Assembly: GCA_019115185.1 (NCBI GenBank)
Contig: DXDZ01000048.1
Location: 1-51,547, forward strand
Source: Candidatus Agathobaculum merdipullorum
Lineage (GTDB): Bacteria; Bacillota; Clostridia; Oscillospirales; Butyricicoccaceae
DNA: 51,547 bases
Direction of reading: 5' to 3'
Each line of letters starts with the position of its first letter. The stretch's first letter is position 1. Both the position numbers and the translations under genes were made by a program. The notes under the pieces are model-generated. The model ran no database searches. It was not told the origin of the DNA and saw only the letters and a program-made list of their open reading frames with translations. Shown here piece after piece: positions 1 through 51,547 of the stretch.

Positions 1-259
1 GCTCATCTCGAAATTCTTGCAGCCATTGCCGATCTTCACGACGGGCTTCGGCAATATCCTCTGTGTGATCTTTCGATGACTCCTCGCCAACGGCTTCCTT
101 ATAGTCAAAATCCGACTGATGTTTTTCCAAAAGCTCCTCCTGTTTGTCTAAAAAGCTATTGAAATCAAATCCGCCGTATTTGTTTTTGGCCTCTAAACTT
201 CTGTACTCTTTTCTTGTTATCGTTGTTGATGAACCATCTGCATTTACATGAACGGACAT
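1..259 (-). CDS. hypothetical protein, partial at the left edge
   Basis: An open frame of 86 codons runs from an ATG leftward off the window, so only the N-terminus is visible. The protein begins MSVHVNADGSSTTITRKEYR and is hydrophilic and rich in Glu, Asp, Lys and Arg, with no signal peptide or membrane segment; a helical or coiled-coil character is likely. I do not recognise the family. No convincing ribosome site precedes the ATG; an in-frame TTG lies 14 codons upstream and is closed off by a TAA. By my count the first 300 bases have about 42% G+C, clearly lower than the genes that follow, which suggests a foreign origin or a separate piece of DNA. Whether this is a real gene is moderately supported by the codon pattern only. 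Confidence 0.45.
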   Translation of the reverse strand, partial: MSVHVNADGSSTTITRKEYRSLEAKNKYGGFDFNSFLDKQEELLEKHQSDFDYKEAVGEESSKDHTEDIAEARREDRQWLQEFRDE

Positions 260-332
260 CGAGAATTTTACAGCAGGAGGATTGTTTATCGCATTAAACA
301 AATTTGTTACTTAAACAACAAAGCCAATTGAT
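260..332. other. junction between AT-rich foreign-looking DNA and a truncated transporter gene
   Basis: This short stretch joins the left-edge hypothetical gene to the broken transporter gene. It contains a 12-base palindrome AACAAATTTGTT at 297-308 and an in-frame TAA at 312-314 that closes the transporter frame just upstream of where its similarity to the family begins. No ribosome site for the transporter is visible. The change in base composition falls here. Confidence 0.4.
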
Positions 333-1628
333 GTGCTGCCCGCTCTGGCTGGTGTTGGCTACATCTGCGGCGCGCGAGTTTCTTCTTACCTGTTTGCCGG
401 TGGTGTGCTGGGCTGGCTGGTCATCATGCCGCTCATGTGCCTGTTCGGCGGCGACGCCATCCTCTTCCCTGTCACCGATATGACCATCAGCCAGCAGGTT
501 GCTGAAAACGGCGTTTCCGCGCTGTGGGGCAACTACCTGCGTTACATCGGCGCCGGTGCGGTGGCCTGCGGCGGTGTACTGAGCCTGCTGAAATCTCTGC
601 CCATGATTATCCGCACCTTTAAGGATTCCATGGGTGTTTACGGCAAGGGCCGCGAGGCCAGCAGTCTGCGTACGGAGCAGGATCTCTCGATGCGCACCGT
701 GCTGATCGGTATCTTGATCGTGGCATTGGCTCTGTGGCTGATTCCTGCCATCCCGCTGAACTTCTTCACAGCGCTGATCGTTATTGTCTTCGGCTTCTTC
801 TTTGCAACCGTGTCCTCCCGTATGGTCGGCCTGATCGGCTCGTCCAACAACCCGGTTTCGGGCATGGCGATTGCTACCCTGCTGATTTCCACCATCCTGC
901 TCAAATCCACCGGCACAGTCGGTGCGGAGGGCATGACGGCCGCCATCGTCATCGGCGGCATCATCTGCGTGATCGCTGCGATTGCCGGCGATACCTCGCA
1001 GGACCTCAAGACCGGCTTTTTGGTTGGCTCCACCCCCAGAAAGCAGCAGATCGGTGAAATCATCGGCGTGGTTGTTTCCTCTATTGCCATCGGCGGTATC
1101 CTTTATCTGCTGTCCATGGCTTGGGGCGGCTACGGCTCGGATGCCCTGCCCGCGCCGCAGGCGATGCTGATGAAGATGATCGTCGAAGGCGTTATGGGCG
1201 GCAACCTGCCTTGGAACCTTGTTTTTGCCGGCGTGTTTATCGCTCTGGTTATCGAGATTCTGGGCCTTCCGGTTCTGCCGGTTTCCCTCGGCCTGTACCT
1301 GCCCATCTATCTCTCGGTTCCGATTATGCTGGGCGGCGTGCTGCGTTGGTTCCTTGACAAGCGGAAGTATGGCTCCGAGAAGGAAAAGAATACGGTCATC
1401 CAGTCCGGTATTCTGTATTCTTCCGGCCTGATCGCCGGCGAAGGCATTGTCGGCATTGTGCTGGCTATGCTGGCCGTCATCCCGATGGGCGCGGACAGCA
1501 ATGTCGGTGCGTTCATCGACCTGAGCGGCTCGTTCAGCATCGGCCGTATCGGCGGCTTGATCGTGTTTGCGGCGCTGCTGCTGAGCATGTACTTCTTCGC
1601 AGTCAAAGAACAGAAGAACTCCAAATAA
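333..1628 (+). CDS. OPT-family oligopeptide transporter, 5'-truncated
   Basis: This is the C-terminal two thirds of an integral membrane transporter of the OPT family, which moves small peptides or metal chelates across the cytoplasmic membrane. The 431 visible residues start within a family-typical segment (LPALAGVGYICG) and contain some ten hydrophobic segments, including GGVLGWLVIMPL, GLIGSSNNPVSGMAIATLL and a final helix before a short Lys/Asn tail. Full family members have roughly 600 or more residues, so I estimate about 200 N-terminal residues are missing. The GTG used as start is only the first possible codon after an in-frame TAA and has no ribosome site, so the gene is probably a non-functional remnant or is cut by an assembly join. 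The neighbouring peptidases fit a peptide-uptake role for the intact gene. Confidence 0.8.
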   Translation: MLPALAGVGYICGARVSSYLFAGGVLGWLVIMPLMCLFGGDAILFPVTDMTISQQVAENGVSALWGNYLRYIGAGAVACGGVLSLLKSLPMIIRTFKDSMGVYGKGREASSLRTEQDLSMRTVLIGILIVALALWLIPAIPLNFFTALIVIVFGFFFATVSSRMVGLIGSSNNPVSGMAIATLLISTILLKSTGTVGAEGMTAAIVIGGIICVIAAIAGDTSQDLKTGFLVGSTPRKQQIGEIIGVVVSSIAIGGILYLLSMAWGGYGSDALPAPQAMLMKMIVEGVMGGNLPWNLVFAGVFIALVIEILGLPVLPVSLGLYLPIYLSVPIMLGGVLRWFLDKRKYGSEKEKNTVIQSGILYSSGLIAGEGIVGIVLAMLAVIPMGADSNVGAFIDLSGSFSIGRIGGLIVFAALLLSMYFFAVKEQKNSK

Positions 1629-1650
1629 AAAACATTGCTTTCTTCCAAAC

Positions 1651-1678
1651 AGGGCTGTATACTTTGGTATGCAGCCCT
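1651..1678 (+). terminator. hairpin, probable weak terminator after the transporter
   Basis: AGGGCTGTATAC and GTATGCAGCCCT can pair over 12 positions with one G-T wobble around a TTTG loop. The following tract (ATTTGATCATTTT) is only moderately T-rich, so termination may be partial and the next gene could be read through. Confidence 0.5.
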
Positions 1679-1704
1679 ATTTGATCATTTTAGGAGTGTA
1701 TAAT

Positions 1705-2064
1705 ATGGCAAAGAAGCAGCAAAATTATCTGGACTTTGTCCCTGTCATCAATCCGCAAAACAGCTGGACGCAAGACGAACAGGGTATCGTCACCATAGAC
1801 ATGGTGCATCGCGGCTTTTATGCGCGCATTGCGCAGAAATTCTTTCACACCCCCCGCGTCAGCCACATCAAGCTGGATGCATACGGCAGTTTTCTGTGGA
1901 AAGAGATCGACGGCGTGCAAACCGTCGGCGCGCTGGCACAAAAGATGAAAGCGCAGTTCGGCGAGCAAGCCGAACCTTTGTATGACCGGCTGGTCAAGTA
2001 TATGCAGATTTTGCACAACAATCGTTTTATCCTGTTTCGCGGAAAGGACAAGGCAGCACCATGA
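1705..2064 (+). CDS. PqqD-family protein
   Basis: The 119-residue product matches the PqqD fold family, small chaperone-like proteins that hold peptide substrates for radical-SAM or other RiPP-modifying enzymes. Visible hallmarks are the stretch IKLDAYGSFLWKEIDGVQTV (the family's LDxxGxxIWxxxDGxxTV motif) followed by a helix and the closing NNRFILF strand. The ATG has an AGGAG eight bases upstream; a more upstream in-frame ATG at 1669 lies inside the preceding hairpin and has no ribosome site. No radical-SAM enzyme or obvious precursor peptide is adjacent. It overlaps the next gene by four bases (ATGA), so the two are translationally coupled. The family assignment is fairly secure; the role here is unknown. 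Confidence 0.8.
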   Translation: MAKKQQNYLDFVPVINPQNSWTQDEQGIVTIDMVHRGFYARIAQKFFHTPRVSHIKLDAYGSFLWKEIDGVQTVGALAQKMKAQFGEQAEPLYDRLVKYMQILHNNRFILFRGKDKAAP

Positions 2065-2405
2065 CGACAGGACAGATGATTCTCGGCATTTTTTTGTTTG
2101 CCGTAGCCACCGCGATTCTGTACGTCTGGGGGCTGCGCAGAAGCATGACCCAGACCGCCGATCTGGAACGGATTCTGCTGAGCAAGAGCGCGGCCCGTGT
2201 AATCAAATACCTGAAGCAAAATCCGACCATCACGCAAAAGGAAATTGCTCGCCAAGTCAAAAATGTCAAAGCCGGGCAGTTCTGGTCCCGCAAGCATGTG
2301 GAAGTGCAGGACGCCTCCGCCTTTTCCAAAAAGCTGATCCGCTATATGCTGGAGCAGCAGCTTCTGGAACCGGCCGGCAACGCCCGTTATAAACGGAAAT
2401 CATAA
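2061..2405 (+). CDS. small membrane-anchored protein of unknown function
   Basis: The 114-residue product begins with one hydrophobic helix (GQMILGIFLFAVATAILYVW) followed by a basic cytoplasmic part. That part, roughly residues 35-112, is predicted by eye to be helical and resembles a winged-helix arrangement (ERILLSKSAARVIKYLKQNP, then TQKEIARQVKNV, then an LIRYMLEQQLLE helix). I do not recognise a named family. It is coupled to the PqqD-like gene by an ATGA overlap and is followed after 26 bases by pepD, so the three are likely one transcript. A membrane-tethered DNA- or peptide-binding role is only a guess. Confidence 0.7.
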   Translation: MTTGQMILGIFLFAVATAILYVWGLRRSMTQTADLERILLSKSAARVIKYLKQNPTITQKEIARQVKNVKAGQFWSRKHVEVQDASAFSKKLIRYMLEQQLLEPAGNARYKRKS

Positions 2406-2431
2406 ACTAATTCAAAAAGGAGTATTGCACG

Positions 2432-3871
2432 ATGAATGTATTGGCACAATTAGAACCCCAAAGCGTATTCGGTTTTTTTGAGCAGATGTGCGCCATCCCG
2501 CATGGTTCCGGCAACACCAAGGCCATCAGCGACTGGTGCGCGGCTTTCGCACGCGAGCGCAATCTGAAATACCATCAGGACGCCGACAACAATATCATTA
2601 TCATCAAAGAGGCCACGCCCGGTTACGAACAGGCGGAACCCATCATTTTGCAGGGTCATTTGGACATGGTATGCGAAAAAGAGCCGGGCTACACCAAGGA
2701 TATGGACAAGGAAGGGCTGGATCTGGAAGTCGATGGAGACCTCATCCGTGCCAAGGGCACCACGCTGGGCGGCGATGACGGCATCGCTGTTGCGATGGCG
2801 CTGGCCGTTCTCGATGCCGATGACATCGCACATCCCCGTGTGGAAGCCGTATTTACCATTGACGAGGAGATTGGCCTGCTGGGCGCGGATTCGCTCGATG
2901 TCAGCCCGCTGAAAGGCCGCAAGATGATCAACATGGACTCCGAAGCCGAGGGCATTTTCACGGTCAGCTGCGCGGGCGGCAACACTACCACCTGCATCCT
3001 GCCGCTGCGCCGCGCCGCGTTTTCCGGCTGCGCGCTGCGCGTTACGGTCGGCGGCCTGACCGGCGGTCACTCCGGCGCAGAGATCGACAAAGGCCGCGCC
3101 AACGCCAACATGCTGATGGGTCGTGTGCTGCAAGCCATTGCCGAGCGCACCGAGCTGCGCATTCTGGCGGTCAGCGGCGGTTTGAAGAACAACGCGATTC
3201 CGGTCGAGTCGGTTGCCAGCATTGTGGTCGCAGATGAAGCGGCAGCGCGCGATGTGGTCGCAGAGATGGCGGAAGCATTCAAACCCGAGTACCACCTCAC
3301 CGACCCCAACCTGTTTGTCCGCGCGCAAGCGGAAACGGCGGCTCAGAACCCGATGGACGCAGAAACCACCGGCAAGGTAATCTGCATGCTGACCTGCCTG
3401 CCCAACGGCATTCATGCCATGAGTGCCGACATTCCGGGTCTGGTGCAGACTTCCCTCAACCTCGGCATTCTGACCACGACCGAAGAGGAGCTGTGCGCGG
3501 TATTCAGCCTGCGCAGCTCGATTGATTCTCAAAAGGAGATGCTCAAGCGCCGGATGATCTGCCTGATGACGCAATTGGGCGGCCGCGTGGAATTTGAGGG
3601 CGAATACACCGGCTGGCAGTATCAGGAGCACTCTCCCCTGCGCGAACTGATGGCACAGGTTTTCGAGGAACAGTACGGCAAGGCTCCCAAGATCGAAGCC
3701 ATCCATGCCGGTTTGGAATGCGGCCTGTTTGCCGGCAAAATGCCCGATCTGGACTGCGTTTCCATCGGCCCCGATCTGATGGAAATCCATACTCCCCGCG
3801 AGCGCATGAGCATCAGCTCGGTGCAGCGCGTCTGGAAGTTCCTTGTAGAAGTGCTCAAGCGATCCAAGTAA
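2432..3871 (+). CDS. pepD: aminoacyl-histidine dipeptidase (M20C)
   Basis: PepD is a cytoplasmic di-zinc exopeptidase that hydrolyses dipeptides such as carnosine-type and other aminoacyl-histidine dipeptides. The 479-residue length is normal for the family. Expected metal-site motifs are visible: GHLDMV with His76 and Asp78, LGGDDG with Asp115, the catalytic and ligand pair IDEEIG at Glu145/Glu146, NMDSEA with Asp169, and a late IHAGLECG. The dimerisation/lid domain lies between about residues 190 and 380. An AAGGAG precedes the ATG. The gene faces an operon of three M42 aminopeptidases across a shared terminator, which makes a peptide-catabolism block with the transporter at the left end. 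Confidence 0.95.
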   Translation: MNVLAQLEPQSVFGFFEQMCAIPHGSGNTKAISDWCAAFARERNLKYHQDADNNIIIIKEATPGYEQAEPIILQGHLDMVCEKEPGYTKDMDKEGLDLEVDGDLIRAKGTTLGGDDGIAVAMALAVLDADDIAHPRVEAVFTIDEEIGLLGADSLDVSPLKGRKMINMDSEAEGIFTVSCAGGNTTTCILPLRRAAFSGCALRVTVGGLTGGHSGAEIDKGRANANMLMGRVLQAIAERTELRILAVSGGLKNNAIPVESVASIVVADEAAARDVVAEMAEAFKPEYHLTDPNLFVRAQAETAAQNPMDAETTGKVICMLTCLPNGIHAMSADIPGLVQTSLNLGILTTTEEELCAVFSLRSSIDSQKEMLKRRMICLMTQLGGRVEFEGEYTGWQYQEHSPLRELMAQVFEEQYGKAPKIEAIHAGLECGLFAGKMPDLDCVSIGPDLMEIHTPRERMSISSVQRVWKFLVEVLKRSK

Positions 3872-3948
3872 TGTAAAATAAATTTTCTGGATGCCGCTAT
3901 TTCGTGCAAAGCATTGGTATCATCACGCATCCATTTCCCGGCAATCAA

Positions 3949-3990
3949 AAACCGGACGGGACACGGTATATTCCGTATCCCGTCCGGTTT
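3949..3990. terminator. bidirectional terminator between pepD and the M42 operon
   Basis: AAACCGGACGGGACACGG pairs with CCGTATCCCGTCCGGTTT over 18 positions with one mismatch around a six-base loop. T-rich tracts lie on both outer sides, so it can serve both convergent transcripts. Confidence 0.9.
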
Positions 3991-4001
3991 TCTATTGTTT
4001 T

Positions 4002-5009
4002 TTAGGCCTTCTGTACTCCAAAAGTCACCGCAAACCGCGCAAGCAGCTTTGCTGCGTCCTCAACATCGCTCACCGCGCACATCTCACTCGGAGAATGGAT
4101 ATAGCGCGTCGGAATGGACACCGCGCCTGCCTGCACGCCCGCGCGCGCCTTTTGCAGCGCCGCCGTATCCGTGCCGCCGAACTGCAAAATCTCGCGCTGG
4201 GTGGCAACGCCGCAGTCGTGAGCTGCCTGTTCGAGCGCTGCGCACACCGCCGGCGTGCAGATCACCGAGCGATCCATCACCTTGACCGTCGGGCCTTTAC
4301 CCATATCGACCGCCATCGGCGTTTTGCGCTCGGGCAGGTCGCCCGTGTCGGTTACGTCTACCGCAATGGCGACATCCGGCTGCACGGCGAACGCCGCCGC
4401 GCCCGCGCCGCGCAGACCGACTTCCTCCTGCGCCGTGAACACAAAGTACAGATCGTTGTCCGTCTCCCCTACCTGTTCCATCGCGCGCAGCAGCGTCACA
4501 CAGCCGATGCGATTATCCAGATACGGGCCGCACAGCACGCCGTTCTGCTCAAAGCGCGGCGCTTCAAACACGGCAAAGTCGCCCACCTGCACCTGCTTTT
4601 CCGCATCTGCGCGGTCCTTTGCGCCGATGTCGATGAACAGATTGTCCAGCGTCAAATCCTTAAACGGCGTTTTCTCCTCATAAGAAATAACGCCGCGCGT
4701 ACCATTAGCAAACCGCACCGTGATGTTGATGAGGTCGCCCTTGAACAGGCCGCCGACCTGCGAAAAGCGGATAAATCCCTTTTCGTCGACATAGGTGGCC
4801 ACCACGCCGATGGAGTCCATATGCGCGGCGAACAGAACCTTTTTGCCGCTGCCCTTTTTGCGGCAGATCATGTTGCCCAGCGCGTCGGTCGTCACGTCGT
4901 CAATATATTCGCCCGCGATGGCCGCAATCGCCTCGCGCACGGCATCCTCGCGGCCGGACGGGCCGAACGCGCCGCCGACCTCGTTCCATAAATCAAAAAC
5001 CTTGCTCAT
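4002..5009 (-). CDS. M42-family metallopeptidase (third of the operon)
   Basis: This 335-residue protein is an M42 (glutamyl aminopeptidase/cellulase M-like) di-metal aminopeptidase, normally a large cytoplasmic tetrahedral assembly that trims peptides from the N-terminus. The metal and catalytic residues are recognisable: His63 in AAHMDSIG, Asp165 in YLDNRIG, Glu195/Glu196 in QEEVGLRG, Asp218 in VDVTDTGD and His315 in YIHSPSEM. I chose the internal ATG preceded by GGAGGAG because the longer frame upstream reads as a low-complexity Arg-rich extension. It overlaps the upstream paralogue by four bases and is the last gene of the three-paralogue operon. Confidence 0.93.
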   Translation of the reverse strand: MSKVFDLWNEVGGAFGPSGREDAVREAIAAIAGEYIDDVTTDALGNMICRKKGSGKKVLFAAHMDSIGVVATYVDEKGFIRFSQVGGLFKGDLINITVRFANGTRGVISYEEKTPFKDLTLDNLFIDIGAKDRADAEKQVQVGDFAVFEAPRFEQNGVLCGPYLDNRIGCVTLLRAMEQVGETDNDLYFVFTAQEEVGLRGAGAAAFAVQPDVAIAVDVTDTGDLPERKTPMAVDMGKGPTVKVMDRSVICTPAVCAALEQAAHDCGVATQREILQFGGTDTAALQKARAGVQAGAVSIPTRYIHSPSEMCAVSDVEDAAKLLARFAVTFGVQKA

Positions 5010-6028
5010 TCGGTTTCTCCTCCCAGTTCCTCCAGAAATGCGCGCGCGGCCTGCAAAACCGCCTCGCAGTCGGACAGCGCCGCCACACTCGACGGCGAAT
5101 GGATATAGCGCACGGGCGCGGCCACGGCGCACACGCGCACGCCTGCCCGGCTCTTATGGATGCGGCCTGCGTCCGTGCCGCCGGAAATGCGCGTCTTGGT
5201 CTGCCACGGAATGCCGCGCCGGATGCACGCATCACGCAGCAGCTCGAACAGCGACGCATCATAAATCGTTGCGCCGTCCATGAACGGAATGACCGCGCCG
5301 CCGCGCACGCGGCAAACCGCTTTGCCATCCTTCACTTCGGCCAAATCGGCTGCGGTCGTGCCCTCGATCACCAGCGCAAAGCCCGGATCGAGCGCATAGG
5401 CCATGCTCGCCGCGCCGCGCAGGCCGGTTTCTTCCTGCACGGTGAAGCAGAACCAGGTATCGACCGGCGGCTGCTCCTCGAGCAGCGTCAGCAGCGCCGC
5501 ACAGCCGATGCGGTCGTCGATCGCCTTGGCTTTGATGAGACCGTCACCAAACAGGACGACATCCGAATCGAACACGCCATAATCGCCCAGCGACACCTTG
5601 GCTTCGGCTGCCGCGCGGCTGGTCGCGCCGATGTCGATATACAAATCCTTGGTCTTGGGCATGGTGCGACGCTCAGCCGCAGTCGTCAAATGCACCGCCT
5701 TGATGCCGATGACGCCGCGCGTATCGCCAAACCGCACGCCCTTGCCGATCACGACGCGCGGGTCCACCCCGCCGACAAAACCAAATTTGAGCATGCCGTC
5801 CTCGGTGATCTTTTTGACGATCACGCCGACCTCATCCATGTGCGCGCATACAGCGACCGGCCGCTCGAGTGTCTTTTTGCCCTTGCGAAACACCATCACA
5901 TTGCCGATGGCATCGGTTTTGATTTCGTCCGCAAAGGGTTTTACGGTTTTGAGCACAAACTCACGCACTGCGTCCTCGCAGCCCGACGGACCGGGCAGCG
6001 CGCACAGCGTTTTCAACAGTTCGGTCAT
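5006..6028 (-). CDS. M42-family metallopeptidase (second of the operon)
   Basis: The 340-residue product is a second M42 aminopeptidase. It carries CAHMDEVG (His63), AIDDRIG (Asp171), QEETGLRG (Glu199/Glu200), EGTTAAD with Glu222 at the usual metal-ligand position, and a terminal YIHSPSS. The Glu in place of Asp in the fourth ligand position is seen in a subset of M42 enzymes and may mark a different substrate preference from its neighbours. ATGA overlaps on both sides couple it to the flanking paralogues. The Arg- and Ala-rich composition simply reflects high G+C. Confidence 0.93.
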   Translation of the reverse strand: MTELLKTLCALPGPSGCEDAVREFVLKTVKPFADEIKTDAIGNVMVFRKGKKTLERPVAVCAHMDEVGVIVKKITEDGMLKFGFVGGVDPRVVIGKGVRFGDTRGVIGIKAVHLTTAAERRTMPKTKDLYIDIGATSRAAAEAKVSLGDYGVFDSDVVLFGDGLIKAKAIDDRIGCAALLTLLEEQPPVDTWFCFTVQEETGLRGAASMAYALDPGFALVIEGTTAADLAEVKDGKAVCRVRGGAVIPFMDGATIYDASLFELLRDACIRRGIPWQTKTRISGGTDAGRIHKSRAGVRVCAVAAPVRYIHSPSSVAALSDCEAVLQAARAFLEELGGETE

Positions 6029-7059
6029 GCTTCCACCTCCCCGTCAAAGTCGCACAGGAACCGATACATCAATTCCGCTACGTCCTCCACATCGGACGTT
6101 TTGACCACCTCAACCGGTGTGTGCATGTATTTCTCCGGGATGGACAACAGCGCGGTCGCAATACCGTGCGCGACGATCTGCATGGTCCATGCGTTTGTGC
6201 CCGTGTTTCCCTCCATCACCTCGAGCGAATAGTCGATATCGTTCGCTTTCGCGGTTTTGATGAGCTGTTTGGTCAGCCCGCGGTGCAGGTTCGGCCCCAC
6301 GCCGATGGCCGGGCCGCTGCCCAGCTCGAACACGCCGTCCGACGGGCCGTCCGGTGTTTTGCCGTGCGTCACATCCACTGCGATCGCATATTCCGGCTGC
6401 ACTGCAAACGCGCCGGTCTGCGCGCCGAGTCCGGTGACCTCTTCCTGCGCGCTGATGAGCACCGCGATGTTGCAGCGACGCTTTTTGTGTTTTTTGAGCT
6501 TTTCCAGCGCAAGCAGAATGGCGGCCACGCCCGCGCGGTCGTCCAGACATTTGCTGCAAATCTGCCCGCCGAGCAGCCCCACCGGCTTCTGCGCAAACAC
6601 GATCGGCGTGCCAATACGGATTTTCTCCTTGGCGTTTTCCAGCCCGGTGTCGATCAGCATTTGATCGACCGGCACCGCCTTATCCTGTTCGCCCGCTTTG
6701 AGCAGGTGCGGCGGCATACAACTCACCACGCCGTACAGCGGCTCGTCCGCCAGAATGGTCACTTCGGTGGCGAGCAGCATGCGCGGGTCAACGCCGCCGA
6801 CCGGCGCAAAGCGCAAAAAGCCGCCGTCCAGTACCTCGGTAACAACAAAGCCGATCTGGTCAAGGTGCGCGTCAAGCAGCACGGTTTTAGCGTGCTTACG
6901 ACCGCAGCCCTTGTAGCCCAGCACATTGCCGTTGTGATCGACCTCCACCGTATCGCACAACGAACGCAGCAGCGCGGCAACCGCCTGTGCCGCCTGTTCT
7001 TCAAACCCGCTCACCGCCGGCAGCTCACACAGCGTATGCAGGGTTTTCTCTATCTGCAA
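6025..7059 (-). CDS. M42-family metallopeptidase (first of the operon)
   Basis: This 344-residue protein is the promoter-proximal M42 paralogue. Its motifs are LDAHLDQIG with His65, CLDDRAG, AQEEVTGLG, VDVTHGKTPD and YMHTPVE, so the full metal site appears present. It differs from the other two in having NTGTNAWTMQ where they have GGTDA, in the region that lines the substrate pocket, and in an insertion rich in Lys (LKKHKKRRCN). These changes suggest a distinct specificity. An AGGGAGGAA lies before the ATG, and a TATAAT promoter is found about 55 bases upstream. Confidence 0.93.
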   Translation of the reverse strand: MQIEKTLHTLCELPAVSGFEEQAAQAVAALLRSLCDTVEVDHNGNVLGYKGCGRKHAKTVLLDAHLDQIGFVVTEVLDGGFLRFAPVGGVDPRMLLATEVTILADEPLYGVVSCMPPHLLKAGEQDKAVPVDQMLIDTGLENAKEKIRIGTPIVFAQKPVGLLGGQICSKCLDDRAGVAAILLALEKLKKHKKRRCNIAVLISAQEEVTGLGAQTGAFAVQPEYAIAVDVTHGKTPDGPSDGVFELGSGPAIGVGPNLHRGLTKQLIKTAKANDIDYSLEVMEGNTGTNAWTMQIVAHGIATALLSIPEKYMHTPVEVVKTSDVEDVAELMYRFLCDFDGEVEA

Positions 7060-7112
7060 GGAACATTCCTCCCTTTCTGTCTGCGGCGAGCCTCTGCCCG
7101 CCCGCAGACTCT

Positions 7113-7141
7113 ATTATACCCGTTTCCCCCGCCGGAAACAA
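7113..7141 (-). promoter_or_regulatory. promoter for the M42 peptidase operon
   Basis: On the minus strand a perfect TATAAT is preceded by TTGTTT with a 17-base spacer. It lies about 55 bases upstream of the first M42 start codon. Confidence 0.6.
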
Positions 7142-7223
7142 TACACCACCCGTCGTGATGGGCAGATTTTGTATCCACTTTTGTTCTACCACACATTTTG
7201 TCAAGAAAAATTTTCTCCCCTTC

Positions 7224-7251
7224 TTGACAAGTTTACTTGTCATGTTATACT
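7224..7251 (+). promoter_or_regulatory. sigma-A promoter of the DUF6442-XRE pair
   Basis: TTGACA and TATACT are separated by 16 bases. An inverted repeat fills most of the spacer and another starts just after the -10, so the promoter is arranged for repression. Confidence 0.8.
7227..7240. promoter_or_regulatory. operator 1, inverted repeat in the promoter spacer
   Basis: ACAAGT-TT-ACTTGT is a perfect inverted repeat with a two-base centre. It overlaps the -35 hexamer and the spacer, and is a typical size for a dimeric XRE-family repressor. Confidence 0.75.
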
Positions 7252-7256
7252 AAATA

Positions 7257-7274
7257 CGCCAAGTAAACTTGGCG
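7257..7274. promoter_or_regulatory. operator 2, inverted repeat downstream of the -10
   Basis: CGCCAAGT-AA-ACTTGGCG is a perfect inverted repeat with eight-base arms. It shares the core CAAGTNNACTTG with operator 1; the two centres are 32 bases apart, about three helical turns, which would place bound dimers on the same face of the DNA. Confidence 0.75.
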
Positions 7275-7304
7275 CAACGGTAGATAGAGACAAAGAGGTG
7301 CTTT

Positions 7305-7616
7305 ATGAACAAAGAAGAAATTCTGGCGAAAAGCCGCAGTGAAAACACGGATGAAGGCAAAAAGAATGCGGAAGATCAGGGCAGACAAATCGGCATTATC
7401 GCATTCATCATCGTTCTGATTTTTCTCTTCATTTTCAACATGTGTACCAATCGGTCAAACGACGCGCTGGCCGCAGTCTTTTGGACATATGTTGCAGCCG
7501 AAGCTTATCCCCGCTATCGGTTCAGCAAAGAAAAATCTTTGCTATTTACTACCATTGCAGGCGGTTTTCTTGCCATAGCTAACCTCATCACCTATGTGAT
7601 GCGTGTGGTGGGATGA
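7305..7616 (+). CDS. DUF6442-family membrane protein
   Basis: The 103-residue product has a charged N-terminus (MNKEEILAKSRSENTDEGKK) followed by three hydrophobic segments at about residues 31-47, 55-66 and 82-100. This matches the DUF6442 family of small membrane proteins that are regularly encoded next to an XRE-type regulator. Its function is not known. AGAGGTG precedes the ATG, and the stop is immediately followed by the regulator gene, so the pair is one transcript under the double-operator promoter. A membrane sensor or target of the regulator is an inference from pairing alone. Confidence 0.8.
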   Translation: MNKEEILAKSRSENTDEGKKNAEDQGRQIGIIAFIIVLIFLFIFNMCTNRSNDALAAVFWTYVAAEAYPRYRFSKEKSLLFTTIAGGFLAIANLITYVMRVVG

Positions 7617-7619
7617 GTG

Positions 7620-7829
7620 ATGGACAACAAACTGATTCTGCACAACCGCTTGAAAGAAGCGCGCGTTGAAAAAAGTCTATCACAAGCGCAGCTGGCAGAG
7701 CTGGTCGGTGTGTCACGCAACACAATCAGTTCCATCGAAACCGGGCAATTCAACCCGACCGCCAAGCTCGCGCTCATCCTGTGCATCGCGCTGGACAAAA
7801 AATTTGAGGATTTATTCTATTTTGAATGA
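7620..7829 (+). CDS. XRE-family transcriptional regulator (Cro/CI-type)
   Basis: This 69-residue protein is almost entirely a helix-turn-helix domain of the XRE family. The recognition region reads LSQAQLAELVGVSRNTISSI, followed by ETGQFNPTAKLALILCIAL and a short C-terminal acidic tail EDLFYFE that is typical of the small YozG/YvaO-like group. The ATG follows a GTG codon by one position and both are only a few bases after the upstream stop. The nearest candidate DNA targets are the two CAAGTNNACTTG palindromes in front of the operon, so autoregulation is likely. Confidence 0.92.
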   Translation: MDNKLILHNRLKEARVEKSLSQAQLAELVGVSRNTISSIETGQFNPTAKLALILCIALDKKFEDLFYFE

Positions 7830-7835
7830 AACACA

Positions 7836-7867
7836 AAAAAGGATGCCGCAAATGCAGCATCCTTTTT
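7836..7867. terminator. bidirectional terminator
   Basis: AAAAAGGATGC pairs with GCATCCTTTTT around a ten-base loop. The A-tract and T-tract on either side allow use by both the regulator transcript and the convergent lipoprotein transcript. Confidence 0.8.
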
Positions 7868-7879
7868 CTATGTTCTCTA

Positions 7880-8380
7880 TCAGGTGTCCAGTTCGCAGCA
7901 ATACAACGTATTGGTATCGGTGTCATACAGGCCCACCGTAAAATTAAACGATGCCCTGTTCAGGATATCCGCACCGGTCGCTTGATCTTCCTCCACCTGA
8001 CGATCGATCAAACGATAATATCCGTTTGCGATCTCAGACACCAGTGCTTTGCCATCCTCATCCGTCAAAAACGGACCGATGCTGCTGGTTGCATCGGATA
8101 CTCCATAAACCAGCGTCTGAACGGTTTCATCCAGCGGAAACGGCTGCCACGCGGCATCCGCCTTGATTTGTTTTATCATCTCGTCGCCGTCAAAATGCAG
8201 CACCACAAAGGAAGTGCCGTCGCCATTGCCGCTATGCGTGTCCATACTGGACATCGTACTGCCAGTGGAAGCATCCACCCCAAGTGCTTCCGAAACGATC
8301 TCTTGCGGCTCTTGCGAGCCGCAGGCAGCCAATGAAAAGACGAAAACGAGAACAATCCCTATCCAACCTAACTTTTTCAC
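7880..8380 (-). CDS. putative lipoprotein of unknown function
   Basis: The 166-residue product has a classical lipoprotein signal: MKKLGWIGIVLVFVFSLAAC, with the lipobox Cys at residue 20. The mature part is acidic, with a Ser/Thr/Gly-rich linker (about residues 38-55) and an alpha/beta portion containing FVVLHFDGDEMI and the closing FTVGLYDTDTNTLYCCE. I do not recognise the family. The start is a GTG with GGAGG eight bases upstream. It follows gatB by 45 bases on the same strand without an obvious terminator, so it may be read from the gat operon. Confidence 0.8.
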   Translation of the reverse strand: MKKLGWIGIVLVFVFSLAACGSQEPQEIVSEALGVDASTGSTMSSMDTHSGNGDGTSFVVLHFDGDEMIKQIKADAAWQPFPLDETVQTLVYGVSDATSSIGPFLTDEDGKALVSEIANGYYRLIDRQVEEDQATGADILNRASFNFTVGLYDTDTNTLYCCELDT

Positions 8381-8425
8381 AGCAACTACCTCCGCATTGC
8401 ACGTAGGAAAAAGAACGCAGCCAAA

Positions 8426-9850
8426 TTACAGCTTAGCCAGCTCTTGCGCAATCAGCTTGTTGATGATCTGCGGGTTGCCCTGACCCTTGGAAGCCTTCAT
8501 GCACTGGCCCACGAGGAAGCCGGTGACGTTCTTGCCCGCCTTGAAGTCCGCAACCGCCTTTTCGTTCTTGGCGATCACGTCCTGCACGATCGCAAGAATT
8601 GCGCCTTCATCGGACACCTGCTTGAGGCCCATGCGCTCGACAATCGCCTCGACCGTCTCGTCGGTCTCGAACATGCTCGGCAGTACCTTTTTGCCTGCCG
8701 CGCCCGAGATCGTGCCAGCTTCGATCAGCTTGACCAGAGCAACCAGCTTATCCGCGGTCATCTTGGTATCCGGCAGTTCTACGCCCTTGTCGTTGAGGTA
8801 CTTGGAAATATCGGACAGAATCCAGTTTGCCGCCGCCTTGGGCTTGACCTGCTTTGCCGCCGCATCGAGCAGCTCTGCCTTGGCAAAGCTGTCCGAAATC
8901 AGACGCGCTTCCATCGCGGTCATGCCGTACTCATTGAGATAACGCTCATAGCGAGAGATCGGCAGCTCGGGAATCTCGCTCTCGATTTGCTGCATCCACT
9001 CGTCCGAAATCTCAACCGCAATCAGGTCCGGATCGGGGAAATAACGGTAGTCCTGCGCATCCTCCTTGGTGCGCATAACCGTGTTCTTGAGCTTCACGTC
9101 GTCCCAGCGACGGGTCTCCTGCTGAATTTCGCCGCCGTTCTCGACCACTTCGATCTGGCGGGCAATCTCATAGTCAATCGCACGAACCGCACCCGAGAAC
9201 GTGTTGATGTTCTTCATCTCCACGCGCGTACCCAGCTCCTCCGAGCCTTCCGGACGGATAGAAACGTTAACGTCGCAGCGGATCGAGCCTTCCTCCATCT
9301 TACAGTCGCAGATGTCGAGGTAAGACAGCGTGGTTTTGATCATTTCGAGAAATTCCTTCGCTTCCGCCGAGGAATGCAGGTCGGGCTTGGTGACCATCTC
9401 AATCAGCGGCACGCCGCAGCGGTTGAAGTCCACGACCGTGCCGTCGATCTCGTCGTGCAGCAGCTTGCCCGCGTCCTCCTCAAAGTGGATACGCTCCAGA
9501 CGGCAGGACTTCTTCTCACCGTCAACGTAGAAGAACACCTCGCCGTTTTCGCAGATCGGCACATCGAACTGCGAAATCTGGTATGCCTTGGGCAGGTCGG
9601 GATAAAAATAGTTCTTACGGTCGGCCTTGCAGAGCTGGTTGACCGTGCAGCCGGTCGCCTTGCCCATCTTGGCCGCATAGTGTACGACCTGCTTGTTGAG
9701 CACAGGCAGCGCGCCCGGCATACCGGTGCAGACCGGGCAGGTGTGTGTATTGATCGGTGCGCCGAATGAAGTCGAGCACGAGCAGTAGATCTTGCTCTTG
9801 GTGGACAGCTCCGCATGCACCTCAAGGCCGATGACAGCTTGATATTTCAT
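8426..9850 (-). CDS. gatB: Asp/Glu-tRNA(Asn/Gln) amidotransferase subunit B
   Basis: GatB is the tRNA-binding kinase subunit of the GatCAB amidotransferase, which phosphorylates the side chain of Glu-tRNA(Gln) or Asp-tRNA(Asn) and then amidates it. The 474 residues have the expected beginning YQAVIGLEVHAEL, the zinc-binding cysteines (CSCSTSFG and CPVCTGMPG), the KADRKNYFYPDLPK block and a C-terminal YqeY-like helical domain that binds the tRNA. It is the last gene of ligA-gatC-gatA-gatB and starts 15 bases after gatA. Its presence suggests glutaminyl- and/or asparaginyl-tRNA are made by the indirect route. Confidence 0.97.
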   Translation of the reverse strand: MKYQAVIGLEVHAELSTKSKIYCSCSTSFGAPINTHTCPVCTGMPGALPVLNKQVVHYAAKMGKATGCTVNQLCKADRKNYFYPDLPKAYQISQFDVPICENGEVFFYVDGEKKSCRLERIHFEEDAGKLLHDEIDGTVVDFNRCGVPLIEMVTKPDLHSSAEAKEFLEMIKTTLSYLDICDCKMEEGSIRCDVNVSIRPEGSEELGTRVEMKNINTFSGAVRAIDYEIARQIEVVENGGEIQQETRRWDDVKLKNTVMRTKEDAQDYRYFPDPDLIAVEISDEWMQQIESEIPELPISRYERYLNEYGMTAMEARLISDSFAKAELLDAAAKQVKPKAAANWILSDISKYLNDKGVELPDTKMTADKLVALVKLIEAGTISGAAGKKVLPSMFETDETVEAIVERMGLKQVSDEGAILAIVQDVIAKNEKAVADFKAGKNVTGFLVGQCMKASKGQGNPQIINKLIAQELAKL

Positions 9851-9865
9851 TTGTCGTTTCCTCCT

Positions 9866-11335
9866 TTACAGTGCCGCGATGATGTTCTTGAGTCCGGATG
9901 CCTGCTCGAATGCAAGGCCCGCGTCGAGCAGCTTCTGCTCGCCGAAGCGCGGCCCGATCAGCTGCATGCCGATCGGCATCTTGTCTGCGTCAAAGCCGCA
10001 GGGCTGCACCAGACCCGGCAGGCCCGCGATGTTGACCGACACCGTGCAGATATCGCCCGCATACATCTCGAGCGGATTGGTGGTCTTGGAGCCGATCTCA
10101 TACGCCGTGGTGGGCGCAACCGGCGTCAGAATGACGTCGCACTTCTCAAAGGCGTTTGCAAACTCCTCGCGGATCTTACGCTGCGCCGCGCGCGCCTTCT
10201 TGTAGTAAGCGTCGTAGTAGCCAGAGGACAGCACATAGGTGCCCAGCATGATACGGCGCTGTACCTCCGCGCCGAAGCCCTCCGAGCGGCTCTTGGTGTA
10301 AAGCGCAATCAGATCGTCGCCCGCGTTCGGGGTACGATATCCGTACTCGACGCCGTCAAAACGTGCCAGATTGGACGACGCCTCAGCCGACGACAGGATG
10401 TAGTACACCGGCAGCGCGTATTCGACCAGCGGCAGCGAAATCTCGAACACCTCTGCGCCGAGGTTCTTGTAAGTCTCGGCAGCGGCCAGCACGCTCTCGC
10501 GCACCGCGTCCGAAATGCCTGCGCCGAAATATTCCTTGGGCAGACCGATCTTCATGCCCTTGATATCGGCATTCAGATTTGCACGGGTCGAGCCTTCAAA
10601 CGGGGTCTTGACCGAGGTCGAGTCGTGCATCGGGTCGTGACCGGTGATGGCGTCGAGCAGCATCGCCACATCCTCCACCGAGCGGCCAAACGGGCCGATC
10701 TGGTCGAGCGAAGACGCAAATGCGATCAGGCCGTAACGGGACACCGCGCCATAGGTCGGCTTGAGGCCGACTACGCCGCAGAAGGAAGCCGGCTGACGGA
10801 TCGAGCCGCCGGTATCCGAACCGAGCGACAGCGGAACTTCACCCGCCGCAACGACCGCCGCCGAACCGCCGGACGAGCCGCCCGGTACGCGGTTCAAGCC
10901 GTGGGGGTTGTGGGTCGGGTGTGCGGCCGAGTTTTCGCAGGACGAACCCATTGCAAACTCGTCCATATTCGCCTTGCCGGTCATCACTACGTCGTTTGCG
11001 GTCAGCTTTTCAATCACCGTCGCGTTGTACGGCGGCTTGAAGTTGTACAACATCTTGGATGCGCAGGTGGTCAGCGTACCCTTGGTGCAGATGTTGTCCT
11101 TAACGGCAACCGGGATGCCCGCCAGCGCGGACAGTTCTTCGCCCGCGGCGCGCTTCTTGTCCACCTCGGCAGCCTGCGCAAGCGCAGACTCCTCTGCGAC
11201 CGTCACATAGCCCTGCACCTTGTCCTCGACCGCTTTCGTGCGGGCGAAAACATCCTGCGCAAGCTCCACTGCGGAAATCTCCTTATCGGCGAGCATTTTG
11301 GAAAGCTCAGCCGCTGTTTTCTCAAAAAGTGCCAT
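9866..11335 (-). CDS. gatA: Asp/Glu-tRNA(Asn/Gln) amidotransferase subunit A
   Basis: GatA releases ammonia from glutamine for GatB. It is a 489-residue amidase-signature protein with the catalytic triad Lys79 (PVAVKDN), Ser154 (PGGSSGGSAA) and Ser178 (SDTGGSIR). Length and motif spacing are normal. It sits between gatC and gatB in the usual complex-encoding order, starting 17 bases after gatC. Confidence 0.97.
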   Translation of the reverse strand: MALFEKTAAELSKMLADKEISAVELAQDVFARTKAVEDKVQGYVTVAEESALAQAAEVDKKRAAGEELSALAGIPVAVKDNICTKGTLTTCASKMLYNFKPPYNATVIEKLTANDVVMTGKANMDEFAMGSSCENSAAHPTHNPHGLNRVPGGSSGGSAAVVAAGEVPLSLGSDTGGSIRQPASFCGVVGLKPTYGAVSRYGLIAFASSLDQIGPFGRSVEDVAMLLDAITGHDPMHDSTSVKTPFEGSTRANLNADIKGMKIGLPKEYFGAGISDAVRESVLAAAETYKNLGAEVFEISLPLVEYALPVYYILSSAEASSNLARFDGVEYGYRTPNAGDDLIALYTKSRSEGFGAEVQRRIMLGTYVLSSGYYDAYYKKARAAQRKIREEFANAFEKCDVILTPVAPTTAYEIGSKTTNPLEMYAGDICTVSVNIAGLPGLVQPCGFDADKMPIGMQLIGPRFGEQKLLDAGLAFEQASGLKNIIAAL

Positions 11336-11352
11336 TCTTTTCCGTCTCCCCC

Positions 11353-11640
11353 TTATTCTACCACGCGCGGTACGGCTACGCCGCCCGCCTGAAAGTCCGG
11401 TGCGTTCGGCTCGATGAGCTGATCGGGCGTATATTCCTGCACCACCACATCCTCGTGGAACGCATTTTTGCGCTCGGTGTTGATGATATCCGTGATGTCG
11501 CCAAGGTCCAGCTCTGCCAGCTTGTCCACCATGCCGACGATGCCCTGCATGTCGTCCGCGAGACGGTCGAAAATACCGCCCGTCGAGTCCAGACGCGCAA
11601 GGGATGCGATGTGCTCAATTTCTTTTCTGGAAATTGCCAT
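11353..11640 (-). CDS. gatC: Asp/Glu-tRNA(Asn/Gln) amidotransferase subunit C
   Basis: GatC is the small belt-like subunit that stabilises the GatA-GatB complex. The 95 residues show the family pattern: an N-terminal helix with EIEHIASLARL, a central helix MVDKLAELDLGDI, and the extended C-terminal portion with NAFHEDVV and ending in VPRVVE. Its GGAGGAA ribosome site lies inside the end of ligA and its ATG follows the ligA stop by a single base, so it is co-translated with ligA. Confidence 0.95.
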   Translation of the reverse strand: MAISRKEIEHIASLARLDSTGGIFDRLADDMQGIVGMVDKLAELDLGDITDIINTERKNAFHEDVVVQEYTPDQLIEPNAPDFQAGGVAVPRVVE

Positions 11641-11641
11641 G

Positions 11642-13642
<2,001 letters not shown>

Positions 13643-13663
13643 TCACATTCCAATACAGAATAT

Positions 13664-13692
13664 AGTATACCAAATTTTTGGCCCATTCGGAA
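13664..13692 (-). promoter_or_regulatory. possible promoter for ligA-gatCAB
   Basis: On the minus strand TATACT is preceded by a weak TTCCGA with a 17-base spacer, 34 bases before the ligA start. It begins immediately after the yunB stop. The -35 is poor, so confidence is limited. Confidence 0.4.
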
Positions 13693-13695
13693 GTA

Positions 13696-14388
13696 TTATT
13701 TTCCGTTTTCCGACGAATTATCATAATCGCTGACTTCACCGAGCAGACCCGACCCCAGATCGTCGATATAGGTATACCGCTCTGGCACGGTGCCGACGAT
13801 CACCGTGTCGGTGACTGGGTAGCTGGTGACAATCTCGCGGTCCTCGCCGCCCAGCGGCGTTAAAATGCGGAAGCCCGCATGGATTTCGATGATGATGTTA
13901 TGCCGCGTCTGGTTGATGCCCGCCGCGGAAAAGGCGCTGATAAACTCGGCCTCCATCTGGGTCAGGCCCGCCATGCCGATATCGACCGACGGCCCCATAC
14001 CGGTGAAATAGTTTGGGGCAAACACCGTGCCGAGCGGCACCTCAACTGTCGTTTGCTCCAAATCGCTGAGCCGCTCGAACAAGCCGTTGACCAGCCGCGC
14101 CTTGATCTGCCCGATCGCAATGACATCCGTGCGCAGCGCGGTCACATGGTTCTCGCTATCCCGCTCCAAAACGACCATATTCTCATAGGTTTCAGGGTCG
14201 GAAAAGACCTCCTCCTGCATCAGGTTGTTGATCTCCTGAATTGCGCTGTCCTCACACACATTGGTTGCGTATTCCATGAAAATCTGCCGCATCCGCACGG
14301 TCGCCATGATACCGGCGGCTGCCAGCACGGCCAGCAGCACCATCAGCCGCAAGCCCTTCCCTTTTCCGCGATATCTGCGCCGCCGCAT
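13696..14388 (-). CDS. yunB: sporulation protein YunB
   Basis: This 230-residue protein matches YunB, a membrane-associated protein needed for efficient sporulation and made in the mother cell in Bacillus. It has a basic start (MRRRRYRGKGKG), one membrane helix at about residues 14-30, and the family core with AIQEINNLMQEEV, VPLGTVFAPNYFTGMGP and the repeated hydrophobic strands near IIIEIHAGFRILTPLGG. A GGAGGGGG lies before the ATG. Its presence is one of the arguments that the organism forms endospores. Confidence 0.9.
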   Translation of the reverse strand: MRRRRYRGKGKGLRLMVLLAVLAAAGIMATVRMRQIFMEYATNVCEDSAIQEINNLMQEEVFSDPETYENMVVLERDSENHVTALRTDVIAIGQIKARLVNGLFERLSDLEQTTVEVPLGTVFAPNYFTGMGPSVDIGMAGLTQMEAEFISAFSAAGINQTRHNIIIEIHAGFRILTPLGGEDREIVTSYPVTDTVIVGTVPERYTYIDDLGSGLLGEVSDYDNSSENGK

Positions 14389-14432
14389 GTTTCCGCCCCC
14401 TCCGGGACAATATACGCGGCGAAAACCAAAAA

Positions 14433-14459
14433 AAGAAGCACCCGTTTGGGGTGCTTCTT
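14433..14459 (-). terminator. strong terminator after ispH-rpsA
   Basis: AAGAAGCACCC and GGGTGCTTCTT pair perfectly over 11 bases around a five-base loop. Read on the minus strand it is followed by TTTTTTT, the classic Rho-independent form, 13 bases past the ispH-rpsA stop. Confidence 0.93.
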
Positions 14460-14472
14460 TGCATCTTCGGAA

Positions 14473-16407
14473 TTACTCCTCGTCGCCGTACTCGTCGCCA
14501 ACCAGCAGCGCACGAATGGACAGGGAGACCTTCTTCTTCTCATCGTTGATATCGATGATCTTCGCGTTCACCATCTGGCCAACCTCGAGTTCATCCTCGG
14601 GCTTAGCGATGCGGTGATCCGCAATCTGCGAAATATGGATCAGGACGTCCACGCCCGGAACGATCTCAGCGAACGCGCCGAACGGCATGAACTTGAGGAT
14701 CTTGACCTCAGCCACGTCGCCCACGCCGTACTTGGACTTGAATACGTTCCACGGATTGTCCTCCTCGCGCTTGTAGCCGAGGGAGATCTTCTTGTTTTCC
14801 TTATCCAGACCGATCACGAACACCTTAACCTTGTCGCCAACATTGACAACCTCGGACGGGTGCTTGATGCGGCCCCAGGACAGCTCGGAAATGTGAACCA
14901 TGCCGTCCACACCGCCGATATCAACAAACGCGCCGTAGGAGGTCAGGCTCTTTACCGTGCCCTCGTACTCGTTGCCAACCTCGATGGTGCTCCAGATCTT
15001 CTCTGCAGCAGCCTTGCGGGCTTCCTGCTGAATCTGACGGATAGAGCCAACCACGCGCTTGCGCTGACGGTTGATCTCGGTGATATAGAAAGACTGCTTG
15101 GTCTTCACCAGCTGGTTCATCGGCTGATCCTTCGGTACGCCGGTCTGGCTGGCCGGGATAAAGACGCGCACGCCAAATGCGGTTGCAACCACGCCGCCGC
15201 GGTTCTCTTCCACGATGGTGCCTTCCACAACCGTGTGCTCCTCATACGCCTTCTCGATGGTCTCCCAGCCCTTGAGCTGGTCAACACGCTTCTTAGACAG
15301 GGTAACCGTGCCCTCGCCGTCGTTGACGCGGACAACAACTGCTTCGATCTCATCGCCCGGATGGATGTTGGCAGCTACGTCGTAGTTCGGATCATCCGAC
15401 AGCTCGCTGACCGGGATATACGCAGTGTGCTTGACGCCCAAATCGACCTGTACGTCGGTCGTGGACACTGCGACAACGGTACCGGTGACTTTCTCTCCTG
15501 TATTTAAAGTCTTGAAGGACTCTTCGAGCATTGCGGCAAAGTCCTCGCCATTTTCGATTTTCGTTTCTTCGCTCATCATGTTACTGACCTCCTTAATTAT
15601 CCATGCCGGTGTCGATGCCCCTGCTGTGATCCCGACGCGCCCATCCCGGCAGAGCTCCTGCGTCGTAAGCTCCGCGGCGTCCTCGATATAAAGCACATTT
15701 TTGCACAGCGACCGACTGATTTCATACAGCCGTTTTGTGTTGGAACTTTTCTTGTCGCCGATCACAATCATTTGATCCGACGCACCGGCAAGCAGACGAG
15801 CCTCCGACTGACGCTCATCCGTCGCTTTACATATTGTATCAAAAATTTTGAGGTTTGTACACCTTTTTTTTATCAGACCGACGGAAATATTCCAAATTGC
15901 CCGATTGACAGTGGTTTGTGCGACCACGGCAAGAGGCCTGTCAACCATCTCCGGCTGCTCGGTGAACGCCCGTGCCTGCTCTTCGCCCTCCAGCACAACC
16001 GACTCGCCGCACCAGCCTTGGATACCCACGACCTCGGGATGGCCCGCGCTGCCCAGAATGACGATCAAACGGCCGTCCCGGCTTTCCTGATCGACGATGC
16101 GGTGGATTTTCTGGACAAACGGACAGGTCGCGTCAAAAACCTCGCAGTTTTTTGCCGAAAGCGTGTCATAAACGGCGCGCGGTACGCCGTGCGCGCGGAT
16201 CAAAACCTTTGCCCCGTCCGGGATTTCCGCCAGCGTCTGCGCGGTGCGCACGCCGTGCTCCTCCAGACGCCGAATCTCGTGCATGTTGTGAATGATCTCA
16301 CCCAAGGCGAAGATCGTACCGTTTTTTTCCGCCTGCTGTTCGGCCAGTTCGACCGCGCGGCGCACGCCGAAGCAAAATCCGGCGGTTTTTGCAACTGTAA
16401 CACTCAT
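14473..16407 (-). CDS. ispH: IspH - ribosomal protein S1 fusion
   Basis: The 644-residue product joins two complete proteins. Residues 1-278 are 4-hydroxy-3-methylbut-2-enyl diphosphate reductase, the last enzyme of the MEP isoprenoid pathway, with the three Fe-S cysteines at 12 (GFCFGV), 95 (DATCPF) and 193 (TICKAT) and the substrate histidines in EIIHN, RAHGVP and AGHPE. From about residue 300 there are four S1 RNA-binding domains; the third (GTVKSLTSYGAFVDIGGVDG) and fourth are the most canonical. A short acidic linker separates them. This bifunctional arrangement is known from Clostridia. It overlaps plsC by four bases and ends the rpiR operon. Confidence 0.95.
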   Translation of the reverse strand: MSVTVAKTAGFCFGVRRAVELAEQQAEKNGTIFALGEIIHNMHEIRRLEEHGVRTAQTLAEIPDGAKVLIRAHGVPRAVYDTLSAKNCEVFDATCPFVQKIHRIVDQESRDGRLIVILGSAGHPEVVGIQGWCGESVVLEGEEQARAFTEQPEMVDRPLAVVAQTTVNRAIWNISVGLIKKRCTNLKIFDTICKATDERQSEARLLAGASDQMIVIGDKKSSNTKRLYEISRSLCKNVLYIEDAAELTTQELCRDGRVGITAGASTPAWIIKEVSNMMSEETKIENGEDFAAMLEESFKTLNTGEKVTGTVVAVSTTDVQVDLGVKHTAYIPVSELSDDPNYDVAANIHPGDEIEAVVVRVNDGEGTVTLSKKRVDQLKGWETIEKAYEEHTVVEGTIVEENRGGVVATAFGVRVFIPASQTGVPKDQPMNQLVKTKQSFYITEINRQRKRVVGSIRQIQQEARKAAAEKIWSTIEVGNEYEGTVKSLTSYGAFVDIGGVDGMVHISELSWGRIKHPSEVVNVGDKVKVFVIGLDKENKKISLGYKREEDNPWNVFKSKYGVGDVAEVKILKFMPFGAFAEIVPGVDVLIHISQIADHRIAKPEDELEVGQMVNAKIIDINDEKKKVSLSIRALLVGDEYGDEE

Positions 16408-16991
16408 ACTTTTTCCTTCAGCGCATAAATGCGGTGCAGAATATCATCCGCAATCACGCCGTAATCCTTTTCTTTTGCATCCGGGCGGAACGGCTCACCA
16501 ATGACCACGGTTGCCTTGCAGCGAAAGCCCTTGTTTTCCGTGATGTACATGGGCAGAATCGGCGCGCGGGTCTTGACCGCCAGCATCGCCGCGCCCTTTT
16601 TGGTTTCGCCCTCGCTCGCACCGCGCGTGCCCTGCGGAAAGATAATCAGCTTGCGGCCTTCGCGCACCGCGCCCAGCGCGGTCTTGATCGCGGTGATATC
16701 CGCACCCTCGCGGTCGATCGGGAACGCGCCCAGCGCCGCAATCAGCCATGCAAACAGCTCATTGCCCTCAAACAGCTCCTTTTTCGCCATCAAACGCAGC
16801 GGCGTTGTATGCCCAAGCGCCACTGCTGCAAACGGCGGGTCGGATAACTGCACATGGTTGGGACAAACCACACAGCCGCCCTCCGGGATATTCTCCCGGC
16901 CGATCACCTTGTATCCAAAATAAATGTGAAAAGCCAGCGCCACAAACGGCACTGCCAACCATTGGAACCAGCGATGGAATTTGAGTTTCAT
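16404..16991 (-). CDS. plsC: 1-acyl-sn-glycerol-3-phosphate acyltransferase
   Basis: PlsC adds the second acyl chain to lysophosphatidic acid at the inner face of the membrane, making phosphatidic acid. The 195-residue protein has an N-terminal membrane helix (WLAVPFVALAFHIYFGY), the catalytic NHxxxxD motif as NHVQLSD, and the glycerol-phosphate binding motif as PQGTRG. ATGA-type overlaps at both ends couple it to cmk upstream and ispH-rpsA downstream, the usual clostridial order. Confidence 0.93.
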   Translation of the reverse strand: MKLKFHRWFQWLAVPFVALAFHIYFGYKVIGRENIPEGGCVVCPNHVQLSDPPFAAVALGHTTPLRLMAKKELFEGNELFAWLIAALGAFPIDREGADITAIKTALGAVREGRKLIIFPQGTRGASEGETKKGAAMLAVKTRAPILPMYITENKGFRCKATVVIGEPFRPDAKEKDYGVIADDILHRIYALKEKV

Positions 16992-17668
16992 CGGTTTTCC
17001 TCCGTTTTTTCCCGAATGATGCGCAGCACGGCATCGATGCTCTGCTCGAGCGTGATACTGCTCGTATCCAGCAGCACTGCGTCCTCCGCCTGCTTGAGCG
17101 GCGCGACCGCGCGCGTCATGTCCTGATGGTCACGCTGCCGGATGTCGCGCAGCACCGCGTCCAGCGTCACCTGCTGCCCCTTTTCTTGCAGTTCCAGAAA
17201 ACGCCGCTGCGCGCGCGCCTCGGCCGACGCCGTCAGGAAAATCTTGACCGGCGCATCCGGCAGAATAACCGTGCCGATATCGCGCCCGTCCATGAGGATA
17301 TTGCCGTTTTTCGCCATATTGCGCTGCGTATCGAGCAAAAACTGCCGCACTTCGGGCACCGCCGACACCTTGGAGGCATATTTTGCAATCTCTGGCGTAC
17401 GGATAGCGTCCGACACATCCTCGCCGCACAGCAGGATATGCTGCGCGCCGTCCTGATACTGAAGCGAAAGCGTAATTTCGGGCAAAACCGAAACAATCCC
17501 CGCCGTATCGTCCCCTGAAATGCCTTTCCGGCACACGGCAAGGCCGATCGCGCGGTACATCGCGCCCGTGTCCACATATACATAGCCCAGCTGCGCCGCC
17601 GCCGCGCGCGCAACCGTCGATTTGCCCGCACCCGACGGGCCGTCAATGGCGACCGAAATGTAACCCAT
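16988..17668 (-). CDS. cmk: (d)CMP kinase
   Basis: Cytidylate kinase phosphorylates CMP and dCMP for nucleotide and lipid synthesis. The protein has the P-loop GPSGAGKST near the N-terminus, the conserved DTGAMYRA, the MDGRDIGTVILPDA block and the lid region with QRDHQDMTRAVAPL. I placed the start at the ATG preceded by AAGGAGG, giving 226 residues; an 18-codon extension upstream would read into the end of the FAD enzyme gene and lacks family similarity. Confidence 0.95.
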   Translation of the reverse strand: MGYISVAIDGPSGAGKSTVARAAAAQLGYVYVDTGAMYRAIGLAVCRKGISGDDTAGIVSVLPEITLSLQYQDGAQHILLCGEDVSDAIRTPEIAKYASKVSAVPEVRQFLLDTQRNMAKNGNILMDGRDIGTVILPDAPVKIFLTASAEARAQRRFLELQEKGQQVTLDAVLRDIRQRDHQDMTRAVAPLKQAEDAVLLDTSSITLEQSIDAVLRIIREKTEENR

Positions 17669-17670
17669 GT

Positions 17671-18900
17671 TTATTCCTCCTTCTGCGCGGCGGAAAGCCC
17701 GGCTAACCGGCCGGTTGACCACGCGATTTGTAAATTAAAACCGCCCGTATAGGCGTCTATATCCAGCACCTCTCCTGCAAAATACAGTCCGGCACATTTT
17801 TTCGACTCCATGGTTTTGGGGCTGACCTCGCGCACGCTGACGCCGCCCGTGGTCACAATCGCCTCCGCGATCGGGCGCTTGCCCGACACTGCCACGGAAA
17901 AATGCTTGAGCGTATGCAAAAGCGAGGCGCGCTGCGCCTTGGTGATGCTGTTTACCTTGGCATGCGGGTCGATCTCGGACAGCCGCACCACCACGGGAAT
18001 GATCTTGCGCGGGAGCAGATCGCCCAACGCATTGATAAAATCGCTGTTTTTGTGCTTGTCAAAGTCCGAAAGCAGCCGCTTGTCCAGCGTTTTTTCGTCC
18101 AGCGCGGGCTTGAGGTCAATTTCAACCCGATACTCCTTGCTGCCGAAATGCCGCATATGCGCGGACGCAGACAAAATCAGCGGGCCGGACAAGCCGAAAT
18201 GCGTGAACAGCATTTCCCCGAATTCGGAAAAAATCTTCTTGTTGTTTTCAAACACAGCCACCTGCACATTGCGCAGGCTCAGTCCCATCAGCTCACGGCA
18301 GATCTCCCCCGCCTCAACCAGCGGCACCAGTGACGGATTGGGCGGCACGACCGTGTGCCCCGCCTGCTTGGCAAAGCGGTATCCGTCTCCGGTTGAACCG
18401 GTTTGCGGATAAGAGGCTCCTCCCGTCGCAATAATGACCCGATCGCCCTCATAAAGTTTGCCGTGCGCGTGCACGCCGGCGATAAAACCATCCCGTATTT
18501 CCAGTTGCTCTACTGTTTTCTGTATAATTGTAACACCCAGACGTTTGACCCAGGTAAAAAGTGCGTCAATAATATCCGCAGACTTGTCCGAAACCGGAAA
18601 AACGCGGTTGCCGCGCTCGGTTTTGAGTGACACGCCATGCGCTTCAAAGAACGCCATCACATCCGCAGGCGAAAAGCAATCCAGCGCAGAATACAAAAAG
18701 CGCGGATTGACCGGCACATTCTGCAAAACGGTCTGTGCATCGCAGTTGTTGCACACATTGCACCGGCCTTTGCCGGTGATGAACAGCTTGCGGCCGACTT
18801 TTTCATTCGTCTCAAACAGCGTCACGCGCGCACCGTTTTCCGCTGCGGTACCCGCAGCCATCAGCCCTGCCGCGCCGCCGCCGACTACCAGAATATTCAA
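17671..18900 (-). CDS. NAD(P)/FAD-dependent oxidoreductase, HI0933/BaiN-like family
   Basis: The 409-residue flavoprotein begins with a dinucleotide-binding fold (VVGGGAAGLMAAGTAAE) and shows the family-specific GKGRCNVCN motif at about residue 43 and a late CAGLYFAGEVLDIDAYTGGF with the second FAD-contacting motif. This family is widespread and poorly defined biochemically; some members are proposed to reduce C=C bonds of bile-acid intermediates, but that cannot be inferred here. The start is a TTG overlapping the stop of rpiR (TTGA), giving tight coupling. It sits upstream of cmk in an order common to Clostridia. Confidence 0.9.
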   Translation of the reverse strand: MNILVVGGGAAGLMAAGTAAENGARVTLFETNEKVGRKLFITGKGRCNVCNNCDAQTVLQNVPVNPRFLYSALDCFSPADVMAFFEAHGVSLKTERGNRVFPVSDKSADIIDALFTWVKRLGVTIIQKTVEQLEIRDGFIAGVHAHGKLYEGDRVIIATGGASYPQTGSTGDGYRFAKQAGHTVVPPNPSLVPLVEAGEICRELMGLSLRNVQVAVFENNKKIFSEFGEMLFTHFGLSGPLILSASAHMRHFGSKEYRVEIDLKPALDEKTLDKRLLSDFDKHKNSDFINALGDLLPRKIIPVVVRLSEIDPHAKVNSITKAQRASLLHTLKHFSVAVSGKRPIAEAIVTTGGVSVREVSPKTMESKKCAGLYFAGEVLDIDAYTGGFNLQIAWSTGRLAGLSAAQKEE

Positions 18901-19766
18901 TTTATCTCGTCCTCCGGCTTTTCGTATACGTCGTATTCCTCCCAGATGCGCTCGAGCTTGTTGAAGGTTTGCTCGATCTCATCGCGCCGGCTCATGCCGA
19001 CGGCAACAATCAGCGCATTGACGACCGAAAGCGGCGCCACCAGCGAATCGACAAAGCTCGCCATATCGCTGCGCGCCAGCAGAAGATGGTCCGCCACGCG
19101 CGCGAGCGGCGACAAATGCGAGTCGGTCAGCGCGATCACGCGCGCACCACGGTCGCGCGCATACTGCATCGCGCTGAGCGTACGCTTGGAGTAGCGCGGA
19201 AAGCTGACGCCGAGCACCACATCGCCCGGCCCGACGCGCAGCACCTGCTCAAAAATCTCGCTGACGCTGTTGGTATGTACAAGCGTCACGTTTTCAAACA
19301 AAAGGTTAAAATAAAAGCCGACAAAATTGGACAGCGCGCTCGAAGAACGCACGCCGAGTATATAAATCCGCTTCGCCCCGATCAGCGCATCCACCGCGCC
19401 CTGAAATGCGTCGCGGTCGATCTCGTCCAGCGTCTGCCGGATCATGTCCATATCCGCGTGCAGCACGGTCTGCAATACGTCGCGCCCGCCCATGCGGTCG
19501 CTCGACACCTCCATGCGCTGCACCGAGGTCAGCTTGTTGCGAATCATCTCCTGCAACGCACGCTGCAAGTGCGGATAACCGTCATAGCCCAATTCAGTCG
19601 CAAACCGCACCACAGTCGATTCGCTCACGCCGACGGTCGTGCCCAGACGGCTGGCCGTCATAAAGGCCGCTTTGTCGTAATGTTCGAGAATAAAGCGCGC
19701 AATCTGCTTCTGTCCCTTGGAAAAGCCGGACAGCTCGCTCTGGATTTTATTGATCAGGTCGTTCAT
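18897..19766 (-). CDS. MurR/RpiR-family transcriptional regulator
   Basis: The 289-residue protein has an N-terminal RpiR-type helix-turn-helix (about residues 1-77, with TASRLGTTVGVSESTVVRFA) and a sugar-phosphate-binding SIS domain (about 125-255, with KRIYILGVRSSSALSNFVG and GDVVLGVSFPRYSKRT). Members sense phosphosugars, often amino sugars. It is the first gene of the operon that continues into the FAD enzyme, cmk, plsC and ispH-rpsA. Two similar GCAAAA/TTTTGC inverted repeats flank its promoter and are good candidates for autoregulatory sites. The inducer is not predictable. Confidence 0.92.
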   Translation of the reverse strand: MNDLINKIQSELSGFSKGQKQIARFILEHYDKAAFMTASRLGTTVGVSESTVVRFATELGYDGYPHLQRALQEMIRNKLTSVQRMEVSSDRMGGRDVLQTVLHADMDMIRQTLDEIDRDAFQGAVDALIGAKRIYILGVRSSSALSNFVGFYFNLLFENVTLVHTNSVSEIFEQVLRVGPGDVVLGVSFPRYSKRTLSAMQYARDRGARVIALTDSHLSPLARVADHLLLARSDMASFVDSLVAPLSVVNALIVAVGMSRRDEIEQTFNKLERIWEEYDVYEKPEDEIN

Positions 19767-19783
19767 GGTTTCTCTCCCTTGGT

Positions 19784-19803
19784 ATGCAAAACCTGCATTT
19801 TGC
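19784..19803. promoter_or_regulatory. candidate RpiR operator, downstream site
   Basis: ATGCAAAACCTGCATTTTGC contains GCAAAA and TTTTGC arms six bases apart. It lies between the presumed transcription start and the rpiR start codon and is the near mirror image of the site at 19829-19851. Confidence 0.5.
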
Positions 19804-19810
19804 CGTTTCT

Positions 19811-19839
19811 ATTTTAAGCGGTTGCCACGCAAAATGCAA
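19811..19839 (-). promoter_or_regulatory. promoter for the rpiR-to-ispH operon
   Basis: On the minus strand TAAAAT is preceded by TTGCAT with a 17-base spacer. The -35 lies inside the upstream inverted repeat, which would suit repression. Confidence 0.5.
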
Positions 19840-19851
19840 GAAGTTTTGCAT
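19829..19851. promoter_or_regulatory. candidate RpiR operator, upstream site
   Basis: The site has GCAAAA at its left end and TTTTGC nine bases further on, ending in AT. It overlaps the -35 of the rpiR promoter and touches the last codon of rluB. Its reverse complement matches the 19784-19803 site except for a three-base difference in the centre. Confidence 0.5.
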
Positions 19852-20576
19852 CAATCCTGCAAATTTGCAGCAATTTCCTGCAAATAGGCCAGTTCATCCT
19901 CGGTCAGGTCGCGCCATGCGCCCGATTTCAAATGCGTATCCAGCGGCAGATTGCCCACCGCCACCCGCTTGAGACGACGCACCTCCAGCCCGCACTGCTC
20001 GCACATTTTACGAATCTGACGGTTGCGGCCCTCATGGATGGTCAGGCGCAGCTTGGCGCTCTGCTCGTCCTTTTCCAAAATGACGACATCCGCCGGGCGG
20101 ATTGCATATCCGTCGATCGTCATCGGCTCCGCAAGGCGCGGGATGTTGTCCAGACGACCGCGCACACGCACCTCGTAATGCTTTTCCACCTCATGCCGCG
20201 GGTGGGTCAGCGCATTGACCAGCGCGCCGTCGTTGGTCAGCAGCAGCAGGCCTTCCGAGTTATAGTCCAGCCGACCAACCGGCACCACGCGCGCACCGCA
20301 ATCCCGCACCAGATCAGCCACAGTCTTTCGGCCGTGCTCATCGTGCAGCGTGGTCACATAACCGCGCGGCTTGTACAGCATCAGATATCGCTTTTCCTCG
20401 GCCATGCCGATCGGCTTGCCGTCCACCTGAATCTTGTCGCGCCGCAGGTCCGCGCGGTCGCCCAGCGACGCCGCATGACCATTGACCACCACGCGCCCCT
20501 CTAAAATCCAACGCTCCGCCTCACGGCGCGAGCACAGCCCCGCCTGCGCCAGCAGCTTTTGCAGTCTTTCTTCCAT
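19851..20576 (-). CDS. rluB: rRNA pseudouridine synthase, RluB/RsuA family
   Basis: The product converts a specific uridine of ribosomal RNA to pseudouridine; RluB modifies 23S rRNA. Residues 1-60 form an S4 RNA-binding domain (RLQKLLAQAGLCSRREAERW), followed by the catalytic domain with the active-site Asp in GRLDYNSEGLLLLTNDG. I use the ATG with GGAGG eight bases upstream (241 residues); a TTG nine codons earlier overlaps the end of dacF but has no ribosome site. It is the last gene after dacF. Confidence 0.92.
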   Translation of the reverse strand: MEERLQKLLAQAGLCSRREAERWILEGRVVVNGHAASLGDRADLRRDKIQVDGKPIGMAEEKRYLMLYKPRGYVTTLHDEHGRKTVADLVRDCGARVVPVGRLDYNSEGLLLLTNDGALVNALTHPRHEVEKHYEVRVRGRLDNIPRLAEPMTIDGYAIRPADVVILEKDEQSAKLRLTIHEGRNRQIRKMCEQCGLEVRRLKRVAVGNLPLDTHLKSGAWRDLTEDELAYLQEIAANLQD

Positions 20577-20599
20577 TTGTTGTCCTCCATCCTGTTCTG

Positions 20600-21685
20600 T
20601 CAATCCTCTCCGAACAGACGGTCCCAGATCCGTTCAGTCAGGCTCTTTTCTTCAGGCGGCAGCAGCACCGCCCCGCCGTATACCAGCGCATCGTCCGCCA
20701 ACACCATGCCGTCCAGCCGGTATTCGATCTGCCCGGCGGACGCACTCTGCACCACCGGCGCATAGCAGATGCGGTCTCCGTACCGCACGGTCTGGATGCG
20801 CTCCCGCTCGCCGGGCAGCAGATAAGCCGTCACCGTGTTGCGCGCGACCAGCGGCACGGTATCCGCATTGCCGCCAAACACCTGCTGCTGCATGATCTGG
20901 TCGCCCGCTTCGTGCAGTGTCACCTGCTCATACTGCGCAAAACCCTGGTCGAGCAGCGCCATATGGTCGTTCCAGTCGTCCGGGTCGTTGAGCGTCACCA
21001 CGATTACCGTGCGGCCGTTTTTCTCCGCCGCGGACACCAGACAGCGTCCCGCCGCCTTGGTATAACCGGTTTTGACGCCGATCGCGCCGTCATACATGCT
21101 CAAAAGCCGGTTGTGGTTGGTAAATGTGCGCTGCCCCACGGTGTAACTCTCGGTCGATACGATCTGCCGGAACACCGGGTCGCGCAGCGCTTCGGCCGTG
21201 ATGACGGCAAGCTCGCGCGCGGTGGTGTAATGCGTATCACTGGGCAGGCCGTTCGGGTTGTCAAAATGCGTATTCGTCAGCCCGAGGGCCGCCGCTTTGT
21301 CGTTCATTTTTTGCACAAACGCTTCCAGCCCGCCGCATTCGCCTGCAATGGCCACCGCCGCATCGTTGCCCGATTCCAGCATCAGGCCGTACAGCGTATC
21401 GCGCAGGGTGAGCGTTTCGCCCTCCTGCAAATACATCGACGAGCCTTCCACTTGCGTATATTCCTTGCGGACCGTGTATTCCCGGTCGAGGTCTCCCTCC
21501 CCGAGCGCCACGAGCGCCGTCATGATCTTGGTGGTGGACGCCATCGGCAGGCAGGCATCCGCGTTCTGCTCAAACAGTACTTCACCCGTGTCCGCATCAA
21601 TCACAATTGCGCTCTTTGCGCTGATTGCGCCCGCAGCGGGCAGGCAAAGCACACAGCACAACAGTCCGCACAGTAGTTTCTTCAC
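20600..21685 (-). CDS. dacF: D-alanyl-D-alanine carboxypeptidase (PBP5/DacF type)
   Basis: This secreted low-molecular-weight penicillin-binding protein trims the terminal D-Ala from peptidoglycan stem peptides. A signal peptide (KKLLCGLLCCVLCLPAAGA) leads into the S11 domain with Ser50-x-x-Lys53 (MASTTKIM), the SGN motif (LESGNDAA) and KTG (GVKTGYTKAAG). A C-terminal beta-rich domain and an amphipathic end helix (EKSLTERIWDRLFGED) suggest membrane attachment. I prefer the GTG start, which has AGGGGAG about ten bases upstream; the ATG seven codons earlier sits in the T-tract of a terminator hairpin. In sporeformers dacF-like genes next to ytfJ often serve spore cortex synthesis. Confidence 0.9.
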   Translation of the reverse strand: MKKLLCGLLCCVLCLPAAGAISAKSAIVIDADTGEVLFEQNADACLPMASTTKIMTALVALGEGDLDREYTVRKEYTQVEGSSMYLQEGETLTLRDTLYGLMLESGNDAAVAIAGECGGLEAFVQKMNDKAAALGLTNTHFDNPNGLPSDTHYTTARELAVITAEALRDPVFRQIVSTESYTVGQRTFTNHNRLLSMYDGAIGVKTGYTKAAGRCLVSAAEKNGRTVIVVTLNDPDDWNDHMALLDQGFAQYEQVTLHEAGDQIMQQQVFGGNADTVPLVARNTVTAYLLPGERERIQTVRYGDRICYAPVVQSASAGQIEYRLDGMVLADDALVYGGAVLLPPEEKSLTERIWDRLFGED

Positions 21686-21709
21686 GTTCGCATCTCTCCC
21701 CTGCATAAC

Positions 21710-21742
21710 AAAACCTACTCAGCATATCTGTGAGTAGGTTTT
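21710..21742 (-). terminator. terminator between ytfJ and dacF
   Basis: AAAACCTACTC pairs perfectly with GAGTAGGTTTT over 11 bases around an 11-base loop. On the minus strand, in which both flanking genes are read, the T-tract runs directly into the first possible ATG of dacF. Confidence 0.85.
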
Positions 21743-21758
21743 GCGGAGAAACGCGACC

Positions 21759-22190
21759 TTATTCGTCGGTTTCCGGAGCAGGCTGCGGGTCGGGCTGCAT
21801 TTTTCCTTTGTAGCCCTCCACAAAGCTGGAAACCTTGTTAATCGCACCCGGAATCATTTCCACCAGACGATCGACCGTCGTGGAGGCCTGTGCGTTGACG
21901 CCCAGAATATTGGCGCTGCCGTCGTGTCCGATAATCAGGAAGCACACGGGCGAAACAGTCACGCCCGCGCCGCCGCCGCCGCCAAAGGCCAGCGGTGCGC
22001 CGGACGGCATATGCTTGGGCGCAAAATCGCTGCCACCGGATGCAAAACCGAAGGTCACCTTGGACACGGGAATAACCGTCGTGCCGTCCGGCGTGGTGAT
22101 CGGCGTGCCGATGATCGTGTTCACGTCCACCATTTCCTTGATCTTGGCCATGGTTTCCGTCATCAGGTTGCTGATGGGATGCTCACTCAT
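21759..22190 (-). CDS. ytfJ: GerW-family sporulation protein YtfJ
   Basis: The 143-residue protein matches YtfJ/GerW, a forespore protein involved in germination. Typical features are the N-terminal IKEMVDVNTIIGTPI, the strand VIPVSKVTFGFASGGSDF, a Gly-rich loop (AFGGGGGAGVTVSPV) and CFLIIGHDG, followed by a Pro-rich tail. It overlaps the end of the DUF2953 gene by eight bases, a frequent clostridial arrangement downstream of scpB. Confidence 0.93.
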   Translation of the reverse strand: MSEHPISNLMTETMAKIKEMVDVNTIIGTPITTPDGTTVIPVSKVTFGFASGGSDFAPKHMPSGAPLAFGGGGGAGVTVSPVCFLIIGHDGSANILGVNAQASTTVDRLVEMIPGAINKVSSFVEGYKGKMQPDPQPAPETDE

Positions 22191-22833
22191 GTGTTATCGC
22201 CTCTTCTTTCTTTATCATTCGTTTATACATCCGGTACAGTTCTCCACTGTGCCGCAGCAAGCACCAAAGCACCCGCAGCGGCCGCAGCGAGCCGAACACG
22301 GTAAACGCCCATTCGGTGTGGTCGGCCTCAAAATCCGCGTCCACATCCACATGATAGTCCTCCATGGTGAAAGTATTCTCCAAAAACGGAACCATCATGC
22401 CGGTCACCGCGGCGGACTGCCCCAGCAAAATGCCGGTTTTGGCCGCGTCGTCCGTCCCGATGACAACGCGCACCCGCAGACGGCTGATGTGCACTGCATC
22501 GGTCAATTCGCTGTGCAGGCGGTGCGTCATATCGGCCAGATCGCCGATATCCAGCTGCTCCCGGTTGAGCGAATACCGGTACTTTTTCTTTTTTCGTTTT
22601 TTGCGCGGCTTGTGCTCGTCCGCCTGCTGTTCAGACGGCGGCTGCGCTTTTTTCCGCCGGGGCGGCGGCCAGACCGGAATCCGCACCGGGCCGTAGCGCA
22701 CTTCCGCGCTCACCTCTCCGTTGACCCCGACCACATCGACGCCGATGCGCACGCACAGCAGCAACAGGATCAGCAGCAGCACAACCAGCACAAGCCCTAA
22801 TACTGCCGCCAGTATCACGAGTAGTACCGACAT
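22183..22833 (-). CDS. DUF2953 domain-containing membrane protein
   Basis: The 216-residue protein starts with a long hydrophobic helix (residues 3-30), then a basic Pro/Lys-rich linker (PPPRRKKAQPPSEQQ, then RKKRKKKKYR), then a DUF2953 domain with the conserved alternating hydrophobic segments (RLRVRVVIGTDDAAKTGILL and YHVDVDADFEADHTEW). The function is unknown; the gene consistently lies with scpB and ytfJ in Clostridia, which hints at sporulation. The start lies seven bases past the scpB stop. Confidence 0.9.
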   Translation of the reverse strand: MSVLLVILAAVLGLVLVVLLLILLLLCVRIGVDVVGVNGEVSAEVRYGPVRIPVWPPPRRKKAQPPSEQQADEHKPRKKRKKKKYRYSLNREQLDIGDLADMTHRLHSELTDAVHISRLRVRVVIGTDDAAKTGILLGQSAAVTGMMVPFLENTFTMEDYHVDVDADFEADHTEWAFTVFGSLRPLRVLWCLLRHSGELYRMYKRMIKKEEAITHE

Positions 22834-22840
22834 GCGCGTT

Positions 22841-23488
22841 TCACTCCGTTTCCTGCGATGCGTCCGGCGGCGGAGCGTCCTCTACGGCGGACGGTTGCGG
22901 CGACGGCGGCGTTAGCGTGATGATCTCCGCCGGCGGCTGATTGGGAACCTCGTCCACATCAATCTCCATCTGCTCGTTTTCCTCCAGCGCAGGCAGCTCG
23001 GGCAGCTCTTCCAGACCGCTCAGCCCGAAGGTGCGCAAAAACGCCTCGGTCGTGCGGAACAGCATCGGTCGGCCGGGCACATCCAGACGCCCCGCCTCCT
23101 CGATCAGCCCTTTTTCGAGCAGCCCCGCCACTGTGCCGCCCGAATCCACGCCGCGTAGCTGGTCGATGAACGCACGGGTGACCGGCTGGCGGTATGCCAC
23201 AACGGTAAGCACCTCGAGCGCCGCAGCGGACAGCGACGGCGGCTTGCGCGACTCGGTCACGCGGCGCGCCGCCTCCGCATAGAGCGGACGCGAGCAGAGC
23301 TGCAACTTGTCCTCCAGACGCAGCAGCATGATGCCGCGGTTTTCAAAATCATACAGATTTTCCAGCGCGGCGGCCGCATCCAACAGCGCTTCGCGCGAAG
23401 TTTCGAGCGCCGCAACAAGCCGGTCCACCGGCACCGCGTCGCCTGCGGCAAACAGCACAGCCTCCAGCCCGGCCTCCAGTTCGGTCAT
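22841..23488 (-). CDS. scpB: segregation and condensation protein B
   Basis: ScpB forms the kite subunit pair of the Smc-ScpAB condensin complex, which compacts and separates the chromosome. The 215-residue protein has two winged-helix domains (visible in EAVLFAAGDAVPVDRLVAAL and AALEVLTVVAYRQPVTRAFI) and the conserved RGVDSGGTVAGLLEKGLI. The last 45 residues are acidic and Pro-rich. It follows scpA by six bases. Because scpA carries an in-frame TAG, the partner of this protein may be missing or truncated. Confidence 0.93.
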   Translation of the reverse strand: MTELEAGLEAVLFAAGDAVPVDRLVAALETSREALLDAAAALENLYDFENRGIMLLRLEDKLQLCSRPLYAEAARRVTESRKPPSLSAAALEVLTVVAYRQPVTRAFIDQLRGVDSGGTVAGLLEKGLIEEAGRLDVPGRPMLFRTTEAFLRTFGLSGLEELPELPALEENEQMEIDVDEVPNQPPAEIITLTPPSPQPSAVEDAPPPDASQETE

Positions 23489-23494
23489 CGCACG

Positions 23495-24205
23495 TTACTC
23501 TCCTTTGTCATCTATCAGCGTCAGTTCCATATCCTCGCCATCGCCTTCCAGCCGGATGCGCCGGTTTTTGGACAGCTCCAAAACCGCCAAAAAGGTAGCC
23601 ACGATTTCCGAACGGCTCCTTGCATCGTCAAACAGACGGCGAAACGGCAGCCGGACATAGTGCAAAAACCGCTTGAGAATGGACGTAATCCGCCCCTCGA
23701 CCGGCACAGGCTCCCGCCCGATGATACCGGAAAACGCGCTGGCCGGCGGCGGTACACGCCGCTGCGCCCGGCGCAGCATATTGTTGGCCGCCCGGATCAG
23801 GTCGCTGACCGATTGGCGGTATTCCTTGGGCGCATCGCCCAGATTTTCCGGCGGCTTGACGAAAATATCGCGGCCCAGCTCGCCTTTTTCCCGGAAGAAG
23901 GATGCCGTTTCTTTGATGCGCTGGTATTCCAGCAGCATTTCCACCAGACTGGTGCGCGGGTCCTCCTATTCTTCCTCCTCGTGGCGCGGCAGCAGCATCT
24001 TGGATTTGATATACACCAGCTGCGCCGCCATGGCGACAAAATCGCCCGCCACATCCAGATCCATCGCCTCGGCTGCATGCAGCACTTCCATGTATTGGTC
24101 GAGAATCTCCGCGATCGGGATGTCATAAATACTGACCTTGTTTTTTGCGATCAGGTGCAGCAGCAAATCCAGCGGGCCGTCAAAGTTCTCCAAATGAAAT
24201 TCCAT
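23495..24205 (-). pseudogene. scpA: segregation and condensation protein A with one in-frame TAG
   Basis: The two halves of a complete ScpA kleisin lie in the same reading frame, interrupted by a single TAG at 23966-23968 (codon 80 of 236). The N-terminal part (FHLENFDGPLDLLLHLI, IPIAEILDQYM, AAQLVYIKSKMLLPRHEEEE) would bind Smc; the C-terminal part (EMLLEYQRIKETASFF to the winged helix EIVATFLAVLELSKNRRI) binds Smc and ScpB. The TAG falls in the acidic linker, where a Glu codon is expected, so GAG to TAG is the simplest change. There is no frameshift and no other damage. The start is the ATG after AAGGG. Options are a real recent mutation, a sequencing error, or readthrough; an AGGAGG immediately after the TAG could also favour restart downstream. 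Confidence 0.85.
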
Positions 24206-24217
24206 GCCGCGCAACCC

Positions 24218-24874
24218 TTACAAGAACAGGCTGACCAGCCGCAGCGCCAGATGCAGAATGCGCATGGAAACCGCGCTCATGATCCCGTCCAGCCAGCCGC
24301 GCCACAGCGCCAGAATGAACACCAGCAGAATGATATTCTGATACTTTTGCAGCTTGAGCGACCACGAAAACGGCAAAAACGCATCCAAAACGCGCGAGCC
24401 GTCCAGCGGATGCACCGGAATCAGGTTGAACACACCCAAGCCGACCGACATGCTCGCCACAATCGACAGGAACATGCCCACCGTCTGCATGAATGCACTC
24501 GTGCCATACATCCACACCGGCACATACAGACAATAGGCAATAAATGCGGTGATAAAGTTTGCGGCAGGCCCAGCAAGCGCAGTCAGCGCCATGCCCCAGC
24601 GCCGGTTTTTGAAATTGGAAATATTGACCGGAACAGGCCGCGCCCAGCCGAACCCAAACAGCAGCAGGCACAAAAATCCGAACGGATCAATATGCGCCAT
24701 CGGGGACAGCGTCATCCGGCCCGAATCATGCGCTGTGCGGTCGCCCAACAGGTACGCCATACCGCCGTGCGCCGCCTCGTGTACGGACAAGCATAATACG
24801 ATCGCAGGAAGCGACAACGCCAACGTAATGAACGCGGACTGTAAATCGCCGCTCAGCAAAGCTCTCCAAAGCAA
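24218..24874 (-). CDS. site-2 protease family protein (M50)
   Basis: The 218-residue protein is a multi-spanning intramembrane zinc metalloprotease of the S2P type. The zinc ligands are visible in HEAAH (HExxH) within the second helix and in NLIPVHPLDG, the family's NPxPxxxLDG motif. Four to five hydrophobic segments are present. The start is a TTG nine bases after a perfect AGGAGG. It is the first gene of the run into scpA, scpB, DUF2953 and ytfJ and has its own promoter. A housekeeping or sporulation-linked proteolysis role is likely but the substrate is unknown. Confidence 0.9.
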   Translation of the reverse strand: MLWRALLSGDLQSAFITLALSLPAIVLCLSVHEAAHGGMAYLLGDRTAHDSGRMTLSPMAHIDPFGFLCLLLFGFGWARPVPVNISNFKNRRWGMALTALAGPAANFITAFIAYCLYVPVWMYGTSAFMQTVGMFLSIVASMSVGLGVFNLIPVHPLDGSRVLDAFLPFSWSLKLQKYQNIILLVFILALWRGWLDGIMSAVSMRILHLALRLVSLFL

Positions 24875-24982
24875 ACCAAAATACCTCCTGTGGCAGCGCC
24901 GGCCCGCCGGGAAAGCAAGCCGACACTCCAGTTTACCCGTTTTGGCCGGTTTTTAACGAACCCCGACCTGTATATGTCTGAA

Positions 24983-25011
24983 ATTATATCACGCTCACAG
25001 GAAATTGTCAC
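24983..25011 (-). promoter_or_regulatory. promoter for the S2P-scpAB-ytfJ operon
   Basis: On the minus strand GTGACA and a perfect TATAAT are separated by 17 bases, about 110 bases upstream of the TTG start. Confidence 0.7.
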
Positions 25012-25153
25012 CTCTTTCTTTGTTTGCGCCGCGGTATCCGGCTTTTCCCAATCGGAGGATGAGACTTCCCGCGCATCCGTTCGACAGGAAACGACAACAC
25101 CGTTAAGTTTCCGATAAGACAACCCTTTCCGCCGTTTAGATTTCGTCAAGTTC

Positions 25154-25186
25154 TTAACAGCGCATTAACGATTTTTCTGCTATAAT
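25154..25186 (+). promoter_or_regulatory. two-component system promoter with TTAAC direct repeat
   Basis: TTAACA and TTAACG start 11 bases apart (25154 and 25165), followed by TATAAT at 25181. No good -35 hexamer is present at the normal distance. Direct repeats with 11-base spacing upstream of a -10 are the normal binding pattern of OmpR/PhoB-family regulators, so activation by the adjacent regulator is plausible. Confidence 0.5.
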
Positions 25187-25242
25187 ATAGTCGGAATGAA
25201 TGGATTTTGGATGCATCATTCCTATCGAAGGAGAATCTTATC

Positions 25243-26325
25243 ATGCCGCAAAACCAAAACAAAGTCCCGCTTTTTCCGTTCACATTTCGGGATTTTTTCA
25301 TTTTTATCGGAATTTTCGCCTGCGCGATCGAGCTGTGTATCCTGCTGCGTATAGCAGACAGCAGCGACGGCTTCGCCTCACCCGTGTTCGTGCTTGCCGT
25401 TCTGCTGATTTCCCGCTTCACCAACGGCTATCTGTTCGGCACGCTTGCCGCCATTCTCAGCGTCATCGGCATTAACTATATTTTTACTTATCCCTATTGG
25501 GAATTCAATTTCACCCTTTCCGGTTATCCGCTCACCTTTCTGACGATGTTCGGCGTGTCCATCGTCACTTGCACGATGACCACCAAAATCAAACAGCAGG
25601 AACAGCTGCGGGTCGAAGGCGAAAAGGAGAAAATGCGGGCCAATCTGCTCCGGTCGGTCTCGCATGACATCCGCACGCCGCTGACCTCGATCGTCGGGGC
25701 GACCTCCACCCTGCTCGAGACCAAAGGGCTGTCCGAAGCGGAGCAGCGCGCTTTGCTGTAGGACGTGCGCGACGAAGCCCAGTGGCTGATCCGCGTGGTG
25801 GAAAACCTGCTTTCCATCACGCGCATGAGAGACGCCCGCACCCAACTGACCAAAGTCCCGGAGGCCGCCGAAGAAATTCTCGGCGAAGCCGCGCGCAAAT
25901 TCCGCAAACGCTTTCCGGACATACAGGTCGCCGTGTCCGTGCCGGACGAGCTGCTGCTCGTGCCGATGGACGCCATCCTCATCGAACAGGTGCTTTCCAA
26001 CCTGCTGGAAAACGCCGCCACACACGGACAAACCGTCACGCACATTCAACTCTCCGTCGAGCGAGAGGATGCATATGCCCGCTTTTCCGTGCAGGACAAT
26101 GGCCGCGGTATTCCGCCCAAGGAGCTGTCGCGCCTGTTTGACGGCACGCTCAAACGCAGCGAAACCCCGTCCGGCGACGGCAAGCGCAATATGGGACTGG
26201 GGCTTTCGGTCTGCATGGCAATTGTCCGTGCGCATGGCGGCTCTATGGAAGCCAAGAATTTACCCTGCGGTGCAGAATTTTCATTCCGACTGCCGCTGTC
26301 TGAAAAGGAGTCTCAAGCATTATGA
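25243..26325 (+). pseudogene. KdpD-like sensor histidine kinase with one in-frame TAG
   Basis: An ATG after AAGGAGA opens a frame of 360 codons that is complete except for a TAG at codon 173 (25759-25761). The N-terminus has three to four membrane helices of the DUF4118 type seen in KdpD, then the phospho-acceptor box SHDIRTPLTSI with His141. The TAG lies in the hairpin between the two dimerisation helices, before DVRDEAQWLIRVVENLLSIT. The ATP domain is intact: N box NLLENAATHGQ, G1 box VQDNGRGIPPKE and G2 box MGLGLSVCMAIVRAHGG. A Glu or similar residue is expected at the TAG. Translation ending there would give no kinase activity. The stop of the full frame overlaps the regulator gene by four bases. 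Mutation, sequencing error and readthrough are all open. Confidence 0.85.
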
Positions 26326-27029
26326 ACATTCGTGAAAAAATATTGATTGTTGAGGATGAAAAAAGCATCGCGCACTTTATCTCCACCATTCTTACCTCCA
26401 ACGGCTACGAAACCATTCAGGCGCGTACCGGCAACGAGGCGATGAGCATGATTTCCTCCCATTGTCCCGATTTGGTGATTCTCGACCTCGGCTTGCCCGA
26501 CATGGACGGCATGGAGGTGCTCAGCAGCCTGCGCTCGTGGTCCAGCCTGCCGGTCGTTGTGGTTTCCGCCCGCTCGCATGAGCACGACAAAGTCGCTGCG
26601 CTCGACCTCGGTGCGGACGATTACCTGACCAAGCCTTTCGGCACAGCCGAGCTGCTTGCCCGCGTGCGCACTGCCATCCGGCATACCCGCACCACCTCCT
26701 CCAGCAGCGAAATCGCCCAGCGCGGTACTTATACGGTCGGCGAATTGACCATCGACTACAACAAACATCAGGTGCTGGTGCGCGGAGAAAACGTCCATCT
26801 GACGCTCAGCGAATTCCGCATTGTCGCGCTGCTCGGCAAATACGCGGGCAAGGTGCTGACATATGACTATATCATCAAGGAGCTGTGGGGGCCGCGCGCG
26901 GGAGGAGACAACCAAATCCTTCGCGTCAATATGGCCAACATCCGGCGCAAAATCGAAAAAAATCCCGCCGAGCCAGAATATTTGTTCACCGAAGTGGGCG
27001 TTGGCTACCGGTTGGCGGAAAACGAATAA
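26322..27029 (+). CDS. OmpR-family response regulator (KdpE-like)
   Basis: The 235-residue protein has a receiver domain with the acidic pair ED at residues 11-12, the phosphorylation site Asp55 in VILDLGLPD and the conserved Lys in YLTKPFG, followed by a winged-helix output domain (residues 135-232) with LTLSEFRIVALLGKYAGKVL and the recognition part NILRRKIE-like NMANIRRKIEKNP. It is translationally coupled (ATGA) to the kinase gene. The nearest candidate DNA target is the TTAAC direct repeat in front of the kinase. No kdpABC genes are nearby, so a potassium role cannot be assumed. Confidence 0.93.
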   Translation: MNIREKILIVEDEKSIAHFISTILTSNGYETIQARTGNEAMSMISSHCPDLVILDLGLPDMDGMEVLSSLRSWSSLPVVVVSARSHEHDKVAALDLGADDYLTKPFGTAELLARVRTAIRHTRTTSSSSEIAQRGTYTVGELTIDYNKHQVLVRGENVHLTLSEFRIVALLGKYAGKVLTYDYIIKELWGPRAGGDNQILRVNMANIRRKIEKNPAEPEYLFTEVGVGYRLAENE

Positions 27030-27042
27030 ATGCAGACGAAAC

Positions 27043-27074
27043 AAAAGGCGAACCCCTCACAGGGTTCGCCTTTT
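27043..27074. terminator. bidirectional terminator
   Basis: AAAAGGCGAACCC and GGGTTCGCCTTTT form a perfect 13-base stem with a six-base loop, flanked by T-tracts in both directions. It separates the response regulator from the convergent HIT gene. Confidence 0.93.
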
Positions 27075-27093
27075 TTACAGATTGCACAGAAAA

Positions 27094-27516
27094 TCAGATG
27101 CCCAGCTCCTGCTTGAGCGCCGCAATCATTTCCTGATATTCCTCGTCCTTGAGATATACCGGCTCGGGATTGGTGATGGCAAAGCTGCCGCCGAATTCAA
27201 AGCCGCTCTCGTACTTCGGAACGATATGGAAATGCAGATGCGGGTTGGTGTCACCGAACGAGCCGAGGTTGAGCTTGGTGCAGCCCCACAGCTTCTTGAT
27301 CGCACCGGACGCCGCCGCCAGATCGGCCATAAAGTCGTTGCGCTCCTGCTCGTCGCACTCGCACAGCTCCTTCTTATGGGTGCCCAGCGCCAACACGCAG
27401 CGGCCCTTGTGCGCCTGATCCTTGAACAGATAGAGCGTACCTGCCTTCATATCGCCAACCTTGAACATGATCGCCTCGCGGCCCTCATGGTGTTTGTCAC
27501 AGTAAAAACATCCCAT
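27094..27516 (-). CDS. HIT-family protein
   Basis: The 140-residue protein belongs to the histidine triad superfamily of nucleotide hydrolases/transferases. The triad is seen as HLHFHIVP with His93, His95 and His97. The N-terminus has two cysteines (CFYC) and a His pair that may bind zinc, as in many HIT proteins. AAGGAGAGG precedes the ATG and a TATAAT lies 35 bases upstream at 27551-27556 on the minus strand. The substrate is not predictable. Confidence 0.9.
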   Translation of the reverse strand: MGCFYCDKHHEGREAIMFKVGDMKAGTLYLFKDQAHKGRCVLALGTHKKELCECDEQERNDFMADLAAASGAIKKLWGCTKLNLGSFGDTNPHLHFHIVPKYESGFEFGGSFAITNPEPVYLKDEEYQEMIAALKQELGI

Positions 27517-27586
27517 TGCAAACCTCTCCTTTACAGATTACTGTATTTTCATTATACCGCTTGTCCCCTGTGATTTCCAGTATTTT

Positions 27587-28654
27587 TTATGGGCAGACTG
27601 CGTATAAATTGGTGTCCCACGCGGGCACATACGGATGGTGCCGCAGGTACAGCCGGTAGTCCGGGCAGAGCGTGTGGACAAGCAGCGGCAGCTGGAAAAA
27701 GTCCTCGTTTTTGTGATAGGCAGCTATATTGAGTTTGGGCCGGTGCTGACGTATGGTCTGCGCCGCGCCCGCGATCGCCTCGCGCTCCGCGCCCTCCACA
27801 TCCATTTTCAGATAGGTGCAGGATGCGCCGTCCAGCACGCTGTCCAGCGCGCGCATTTGGGTTTCCTTGCCCTGCTTTGCCACGCGCGACTGCCGTCCCG
27901 CCTGATCGGAAAAGCAAAGCACCGTATCACTCGACCACGCGCCCGCCTGCTCGCACCGAACGCTGCCGGACAACCCTTCGGCATAAACTGTTAGCTTGCG
28001 AAAGCTGCGCCGGTCGGGCTCGAGCGCCGTGATGGACGCAAACGCACCGTCGGTATAGTGCAGCAATTCCCGGATGGTGTCGCCCGTATACGCGCCCAGA
28101 TCGGCAAAAATTTCCTCATGCGTGGGCCGCAGGATGGTATGAAACGCCTCGTCCTTGTCGGTCTCGCTGGCGCGCAGATAACGCAGCCGGCCGGACAGCT
28201 TAAACCGCACGGTATCGAGAAACACCTGCCGCGACTGCTCATCCTCGAGCAAATCAAACGCCTGCTGCATCTCTTCCTGATGCGCCTGCACAAATTCCTC
28301 GTCGAACACCGCTCCCGGCACGACCGGCACATCGGGCGCGACCACATCAAACCGCGCATCGAGCGCGTACATCTTTTCCAGCACCTCGGGCCGCTGGCTG
28401 GCAAACGCAATCGCAATCACAATATCCTCGCCGAACTGCTCCACCACCTCGGACAGTTTTTGCACCCGAAAGCCGTGAAAGCTATGCCCGCGCACAAACT
28501 CATCGCTGGCAAACACGCCCGATGCACGAATGCCGCATGCGTCAAACTGCGATAAAATTTTATCCGCGCCGTCGCCCATGCCATACAAAACGATCGGGCG
28601 TTTTTCCTCACGCAAAGCCTGCCAAACCGACCGTTCCAGCGACAAAAAATCCAT
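27587..28654 (-). CDS. FkbM-type methyltransferase with N-terminal Rossmann-like domain
   Basis: The 355-residue product has two parts. Residues 1-150 resemble a small Rossmann domain (PIVLYGMGDGADKILSQF, FASDEFVRG, IVIAIAFASQ) like those that precede sugar-modifying enzymes. Residues about 185-350 match the FkbM family of SAM-dependent methyltransferases, with motif I as FADLGAYTGDTIREL and YLKMDVEGAEREAIAGA. FkbM proteins commonly methylate sugar hydroxyls in glycans or natural products. I chose the ATG after GGGGAG; a 25-codon extension covers the promoter. It is divergent from the repeat-protein gene, with the two promoters only 34 bases apart, so a shared pathway is possible. Confidence 0.85.
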   Translation of the reverse strand: MDFLSLERSVWQALREEKRPIVLYGMGDGADKILSQFDACGIRASGVFASDEFVRGHSFHGFRVQKLSEVVEQFGEDIVIAIAFASQRPEVLEKMYALDARFDVVAPDVPVVPGAVFDEEFVQAHQEEMQQAFDLLEDEQSRQVFLDTVRFKLSGRLRYLRASETDKDEAFHTILRPTHEEIFADLGAYTGDTIRELLHYTDGAFASITALEPDRRSFRKLTVYAEGLSGSVRCEQAGAWSSDTVLCFSDQAGRQSRVAKQGKETQMRALDSVLDGASCTYLKMDVEGAEREAIAGAAQTIRQHRPKLNIAAYHKNEDFFQLPLLVHTLCPDYRLYLRHHPYVPAWDTNLYAVCP

Positions 28655-28681
28655 GTTCTTCTCCCCTTTTCCGTGCTTTCC

Positions 28682-28710
28682 ATTATAATCGGTGCATACG
28701 CCTCTGTAAA
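28682..28710 (-). promoter_or_regulatory. promoter of the FkbM-type gene
   Basis: On the minus strand TTTACA and TATAAT are separated by 17 bases, about 27 bases upstream of the start codon. This is close to consensus. Confidence 0.75.
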
Positions 28711-28744
28711 GCAGAAAAAACTTTTTCACGACGCGATTTTCTCA

Positions 28745-28773
28745 TTGCGGTTTATCCCGCAGTACAGTATAAT
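28745..28773 (+). promoter_or_regulatory. promoter of the repeat-protein gene
   Basis: TTGCGG and a perfect TATAAT are separated by 17 bases and lie back to back with the FkbM promoter. The start codon follows 34 bases after the -10. Confidence 0.7.
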
Positions 28774-28807
28774 TTGAATATAGGACAAATGTAAAGGGGG
28801 CGTGGCC

Positions 28808-29413
28808 ATGTCAAAATCCAACGGTATTCTGGCGATGGATCCAAGCAAATACCGGGAGATCGACGGCGTGGTTTTTGATTTGGACAGCTACGCCAAGCAC
28901 TGCGCACCCCCGGAACAAGACCCGCCCGCGCCGGAAGAACCGACACCTGCCGCGCCCATTCCCGCGCCGGAAGGCATTCTGGCGATGGACCCGGAGCATT
29001 ATCGCGCGCTTGACGGCGTCGCCATGGATGAGGACAGCTTCGAGCGCCACAGCCAACCGCCTGCGAATGAAAAGCCCGCAGAGCAAACGGTCGTTACCGA
29101 GGAAGCCGCACCCACCGGCGTGTTTGCGGTCGATCCGTTTCCGAACGGCTGGTATCCAGCCGAGGACGGCAGACCTCCCGTTCCCATCATGGGCGGTGCG
29201 CTCCCTCCGGTCGAAATTCTGGAAAACGGCACGCATGTGGTGACGGTCATCCGCACCGTCTTTCTGCACACCGGCTCTGGTTTGGGTTCGGGCTCGTATG
29301 TGACTTCGTACACTACCTCGTACCGCACCAGCTATCTTTCCTCGGGTTCCGGCTCGTATGTGTTCGGCTCGTGCACCTATCTGGTCGGCGGCTACGGATT
29401 GGAGCTGATTTGA
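28808..29413 (+). CDS. modular repeat protein with Ser/Tyr/Gly-rich tail, unknown function
   Basis: The 201-residue protein is unlike any family I know. It contains two clear copies of a 26-residue module, at residues 6-31 and 56-81, with the pattern GILAMDPxxYRxxDGVxxDxDSxxxH, and a third partial copy (GVFAVDP) at 104-110. Pro/Glu-rich linkers separate them (PPAPEEPTPAAPIPAPE). The C-terminal 50 residues are dominated by Ser, Tyr, Thr and Gly (SGSYVTSYTTSYRTSY) and end in VGGYGLELI; one Cys is at 189. There is no signal peptide or membrane helix. AAGGGGG lies seven bases before the ATG. The downstream glycosyltransferase-like gene starts on the last base of its stop codon. The modular front and hydroxyl-rich tail suggest a substrate for modification, but this is inference. 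Confidence 0.8.
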   Translation: MSKSNGILAMDPSKYREIDGVVFDLDSYAKHCAPPEQDPPAPEEPTPAAPIPAPEGILAMDPEHYRALDGVAMDEDSFERHSQPPANEKPAEQTVVTEEAAPTGVFAVDPFPNGWYPAEDGRPPVPIMGGALPPVEILENGTHVVTVIRTVFLHTGSGLGSGSYVTSYTTSYRTSYLSSGSGSYVFGSCTYLVGGYGLELI

Positions 29414-30276
29414 TGCTGCGTGCGTTTCACTCCACCTGGACGCGCCCGTTTTTCGCGCGGTCGCCCGACCGCCCTTACACGGTCGAACCGTTCGAGCTGT
29501 TGACCACCGCGCTGTCCGCGCTTGCGTGGCGGCGGGAAAACGGCCCCATCCGCATGATTTGTGATACCAAGGCCCAGCGGTATTATGACGCGCTCGGCCT
29601 TTCTTTTTTATGGGACGAAGGCGTGCATCCGCTGCTTGACGCCGTACCCGAGGATGTAAACCCCATGGCGTTCTGGGCGGCGGGCAAGCTGTATGCACTC
29701 TCCGCGATGCCGTCCCCCTGCGTGATGATCGACACGGACTTCATCTGCTGGAAGCCGCTCGCGCCGCTGCTGAAAGGATTGGACGCCGCCGCCATCCACC
29801 GGGAGGACATCATGCCGGACATCTATCCGGACGCGCGCACGTTCACCCAGACACATGGCTTTGACTTTTCGGCATTTGACTGGACAGTGCAGCCGTTCAA
29901 CACCGCGCTGTGCTATCTGGCGGACGATGCGTTCCGTCGATATTACACCGATACCGCCATTCGCTTCATCCGCTGTTCGCCCCATGCCGACGATGTGCTG
30001 ACCTACATGGTCTTTGCCGAGCAGCGCCTGCTCGCCATGTGCGCTGCGCGCAAGCATATCCGCGCCGCCGCGCTGTCCGATCTGGAAGCGCTGTTCACCG
30101 GCGCGCAGCAGGGGTTTTTCACACATATCTGGGGCTTCAAACAGCAGATGCGGGATGAACCCGCGCTTTACGAGGATTTTTGCCGCCGCTGCGCCGCGCG
30201 ACTGCGGCGCGACTTTCCGGACGAGGCCGCACGCATCGCCGCTGTGCCTACGCTTGCCCCCTATTTTACCGACTGA
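29413..30276 (+). CDS. DUF6734 family protein, glycosyltransferase-like
   Basis: The 287-residue protein starts MLRAFHSTWTRPF, the typical beginning of DUF6734, and carries a central CVMIDTDFICW with a DTD motif such as GT-A glycosyltransferases use to bind a nucleotide-sugar and metal. There is no membrane segment, so it is probably cytoplasmic. Its start overlaps the preceding stop (TGATG), meaning the repeat protein and this enzyme are made together. I infer it acts on the repeat protein or on a shared glycan; the activity is not established for the family as far as I know. A bidirectional terminator follows after four bases. Confidence 0.75.
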   Translation: MLRAFHSTWTRPFFARSPDRPYTVEPFELLTTALSALAWRRENGPIRMICDTKAQRYYDALGLSFLWDEGVHPLLDAVPEDVNPMAFWAAGKLYALSAMPSPCVMIDTDFICWKPLAPLLKGLDAAAIHREDIMPDIYPDARTFTQTHGFDFSAFDWTVQPFNTALCYLADDAFRRYYTDTAIRFIRCSPHADDVLTYMVFAEQRLLAMCAARKHIRAAALSDLEALFTGAQQGFFTHIWGFKQQMRDEPALYEDFCRRCAARLRRDFPDEAARIAAVPTLAPYFTD

Positions 30277-30280
30277 CCGC

Positions 30281-30315
30281 AAAACGGCCCGCACCACAGT
30301 GGTGCAGGCCGTTTT
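30281..30315. terminator. bidirectional terminator
   Basis: AAAACGGCC and GCACC pair with GGTGC and GGCCGTTTT, with a C-A mismatch in the middle and the loop ACAGT. T-tracts extend on both sides, serving the DUF6734 and fructokinase transcripts. Confidence 0.9.
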
Positions 30316-30334
30316 TTGCTGCTTTTTATGCCGT

Positions 30335-31297
30335 TCAGTTCGGATACGCCTGTTTCAGCTCGTCCAGCGTCGCCATCACCGCGCCCTTGTGCTGCACAGT
30401 CAGCGATGCATACTGCGCGGAAAAGCGCAGATACGTTTCGAGCTGCGCCTGCGGCAGCGTGGACAGGTCGTTCACGCCCACGCCGTCTCGCGTCAGCTGA
30501 TAGAGGAACGAGCCGATGAACGAGTCGCCCGCGCCGGTCGTATCGGTCACCGGGACGGACAGCGTATCGGCAAAGGCTTCGGTCTGCGGCGTATAAACCG
30601 CCGAACCGTTTGCGCCGCGCGTGACCAGAAGCAGCTTGCAGCCGCCTTCAAACAGCTGCTTCGCTGCCGCGCGCTCATCCTTGCAGCCGGTGACAAACTC
30701 AACCTCGTCATCCGACAGCTTGACCAGATCCGCCGACGGCAAAAACGCGCGGATCGCCGCCTGACAGTCCGCCGGGTCATCCCACAGCGGCAGACGGACG
30801 TTCGGGTCGAACGAGATCAGCGCGCCCGCCTCGCGCGCCAGTTCGATCGCGCGGCGGTGCGCCCCCCGCACCGGCCAATCCACCAGATCGACCGAGCAGA
30901 AGTGCAGCGCCGCGCAATCGGCAAACATTTCGGGCGAAATCTGCGCCTCGTCGAGGAACAGGTCGGCCGATGGGTTGCGAAAGAAGGAAAACTCACGGTT
31001 GCCCGTCGCGTCGAGCGAGACAAAGGCCAGTCCGGTGTTAGCGCGTTTTGTGCGGAATACCGCAGAAACATCCACACCGTTGCCCTGGAGCACTTTGAGA
31101 ATATGCGTGCCGAACGCATCCTCGCCCACCTGCGAAATCATGGACGCATTACCGCCCAGCCGCGCCACCGCTGCCGCCACATTGGCCGGCGCACCGCCCG
31201 CGACACGCTCAAAATGCGTCACCTCGTCCAGCGCACAGCCTTTCTGCTGCGGGACAAAGTCGATCAGCAATTCCCCGATCGCCACCACTTTTTTCAT
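30335..31297 (-). CDS. scrK: fructokinase, PfkB family
   Basis: The 320-residue carbohydrate kinase phosphorylates fructose released by sucrose-6-phosphate hydrolysis. The PfkB signatures are present: GGAPANVAAAVARLGG near the N-terminus and DTTGAGDSFIGSFLY near the C-terminus, where the Asp of GAGD is the catalytic base. It is the last gene of the sucrose operon. Its GGAGGAA ribosome site overlaps the end of the HAD gene, which stops two bases before this start. Confidence 0.93.
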   Translation of the reverse strand: MKKVVAIGELLIDFVPQQKGCALDEVTHFERVAGGAPANVAAAVARLGGNASMISQVGEDAFGTHILKVLQGNGVDVSAVFRTKRANTGLAFVSLDATGNREFSFFRNPSADLFLDEAQISPEMFADCAALHFCSVDLVDWPVRGAHRRAIELAREAGALISFDPNVRLPLWDDPADCQAAIRAFLPSADLVKLSDDEVEFVTGCKDERAAAKQLFEGGCKLLLVTRGANGSAVYTPQTEAFADTLSVPVTDTTGAGDSFIGSFLYQLTRDGVGVNDLSTLPQAQLETYLRFSAQYASLTVQHKGAVMATLDELKQAYPN

Positions 31298-31299
31298 GC

Positions 31300-32160
31300 C
31301 TATTCCTCCAAAATATACTGTTTCACCGCTGCCGCCACGCCGTTCGACGCATTATCCAGCGTCACCGCGTCCGCTATGTCACGAACATTCGGTGCAGCGT
31401 TTGCCATGGCAACGCCAAGCCCTGCCATTTGCAGCATGGTCAGATCATTATCGCTGTCGCCAATCGCCATCACTTCATCCATGCCCAAACCAAGATGCTC
31501 TGCGAGCTGCTGGAGTGCGCGTCCTTTATGTACGCCCTTTCGATTGATCTCCACATTTTTCAGCTCGCCCCCATACATGATCGACGGCGTCAATTCAAAC
31601 AGGCCGGTTTCCTCCAGCGACTGTGTGATTTCTTCGATTGCTTTGGGATCAAGATGGTGCAGGATTGCTTTCACCAAGCGCCCATCCTCATGCGCGAGCA
31701 CATTGTCCCATCCCGCAGCATCTGAGATGAATTCATATCCCTCGGCTGTCTCATCCAGGGTGACATGCCCACGCCGGCGAAGTTCCTGCAGAAAACCGAG
31801 AAAATCCCGCCCATAATACAATTTGTCCGCCGTATACAGGCACCAATCGAGTCCAAATTTTGCACATATAGCGCGCACTGTATCGCACATTTCTCGATCC
31901 AGTCCATCAAACGCGATCTGCTTCTTGTCCGAAAAACGCACCACCGCCGCGCCGTTAGTGATAACCGCCCAGTCCGCCGGAGCGTCGAGCTGCGCGTTAA
32001 ACGCGCGCGTCTCCGTCAGATTGCGCCCGGTACACAGCACAACCTGTACCCCCGCCTGCTGCGCCAGACGCACTGCCTGTGCATTTTCTTTCGGTACACG
32101 GCTGCTGGTATCAAGCAGCGTTCCGTCCAGATCAAGTGCAAGCAGCTTGATTTTCGACAT
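31300..32160 (-). CDS. Cof-type HAD-IIB family hydrolase
   Basis: The 286-residue protein is a cytoplasmic sugar-phosphate phosphatase of the Cof subfamily. Motif I is LALDLDGTLLD with the nucleophilic Asp, motif II TGRN, and motif IV is MAIGDSDNDLTML. It lies within the sucrose operon between the GH32 hydrolase and fructokinase, so it may control sugar-phosphate levels there. The stop codon is TAG, one of only two such stops among the intact genes here, and reading past it would add a single residue before a TGA. Confidence 0.9.
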   Translation of the reverse strand: MSKIKLLALDLDGTLLDTSSRVPKENAQAVRLAQQAGVQVVLCTGRNLTETRAFNAQLDAPADWAVITNGAAVVRFSDKKQIAFDGLDREMCDTVRAICAKFGLDWCLYTADKLYYGRDFLGFLQELRRRGHVTLDETAEGYEFISDAAGWDNVLAHEDGRLVKAILHHLDPKAIEEITQSLEETGLFELTPSIMYGGELKNVEINRKGVHKGRALQQLAEHLGLGMDEVMAIGDSDNDLTMLQMAGLGVAMANAAPNVRDIADAVTLDNASNGVAAAVKQYILEE

Positions 32161-32163
32161 AAC

Positions 32164-33570
32164 TTACTTCACATCCTGTTGCTCTGTAATTTGCAGCGTG
32201 CCCATCTCCCAGATTTCAGTTTCCGCGCCGAACACAGTCACGCCGTGCATATACGGCGCCGGATAATACCGGGTAGACAGCACCTGCTCCCCGCCGTTGA
32301 CGAAAATCTCCAGCGAGGATACGTCCGCCAACACGCGCAGCGTCTGCACTTCGCCAACCTCCGCGCAGCGGACCGTGCGGCCTGCACCGCCGCCGTCAAT
32401 CTTCAGGCGAAGCAAACCTTCTTCCCATTCTATCACAGCACTGCCGCGAATGACAAGTCTGCCCTGCGGCTGCGTGCGGCACTCCATATCGAATACGCTT
32501 GCTTCCTCGGGCGCAACGTGCTTGCCGCGCAGCGCGTCGATCTCCGGCACGGGCGTGCGCAGCAGCCGCTTGCCATCGCGCCGCAGCAGACACGGAACCG
32601 TCAGGCAATGCTGCCAGCCCTGTTCTGCCGTCGGGTTGGTGTACGGCGCGTCCGGCATGCCCATCCAGCCGATGAGTATCCGTCGCTCCCCGTCTACAAA
32701 GGTCTGCGGCGCATAAAAATCAAAGCCGCAATCCATCTCCTGAAAGTCTCCCAGCGTATATTCGCCGCGGAAATCGCCATCGAGCGGAAAATATCCGCAG
32801 GTATATACATTCTGGAAGTGATTTCCCTGCTGCTTTACGCCCTGCGGCGAGCACTGCAAAAACCACTGTCCATCCAGACAGAACAGATCGGGGCACTCCC
32901 ACATATAGCCGAATTTTTCCTGCGTAGTCAGCGTGTTACAGTGCTGCCAGCGGCGCTTATCTTCCGACTTATAGACCAGCAGCTCACCGCGGTCCTCCTT
33001 GGTGCGCGCACCGAGCACCATATAATATTTGCCGTCCTGCGCCCAGACCTTGGGGTCGCGCACATGGCAGGTCAGATCGGACGGATAATCCTTGTTTTCC
33101 AGCAAAAGCTCGTTGCTTTCGACCGTCACGCCGTCACGCGAGACGGCGAGCGCGGTGTTGTGACCGCGCCCTGCCGTAATATAATCATAATCGCCCGAAA
33201 ACTTGACATTGCCCGTGTAGTACAGGTACATCGTCCCATCCTCAACCAAGGCCGAGCCGGAATATACCCCGTGGATGTCCCATGGCTGGTCGGGGTACAG
33301 CATAGGTGGCAGCTGCTCCCAGTGCAGCAGGTCGCGGCTGCGATAGTGTCCCCACATCTTGACGCCGCCCGTAGGATCAAACGGGCCATACTGATAAAAC
33401 ACATGATACCATTCGCCGCAGCGGCACAGGCCGTTGGGGTCATTCATCCAGCCGACCGGCGGCATCAGATGAAAACGCTGGCGGAAGGGATCGGCCGCCG
33501 CACGCGGCCCATCCTCCCGCTCGATACGGCTGACCAGCCGCACAAGATCCCGTTGTAATGCATTGCTCAT
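32164..33570 (-). CDS. sacA: sucrose-6-phosphate hydrolase (GH32)
   Basis: This 468-residue cytoplasmic enzyme splits sucrose 6-phosphate, delivered by the PTS, into glucose 6-phosphate and fructose. The GH32 catalytic residues are recognisable: the nucleophile Asp44 in GWMNDPNG, the transition-state Asp in VRDPKVW and the acid/base Glu in WECPDLF. A C-terminal beta-sandwich (from about residue 330) includes VSSLEIFVNGGEQVLSTRYY. No signal peptide is present, which fits an intracellular phosphosugar substrate. It follows the PTS gene by 15 bases, with GGAGAG before its ATG. Confidence 0.95.
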   Translation of the reverse strand: MSNALQRDLVRLVSRIEREDGPRAAADPFRQRFHLMPPVGWMNDPNGLCRCGEWYHVFYQYGPFDPTGGVKMWGHYRSRDLLHWEQLPPMLYPDQPWDIHGVYSGSALVEDGTMYLYYTGNVKFSGDYDYITAGRGHNTALAVSRDGVTVESNELLLENKDYPSDLTCHVRDPKVWAQDGKYYMVLGARTKEDRGELLVYKSEDKRRWQHCNTLTTQEKFGYMWECPDLFCLDGQWFLQCSPQGVKQQGNHFQNVYTCGYFPLDGDFRGEYTLGDFQEMDCGFDFYAPQTFVDGERRILIGWMGMPDAPYTNPTAEQGWQHCLTVPCLLRRDGKRLLRTPVPEIDALRGKHVAPEEASVFDMECRTQPQGRLVIRGSAVIEWEEGLLRLKIDGGGAGRTVRCAEVGEVQTLRVLADVSSLEIFVNGGEQVLSTRYYPAPYMHGVTVFGAETEIWEMGTLQITEQQDVK

Positions 33571-33585
33571 GGCGATTCTCTCCTA

Positions 33586-35472
33586 TTATTTCAGCGTCAG
33601 AACCGTGTCCTTCCCGGCCTGTACCGCGCCGTACTTCGGCTCTACCGACGCATATTTATCTGTATTTGTTACAATTACCGGGGTGATGATCGGATAACCG
33701 GCCTTCTGGATTGCCGCGCTGTCAAACTCCAGCAGCAGATCGCCCGCCTTGACATGCTGACCTTCCTGCACATGACCGGTGAAATACTTGCCTTCCAGAT
33801 TGACCGTGTCCACGCCCACATGGATGAGCAGTTCTACGCCATTATCGCATTCCAGACCAACTGCGTGACCCATGACCGCTGACACGGTCGCGTCACACGG
33901 TGCGATGATGCGGTTTTCCGTGGGCTTTACCGCCACGCCCTTGCCCAGCGCGCCGGATACAAACGCGGGATCGTTGGTCTCCTCGATGGATACTGCTTCG
34001 CCGGTCAGCGGAGACACCAGCACGACATCCCCCTGCGGCGCCGCAACGGCGGGCTTTGCCGACGGCTCAGGTGCGGGTTTCACGTCGTTGTTCTCTTCCG
34101 GGATGCCGATGATCCAAGAAATTACAAACGCAACGCCGGTTGCAATGCCGATTGTGAGCAGATACTGAATCGGGTGATGCAGGTGCAGCAGAATACCGAA
34201 GATGCCGGTCACGCCCGTACCGGTCGCGCCCAGACCAACGACCGACGCATACAGTGCGCCGCACGCAGCGCCGATGGACGCGGCAATAAACGGCCGGACA
34301 AAACGCAGGTTGACACCGAAGATAGCAGGCTCGGTGATGCCCATGAACGCGGAAAGCGAAGCGGGCAGCGCCATGGACTTGAGCTTTTTGTTTTTGGTCT
34401 TGATCGCAACTGCGAGCGCTGCGCCGCCCTGCGCAACATTTGCCGCACTGGCCAGCGGCAGCCAATAGGTCACACCATAGGCGCTGAGCTGACCGAGGTC
34501 AATGATCGTGTACATATGATGGATGCCGGAAACAACGGTCGTCGCATACAGGCCGCCCATGATGAACGAACCGATGCCGAACGGAATGGCAATCAGCCAC
34601 TGCACACCGTTGATGACGAAATTCTCGACCGTGGTGAACACCGGGCCGATGGCCGCGAGCGTCAGATAACCGGTCACGAACACGGAAACGAGCGGCGTGA
34701 CGAACAGATCGAACATCGGCGGCACCACTTTGTGCAGCTTCTTTTCGATGAAGCACATCAGCCATACCGCGATGATGACCGGGATAACGTGGCCCTGATA
34801 ACCGACCAGCGGCACGCTATACAGGCCGAAAAACACTTCCTGATAGGTATGTACGCCCTCGGTTGCCACCGTCCATGCGTTTTGCAGGTTGGGGTGCAGC
34901 ATAATCATGCCGATAACCGCACCGAGGAACGGGTTGCCGCCGAACACTTTGGCCGCCGAGAACGCGATCAGGATCGGCAGGAAGGTATAAGCCACATTGG
35001 AAAACAGATCGGCAAACACGAACAGCGAGCTGGTGCTGTCGAGCGTGATAAAGCCGTTGTTAATCATGAACTTGAGTGACTCCATGATGCCCATGAGGAA
35101 GCCCGAAGCCACGATTGCCGGAATGATCGGCACGAAGATATCACCCAACGTCTTGATCGCGCGCTGGAACCAGTTGCCCTTCTGCGCCGCCTGCGCCTTG
35201 GCCTCATCCTTGCTGACCGCCGCCACGCCCGACTGCGTGATGAACTGATTGTACACCTTGTTGACCGTGCCGGTGCCGTAGATGATTTGAAGCTGCCCCT
35301 GCGCCTCAAATACGCCCTGCACGCCCGTTGCATTCTCCAGCGCGTCCTTATTCACCTTTGTGTTGTCTTCGATCACCAGCCGCAGACGCGTTGCGCAATG
35401 TGCCGCCGAGATCACATTGTCCTTTCCGCCGATGCATCTGAGCACCTCGGAAGCCGCTTTTCCATAATCCAC
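33586..35472 (-). CDS. PTS transporter subunit EIIBCA, probably sucrose-specific
   Basis: The 628-residue permease brings in and phosphorylates a sugar with phosphate from HPr. Residues 1-85 are the EIIB domain with the phosphorylated Cys26 in HCATRLR; residues about 105-460 are the EIIC channel with ten or so hydrophobic segments and the glucose-family motif GITEPAIFGVNLRF; residues 480-628 are a fused EIIA of the Crr type with the active His at about 551 (LLIHVGVDTV). The linker is Pro/Ala-rich. Sucrose is inferred from the GH32 and fructokinase genes behind it; trehalose or beta-glucosides are less likely. The GTG start lies 27 bases downstream of the operator. Confidence 0.93.
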   Translation of the reverse strand: MDYGKAASEVLRCIGGKDNVISAAHCATRLRLVIEDNTKVNKDALENATGVQGVFEAQGQLQIIYGTGTVNKVYNQFITQSGVAAVSKDEAKAQAAQKGNWFQRAIKTLGDIFVPIIPAIVASGFLMGIMESLKFMINNGFITLDSTSSLFVFADLFSNVAYTFLPILIAFSAAKVFGGNPFLGAVIGMIMLHPNLQNAWTVATEGVHTYQEVFFGLYSVPLVGYQGHVIPVIIAVWLMCFIEKKLHKVVPPMFDLFVTPLVSVFVTGYLTLAAIGPVFTTVENFVINGVQWLIAIPFGIGSFIMGGLYATTVVSGIHHMYTIIDLGQLSAYGVTYWLPLASAANVAQGGAALAVAIKTKNKKLKSMALPASLSAFMGITEPAIFGVNLRFVRPFIAASIGAACGALYASVVGLGATGTGVTGIFGILLHLHHPIQYLLTIGIATGVAFVISWIIGIPEENNDVKPAPEPSAKPAVAAPQGDVVLVSPLTGEAVSIEETNDPAFVSGALGKGVAVKPTENRIIAPCDATVSAVMGHAVGLECDNGVELLIHVGVDTVNLEGKYFTGHVQEGQHVKAGDLLLEFDSAAIQKAGYPIITPVIVTNTDKYASVEPKYGAVQAGKDTVLTLK

Positions 35473-35499
35473 CTTTATTCCACCCTTTCCACTTATTTA

Positions 35500-35513
35500 T
35501 GAAATCGATTTCA
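35500..35513. promoter_or_regulatory. LacI-family operator in front of the sucrose operon
   Basis: TGAAATCGATTTCA is a perfect 14-base palindrome with the central CG expected for LacI/ScrR-type regulators. It sits 15 bases downstream of the -10, where a bound repressor would block transcription. Confidence 0.85.
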
Positions 35514-35527
35514 CCTTTTCTGCAATC

Positions 35528-35557
35528 ATTATACCGCTGCATCCCTGTTTTTGTAAA
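35528..35557 (-). promoter_or_regulatory. promoter of the sucrose operon
   Basis: On the minus strand TTTACA and TATAAT are separated by 18 bases. The palindromic operator lies directly downstream. Confidence 0.75.
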
Positions 35558-35632
35558 TGTGCAATTCTGCCCAAACCTTTTGGGCTGTTTTTGAACACTG
35601 TGCAGCAGCCCTTATGTAATATAGACAAAAAA

Positions 35633-35662
35633 GCAGCCTGTGTTTTGTGTAACACAGGCTGC
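35633..35662 (-). terminator. terminator after the LacI-type regulator gene
   Basis: GCAGCCTGTGTT pairs perfectly with AACACAGGCTGC around a six-base loop. On the minus strand TTTTTTGTC follows, so the regulator and sucrose operon are separate transcripts. Confidence 0.9.
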
Positions 35663-35679
35663 GTTCTTGCTTTTTAGGG

Positions 35680-36660
35680 TTATACCGATTCGCCCGGATA
35701 CACTTCATACCCAAGCATCAGCTGTTTTTTCCGGTCTACGCCCTGCCCAATGATCTCAAGAAGGTCATGCGCCGCTTCCTCACCGCTGGTCTGGTAATAA
35801 TAGTGCGCAGTCGCCAGCCGCGGCCGCACTAGCTCGCTCATACGGGAATGACCGATGCCTGCCAGTGCCACATCGTCCGGAATGTGTTTACCTTGTTCCT
35901 CCAAACGCTTCTTTGCGCCGATCGCTATGGAATCGGTTGCACAGAAAATTCCTTCAATATCCGGCACGCGGGCCAGCAGCCGTCCTGCCGCCGCATAGCC
36001 GCCATCAATGGAAAAATCGCTCTGCTCCATCCACTCGGGCCGTGGCTCCTCCCCGGCCGCATGCAGGGCATCCTGATAGCCTGCCCGACGCGCCGCGCCT
36101 GCGGCTTTGTCGCGCGGCGTTACGCCGATGTACCCCACCCGGCGGCGGCCGTTTTGCAGCAGCAGCTCGGTCACTGCGCGCGCCGCGCCCCGGTCATCGT
36201 GAAACACGCACGACATCCCATCCATCTGCTGTCCGACCAATACCGCCGGTACGCCCAGCGCTGTGAGCGCCTTGCGATGTGCGGCGGAAAGCATGGTGGC
36301 CACCAGAATCACGCCATCCACATTGCCGCTGCGGAACACTTCCAGATATTCCAGCTCTTTTTCAATGCGATTATCCGTGTTGGCCAGCAAAAGCCGATAG
36401 CCCTGCTCCTCCAGCACGCGCGAAATGCCCGCCACCACGCGGCTGATCGACTCGGAATCAATGCGCGGCACGATCACGCCGATCATGCGGCTTTTACCCG
36501 TGCGCAGCGTCTGCGCCTGCTGAGACGGCACATAGCCGGTTTCCTCGATCACGCGGCGAATGGCTTCCCGCTTTTCCGAGCTGACATAACCGTTGTTCAG
36601 ATAGCGCGAAACCGCCGCTTTGGACACGCCTGCGCGGCGCGCAATCTCCGCAATCGTCAT
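35680..36660 (-). CDS. LacI-family transcriptional regulator of sucrose use
   Basis: The 326-residue protein has the N-terminal LacI helix-turn-helix (IAEIARRAGVSKAAVSRYLN) and hinge helix (QQAQTLRTGKS), then a periplasmic-binding-protein-like sensor domain (IGVIVPRIDSESISRVVAGI; GIFCATDSIAIGAKKRLEEQ). It lies directly upstream of the PTS gene and its most likely target is the 14-base palindrome there. The likely inducer is sucrose 6-phosphate or fructose, by analogy with ScrR. GGAGGAAGG precedes the ATG. Confidence 0.93.
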   Translation of the reverse strand: MTIAEIARRAGVSKAAVSRYLNNGYVSSEKREAIRRVIEETGYVPSQQAQTLRTGKSRMIGVIVPRIDSESISRVVAGISRVLEEQGYRLLLANTDNRIEKELEYLEVFRSGNVDGVILVATMLSAAHRKALTALGVPAVLVGQQMDGMSCVFHDDRGAARAVTELLLQNGRRRVGYIGVTPRDKAAGAARRAGYQDALHAAGEEPRPEWMEQSDFSIDGGYAAAGRLLARVPDIEGIFCATDSIAIGAKKRLEEQGKHIPDDVALAGIGHSRMSELVRPRLATAHYYYQTSGEEAAHDLLEIIGQGVDRKKQLMLGYEVYPGESV

Positions 36661-36681
36661 TTTTCCTTCCTCCTTCGGCCC

Positions 36682-37197
36682 TTACTCCCGCAGCAGCGCA
36701 CGGCGGGCGCGATAATCCGGCATATACTGTTCCACCAGCGCCCAGAACCGCGGGCCGTGGTTTTTGTGCACAATATGTGCCAGCTCATGCACAACGACAT
36801 AATCGACCGCAGCATCCGGATACTCCATCAGCCGCCACGAAAAGCACAGTCGATTCTGCGCACTGCATGAACCGAACCGTGTGCGCGCCGATGTGATGCG
36901 CATACCGGCCGGCTTGAGACCCATCCGCTGCGCGTAGTATGCCACTTTGGGCGGCAGCTCCTCCCGCGCGCGGCGCATCAGCTCTTCCTGTCTCGCTTCG
37001 TCCGGTTCGGGATGCGCTTCAAGGCGCGCCTTCTGCCGTGCCTGCGCGCGGACAATCCAGTCCGCATGATCGCGGACAAACCGCTCGATCGTATCTGCCG
37101 ACGCGCGCAGCGGTGCGCGCACGATCACATGCCCCTCGCGCGTGACCTCCAGCCCCAGTGTGCGGCGGCGGGAGCGGCGCAGCTCAACGCCGTCCAC
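36682..37197 (-). CDS. YgjP-type metallopeptidase-like protein (DUF45)
   Basis: The 171-residue product has the YgjP/SprT-like zinc-binding motif VVHELAHIVHKNHGPRFW, with HELAH providing two His ligands and a third His downstream. The N-terminal half is a basic beta-rich portion (RRSRRRTLGLEVTREGHVIV) typical of the family. Its GTG start overlaps the end of the transporter gene by 14 bases and it precedes the LacI gene by 21 bases, so all three may share a transcript. The substrate is unknown. Confidence 0.88.
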   Translation of the reverse strand: MDGVELRRSRRRTLGLEVTREGHVIVRAPLRASADTIERFVRDHADWIVRAQARQKARLEAHPEPDEARQEELMRRAREELPPKVAYYAQRMGLKPAGMRITSARTRFGSCSAQNRLCFSWRLMEYPDAAVDYVVVHELAHIVHKNHGPRFWALVEQYMPDYRARRALLRE

Positions 37198-38068
37198 TGG
37201 CCTGCTCCCGGCTTTCCAGCGTGCGGTTATAGAAGAACATCAGCACGGATACGCCGCAGATCACCAAATACCCCAGTACACTCAGCCCGTCCGGGATCTG
37301 GTCGAACAAGAAAAAGCCGAGCAGCGCAGAAAACAGCACCTGCGTATAGTCAAACACCGAGATCTCCTTGGCCGGTGCGTGCGCATAGGCCAGCGTCACG
37401 CCGAACTGCCCAAGCGTCGCCGCCGCGCCAGCACCCAGCAGGCTCGCCAGCTGCCACCACTGCATGGGATGGAAATCCACAATCAGATAAGGCAGGCAAA
37501 CCAGCGTGGAAAATGCCGAGAAGAAAAACACGATGCGCGCGCTTTTCTCGCCCTTTTTGGATAATGCGCGCACAGCCGTATATGCTGCGCCCGCAAAAAT
37601 ACCGCCGAGCAGACCGATCAGCGCCGGAAACATGTCCGCCGAAAAGCCCGGCTTGATAATCAGCATGCTGCCGCCGAACGCCGCCAGCACCGCCAGATAC
37701 TGCCAGACGTTGGCGCGTTCTTTGAGCATGAAAAGCGAAAACAGAATCGCAAAAAACGGCGACATCTTATTTAAGATATTCGCATCCGCCAGCACCAGAT
37801 GGTCGATCGCATAATAGTTGCACAAAATGCCCAGTGTGCCGCAGGTCGCACGCAGCAGCAGCATGGGCAGGTTGCCCTTTTCCCATTTCCAGCTGATCCC
37901 CTCGCGCCGCAGCGCGATCGCCGCCACAAACATTGCAACTAAATTGCGAAAAAACGACTTCTGCATGGACGGCAGATCGCCCGCCAGCCGCACAAACGTA
38001 CTCATCAGCGCAAAGCCGAACGCGGACAACAGAATAAACCCGATCGCTTTGCTTTTATTGGAAAGCAC
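37184..38068 (-). CDS. DMT-superfamily transporter (EamA)
   Basis: The 294-residue membrane protein has ten hydrophobic helices in two EamA repeats; examples are GFILLSAFGFALMSTFVRLA and LLGAGAAATLGQFGVTLAYA, the latter followed by the typical APAKEISVFDYTQ. Such proteins export amino acids, nucleosides or other small metabolites. I chose a GTG start with GGAGG nine bases upstream; the possible upstream ATG codons fall in the promoter region. The substrate is unknown. Confidence 0.88.
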   Translation of the reverse strand: MLSNKSKAIGFILLSAFGFALMSTFVRLAGDLPSMQKSFFRNLVAMFVAAIALRREGISWKWEKGNLPMLLLRATCGTLGILCNYYAIDHLVLADANILNKMSPFFAILFSLFMLKERANVWQYLAVLAAFGGSMLIIKPGFSADMFPALIGLLGGIFAGAAYTAVRALSKKGEKSARIVFFFSAFSTLVCLPYLIVDFHPMQWWQLASLLGAGAAATLGQFGVTLAYAHAPAKEISVFDYTQVLFSALLGFFLFDQIPDGLSVLGYLVICGVSVLMFFYNRTLESREQASGRR

Positions 38069-38107
38069 CGGCCTTCCCCTCCCTGTATTTTTTATCATAT
38101 TTACTGC

Positions 38108-38136
38108 ATTATAGCATAGTTTCACCCGGTATGCAA
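38108..38136 (-). promoter_or_regulatory. promoter of the DMT transporter gene
   Basis: On the minus strand a perfect TATAAT follows TTGCAT with a 17-base spacer, about 40 bases upstream of the GTG start. It lies next to the divergent selD promoter. Confidence 0.6.
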
Positions 38137-38154
38137 AGGCGAGCGCGCAGCCGC

Positions 38155-38183
38155 TTGACCTTTGTCCTTGCACATGTTATCTT
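38155..38183 (+). promoter_or_regulatory. promoter of selD
   Basis: TTGACC and TATCTT are separated by 17 bases, 60 bases upstream of the selD start. Confidence 0.55.
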
Positions 38184-38242
38184 TTTATAAGGATAACGGT
38201 TCTTTGCCCGTTTCCTCCATATTTTCATCTAAGGAGCGGCTT

Positions 38243-39280
38243 ATGGAACAGGAAATCAAACTCACCAAGCTCGCCAGCTGCGCGGGCTGCGGCGCGAAAG
38301 TCGGCGCGGGCACGCTCGCCCGCCTGCTGGACGGTCTGGAAGTGCACACCGACGCCAATCTGCTGGTCGGCTTTGACAAAAGCGACGACGCCGCGGTTTA
38401 CCGTGTATCGGATGACCTTGCGCTCGTGCAGACTGTGGACTTTTTCCCGCCAATCGCAGACGATCCGTATCTGTTCGGGCAGATCGCGGCGACAAACGCC
38501 CTGTCCGATGTATACGCGATGGGTGGCGAGCCGCGTATCGCGCTCAATTTGCTGTGCATCCCGAAATCCATGCCGGACGGCGCGGTGCACGATCTGCTGC
38601 GCGGCGGGTATAACAAGGTCTATGAGGCTGGAGCGGTCATCGCGGGCGGCCACAGCATTCTGGACGAAGAACCCAAATACGGCTTATGCGTGACCGGCTT
38701 TGTGCATCCCGACAAAGTGCTGACCAACGCGGGCGCGCAGCCGGGCGACGTGCTGTTTCTGACCAAACCGCTCGGTGCCGGCATCCTGACTACCGCCGCT
38801 AAGGCCGATCTATGCCCGCCTGATGTGCTGGAAGCCGTTTTTGCGCGCATGACCACGCTCAATAACGCTGCGCGCGACGCGATGGTGCAGTTCCGCGTAC
38901 ACGCCTGCACGGACGTGACCGGCTTCGGTCTGCTCGGCCACGCGCTCGAAATGGCGCAGGGCAGCGGCGTACAGATCGAGCTGGACGCTTCCGCGCTGCC
39001 CATTCCGCCCGAAGCACTGGAATTTGCCCGCATGGGGATTCTACCCGAGGGCATGTACCGCAACCGCAAATATGCGGAAGCGTTCGTCGCGGTGGACGGC
39101 GTGCCGCTCGAAGTGCAGGATGCACTATACGACCCGCAGACCTCGGGTGGGCTGCTGATCGCGGTCGATGCCGCGGACGCGGACGCGCTGGCAGCCGAGC
39201 TGCAAAAAACCGTCCCGGATGCGCAGCGCATCGGAACGGTTTCGGCATTTGCAGGAAACGCCCGCGTCATTCTGCGCTGA
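38243..39280 (+). CDS. selD: selenide, water dikinase
   Basis: SelD makes selenophosphate from selenide and ATP, the activated selenium donor for all known selenium uses. The 345-residue protein has the N-terminal catalytic segment ASCAGCGAKVGAG, with Cys16 and Lys19 in the active positions; the metal-binding Asp is in DDAAVYRVSDD and the AIRS-type fold is evident (DVTGFGLLGHALEMAQGSG). The active residue is Cys, not selenocysteine, and no TGA interrupts the gene. AAGGAG precedes the ATG. It runs tail to tail into the NifS-like gene with a 14-base overlap. The neighbourhood points to the molybdenum hydroxylase pathway rather than selenocysteine synthesis. Confidence 0.95.
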   Translation: MEQEIKLTKLASCAGCGAKVGAGTLARLLDGLEVHTDANLLVGFDKSDDAAVYRVSDDLALVQTVDFFPPIADDPYLFGQIAATNALSDVYAMGGEPRIALNLLCIPKSMPDGAVHDLLRGGYNKVYEAGAVIAGGHSILDEEPKYGLCVTGFVHPDKVLTNAGAQPGDVLFLTKPLGAGILTTAAKADLCPPDVLEAVFARMTTLNNAARDAMVQFRVHACTDVTGFGLLGHALEMAQGSGVQIELDASALPIPPEALEFARMGILPEGMYRNRKYAEAFVAVDGVPLEVQDALYDPQTSGGLLIAVDAADADALAAELQKTVPDAQRIGTVSAFAGNARVILR

Positions 39281-40418
39281 CGGCGGCAATTGCTTCGAGC
39301 GCGCGGTCAACCTCACTTTCGGTGGTAAACCAACTGAAGGACAGGCGCACCGTACCGCGCGGAAAGGTGCCGAGCGTGCGGTGCGCGCTGGGCGCACAGT
39401 GCAGGCCGCAGCGCGTCAGGATACCGAAGCGCTCCTCAAGCGCCACCGCAACCTCCGCATTGTCCTTTCCCGGGAAATCCAGACTGAACACCCCGACGCG
39501 ACCCTCGACCGTGTCCGGGCCGACGAGTTCCACACCCGAAATGGTGCGCAGCCCGTCCAGAAAGCGCTGGGACAGCGCGCGGTCGTGCGCTTGCACAGCG
39601 GCAACAGTCACCTGCTGCAAATAGTCCAGCGCGGCCTCCCAGCCGAAAATACCGGGCAGGTTGGGTGTGCCCGGCTCGAGCCGATCTGGAAAATACGCCG
39701 GGACTTCCTCGGAGTCCGATACGCTGCCTGTGCCGCCGCTGACCAGCGGCTCCAGCGTTTCTGCGAAGTCCGACCGCAGCAGCAGCGCGCCGATGCCCTG
39801 CGGGCCGAGCAGCCCCTTATGACCGGGCACGGACAGCGCGCTCAGTCCGAGCGAAGCAAAGTCAATCGGCACATGCCCTGCGGTCTGCGCGGCGTCGAAC
39901 GCAAAGGGAATGCCGCGCGCGCGACAAATCTCCCCCACCGCCTGCGCGTCCTGCACCGTGCCGGACACATTGGACGCATGCGCGAGCAGCACCAGACGGG
40001 TGTTTTCCCGCAGCAGCGACTCGATTTGACCCACCTGCAAGCGACCTTCCCGGTCGCATGGAATGCGGTCGAACGTCACGCCGCGGCGGACAAGCTGCCC
40101 GAGCGGCCGCATAACCGCGTTGTGTTCCATCGCGGACACCAAACAATGGTCACCGGGCCGCAGCGCGCCGAACAAAAGCAGGTTCAGCCCCCATGTGTTG
40201 CCCGGCGTGAGGATCACATGCGGCACAGAGGAAAAGGAAAACAGCTCGCATAATCTCTGCCGCAGGCGCAGCGTGACCAATTCGGCCTGCTGCGCGGCCT
40301 CGTATGAGCCGCGGTTGACACTTGCCCCGATCTGGTCCACATATTCGCGCATGCGCGCCCCCACCACGGGCGGCTTGGGGAAAGAGGTCGCGGCGTTGTC
40401 CAGATAAACCGAATGCAT
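39267..40418 (-). CDS. NifS-like class V aminotransferase/cysteine desulfurase
   Basis: The 383-residue PLP enzyme begins YLDNAATSFPKPP and has the cofactor-binding Lys in SVPGHKGLLGPQG. The C-terminal CGLHCAPSAHR holds the likely persulfide- or selenide-carrying Cys, in the class II/SufS-like arrangement. In this setting it probably mobilises S or Se from (seleno)cysteine for the selenium-cofactor pathway; orthologues occur near selD and yedE. It is read leftward, with its own promoter divergent from yedE. GGGAGG lies before its ATG. Confidence 0.9.
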   Translation of the reverse strand: MHSVYLDNAATSFPKPPVVGARMREYVDQIGASVNRGSYEAAQQAELVTLRLRQRLCELFSFSSVPHVILTPGNTWGLNLLLFGALRPGDHCLVSAMEHNAVMRPLGQLVRRGVTFDRIPCDREGRLQVGQIESLLRENTRLVLLAHASNVSGTVQDAQAVGEICRARGIPFAFDAAQTAGHVPIDFASLGLSALSVPGHKGLLGPQGIGALLLRSDFAETLEPLVSGGTGSVSDSEEVPAYFPDRLEPGTPNLPGIFGWEAALDYLQQVTVAAVQAHDRALSQRFLDGLRTISGVELVGPDTVEGRVGVFSLDFPGKDNAEVAVALEERFGILTRCGLHCAPSAHRTLGTFPRGTVRLSFSWFTTESEVDRALEAIAAVSAE

Positions 40419-40438
40419 GGCATTTTCCTCCCGACGTC

Positions 40439-40458
40439 TGCGGACAGCCCCGTCCGCA
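40439..40458 (-). other. leader hairpin of the NifS-like gene
   Basis: TGCGGAC pairs with GTCCGCA around AGCCCC, within the leader of the NifS-like transcript and about 20 bases before its start codon. It has no T-tract, so an RNA-stability or translation role is more likely than termination. Confidence 0.4.
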
Positions 40459-40470
40459 TAGTTTTAAATC

Positions 40471-40499
40471 AGTGTAACACAGGACCGGACGAATGTAAA
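40471..40499 (-). promoter_or_regulatory. promoter of the NifS-like gene
   Basis: On the minus strand TTTACA and TACACT are separated by 17 bases, 53 bases upstream of the start codon. Confidence 0.6.
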
Positions 40500-40545
40500 A
40501 CCGGCCTTGTTGCAACATACATTTCACAAACCAAAGGAGATTCAC

Positions 40546-41637
40546 ATGAACAAAAACAAGTATCTGGTGATTGTCACCGGTGTGATCGTCGGCCTTGCGG
40601 CGCTGGCGCTCACTGCGGCGGGCAACCCCGCCAACATGGGTTTCTGTATCGCCTGCTTCCTCCGCGACATCGCGGGAGGATTGGGACTGCACAGCGCGGA
40701 AAAGGTGCAGTATCTTCGCCCTGAGATCGTCGGCCTTATCCTCGGCGCGACGGTTGCGGCGCTCGCGGGCAAGGAATTCCGTGCGCACGCCGGTTCCGCA
40801 CCCGCCCTGCGCTTTGTGCTGGGCATGATCGTCATGGTCGGCGCGCTGGCCTTCCTCGGCTGCCCGCTGCGCATGGTGCTGCGTCTGGGCGGCGGCGATG
40901 TGACCGCGATTGCGGGCCTTGTCGGCTTTGCTGCAGGCATCGGCGCGGGCGTGCTGTGCCTGAAAAAGGGGTTTTCGCTTGGCCGCGCACGCAAGGTACA
41001 GAAAGCGGACGGCTTTGTGCTGCCCGGCTTTATGATTGCCGTGCTGGCGCTGCTGCTGCTCGCACCGTCCTTCATCCGTTTTTCGCAGGCTGGACCGGGT
41101 GCAAGCCACGCCCCGTGGCTAATCGCGCTTGTGGGCGGTTTAATTGTCGGCGCGCTGGCGCAGAAGAGCCGCCTGTGCATGGCGGGCGGCCTGCGTGATG
41201 TGTTCCTGTTCCGCGATTTTCACCTACTGACCGGGTTTATCGCTATTTTCGTGACCGTTCTGGTCGGAAATCTTGTGCTGGGCAACTTCCACCCCACCCT
41301 CGCCGTGCAGCCGGTCGCGCACCACGACTATGTGTGGAGCTTCCTCGGCATGGCGATGGCGGGCTGGGGCTCGGTGCTGCTGGGCGGCTGTCCGCTGCGC
41401 CAGCTCATTCTGGCCGGTGAGGGCAGCGGCGACAGCGCGGTGACCGTGTTCGGCATGCTGGTCGGCGCGGCGCTCGCGCACAACTTCGGCATGGCGGGCA
41501 ATGCGGACGCGATGACCGACGGTGTGTTCACCGCGGGCGGCGTAGCGCAGACCGGCCGCATCGGCATCGTGATCGGCCTGATCCTGCTTGCCGTGATTTC
41601 TTTTGCTAATTTACACCGAGAGGAGAAAACAAAATGA
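40546..41637 (+). CDS. yedE: YedE-family putative selenium transporter
   Basis: The 363-residue membrane protein has about ten hydrophobic helices in two YeeE/YedE-type halves. Each half has a conserved Cys motif: FLGCPLRMVLRLGGGD near residue 105 and LLGGCPLRQLILAGEGSGD near residue 280, plus an N-terminal GFCIACFLRD. This is the pattern of the YedE subfamily, proposed to import selenium compounds and linked to SelD-containing genomes. AAAGGAGA precedes the ATG. The stop overlaps the TusA-like gene (ATGA), starting a tightly coupled run of selenium genes. Confidence 0.93.
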   Translation: MNKNKYLVIVTGVIVGLAALALTAAGNPANMGFCIACFLRDIAGGLGLHSAEKVQYLRPEIVGLILGATVAALAGKEFRAHAGSAPALRFVLGMIVMVGALAFLGCPLRMVLRLGGGDVTAIAGLVGFAAGIGAGVLCLKKGFSLGRARKVQKADGFVLPGFMIAVLALLLLAPSFIRFSQAGPGASHAPWLIALVGGLIVGALAQKSRLCMAGGLRDVFLFRDFHLLTGFIAIFVTVLVGNLVLGNFHPTLAVQPVAHHDYVWSFLGMAMAGWGSVLLGGCPLRQLILAGEGSGDSAVTVFGMLVGAALAHNFGMAGNADAMTDGVFTAGGVAQTGRIGIVIGLILLAVISFANLHREEKTK

Positions 41638-41846
41638 TCGACGCAAGAGGTTTTTCCTGCCCCATGCCCGTGGTGATGGTGCAGAAGGAAGTCAAGAAGA
41701 ACGCCCCCGACAAGCTCGAGGTGCTGGTGGACGACCCGTGCGCGGTGGAAAACATCACCCGTTTTGCAAACAACAACGGCTATGAGGCCGCGTCCCGCGA
41801 AACCGGCGACGAGGAATTCGCCCTGACGCTGACCAAAAAGGCATGA
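41634..41846 (+). CDS. yedF: TusA/SirA-like sulfurtransferase, YedF-type
   Basis: The 70-residue protein is a TusA-fold carrier with the catalytic Cys in ARGFSCPMPVVMVQKEV (CPxP motif). TusA-like proteins pass persulfide sulfur; the version encoded with YedE and SelD is thought to carry selenium. The sequence is the length of a single TusA domain. Start and stop both overlap neighbours by four bases, so it is produced in step with YedE and DUF3343. Confidence 0.92.
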   Translation: MIDARGFSCPMPVVMVQKEVKKNAPDKLEVLVDDPCAVENITRFANNNGYEAASRETGDEEFALTLTKKA

Positions 41847-42085
41847 GCGAGTTTGTTGCAACCTTCCACACGCATCTAAGCGCGATGCTGAGCTTTCAGG
41901 CGCTGCAAAACGCGGGAAACAAGGCCAAAATGCAGCCCGTACCGCGCGCGCTCAGCTCGTCGTGCGGCACCTGCGTGCGCTTTTCGGCTGAAACCGACTG
42001 CCGCGACCTGCTCGACGCGGACGCAGAAGCGCTCTATGCCGTCGAGGATGGCAGCTATCGTTTGCTGTGGCAGAATGAGGACTGA
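41843..42085 (+). CDS. DUF3343 domain-containing protein
   Basis: The 80-residue protein matches DUF3343, a small family that recurs beside YedE/YedF and molybdenum hydroxylase genes. It shows VATFHTHLSAMLSFQALQNA and the segment ALSSSCGTCVRF with a CxxC pair, plus one more Cys at DCRD. A selenium- or sulfur-binding role is inferred from the cysteines and context. It overlaps the TusA-like gene by four bases and is followed by yqeC after three. Confidence 0.88.
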   Translation: MSEFVATFHTHLSAMLSFQALQNAGNKAKMQPVPRALSSSCGTCVRFSAETDCRDLLDADAEALYAVEDGSYRLLWQNED

Positions 42086-42088
42086 GGA

Positions 42089-42787
42089 ATGCAGCCGAAA
42101 TTTGTTTCCATCGTCGGCGCGGGCGGCAAAACGACCGCGCTGCGTACGCTCGCCCGCGTGCTGGCATCCCGCCGCGTGCTGGTGACCACCACGACTCATA
42201 TGTTTCCCGTCCCGCCGCCGGATTGCCGCACCGTGCTGACCGACCCCGCGCCGGATGCGCTGCTTGCGCAGCTCCAGTTGCCAGGTGCGGTCTGTGCGGG
42301 CCGACAGGCGGAGGGCGGTAAGCTGTGCACGCTCTCCCCCGACCTGCTCGTGCAGGCGACATCGGCAACTGATGTGGTGTTGTGTGAAGCAGACGGCGCA
42401 CACCGTCTGCCGCTCAAATTGCACCGCGCAGACGAGCCGGTGCTGCCGCCGCAGACCGACCTGTGCCTGATTGTGGCGGGGTTGTCCGCACTCTGCCAAC
42501 CGGTGCAAGATACCGTGCACCGCTATGCGCTGTGTCCGAACTGGGCCGCGAACCCGGAACAGCTTGTCGGCATCCCGGAGCTGCTGTACTGCGTGCGGGA
42601 AACCGCCGCGGCTTGCGGCCTGCCGCCGGAACGGTTGCGCGTGCTGCTCAATCAGGCGGACACGCCTGCGCTTGCGGCGCTGGCTGAGCCAGCCGCACAG
42701 GCGCTTCGCGCCGATGGGCTGGACTGCCGCATCGGCAGTCTGCATGTCGATCCGGCCTTGCTGTACCGCTGGATCTTCTCAGAATAG
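42089..42787 (+). CDS. yqeC: selenium cofactor biosynthesis protein YqeC
   Basis: YqeC is a marker gene of the selenium-dependent molybdenum hydroxylase system and is assumed to act in making or inserting the labile selenium. The 232-residue protein has an N-terminal P-loop SIVGAGGKTTALRTLARVL, TTTTHMF, and the family block VVLCEADGAHRLPLKLH followed by EPVLPPQTDLCLIVAGLSAL. Length is normal. The stop is TAG, followed by a strong terminator, so here TAG clearly works as an ordinary end of a gene. Confidence 0.93.
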   Translation: MQPKFVSIVGAGGKTTALRTLARVLASRRVLVTTTTHMFPVPPPDCRTVLTDPAPDALLAQLQLPGAVCAGRQAEGGKLCTLSPDLLVQATSATDVVLCEADGAHRLPLKLHRADEPVLPPQTDLCLIVAGLSALCQPVQDTVHRYALCPNWAANPEQLVGIPELLYCVRETAAACGLPPERLRVLLNQADTPALAALAEPAAQALRADGLDCRIGSLHVDPALLYRWIFSE

Positions 42788-42790
42788 CAA

Positions 42791-42819
42791 AAAAGAACGG
42801 GCGATTTGCCCGTTCTTTT
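42791..42819. terminator. bidirectional terminator
   Basis: AAAAGAACGGGC pairs perfectly with GCCCGTTCTTTT around GATTT. It separates yqeC from the convergent yqeB. Confidence 0.93.
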
Positions 42820-42824
42820 GTTGT

Positions 42825-43664
42825 TTACAGCAGCTGGATATCCTTTTCCCGTGCGAGTCGCAGCAGCGCCTCGACCACGCCGCCGCCGATGGCGCGCGCC
42901 TTGTCGGACACCGTATCGCAATAGGCCACCTGCTCGGGACGCGGGTCGATATCCGCAATTTTCAGTCCTTCGGTCACCGGATAGCCCGCGCGGATCAGGC
43001 CGCGCAACACACCGTCAATCGTCGCCAGCACCGGCACACCGCCGACGCGCGCGATCTCCTGTTCCTTGTGGACCAGTGCGCCGATGTCCACAGTCTTCCC
43101 GTTTTCATCCTGCACAAACACCATTTCGCCGGACGCAGGCGCGTGGATGACCCGCTCGGCGGCATAGCCCGCGATGACGCCCGGCACACCTGTGTTGGGA
43201 ATCGCCGCGCCCTGCAAAATCACGCGCCCCAGATGGTGCCCACGCATGGTTTCCACCACCGCGTCCACGTCCTCGCCCGCCATAAAGCCCGGCCCCAGAC
43301 CGACCGTGATGGGCGCCATAGCGCGGTTTGTCCCCAGATTGCGCTTGGCAAGAATTGCGTCCACGACCGCCGCCGGACGCAGCGCGGATACGCACGCCGC
43401 CCGCTCGTCTACCAGCAGCGGTACCTCGCCCGCCTGCGATACGCGCGTGGCTTCGTCTACATCCGTCACCCGGCGGCAGGTCACGCCCTCGACCGTCGCC
43501 TGTCCCTGCCAAACTGCTTCGCACAGCGCCGCGCGCCGCCGGATGGCAGATGGATTGGTGCATTCGGTCACCGCCACGCGAAATCCGCAGCGGTGCAGCC
43601 GCACGATCACACCGGTGGCAAGGTCACCTGCGCCGCGCACCAATATCCAAGGTTGTTCCTGCAT
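42825..43664 (-). CDS. yqeB: selenium-dependent molybdenum cofactor protein YqeB
   Basis: The 279-residue protein is YqeB (EF2563 family), the second marker of the selenium-dependent molybdenum hydroxylase system. It has an N-terminal Rossmann-like segment WILVRGAGDLATGVIVRLHR, the block VPLLVDERAACVSALRPAAV, and GLGPGFMAGEDVDAVVETMR. The C-terminal half resembles a biotinyl-like/barrel-sandwich portion (HAPASGEMVFVQDENGKTVD). Its exact reaction is unknown. I chose the ATG after AAAGGGTG, since the longer frame overlaps the ModE-like gene. It is co-transcribed with that gene. Confidence 0.92.
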   Translation of the reverse strand: MQEQPWILVRGAGDLATGVIVRLHRCGFRVAVTECTNPSAIRRRAALCEAVWQGQATVEGVTCRRVTDVDEATRVSQAGEVPLLVDERAACVSALRPAAVVDAILAKRNLGTNRAMAPITVGLGPGFMAGEDVDAVVETMRGHHLGRVILQGAAIPNTGVPGVIAGYAAERVIHAPASGEMVFVQDENGKTVDIGALVHKEQEIARVGGVPVLATIDGVLRGLIRAGYPVTEGLKIADIDPRPEQVAYCDTVSDKARAIGGGVVEALLRLAREKDIQLL

Positions 43665-43669
43665 CTTTG

Positions 43670-44026
43670 TCACCCTTTCTGCAAAAGATCTGAAAAATAT
43701 TCTTCTGCCATTTCGTCGAGCACTTCGTGGGCTTGCTGCGAAAATGCTTGGTATCGCGCAAGCAGCGCCTTTCCCCGTTCGGTCAGCACCGCTCCGCCGC
43801 CGCCCGCGCCGCCGATGTGCCGCTCGAGCAGCGCAAAGCCCAGCGCCTCCTCGCAGCCATGCACCACGCTCCACGCCTTGTTGTAGCTCATCTCCATGCG
43901 TGCCGCGCTGCGCCGCAGCGAGCCGAGTTCTTCGACCCCTTCCAGCAGCTGCGCCACCCCCGGACCAAACAGTTTGTCCTCGCGCACGATGCGCAGGCTC
44001 GCGCGCACCTTCAGCGGCTGTTCCAT
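43670..44026 (-). CDS. ModE-type winged-helix regulator
   Basis: The 118-residue protein is the LysR-like winged-helix domain of ModE, which controls molybdate genes. Visible are GVAQLLEGVEELGSLRRSAA and MSYNKAWSVVHGCEEALGF, then the wing with HIGGAGGGGAVLTERGKALL. The molybdate-binding (TOBE) domains of the full ModE are absent, as in many Firmicutes. It is divergent from the MoeA-like gene and precedes yqeB by five bases. A TTTTCGTT/AACGAAAA inverted repeat between the two divergent genes is its most likely target. Confidence 0.92.
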   Translation of the reverse strand: MEQPLKVRASLRIVREDKLFGPGVAQLLEGVEELGSLRRSAARMEMSYNKAWSVVHGCEEALGFALLERHIGGAGGGGAVLTERGKALLARYQAFSQQAHEVLDEMAEEYFSDLLQKG

Positions 44027-44106
44027 CCGCGTCCCTCCTTTATATGCTCATATTATTTTTCGCATAAACAAACAATTATCCGACAGAAATTCTATATTTT
44101 TGCATA

Positions 44107-44138
44107 TTTTCGTTGAACTTTTATAAATATAACGAAAA
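44107..44138. promoter_or_regulatory. candidate ModE box in the divergent region
   Basis: TTTTCGTT and AACGAAAA form perfect eight-base arms 16 bases apart. The inner right half reads ATATAACG, which resembles the half-site of the E. coli ModE operator. It lies between the ModE-like gene and the MoeA-like gene. Confidence 0.55.
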
Positions 44139-44221
44139 ACTTTGGCAACATTGCCCGCCCCGTATCATCGGTTAGCGGTTGCTTGCCCGTGCTCGAATAT
44201 GATACAATTTTACCATAGCAA

Positions 44222-44239
44222 GGATTGCGTCTGCAATCC
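44222..44239 (+). other. leader hairpin of the MoeA-like transcript
   Basis: GGATTGC and GCAATCC pair perfectly around GTCT, ending 14 bases before the TTGGAGG ribosome site. It is too small for a known molybdenum-cofactor riboswitch. Confidence 0.4.
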
Positions 44240-44263
44240 GCATTTTACTGTTGGAGGCTTATC

Positions 44264-45289
44264 ATGAAACTGATGCGCACGCAGGACGCGGTCGGGCAGG
44301 TCCTGTGCCATGATATCACCCAGATCATTCCGGGCGTGACCAAGGATGCGGTGTTCCGCAAAGGCCACATTATCCAACCGGAGGACGTTCCGGTGCTGCT
44401 GAGCGTCGGCAAGGAGCATATCTACATCTGGGAAAACAACGAAACCATGCTGCACGAAAACGATGCGGCGGGCATCCTGCGCGCGCTGTGTCAGGGTGCG
44501 CACATGCACGCCACCGCCCCCAAAGAGGGCAAAATTGAGCTGATTGCGGACGAGGACGGTCTGCTCTTGGTCGATGTGGAGCGTCTGCGCGCGGTCAATG
44601 CGCTGGGCGAAATGATGATCGCGACGCGCGCGAGCGGCTTTCCAGTCAAAAAAGGCGACAAGCTGTGCGGCACGCGCGTCATCCCGCTCGTGATCGAAAA
44701 GGAAAAGATGGAGCAGGCGCGCCGCACGGCGGGGGATACGCCGCTGTTGCAGCTGCTCCCTTTCCGTCCGCGCTCCTTTGGCGTAGTGACCACGGGCAGC
44801 GAAGTGGCAAAAGGGCTGATCGAGGATTCGTTCACACCCGTTCTGGAACGCAAACTTGCCGAATACGGCTGCAACATGGCCGCGCACGCGATTTGCGGCG
44901 ACGACCCGGACGAAATCACCGCCGCGATCACCAAAATGGCGGACGACGGCGTGCAGATGATTTTTTGCACCGGCGGCATGAGCGTCGATCCGGACGACCG
45001 CACTCCGCTTGCCATCCGCAAGGCGGGCGCACAGATCGTCAGCTACGGCGCGCCTGTGCTGCCCGGTGCGATGTTCCTCGCGTCCTACCTGCCGGACGGG
45101 CGGCCGGTCTGCGGCCTGCCGGGCTGCGTGATGTACGCAAAGCGCACGATCTTCGATCTGGTGCTGCCGCGCCTGCTGGCCGATGTGCCGGTCACGGCGG
45201 AATGGCTGGCAGGTCTCGGCCACGGTGGTCTGTGCCTGAACTGCGAAGTCTGCCACTTCCCCAACTGCGGCTTTGGCAAGGGCGTATAA
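44264..45289 (+). CDS. MoeA/MogA-like molybdopterin-binding protein with Cys-rich tail
   Basis: The 341-residue protein contains a MoCF-type molybdopterin-binding domain (about residues 165-300), with FGVVTTGSEVAKGLIEDSF and MIFCTGGMSVDPDDRTPLAI, the hallmark of proteins that adenylate molybdopterin or insert molybdenum. The N-terminal part (MRTQDAVGQVLCHDITQIIP) differs from standard MoeA. The C-terminus ends with LCLNCEVCHFPNCGFGKGV, four cysteines in a compact arrangement that could bind a metal or selenium. TTGGAGG precedes the ATG. It leads the run into moaA and the MOSC-MogA gene. Confidence 0.9.
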   Translation: MKLMRTQDAVGQVLCHDITQIIPGVTKDAVFRKGHIIQPEDVPVLLSVGKEHIYIWENNETMLHENDAAGILRALCQGAHMHATAPKEGKIELIADEDGLLLVDVERLRAVNALGEMMIATRASGFPVKKGDKLCGTRVIPLVIEKEKMEQARRTAGDTPLLQLLPFRPRSFGVVTTGSEVAKGLIEDSFTPVLERKLAEYGCNMAAHAICGDDPDEITAAITKMADDGVQMIFCTGGMSVDPDDRTPLAIRKAGAQIVSYGAPVLPGAMFLASYLPDGRPVCGLPGCVMYAKRTIFDLVLPRLLADVPVTAEWLAGLGHGGLCLNCEVCHFPNCGFGKGV

Positions 45290-45291
45290 CG

Positions 45292-46260
45292 ATGTTGGAT
45301 TCATTCGAACGCGAAATCATCTATCTGCGCCTGTCCATTACCGACCGCTGCAATCTGCGCTGCCGCTACTGCATGCCGGACGAGGGCGTACCGCCCACCG
45401 CGCACGATGATTTATTGCGCTATGAAGAACTGCTGCGCGTCGCAAAAGCGGCGGTTTCGCTCGGTATCGACCGCTTCAAAGTGACGGGCGGCGAACCGCT
45501 GGTGCGGCGCGGCTGCACGGACTTTATTCGACATCTCAAGGCGCTACCCGGCGTTCATCAGGTCACACTGACCACCAACGGCCTGCTATTGCCGCCTCTG
45601 CTGGACGAACTATGCGCGGCAAAGCTGGACGGAGTCAATATCAGTCTGGACACGCTGGACAATGCGCAATATCAGCAGCTTACCCGCCGCACACACACCG
45701 CGGACGAAGTGCTGGACGCTGTGCGTCCGTGCGCCGCACGCCTGCCTACCAAGGTTAATGCCGTGCTGCTGCCCGAAACCGCCGACCAGCTTATCCCGCT
45801 GGCCGAGCTGGCGCAGACGCTGCCGGTGGATGTGCGGTTCATCGAACGCATGCCACTGGGCACAGTGCAAACCGGCCAAGCAACGACCGCTGCCGCCGCG
45901 CTCGACCGTCTGCGCGTGCGCTGGCCGCAGCTAAAGCCGATATCCGAGCCGCGCGGCAACGGTCCGGCGCGGTATTTTCGCGCGCCCGAACTCATGGGTT
46001 GTCTCGGCCTGATTGACGCAGTCAGCCACGGCTTTTGCGACCGCTGCAACCGCCTTCGGCTGACCAGCACGGGGTTACTCAAACCCTGCCTGTGCTACGA
46101 GCAGGGCGTGGAACTGCGCCCGCTGCTGCGCGACGGAGTAGACGATACGACGCTGCGAGACGCAATCCGCGCGGCGATTTTACAAAAACCTGCCGCGCAC
46201 TGCTTTTCGCAGCAGGAAAACATCACGGAACACAAATCCATGAACCAAATCGGAGGATAA
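45292..46260 (+). CDS. moaA: GTP 3',8-cyclase
   Basis: MoaA is the radical-SAM enzyme that, with MoaC, makes the pterin precursor of the molybdenum cofactor from GTP. The 322-residue protein has the radical-SAM cluster motif CNLRCRYC near residue 20, the SAM motif VTGGEPLVRRG, and the C-terminal Fe-S cysteines in GFCDRCNRLRLTSTGLLKPC. Its end lacks the usual terminal GG motif except in the final residues NQIGG, which fit the C-terminal double-Gly tail of MoaA. It follows the MoeA-like gene by two bases. No moaC is visible nearby. Confidence 0.95.
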   Translation: MLDSFEREIIYLRLSITDRCNLRCRYCMPDEGVPPTAHDDLLRYEELLRVAKAAVSLGIDRFKVTGGEPLVRRGCTDFIRHLKALPGVHQVTLTTNGLLLPPLLDELCAAKLDGVNISLDTLDNAQYQQLTRRTHTADEVLDAVRPCAARLPTKVNAVLLPETADQLIPLAELAQTLPVDVRFIERMPLGTVQTGQATTAAAALDRLRVRWPQLKPISEPRGNGPARYFRAPELMGCLGLIDAVSHGFCDRCNRLRLTSTGLLKPCLCYEQGVELRPLLRDGVDDTTLRDAIRAAILQKPAAHCFSQQENITEHKSMNQIGG

Positions 46261-46261
46261 T

Positions 46262-47194
46262 ATGGGAAAGGTACTCGCCGTGTGCACCAGTGCGGTGCGC
46301 GGCGTACAAAAAGAGGACCGCGGCGCGGCTTTGTTCGTGGCAAACCACGGGCTGGACGGCGACGCGCACGCGGGCGACTGGCATCGGCAGGTCAGCCTGC
46401 TTTCTGCGGACGAAATCGCCGCATTCAACGCGCGCGGCGCGGATGTCGCACCCGGCGCGTTCGGAGAAAATCTGGTGGTCGAGGGCATCGACTTCCGTAC
46501 GCTGCCGGTCGGCACACTGCTGCGCTGCGGCGATGTTCTGCTCGAGGTGACGCAGATCGGCAAGGCCTGCCACCACCACTGCGCGATTTTTCACAAGATG
46601 GGCGACTGCATCATGCCGCGCGAGGGCATTTTCGCGCGCGTGCTCGAGGGTGGGTGCATTGCAGTCGGCGACGAAATGACCGTCCAGCCGCGCGAAACGC
46701 CGCTGCCCTTGCAGGCGGCGGTCATTACACTGTCCGACCGCTGCGCCGCGGGCGAGCGGCAGGACGAAAGCGGCCCCGCTGTTGCGCGGCGACTGCAAGG
46801 GGCGGGCTATACCGTGATCGAGCAGCTTGTCCTGCCCGACGGACGCGAAGGGCTGACCAAAGAACTCATCCGGCTGGCCGATCAGCGCCAGCCCGACCTG
46901 ATTCTGACCACAGGCGGCACGGGCTTTTCCCCGCGCGATCTAACGCCCGAGGCAACGCTGGACGCCGCCGAGCGGCTCGCGCCCGGCATCGCGGAGGCCA
47001 TGCGCGCGGCCAGCCTGCGCATCACCCCGCGCGCGATGCTGACGCGCGCGGTTTCGGTCATCCGCGGCCGGACACTCATTATCAACCTGCCCGGCAGTCC
47101 CAAAGCCTGCATGGAGTGCATGGACGTTTTTCTGGACCAGCTTCCGCACGCGCACGCGCTGCTGCGCGGCGCGCGGATGGACTGCGCCCGCTGA
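46262..47194 (+). CDS. MOSC domain - MogA fusion protein
   Basis: The 310-residue protein joins two domains. Residues 1-140 are a MOSC domain (HGLDGDAHAGDWHRQVSLL, GENLVVEGIDFRTL, EVTQIGKACHHHCAIFHKMG), a family with sulfur-carrier or Mo-binding members such as the cofactor sulfurase C-terminus. Residues about 150-305 are MogA/MoaB-like (AAVITLSDRCAAGERQDESG, ILTTGGTGFSPRDLTPEATL), which adenylates molybdopterin. The fusion suggests coupled adenylation and chalcogen transfer in cofactor assembly; this is inference. It starts one base after moaA ends. Confidence 0.93.
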   Translation: MGKVLAVCTSAVRGVQKEDRGAALFVANHGLDGDAHAGDWHRQVSLLSADEIAAFNARGADVAPGAFGENLVVEGIDFRTLPVGTLLRCGDVLLEVTQIGKACHHHCAIFHKMGDCIMPREGIFARVLEGGCIAVGDEMTVQPRETPLPLQAAVITLSDRCAAGERQDESGPAVARRLQGAGYTVIEQLVLPDGREGLTKELIRLADQRQPDLILTTGGTGFSPRDLTPEATLDAAERLAPGIAEAMRAASLRITPRAMLTRAVSVIRGRTLIINLPGSPKACMECMDVFLDQLPHAHALLRGARMDCAR

Positions 47195-47233
47195 CCTTTG
47201 ATTCGACCGCGCCGTAAAGCCGGCGGGTTGAAA

Positions 47234-47241
47234 ATATAACG
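47234..47241. promoter_or_regulatory. possible ModE half-site before modA
   Basis: ATATAACG occurs here and is identical to the inner half of the candidate box at 44107-44138; GTTGAA lies just upstream in both places. A single half-site is weak evidence. GTCCC/GGGAC (47241-47258) can form a small hairpin directly before the modA ribosome site. Confidence 0.35.
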
Positions 47242-47272
47242 TCCCTGAAAGACGGGACAAAGGAGAAATACC

Positions 47273-48118
47273 ATGAAAAAACTACTTGCAGGGCTGCTTG
47301 CCGCGTGTATGGCGGTCAGCCTGACCGCCTGCTCATCTGGCGGCGGGACGGACGCTTCGGCAAACTCGGACAGCGGCGAGCCGACCGAACTCACTGTGTT
47401 CGCTGCGGCAAGCCTGACCGAAACGCTCGAACAGATTGCGGAGGACTACAAGGCCGTCGCGCCGGATGTGACGCTGACCTTCAACTTTGATTCCTCCGGC
47501 ACACTCAAGACCCAGATTCAGGAGGGCGCGGACTGCGACGTGTTCATTTCCGCGGCACAGAAGCAGATGGACCAGCTGGGCGCGGCAGCAGACCCGTCGG
47601 TCAACACCGAGGGGCTGGACTTCGTGCAATCGGACAGCCGCCTTGACCTGCTGAAAAACAAGGTCACGCTCGCCGTGCCCGAGGGCAACCCCAAGGGCAT
47701 CGACAGCTTTGATTCACTCGCCGAACACTTGCAGGCGGGCGATATCCTGCTGGCAATGGGCAACAGCGATGTGCCGGTCGGACAGTACACCCAGAAAATT
47801 CTGACCCACTACGGGCTGGACGAAGCGACGCTTGCCAGTGCGGGCTGCCTGACCTACGGCACGAACGTCAAGGAAGTGACCACGCAGGTGCGCGAGGGCA
47901 GCGTGGACGCGGGCATCATCTACGCGACCGATGCGTTCAGTGACGGACTGACCGTTGTGGATGAAGCCACTGCCGACATGTGCGGACAGGTCATCTATCC
48001 GGCCGCTGTGCTCAAAACCTCGGCACACCCGGAGGCGGCGCAGGCGTTTCTCGATTACCTGTCCACCGACGAGGCGATGGCTGTATTTTCGTCCGTGGGA
48101 TTCTCCCCGGTTTCCTGA
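47273..48118 (+). CDS. modA: molybdate ABC transporter substrate-binding lipoprotein
   Basis: ModA captures molybdate outside the membrane. The signal peptide ends in the lipobox LTAC with Cys20, followed by a Ser/Gly-rich linker. The mature protein has the family's FAAASLTETLEQIAEDYK, the FDSSGTLKTQIQEGADCDVF motif that contributes oxyanion-binding Ser residues, and the late AGIIYATDAFSDGLTVV. The length of 281 residues is normal. AAAGGAG precedes the ATG, and a G/C-rich hairpin follows before modB. Confidence 0.95.
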   Translation: MKKLLAGLLAACMAVSLTACSSGGGTDASANSDSGEPTELTVFAAASLTETLEQIAEDYKAVAPDVTLTFNFDSSGTLKTQIQEGADCDVFISAAQKQMDQLGAAADPSVNTEGLDFVQSDSRLDLLKNKVTLAVPEGNPKGIDSFDSLAEHLQAGDILLAMGNSDVPVGQYTQKILTHYGLDEATLASAGCLTYGTNVKEVTTQVREGSVDAGIIYATDAFSDGLTVVDEATADMCGQVIYPAAVLKTSAHPEAAQAFLDYLSTDEAMAVFSSVGFSPVS

Positions 48119-48133
48119 TTTCAAACAACACAG

Positions 48134-48161
48134 ACGGGGCGGGGCGCGTGCCCTGCCCCGT
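48134..48161 (+). other. hairpin between modA and modB
   Basis: ACGGGGC and part of the following GGGGC pair with GCCC and GCCCCGT around GCGTG-type loop sequence. It has no long T-tract (CCCCGTTTGCC follows), so partial attenuation or 3'-end protection of modA mRNA is likely, giving more binding protein than permease. Confidence 0.55.
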
Positions 48162-48185
48162 TTGCCAAAGGAGTGATTTTCCCCC

Positions 48186-48854
48186 GTGGACTGGTATCCG
48201 CTCTTTAATTCGCTGCGCATCGCGGCGCTGAGCAGCATCATCGTGTTTTTCACCGGCATTGCCGCGGCCTATTATGCAGTGCGCCTGCCGCGCCTTGCAA
48301 AAGGCGTGCTCGACGTAGTGCTCACGCTGCCGCTTGTGCTGCCGCCCACGGTCGTGGGCTATTTTTTGCTGCTGCTGTTCGGTTCCCGCCGTCCACTCGG
48401 CATCGCGCTCGAGCAAATCGGCGTTCAATTCGTCATGACGTGGTACGGCGGCGTGATTGCGGCTTCGGTTGTTGCCTTTCCTCTGCTCTACCGCACCGCG
48501 CGCGGCGCGTTCGAGGCTTTTGACCAGACGCTTGCGCAGGCCGGACAAACACTTGGGCTGTCCAATACCTATATTTTTTGGCGTATTCGCATGCCCGCCT
48601 GCCGTCAGGGCATCATCGCGGGCGTGGTACTCGCCTTTGCGCGCGCACTGGGCGAATACGGCGCGACCAGCATGCTGATCGGCTACACGCCCGGCAAAAC
48701 CGCGACTATCTCGACCACAGTGTACCAGCTTTGGCGCACAGGCGACGATTATCATGCCTTTCTCTGGGTGCTGGTCAACCTTGCCATCTCCGCGGCGGTG
48801 CTGCTGACCGTCAACCTGTTGGAACGTCGGCAAAAAGAGGTGCACCGCGCATGA
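48186..48854 (+). CDS. modB: molybdate ABC transporter permease
   Basis: The 222-residue membrane protein has five to six hydrophobic helices and the coupling motif EAFDQTLAQAGQTLGLSN of binding-protein-dependent permeases, plus ARALGEYGATSMLIGY, typical of ModB. It starts with GTG, with AGGAG 12 bases upstream. Its end overlaps modC by four bases. Confidence 0.94.
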   Translation: MDWYPLFNSLRIAALSSIIVFFTGIAAAYYAVRLPRLAKGVLDVVLTLPLVLPPTVVGYFLLLLFGSRRPLGIALEQIGVQFVMTWYGGVIAASVVAFPLLYRTARGAFEAFDQTLAQAGQTLGLSNTYIFWRIRMPACRQGIIAGVVLAFARALGEYGATSMLIGYTPGKTATISTTVYQLWRTGDDYHAFLWVLVNLAISAAVLLTVNLLERRQKEVHRA

Positions 48855-49894
48855 ACCTGCATGTGGATATCCGCAAAAAACTCGGTGACTTCGTGCTGGA
48901 AACCGCCTTTGACGCGGAGAATGCCGTCACCGGCCTGCTGGGCGCGTCCGGCTGCGGCAAAAGCATGACCCTCAAATGTATCGCGGGCGTAGAAACGCCG
49001 GACAGCGGCTGCATTGTGCTGGACGGCGAAACGTTGTTCGACTCCGCGCGCGGCATCAATCTCAAGCCACAGCAACGGCGCGTGGGCTATCTGTTCCAGC
49101 AATACGCCCTGTTTCCGCACCTGACGGTCGAGCGCAACATCTTAACCGGTCTGCACTGTGAGCGTGATGCCGGTACACGTCAGCGCCGCCTGCGCGAAAT
49201 GATTGCAATGATGCAGCTGGAAGGACTGGAAAAGCTGCGTCCGGCGCAGCTCTCCGGCGGACAGGCGCAGCGCGTGGCGCTTGCACGTATGCTGATGAAC
49301 GAACCGCGCCTGCTGCTGCTGGACGAGCCGTTTTCCGCGCTGGACAGCCATCTGCGCGACCAATTGCAGCCGCAGTTTCTTGACTTGCTGCGCTCCTATG
49401 GGCGGCAAGCCGTGCTGGTAACCCACAGCCGCGACGAGGCCTATCACCTGTGCGGTCAGCTGTGCGTGATGGAGAACGGCCGCACCGTACGCGACGGCGC
49501 GACAAAAGCCGTCTTTGCCGACCCGCGCAGCGAAGCCGCCGCACGCCTGACCGGCTGCAAAAACATCACCCCCGCCCGCAAGATCGACGAGCGGACGGTC
49601 GAAGCGCCCGCATGGGGGCTGCGCTTCACTTCCGCGCAGCCCGTGCCGGACGATCTATGTGCCATCGGCCTGCGCGCACACTATTTCCATGCCCGCGCCG
49701 CCGCCAACCGCGCAAGCGTGCAATGGGTGGGAGAATTGGAAGAACCCTTCGAGTGGATTTTACTGTTCCGCTATGCCGGGCAGGACGAAAACACGCCGCC
49801 CCTGTGGTGGCGCATGTCCAAAGACCGCAAACCTGCCGTGCTGCCCGAAGTGCTGGGCATCGCGCCAGAAAACGTATTGCTATTGACCCGATAA
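48851..49894 (+). CDS. modC: molybdate ABC transporter ATP-binding protein
   Basis: The 347-residue ATPase powers molybdate uptake. It has Walker A GASGCGKS near residue 35, the Q loop in FQQYALFPH, the signature LSGGQAQR, Walker B LLLLDEPF and the switch His in VTHSRDEA. The C-terminal part (from about residue 230) resembles the regulatory TOBE region but is divergent, with WWRMSKDRKPAVLPEVLG near the end. The start is the ATG overlapping the modB stop. Confidence 0.95.
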   Translation: MNLHVDIRKKLGDFVLETAFDAENAVTGLLGASGCGKSMTLKCIAGVETPDSGCIVLDGETLFDSARGINLKPQQRRVGYLFQQYALFPHLTVERNILTGLHCERDAGTRQRRLREMIAMMQLEGLEKLRPAQLSGGQAQRVALARMLMNEPRLLLLDEPFSALDSHLRDQLQPQFLDLLRSYGRQAVLVTHSRDEAYHLCGQLCVMENGRTVRDGATKAVFADPRSEAAARLTGCKNITPARKIDERTVEAPAWGLRFTSAQPVPDDLCAIGLRAHYFHARAAANRASVQWVGELEEPFEWILLFRYAGQDENTPPLWWRMSKDRKPAVLPEVLGIAPENVLLLTR

Positions 49895-49906
49895 GGAGGA
49901 CAAACC

Positions 49907-50860
49907 ATGTTTGAGCAACTGCTGACCACCGCCCTGCACGAAATGGAGCAAGGTCGCCCTGTTCTGCTGGTTTCGGTTGCCCGCGCGACCGGTTCCACAC
50001 CGCGCAAGGAAGGTGCAATGCTTCTGGCAGGCACGCAAGGGTTGCTGTGCGGCACGATTGGCGGCGGTTTGCTCGAGCACCGCTGTCTGGAACTTGCCGC
50101 TGCACAGCCCACCTGCGGTCACCTTATGCACTTTGAGCTGGACAACCGCAAAGCGGGCAGTCTGGGCATGATATGCGGCGGCGCGACCGAAGTGCTATTT
50201 TCCCCGCTGACTGATCCTGCGCCGCTGCGCGCAGCGCTTTCCGCTTTGCAGAACAGGACGCCGGTCTGGCTGTGTCTGCCATTCGACGGTACGACGCCCT
50301 ATATCGCGCAGGACAGCGCGTTGCCCACACGGCCAACCATTTTATCACAAAACAGCAAAGATGCACTGTGCGTGCCGCTGACCGACGCAGGGCGGGTATT
50401 TGTCATCGGTGGTGGGCATGTGTCGCATGAGCTATGCGCGCTGCTGCACCGGCTGGACTTCCGACACATCGTTATCGACGACCGACCGGAATTCTGCTCC
50501 CCTGCCCGTTTTCCTCACGCGGAACAGACGCTGACCCTCCCCCTAACCGAGCTTGCGCACGCGCTCACCGGCGCGCTGTGCCCCACAGAAGCAGATGCCT
50601 TCTGCATCATGACGCGCGGCCATGAGGGCGACGCAGACGCCGTGCGCTATGCGCTGTCCACCCCGGCCAGTTATATCGGCCTGATGGGCAGCCGCCGCAA
50701 ACGCGAAACGTTGTTCCACACGCTGGCGCAGGAGGGATTTTCCTCTGAGACGCAGCGGCGCATCATCACGCCCATCGGCTTAGAGATTGGCGCACAGACC
50801 CCCGCGGAGATCGCTGTCTCCATAGCTGCACAGCTGATCGAGTGGCGCGCTGCCCGCTGA
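49907..50860 (+). CDS. xdhC: XdhC/CoxI-family protein
   Basis: XdhC proteins bind the mature molybdenum cofactor and insert it, after sulfuration or in this pathway selenation, into xanthine-dehydrogenase-type enzymes. The 317-residue protein has the N-terminal XdhC/CoxI domain (VARATGSTPRKEGAMLLA, GTIGGGLLEHRC) with Cys in GMICGGATEV, and a C-terminal Rossmann domain (VFVIGGGHVSHELCALLHRL, YIGLMGSRRKRETLF). An AAGGAGG lies before the ATG. It is the last gene of the molybdenum region and is followed by a perfect terminator. The hydroxylase it serves is not in the window. Confidence 0.94.
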   Translation: MFEQLLTTALHEMEQGRPVLLVSVARATGSTPRKEGAMLLAGTQGLLCGTIGGGLLEHRCLELAAAQPTCGHLMHFELDNRKAGSLGMICGGATEVLFSPLTDPAPLRAALSALQNRTPVWLCLPFDGTTPYIAQDSALPTRPTILSQNSKDALCVPLTDAGRVFVIGGGHVSHELCALLHRLDFRHIVIDDRPEFCSPARFPHAEQTLTLPLTELAHALTGALCPTEADAFCIMTRGHEGDADAVRYALSTPASYIGLMGSRRKRETLFHTLAQEGFSSETQRRIITPIGLEIGAQTPAEIAVSIAAQLIEWRAAR

Positions 50861-50861
50861 G

Positions 50862-50890
50862 TTTTCGGAGCCGAAAAACGGCTCCGAAAA
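50862..50890 (+). terminator. terminator after xdhC
   Basis: TTTTCGGAGCCG pairs perfectly with CGGCTCCGAAAA around AAAAA, followed by TTTTTGATTTTTTT. It starts one base past the xdhC stop. Confidence 0.95.
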
Positions 50891-50915
50891 TTTTTGATTT
50901 TTTTGAGAAAATATG

Positions 50916-50944
50916 TTGACAATATCCCCTCTTTTCGATATAAT
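50916..50944 (+). promoter_or_regulatory. promoter of the first tRNA-Leu pair
   Basis: TTGACA and TATAAT, both perfect, are separated by 17 bases. This is a strong constitutive promoter. Confidence 0.9.
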
Positions 50945-50951
50945 ACTATTT

Positions 50952-50971
50952 GTCGCTGACAGTGAGGCGAC
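50952..50971 (+). other. conserved leader hairpin of tRNA unit 1
   Basis: GTCGC and GCGAC can pair across a ten-base loop at the very start of the transcript. The same element occurs in unit 2, where the surrounding leader has diverged. Confidence 0.5.
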
Positions 50972-50988
50972 TCGATACGAAAGAGAAT

Positions 50989-51073
50989 GCGAGTGTGCTG
51001 GAACTGGTAGACAGGCACGTTTGAGGGGCGTGTGTCAATCGACGTACGGGTTCAAGTCCCGTCACTCGCACCA
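50989..51073 (+). tRNA. tRNA-Leu(GAG), copy 1
   Basis: The 85-base gene has a seven-pair acceptor stem GCGAGTG/CACTCGC, a long variable arm as expected for leucine tRNA, the T arm with GTTCAAGTC and the encoded CCA end. The anticodon loop TTGAGGG carries GAG, reading CUC and CUU codons. Confidence 0.97.
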
Positions 51074-51096
51074 CCTTCAAACCCAAAACCAAATAT

Positions 51097-51182
51097 GCGG
51101 ATGTGGCGGAATGGCAGACGCGCTAGCTTCAGGTGCTAGTGTTCGCAAGGACGTGGGGGTTCAAGTCCCCCCATCCGCACCA
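51097..51182 (+). tRNA. tRNA-Leu(CAG), copy 1
   Basis: The 86-base gene has the acceptor stem GCGGATG/CATCCGC, the anticodon stem CTAGC/GCTAG with loop TTCAGGT (anticodon CAG, reading CUG), a long variable arm and the encoded CCA. It follows the GAG tRNA by 23 bases on the same transcript. Confidence 0.97.
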
Positions 51183-51227
51183 AGAAGAAGCACTGATTTC
51201 AAACGAAATCTAGTGCTTCTTCTTTTT
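51183..51227 (+). terminator. terminator after the first tRNA pair
   Basis: AGAAGAAGCACTGATTTC pairs with GAAATC-TAGTGCTTCTTCT (one bulged base) around AAAC, followed by TTTTT. It begins immediately after the tRNA CCA end. Confidence 0.93.
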
Positions 51228-51277
51228 GCAACATGAAAATATCTGCAAATTCCATCAAATTGATTCGACAAAATATA

Positions 51278-51306
51278 TTGACAAAACCACTTTATTTTGC
51301 TATAAT
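51278..51306 (+). promoter_or_regulatory. promoter of the second tRNA-Leu pair
   Basis: TTGACA and TATAAT, both perfect, are again separated by 17 bases, although the spacer sequence differs from unit 1. Confidence 0.9.
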
Positions 51307-51313
51307 ATTACAC

Positions 51314-51333
51314 GTCGCTGACAGTGATGCGAC
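51314..51333 (+). other. conserved leader hairpin of tRNA unit 2
   Basis: GTCGC and GCGAC flank CTGACAGTGAT-type loop sequence, matching the unit 1 element except for one loop base. Confidence 0.5.
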
Positions 51334-51350
51334 ACGACGCAAAAGAGAAT

Positions 51351-51435
51351 GCGAGTGTGCTGGAACTGGTAGACAGGCACGTTTGAGGGGCGTGTGTCAA
51401 TCGACGTACGGGTTCAAGTCCCGTCACTCGCACCA
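51351..51435 (+). tRNA. tRNA-Leu(GAG), copy 2
   Basis: The 85-base gene appears identical to copy 1, including the GAG anticodon and the encoded CCA end, and lies 362 bases downstream of it. Confidence 0.97.
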
Positions 51436-51460
51436 CCTTCAAACAACTAAAATCAAATAT

Positions 51461-51546
51461 GCGGATGTGGCGGAATGGCAGACGCGCTAGCTTCAGGTGC
51501 TAGTGTTCGCAAGGACGTGGGGGTTCAAGTCCCCCCATCCGCACCA
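51461..51546 (+). tRNA. tRNA-Leu(CAG), copy 2
   Basis: The 86-base gene appears identical to copy 1, with anticodon CAG and the encoded CCA. The spacer from the preceding tRNA is 25 bases, two longer than in unit 1. The gene ends one base before the window does. Confidence 0.97.
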
Positions 51547-51547
51547 A

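Follow-up and report, generated by a model that had tools for sequence, protein, structure and literature searches.

The genome of Candidatus Agathobaculum merdipullorum harbors two overlapping genes encoding a GYG-tailed repeat protein (P0001) and a DUF6734-like enzyme (P0002), which in the host's family are a dedicated pair, with one enzyme and one adjacent partner per genome. On balance, P0002 appears to be a dedicated, tail-recognizing glycosyltransferase of the protein encoded directly upstream. The window, i.e., the whole stretch of 51,547 nucleotides analyzed (contig DXDZ01000048.1), carries the following features in and around the pair:

27587..28654, minus strand: FkbM-type methyltransferase P0003, 355 aa, a clade-specific accessory (TIGR01444, PF05050)
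28682..28710, minus strand: promoter-like site of the FkbM gene, TTTACA-17-TATAAT (11/12 matches)
28745..28773, plus strand: promoter-like site of the pair, TTGCGG-17-TATAAT (similar site and distance in 28/30 clade loci drawn)
28808..29413, plus strand: GYG-tailed repeat protein P0001, 201 aa, presumed dedicated acceptor/partner (ORF; homologues in relatives)
28823..28906, plus strand: module 1, residues 6–33, GILAMDPSKYREIDGVVFDLDSYAKHCA (read directly from the sequence; dN/dS of residues 1–33, 0.095)
28973..29056, plus strand: module 2, residues 56–83, GILAMDPEHYRALDGVAMDEDSFERHSQ (read directly from the sequence; dN/dS 0.036)
29267..29410, plus strand: Ser/Gly/Tyr/Thr-rich tail, residues 154–201, with SYxTSYxTSY repeats, presumed acceptor region (dN/dS 0.026; Ser-aromatic excess)
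29390..29410, plus strand: C-terminal motif GYGLELI, presumed docking motif (C-terminus in 77/80 loci; one match in own genome)
29413..30276, plus strand: DUF6734-like, predicted GT-A glycosyltransferase P0002, 287 aa (ORF; PF20508 below cut-off; AlphaFold2 model, GT8-type folds best)
29731..29739, plus strand: DTD, residues 107–109, presumed DxD metal/donor motif (invariant in 72 aligned sequences)
30124..30141, plus strand: H238-x-W-G-x-K243, resembling GT8 HxxGxxKPW (H238, W240, G241, and K243 invariant in 72 aligned sequences)
30283..30313, no strand assigned: terminator-like inverted repeat and T-run 3' of the enzyme gene (read directly from the sequence; unlisted by the scan)

The coding part of the repeat-protein gene extends from 28808 to 29410 and is followed by its stop codon, while the ATG of the enzyme gene lies at 29413 inside TGATG. 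The final A of the stop codon TGA is the first base of this ATG, and the genes therefore overlap, as the preliminary description had reported for a 201-residue open reading frame at this position; owing to the overlap, translation of the two is probably coupled. A near-consensus promoter had been described for the repeat-protein gene, back to back with that of the divergent FkbM gene. The near-consensus site is that of the FkbM gene; in the site of the repeat-protein gene, the −35 element is weak (3/6 matches), and this site was unlisted by the promoter scan. In 28 of the 30 loci drawn from the FkbM-bearing host clade, the best promoter-like site read TTGxxx-17-TATAAT and lay similarly far from the start, and many of the remaining 45 regions had weak sites only, chiefly those with other N-terminal types. 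Individually, 19 of the 75 upstream regions reached a shuffle p of 0.05, the start codons having been assigned by a simple rule that is wrong for some loci (L070 and L113). A sigma-A-type promoter conserved in position suggests vegetative expression and speaks against a spore protein of the mother cell; synthesis of the pair in growing cells is probable.

P0002 matched the Pfam family DUF6734 (PF20508) with 25.2 bits (E 1.3e-5) over profile positions 22–284 of 286, and with 20.8 bits in the genome search. The score lies under the gathering score of 27 bits, and for this reason the enzyme is called DUF6734-like here. The AlphaFold2 model (pLDDT 96.0, pTM 0.92) showed a GT-A fold nearest to glycogenin and other GT8-type enzymes, so that the GT-A fold expected of a DUF6734 enzyme is supported by a predicted model of high confidence. 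Glycogenin topped the VIA-align list, tied with UGGT and LgtC, and the Foldseek TM-scores were modest (0.3–0.5). P0002 had no PF01501 (GT8) row at E up to 10, no similarity emerged when its profile was compared with a single GT8 sequence (probability 0.15%), and the search for PDB sequence matches returned none. The lysine of the HxWGxK motif is placed one position nearer than in the GT8 HxxGxxK motif. P0002 is predicted to be a GT8-fold, metal- and nucleotide-sugar-dependent glycosyltransferase, with both fold and motifs taken from prediction.

The repeat protein contains two clear GILAMDP..DGV modules and a degenerate third (GVFAVDP..GWY); module 2 is absent from several members of the genus and from other genera. 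Consistent with its description as a protein of no known family, no Pfam family was obtained at E up to 10 and the NCBIfam rows were at chance level only. Inspection of the N-terminus by eye revealed no hydrophobic stretch or signal peptide, again as described. Among nine Agathobaculum sequences picked by length (200–203 residues) and analyzed as pooled pairs, the tail showed the lowest dN/dS (0.026) and was the most constrained of six regions, as compared with 0.036–0.095 in the modules and middle part and 0.20–0.30 in the linkers.

The partners vary in length from 23 to about 300 residues, that of Clostridium having about 60 and the shortest, from Cellulosilyticum, consisting of MRFSKEIEEIPTSNAGGYGLELI (L125; L128 is similar). 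Across lineages they have in common the C-terminal tail and, usually, a Ser/Tyr/Thr/Gly-rich stretch before it, and nothing else. The N-termini are lineage-specific: Agathobaculum has GILAMDP..DGVVFDLDSY modules, a second set begins with "MAFDxIVFSQxEL..LCDNxFxLP", and further types occur elsewhere. Ten partners from other lineages showed no Pfam or NCBIfam family, barring a zinc-ribbon/TPR in L127 and rows at chance level. The preliminary description had asked whether the upstream neighbor regularly encodes GILAMDP-module proteins; the modules are not a core part, since partners outside the host's clade are devoid of them. In the tail consensus over 77 partners, G-Y-G is invariant and is followed by L/I/V/M, E/N/H/D, L/I, and I/V. 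For the 64 of these 77 partners that are long (stop-to-stop frame of at least 130 residues, close relatives counted separately), the 73 residues preceding the motif comprise 29.7% Ser/Thr, 17.1% aromatics, and 13.1% Gly. Ser-aromatic dipeptides occurred 488 times vs 172 in shuffled tails and TS-aromatic 167 times vs 13.5, while aromatic-Ser/Thr occurred 131 times vs 234. The short partner of L111 has few Ser/Thr near its tail, and the tail of L028 (G044) reads GGFGLELI, with Phe in place of Tyr.

Homologues of P0001 were found in 35 of 99 relatives, comprising 24 of the 25 genus members (own included), 10 from elsewhere in the family, and one at the order level. The two homologues were adjacent in 33 of the 34 loci fetched, the exception being the order-level hit (L062), which is weak (E 0.006) and has neither a P0001 nor a P0002 homologue. 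When the enzyme alignment was used to scan the GTDB species genomes, 200 relatives were obtained, the best 80 of which underlie all 80-locus counts. These 80 are distributed over Agathobaculum, Butyricicoccus, Intestinibacillus, Oscillospiraceae and Ruminococcaceae MAGs, Clostridium (C. celatum, C. saudiense, C. cuniculi, C. cibarium, and others), Cellulosilyticum, a Lachnospiraceae strain, and a Spirochaetaceae MAG; the nearest named relatives among the matches listed are Agathobaculum. GYG[LIVM]x[LIVM][IVLM] was present in the directly upstream gene in 78 of the best 80 loci and absent in two (L138 and L141), and GYG[LIVM]x[LI][IV] formed the last seven residues of the partner in 77; in L127, the motif is internal, within a zinc-ribbon protein. 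The proposal of a consistent association between DUF6734 enzymes and an upstream repeat protein, when exposed to refutation in this manner, survived with its GYG partner at 78/80 loci. In an even sample of the phylum (398 genomes), the enzyme was present in 4, own included.

Within the host's family (87 genomes), the DNA pattern of the tail was found in 49 genomes and the enzyme profile in 50, and these were the same genomes except for G044, which falls outside the pattern because its tail has Phe. Each enzyme-bearing genome has a single enzyme copy with a tail match adjacent. The 50 tail matches in the 49 genomes include one extra, GYGLYFV on another contig of G112 and not beside the enzyme, and a reversed control pattern gave one match in the 87 genomes. 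Since tail and enzyme occur in the same genomes as one adjacent copy each, a dedicated pair is indicated rather than a general C-terminal tag on many proteins, which is rejected for this family, the scope of the one-copy test. The enzyme was present in 36/36 near-complete genomes of the six enzyme-bearing genera, and the 16 near-complete family genomes that lack it come from other genera. In a SpoIVA tree built for 31 genomes (32 regions from the 69 genomes with a match, G102 dropped; quick method, midpoint root), enzyme presence needs one change, with the enzyme-bearing genera on one side of a branch. A mobile or phage system was also considered and rejected; tblastn with P0002 (E 1e-3) gave no match in 72,556 plasmid and 50,697 phage records, and the chromosomal housekeeping flank in the host's family speaks against it as well.

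The identity of the divergent gene as an FkbM-type methyltransferase was confirmed, as P0003 exceeded the curated cut-offs of both TIGR01444 (50.4 bits vs 37.7) and PF05050 (47.6 vs 22.7). The gene lies divergently beside the pair in 31 of the 33 loci found by P0001 similarity; the other two are contig breaks, with FkbM near the edge of another contig, and in genus g10, it lies elsewhere in the genome than the pair. FkbM was found in 34 of the best 80 of the 200 loci (non-adjacent in L102) and, at E 1e-20 or better, in 9 of 38 individually searched genomes (L100 left out), eight of them identical in position to family genomes and the ninth weaker (E 1.1e-50). Within the family, 49 of the 50 enzyme genomes and 4 of the 37 others carry it, and because the enzyme-bearing genera lie on one side of a branch, this co-occurrence amounts to one evolutionary event. 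The suggestion that FkbM co-occurs with DUF6734 as part of a system was thus not upheld; FkbM is rejected as a core part and is a clade-specific accessory. A NeuD/PglD-like stretch at the N-terminus of the FkbM protein is strongly conserved in the clade; its TIGR03570 score, 24 bits, is far under the cut-off. An FkbM of the same subfamily (E about 1e-104) also occurs in G116 and G117 (L196 and L195; genus g3) without a DUF6734-like enzyme.

The flanking genes of the pair differ between lineages. In the host's family, the flank is of housekeeping type, with ScpB, DUF2953, and a HIT-like protein just below cut-off, along with what we take to be a site-2-protease-like gene at window positions 24218–24874. 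The ScpA match at 23495–23944 covers profile positions 80–226 only and the 5' end of the gene appears shortened or frameshifted, which is possibly a matter of the assembly; an ORF at 23797–24126 overlapping this region shows no ScpA start by eye. Among the clusters listed, most of them unannotated, no recurrent exporter, precursor protease, or radical enzyme was recognized beside the pair. In 16 loci among L118–L145, and in this locus set only among the clusters listed, a gene presumably encoding a YihY/BrkB-like membrane protein lies just upstream of the GYG partner, about 1.5–2.4 kb ahead of the 3' end of the enzyme gene. L199 (G407, 6014–19760) also contains a distant relative of DUF6734 (E 3.5e-10), presumably between fibre-like and DUF4157-like proteins in an apparent contractile-injection cluster, and from this context DUF6734-type enzymes may also modify fibres. 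In L200 (G464, 3462–5175), the enzyme gene is interrupted by what we take to be an IS30-like transposase, and the upstream partner ends in SGSGFGGYGLELIDAR, three residues beyond the motif.

Structural modeling of L144 gives a hint of how the tail may be recognized. Partner and enzyme share one reading frame in this locus with a single stop between them, so that reading through the stop provides a natural tether. In the tethered model, the enzyme is ordered, and the 59 preceding residues have pLDDT below 50 except for residues 57–59, next to the enzyme, and 34–45, the latter being NGYGINLI and the next four residues, with the motif between 50 and 90. Tyr36 of the motif takes part in a beta bridge, and INLI adopts a helical turn; as lone bridge residues also occur at 199 and 242, it is probably the enzyme body that the motif contacts. 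The GYG tail may hence dock on the enzyme, as far as one tethered model, with the tail in four of the 42 rows of its alignment, can suggest.

It is proposed, with moderate confidence, that the DUF6734-like enzyme recognizes its single partner via the C-terminal GYGLxLI tail. Partner and enzyme would be produced by coupled translation from the overlapping genes in growing cells, and the enzyme would then glycosylate Ser/Thr, possibly Tyr, in the segment immediately preceding the tail. Sugar transfer itself we infer. The acceptor sites would range from a few in the 23-residue Cellulosilyticum peptide to dozens in the SYxTSY/GSF repeat proteins; such a change in acceptor-like residues while the tail stays fixed is as expected for a docking motif joined to a free acceptor region. 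In Agathobaculum and its relatives, the product may, more tentatively, be O-methylated by the divergent FkbM enzyme.

The resemblance to glycogenin raises the possibility that the pair is a two-part bacterial analogue, in which the enzyme places the first glucoses on the partner and the partner primes an intracellular alpha-glucan for glycogen synthase. The position of glycogenin in the VIA-align list, the cytosolic and hydroxyl-rich appearance of the partners, and a 23-residue partner that would suffice as a primer are in its favor, as is the presence of glgA in 49/50 enzyme-bearing family genomes vs 7/37 without the enzyme. However, the enzyme genera form one clade on the SpoIVA tree, and since the glgA match is a single event on it, the co-occurrence gives no independent support; glgA also occurs without the enzyme in G034 and G046 (both g11 genomes) and in G042 (g6), and in the own genome it is on another contig (C37). 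GT8-type folds are, moreover, widespread, UGGT and LgtC scoring level with glycogenin, and glycogenin is neither needed nor known in prokaryotes according to a review (PMC8116748). The reading is considered unlikely, and its full form, in which a separate GYG-tailed Ser/Tyr-rich primer of down to 23 residues is combined, in one clade, with FkbM-mediated methyl capping, is no less so. Across the 87 genomes of the family, almost the same clade is delineated by glgA, by FkbM, and by the enzyme, a clean case of phylogenetic confounding. That the partner is a surface or spore-coat glycoprotein whose low-complexity tail, once glycosylated, self-assembles outside the cell or on spores is quite improbable. 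It would suit the Ser/Tyr/Gly-rich tails and a family that sporulates (spoIVA in 69/87 genomes), but a signal peptide was not seen by eye, no recurrent export gene was recognized among the clusters listed, and tiny partners have no low-complexity tail. These partners and the position-conserved sigma-A-type promoter weaken the spore assembly considered in the preliminary description. A sporulation link through spoIVA was rejected as of no useful support, the gene being found in 44/50 genomes with the pair and 25/37 without, and not in the own 90% complete genome.

Very unlikely, in our judgment, is a RiPP-like pathway with the C-terminal GGYGLxLI octapeptide as the core of a ribosomal peptide natural product and the enzyme as its tailoring enzyme. 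Short precursors (23 to about 60 aa) with an invariant C-terminus beside one enzyme would be expected of it, but long partners with conserved N-terminal parts predominate, L127 has the motif inside the protein, G464 continues beyond it with DAR, and no recurrent precursor protease, transporter, or radical enzyme was recognized among the clusters listed. Equally hard to credit is a non-catalytic complex, in which the GT-fold protein chaperones or scaffolds a partner that self-assembles; it would account for the constant pairing and the gene overlap, but a pure scaffold has no need of invariant catalytic-type residues. A dedicated glycosyltransferase acting on its tailed partner is still the preferred reading.

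Dedicated glycosyltransferase-substrate pairs are already known. Serine-rich repeat adhesins of Gram-positive bacteria have dedicated glycosyltransferases encoded beside a low-complexity Ser-rich protein; they are wall proteins secreted by accessory Sec export and served by several enzymes, whereas the pair described here has one enzyme, no recognized export genes, and no signal peptide seen. In glycocins such as SunS/SunA, a glycosyltransferase lies beside a short peptide with Cys/Ser acceptors, and the cluster includes a leader, a transporter, and an oxidoreductase, none of which was recognized beside the present pair. EarP rhamnosylates an arginine of EF-P (PMC5363779). This system is similar in having one enzyme with one dedicated protein substrate, but differs in its arginine acceptor, well-folded substrate, and lack of a tail motif. 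The genes of EarP and EF-P are adjacent, and the fold of EarP differs from that predicted for P0002. Glycogenin (GT8; 1zcv, 8cvz) shares with the predicted model of P0002 a GT-A/GT8-type fold over most of the domain, a presumed DxD-like motif, solubility, and a protein hydroxyl as would-be acceptor; it differs in sequence (∼11% identity), and the acceptor of P0002 would be a separate protein. According to one review, neither glycogenin nor any homologue of it has been detected in prokaryotes (PMC8116748). No description of the DUF6734 enzyme family, the GYGLELI tail, or a bacterial glycogenin was found among the open-licence PMC papers searched, and a categorically new function is possible.

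The pair has an undescribed function as far as the literature found is concerned, yet it is present in all 36 near-complete genomes of the six family genera searched and recurs in Clostridium, Cellulosilyticum, and other Clostridia. Its seven-residue tail would be a compact recognition code for a protein-modifying enzyme, with possible use in engineered glycosylation, and the pair provides a concrete means of asking whether intracellular polymers are primed on a protein in bacteria.
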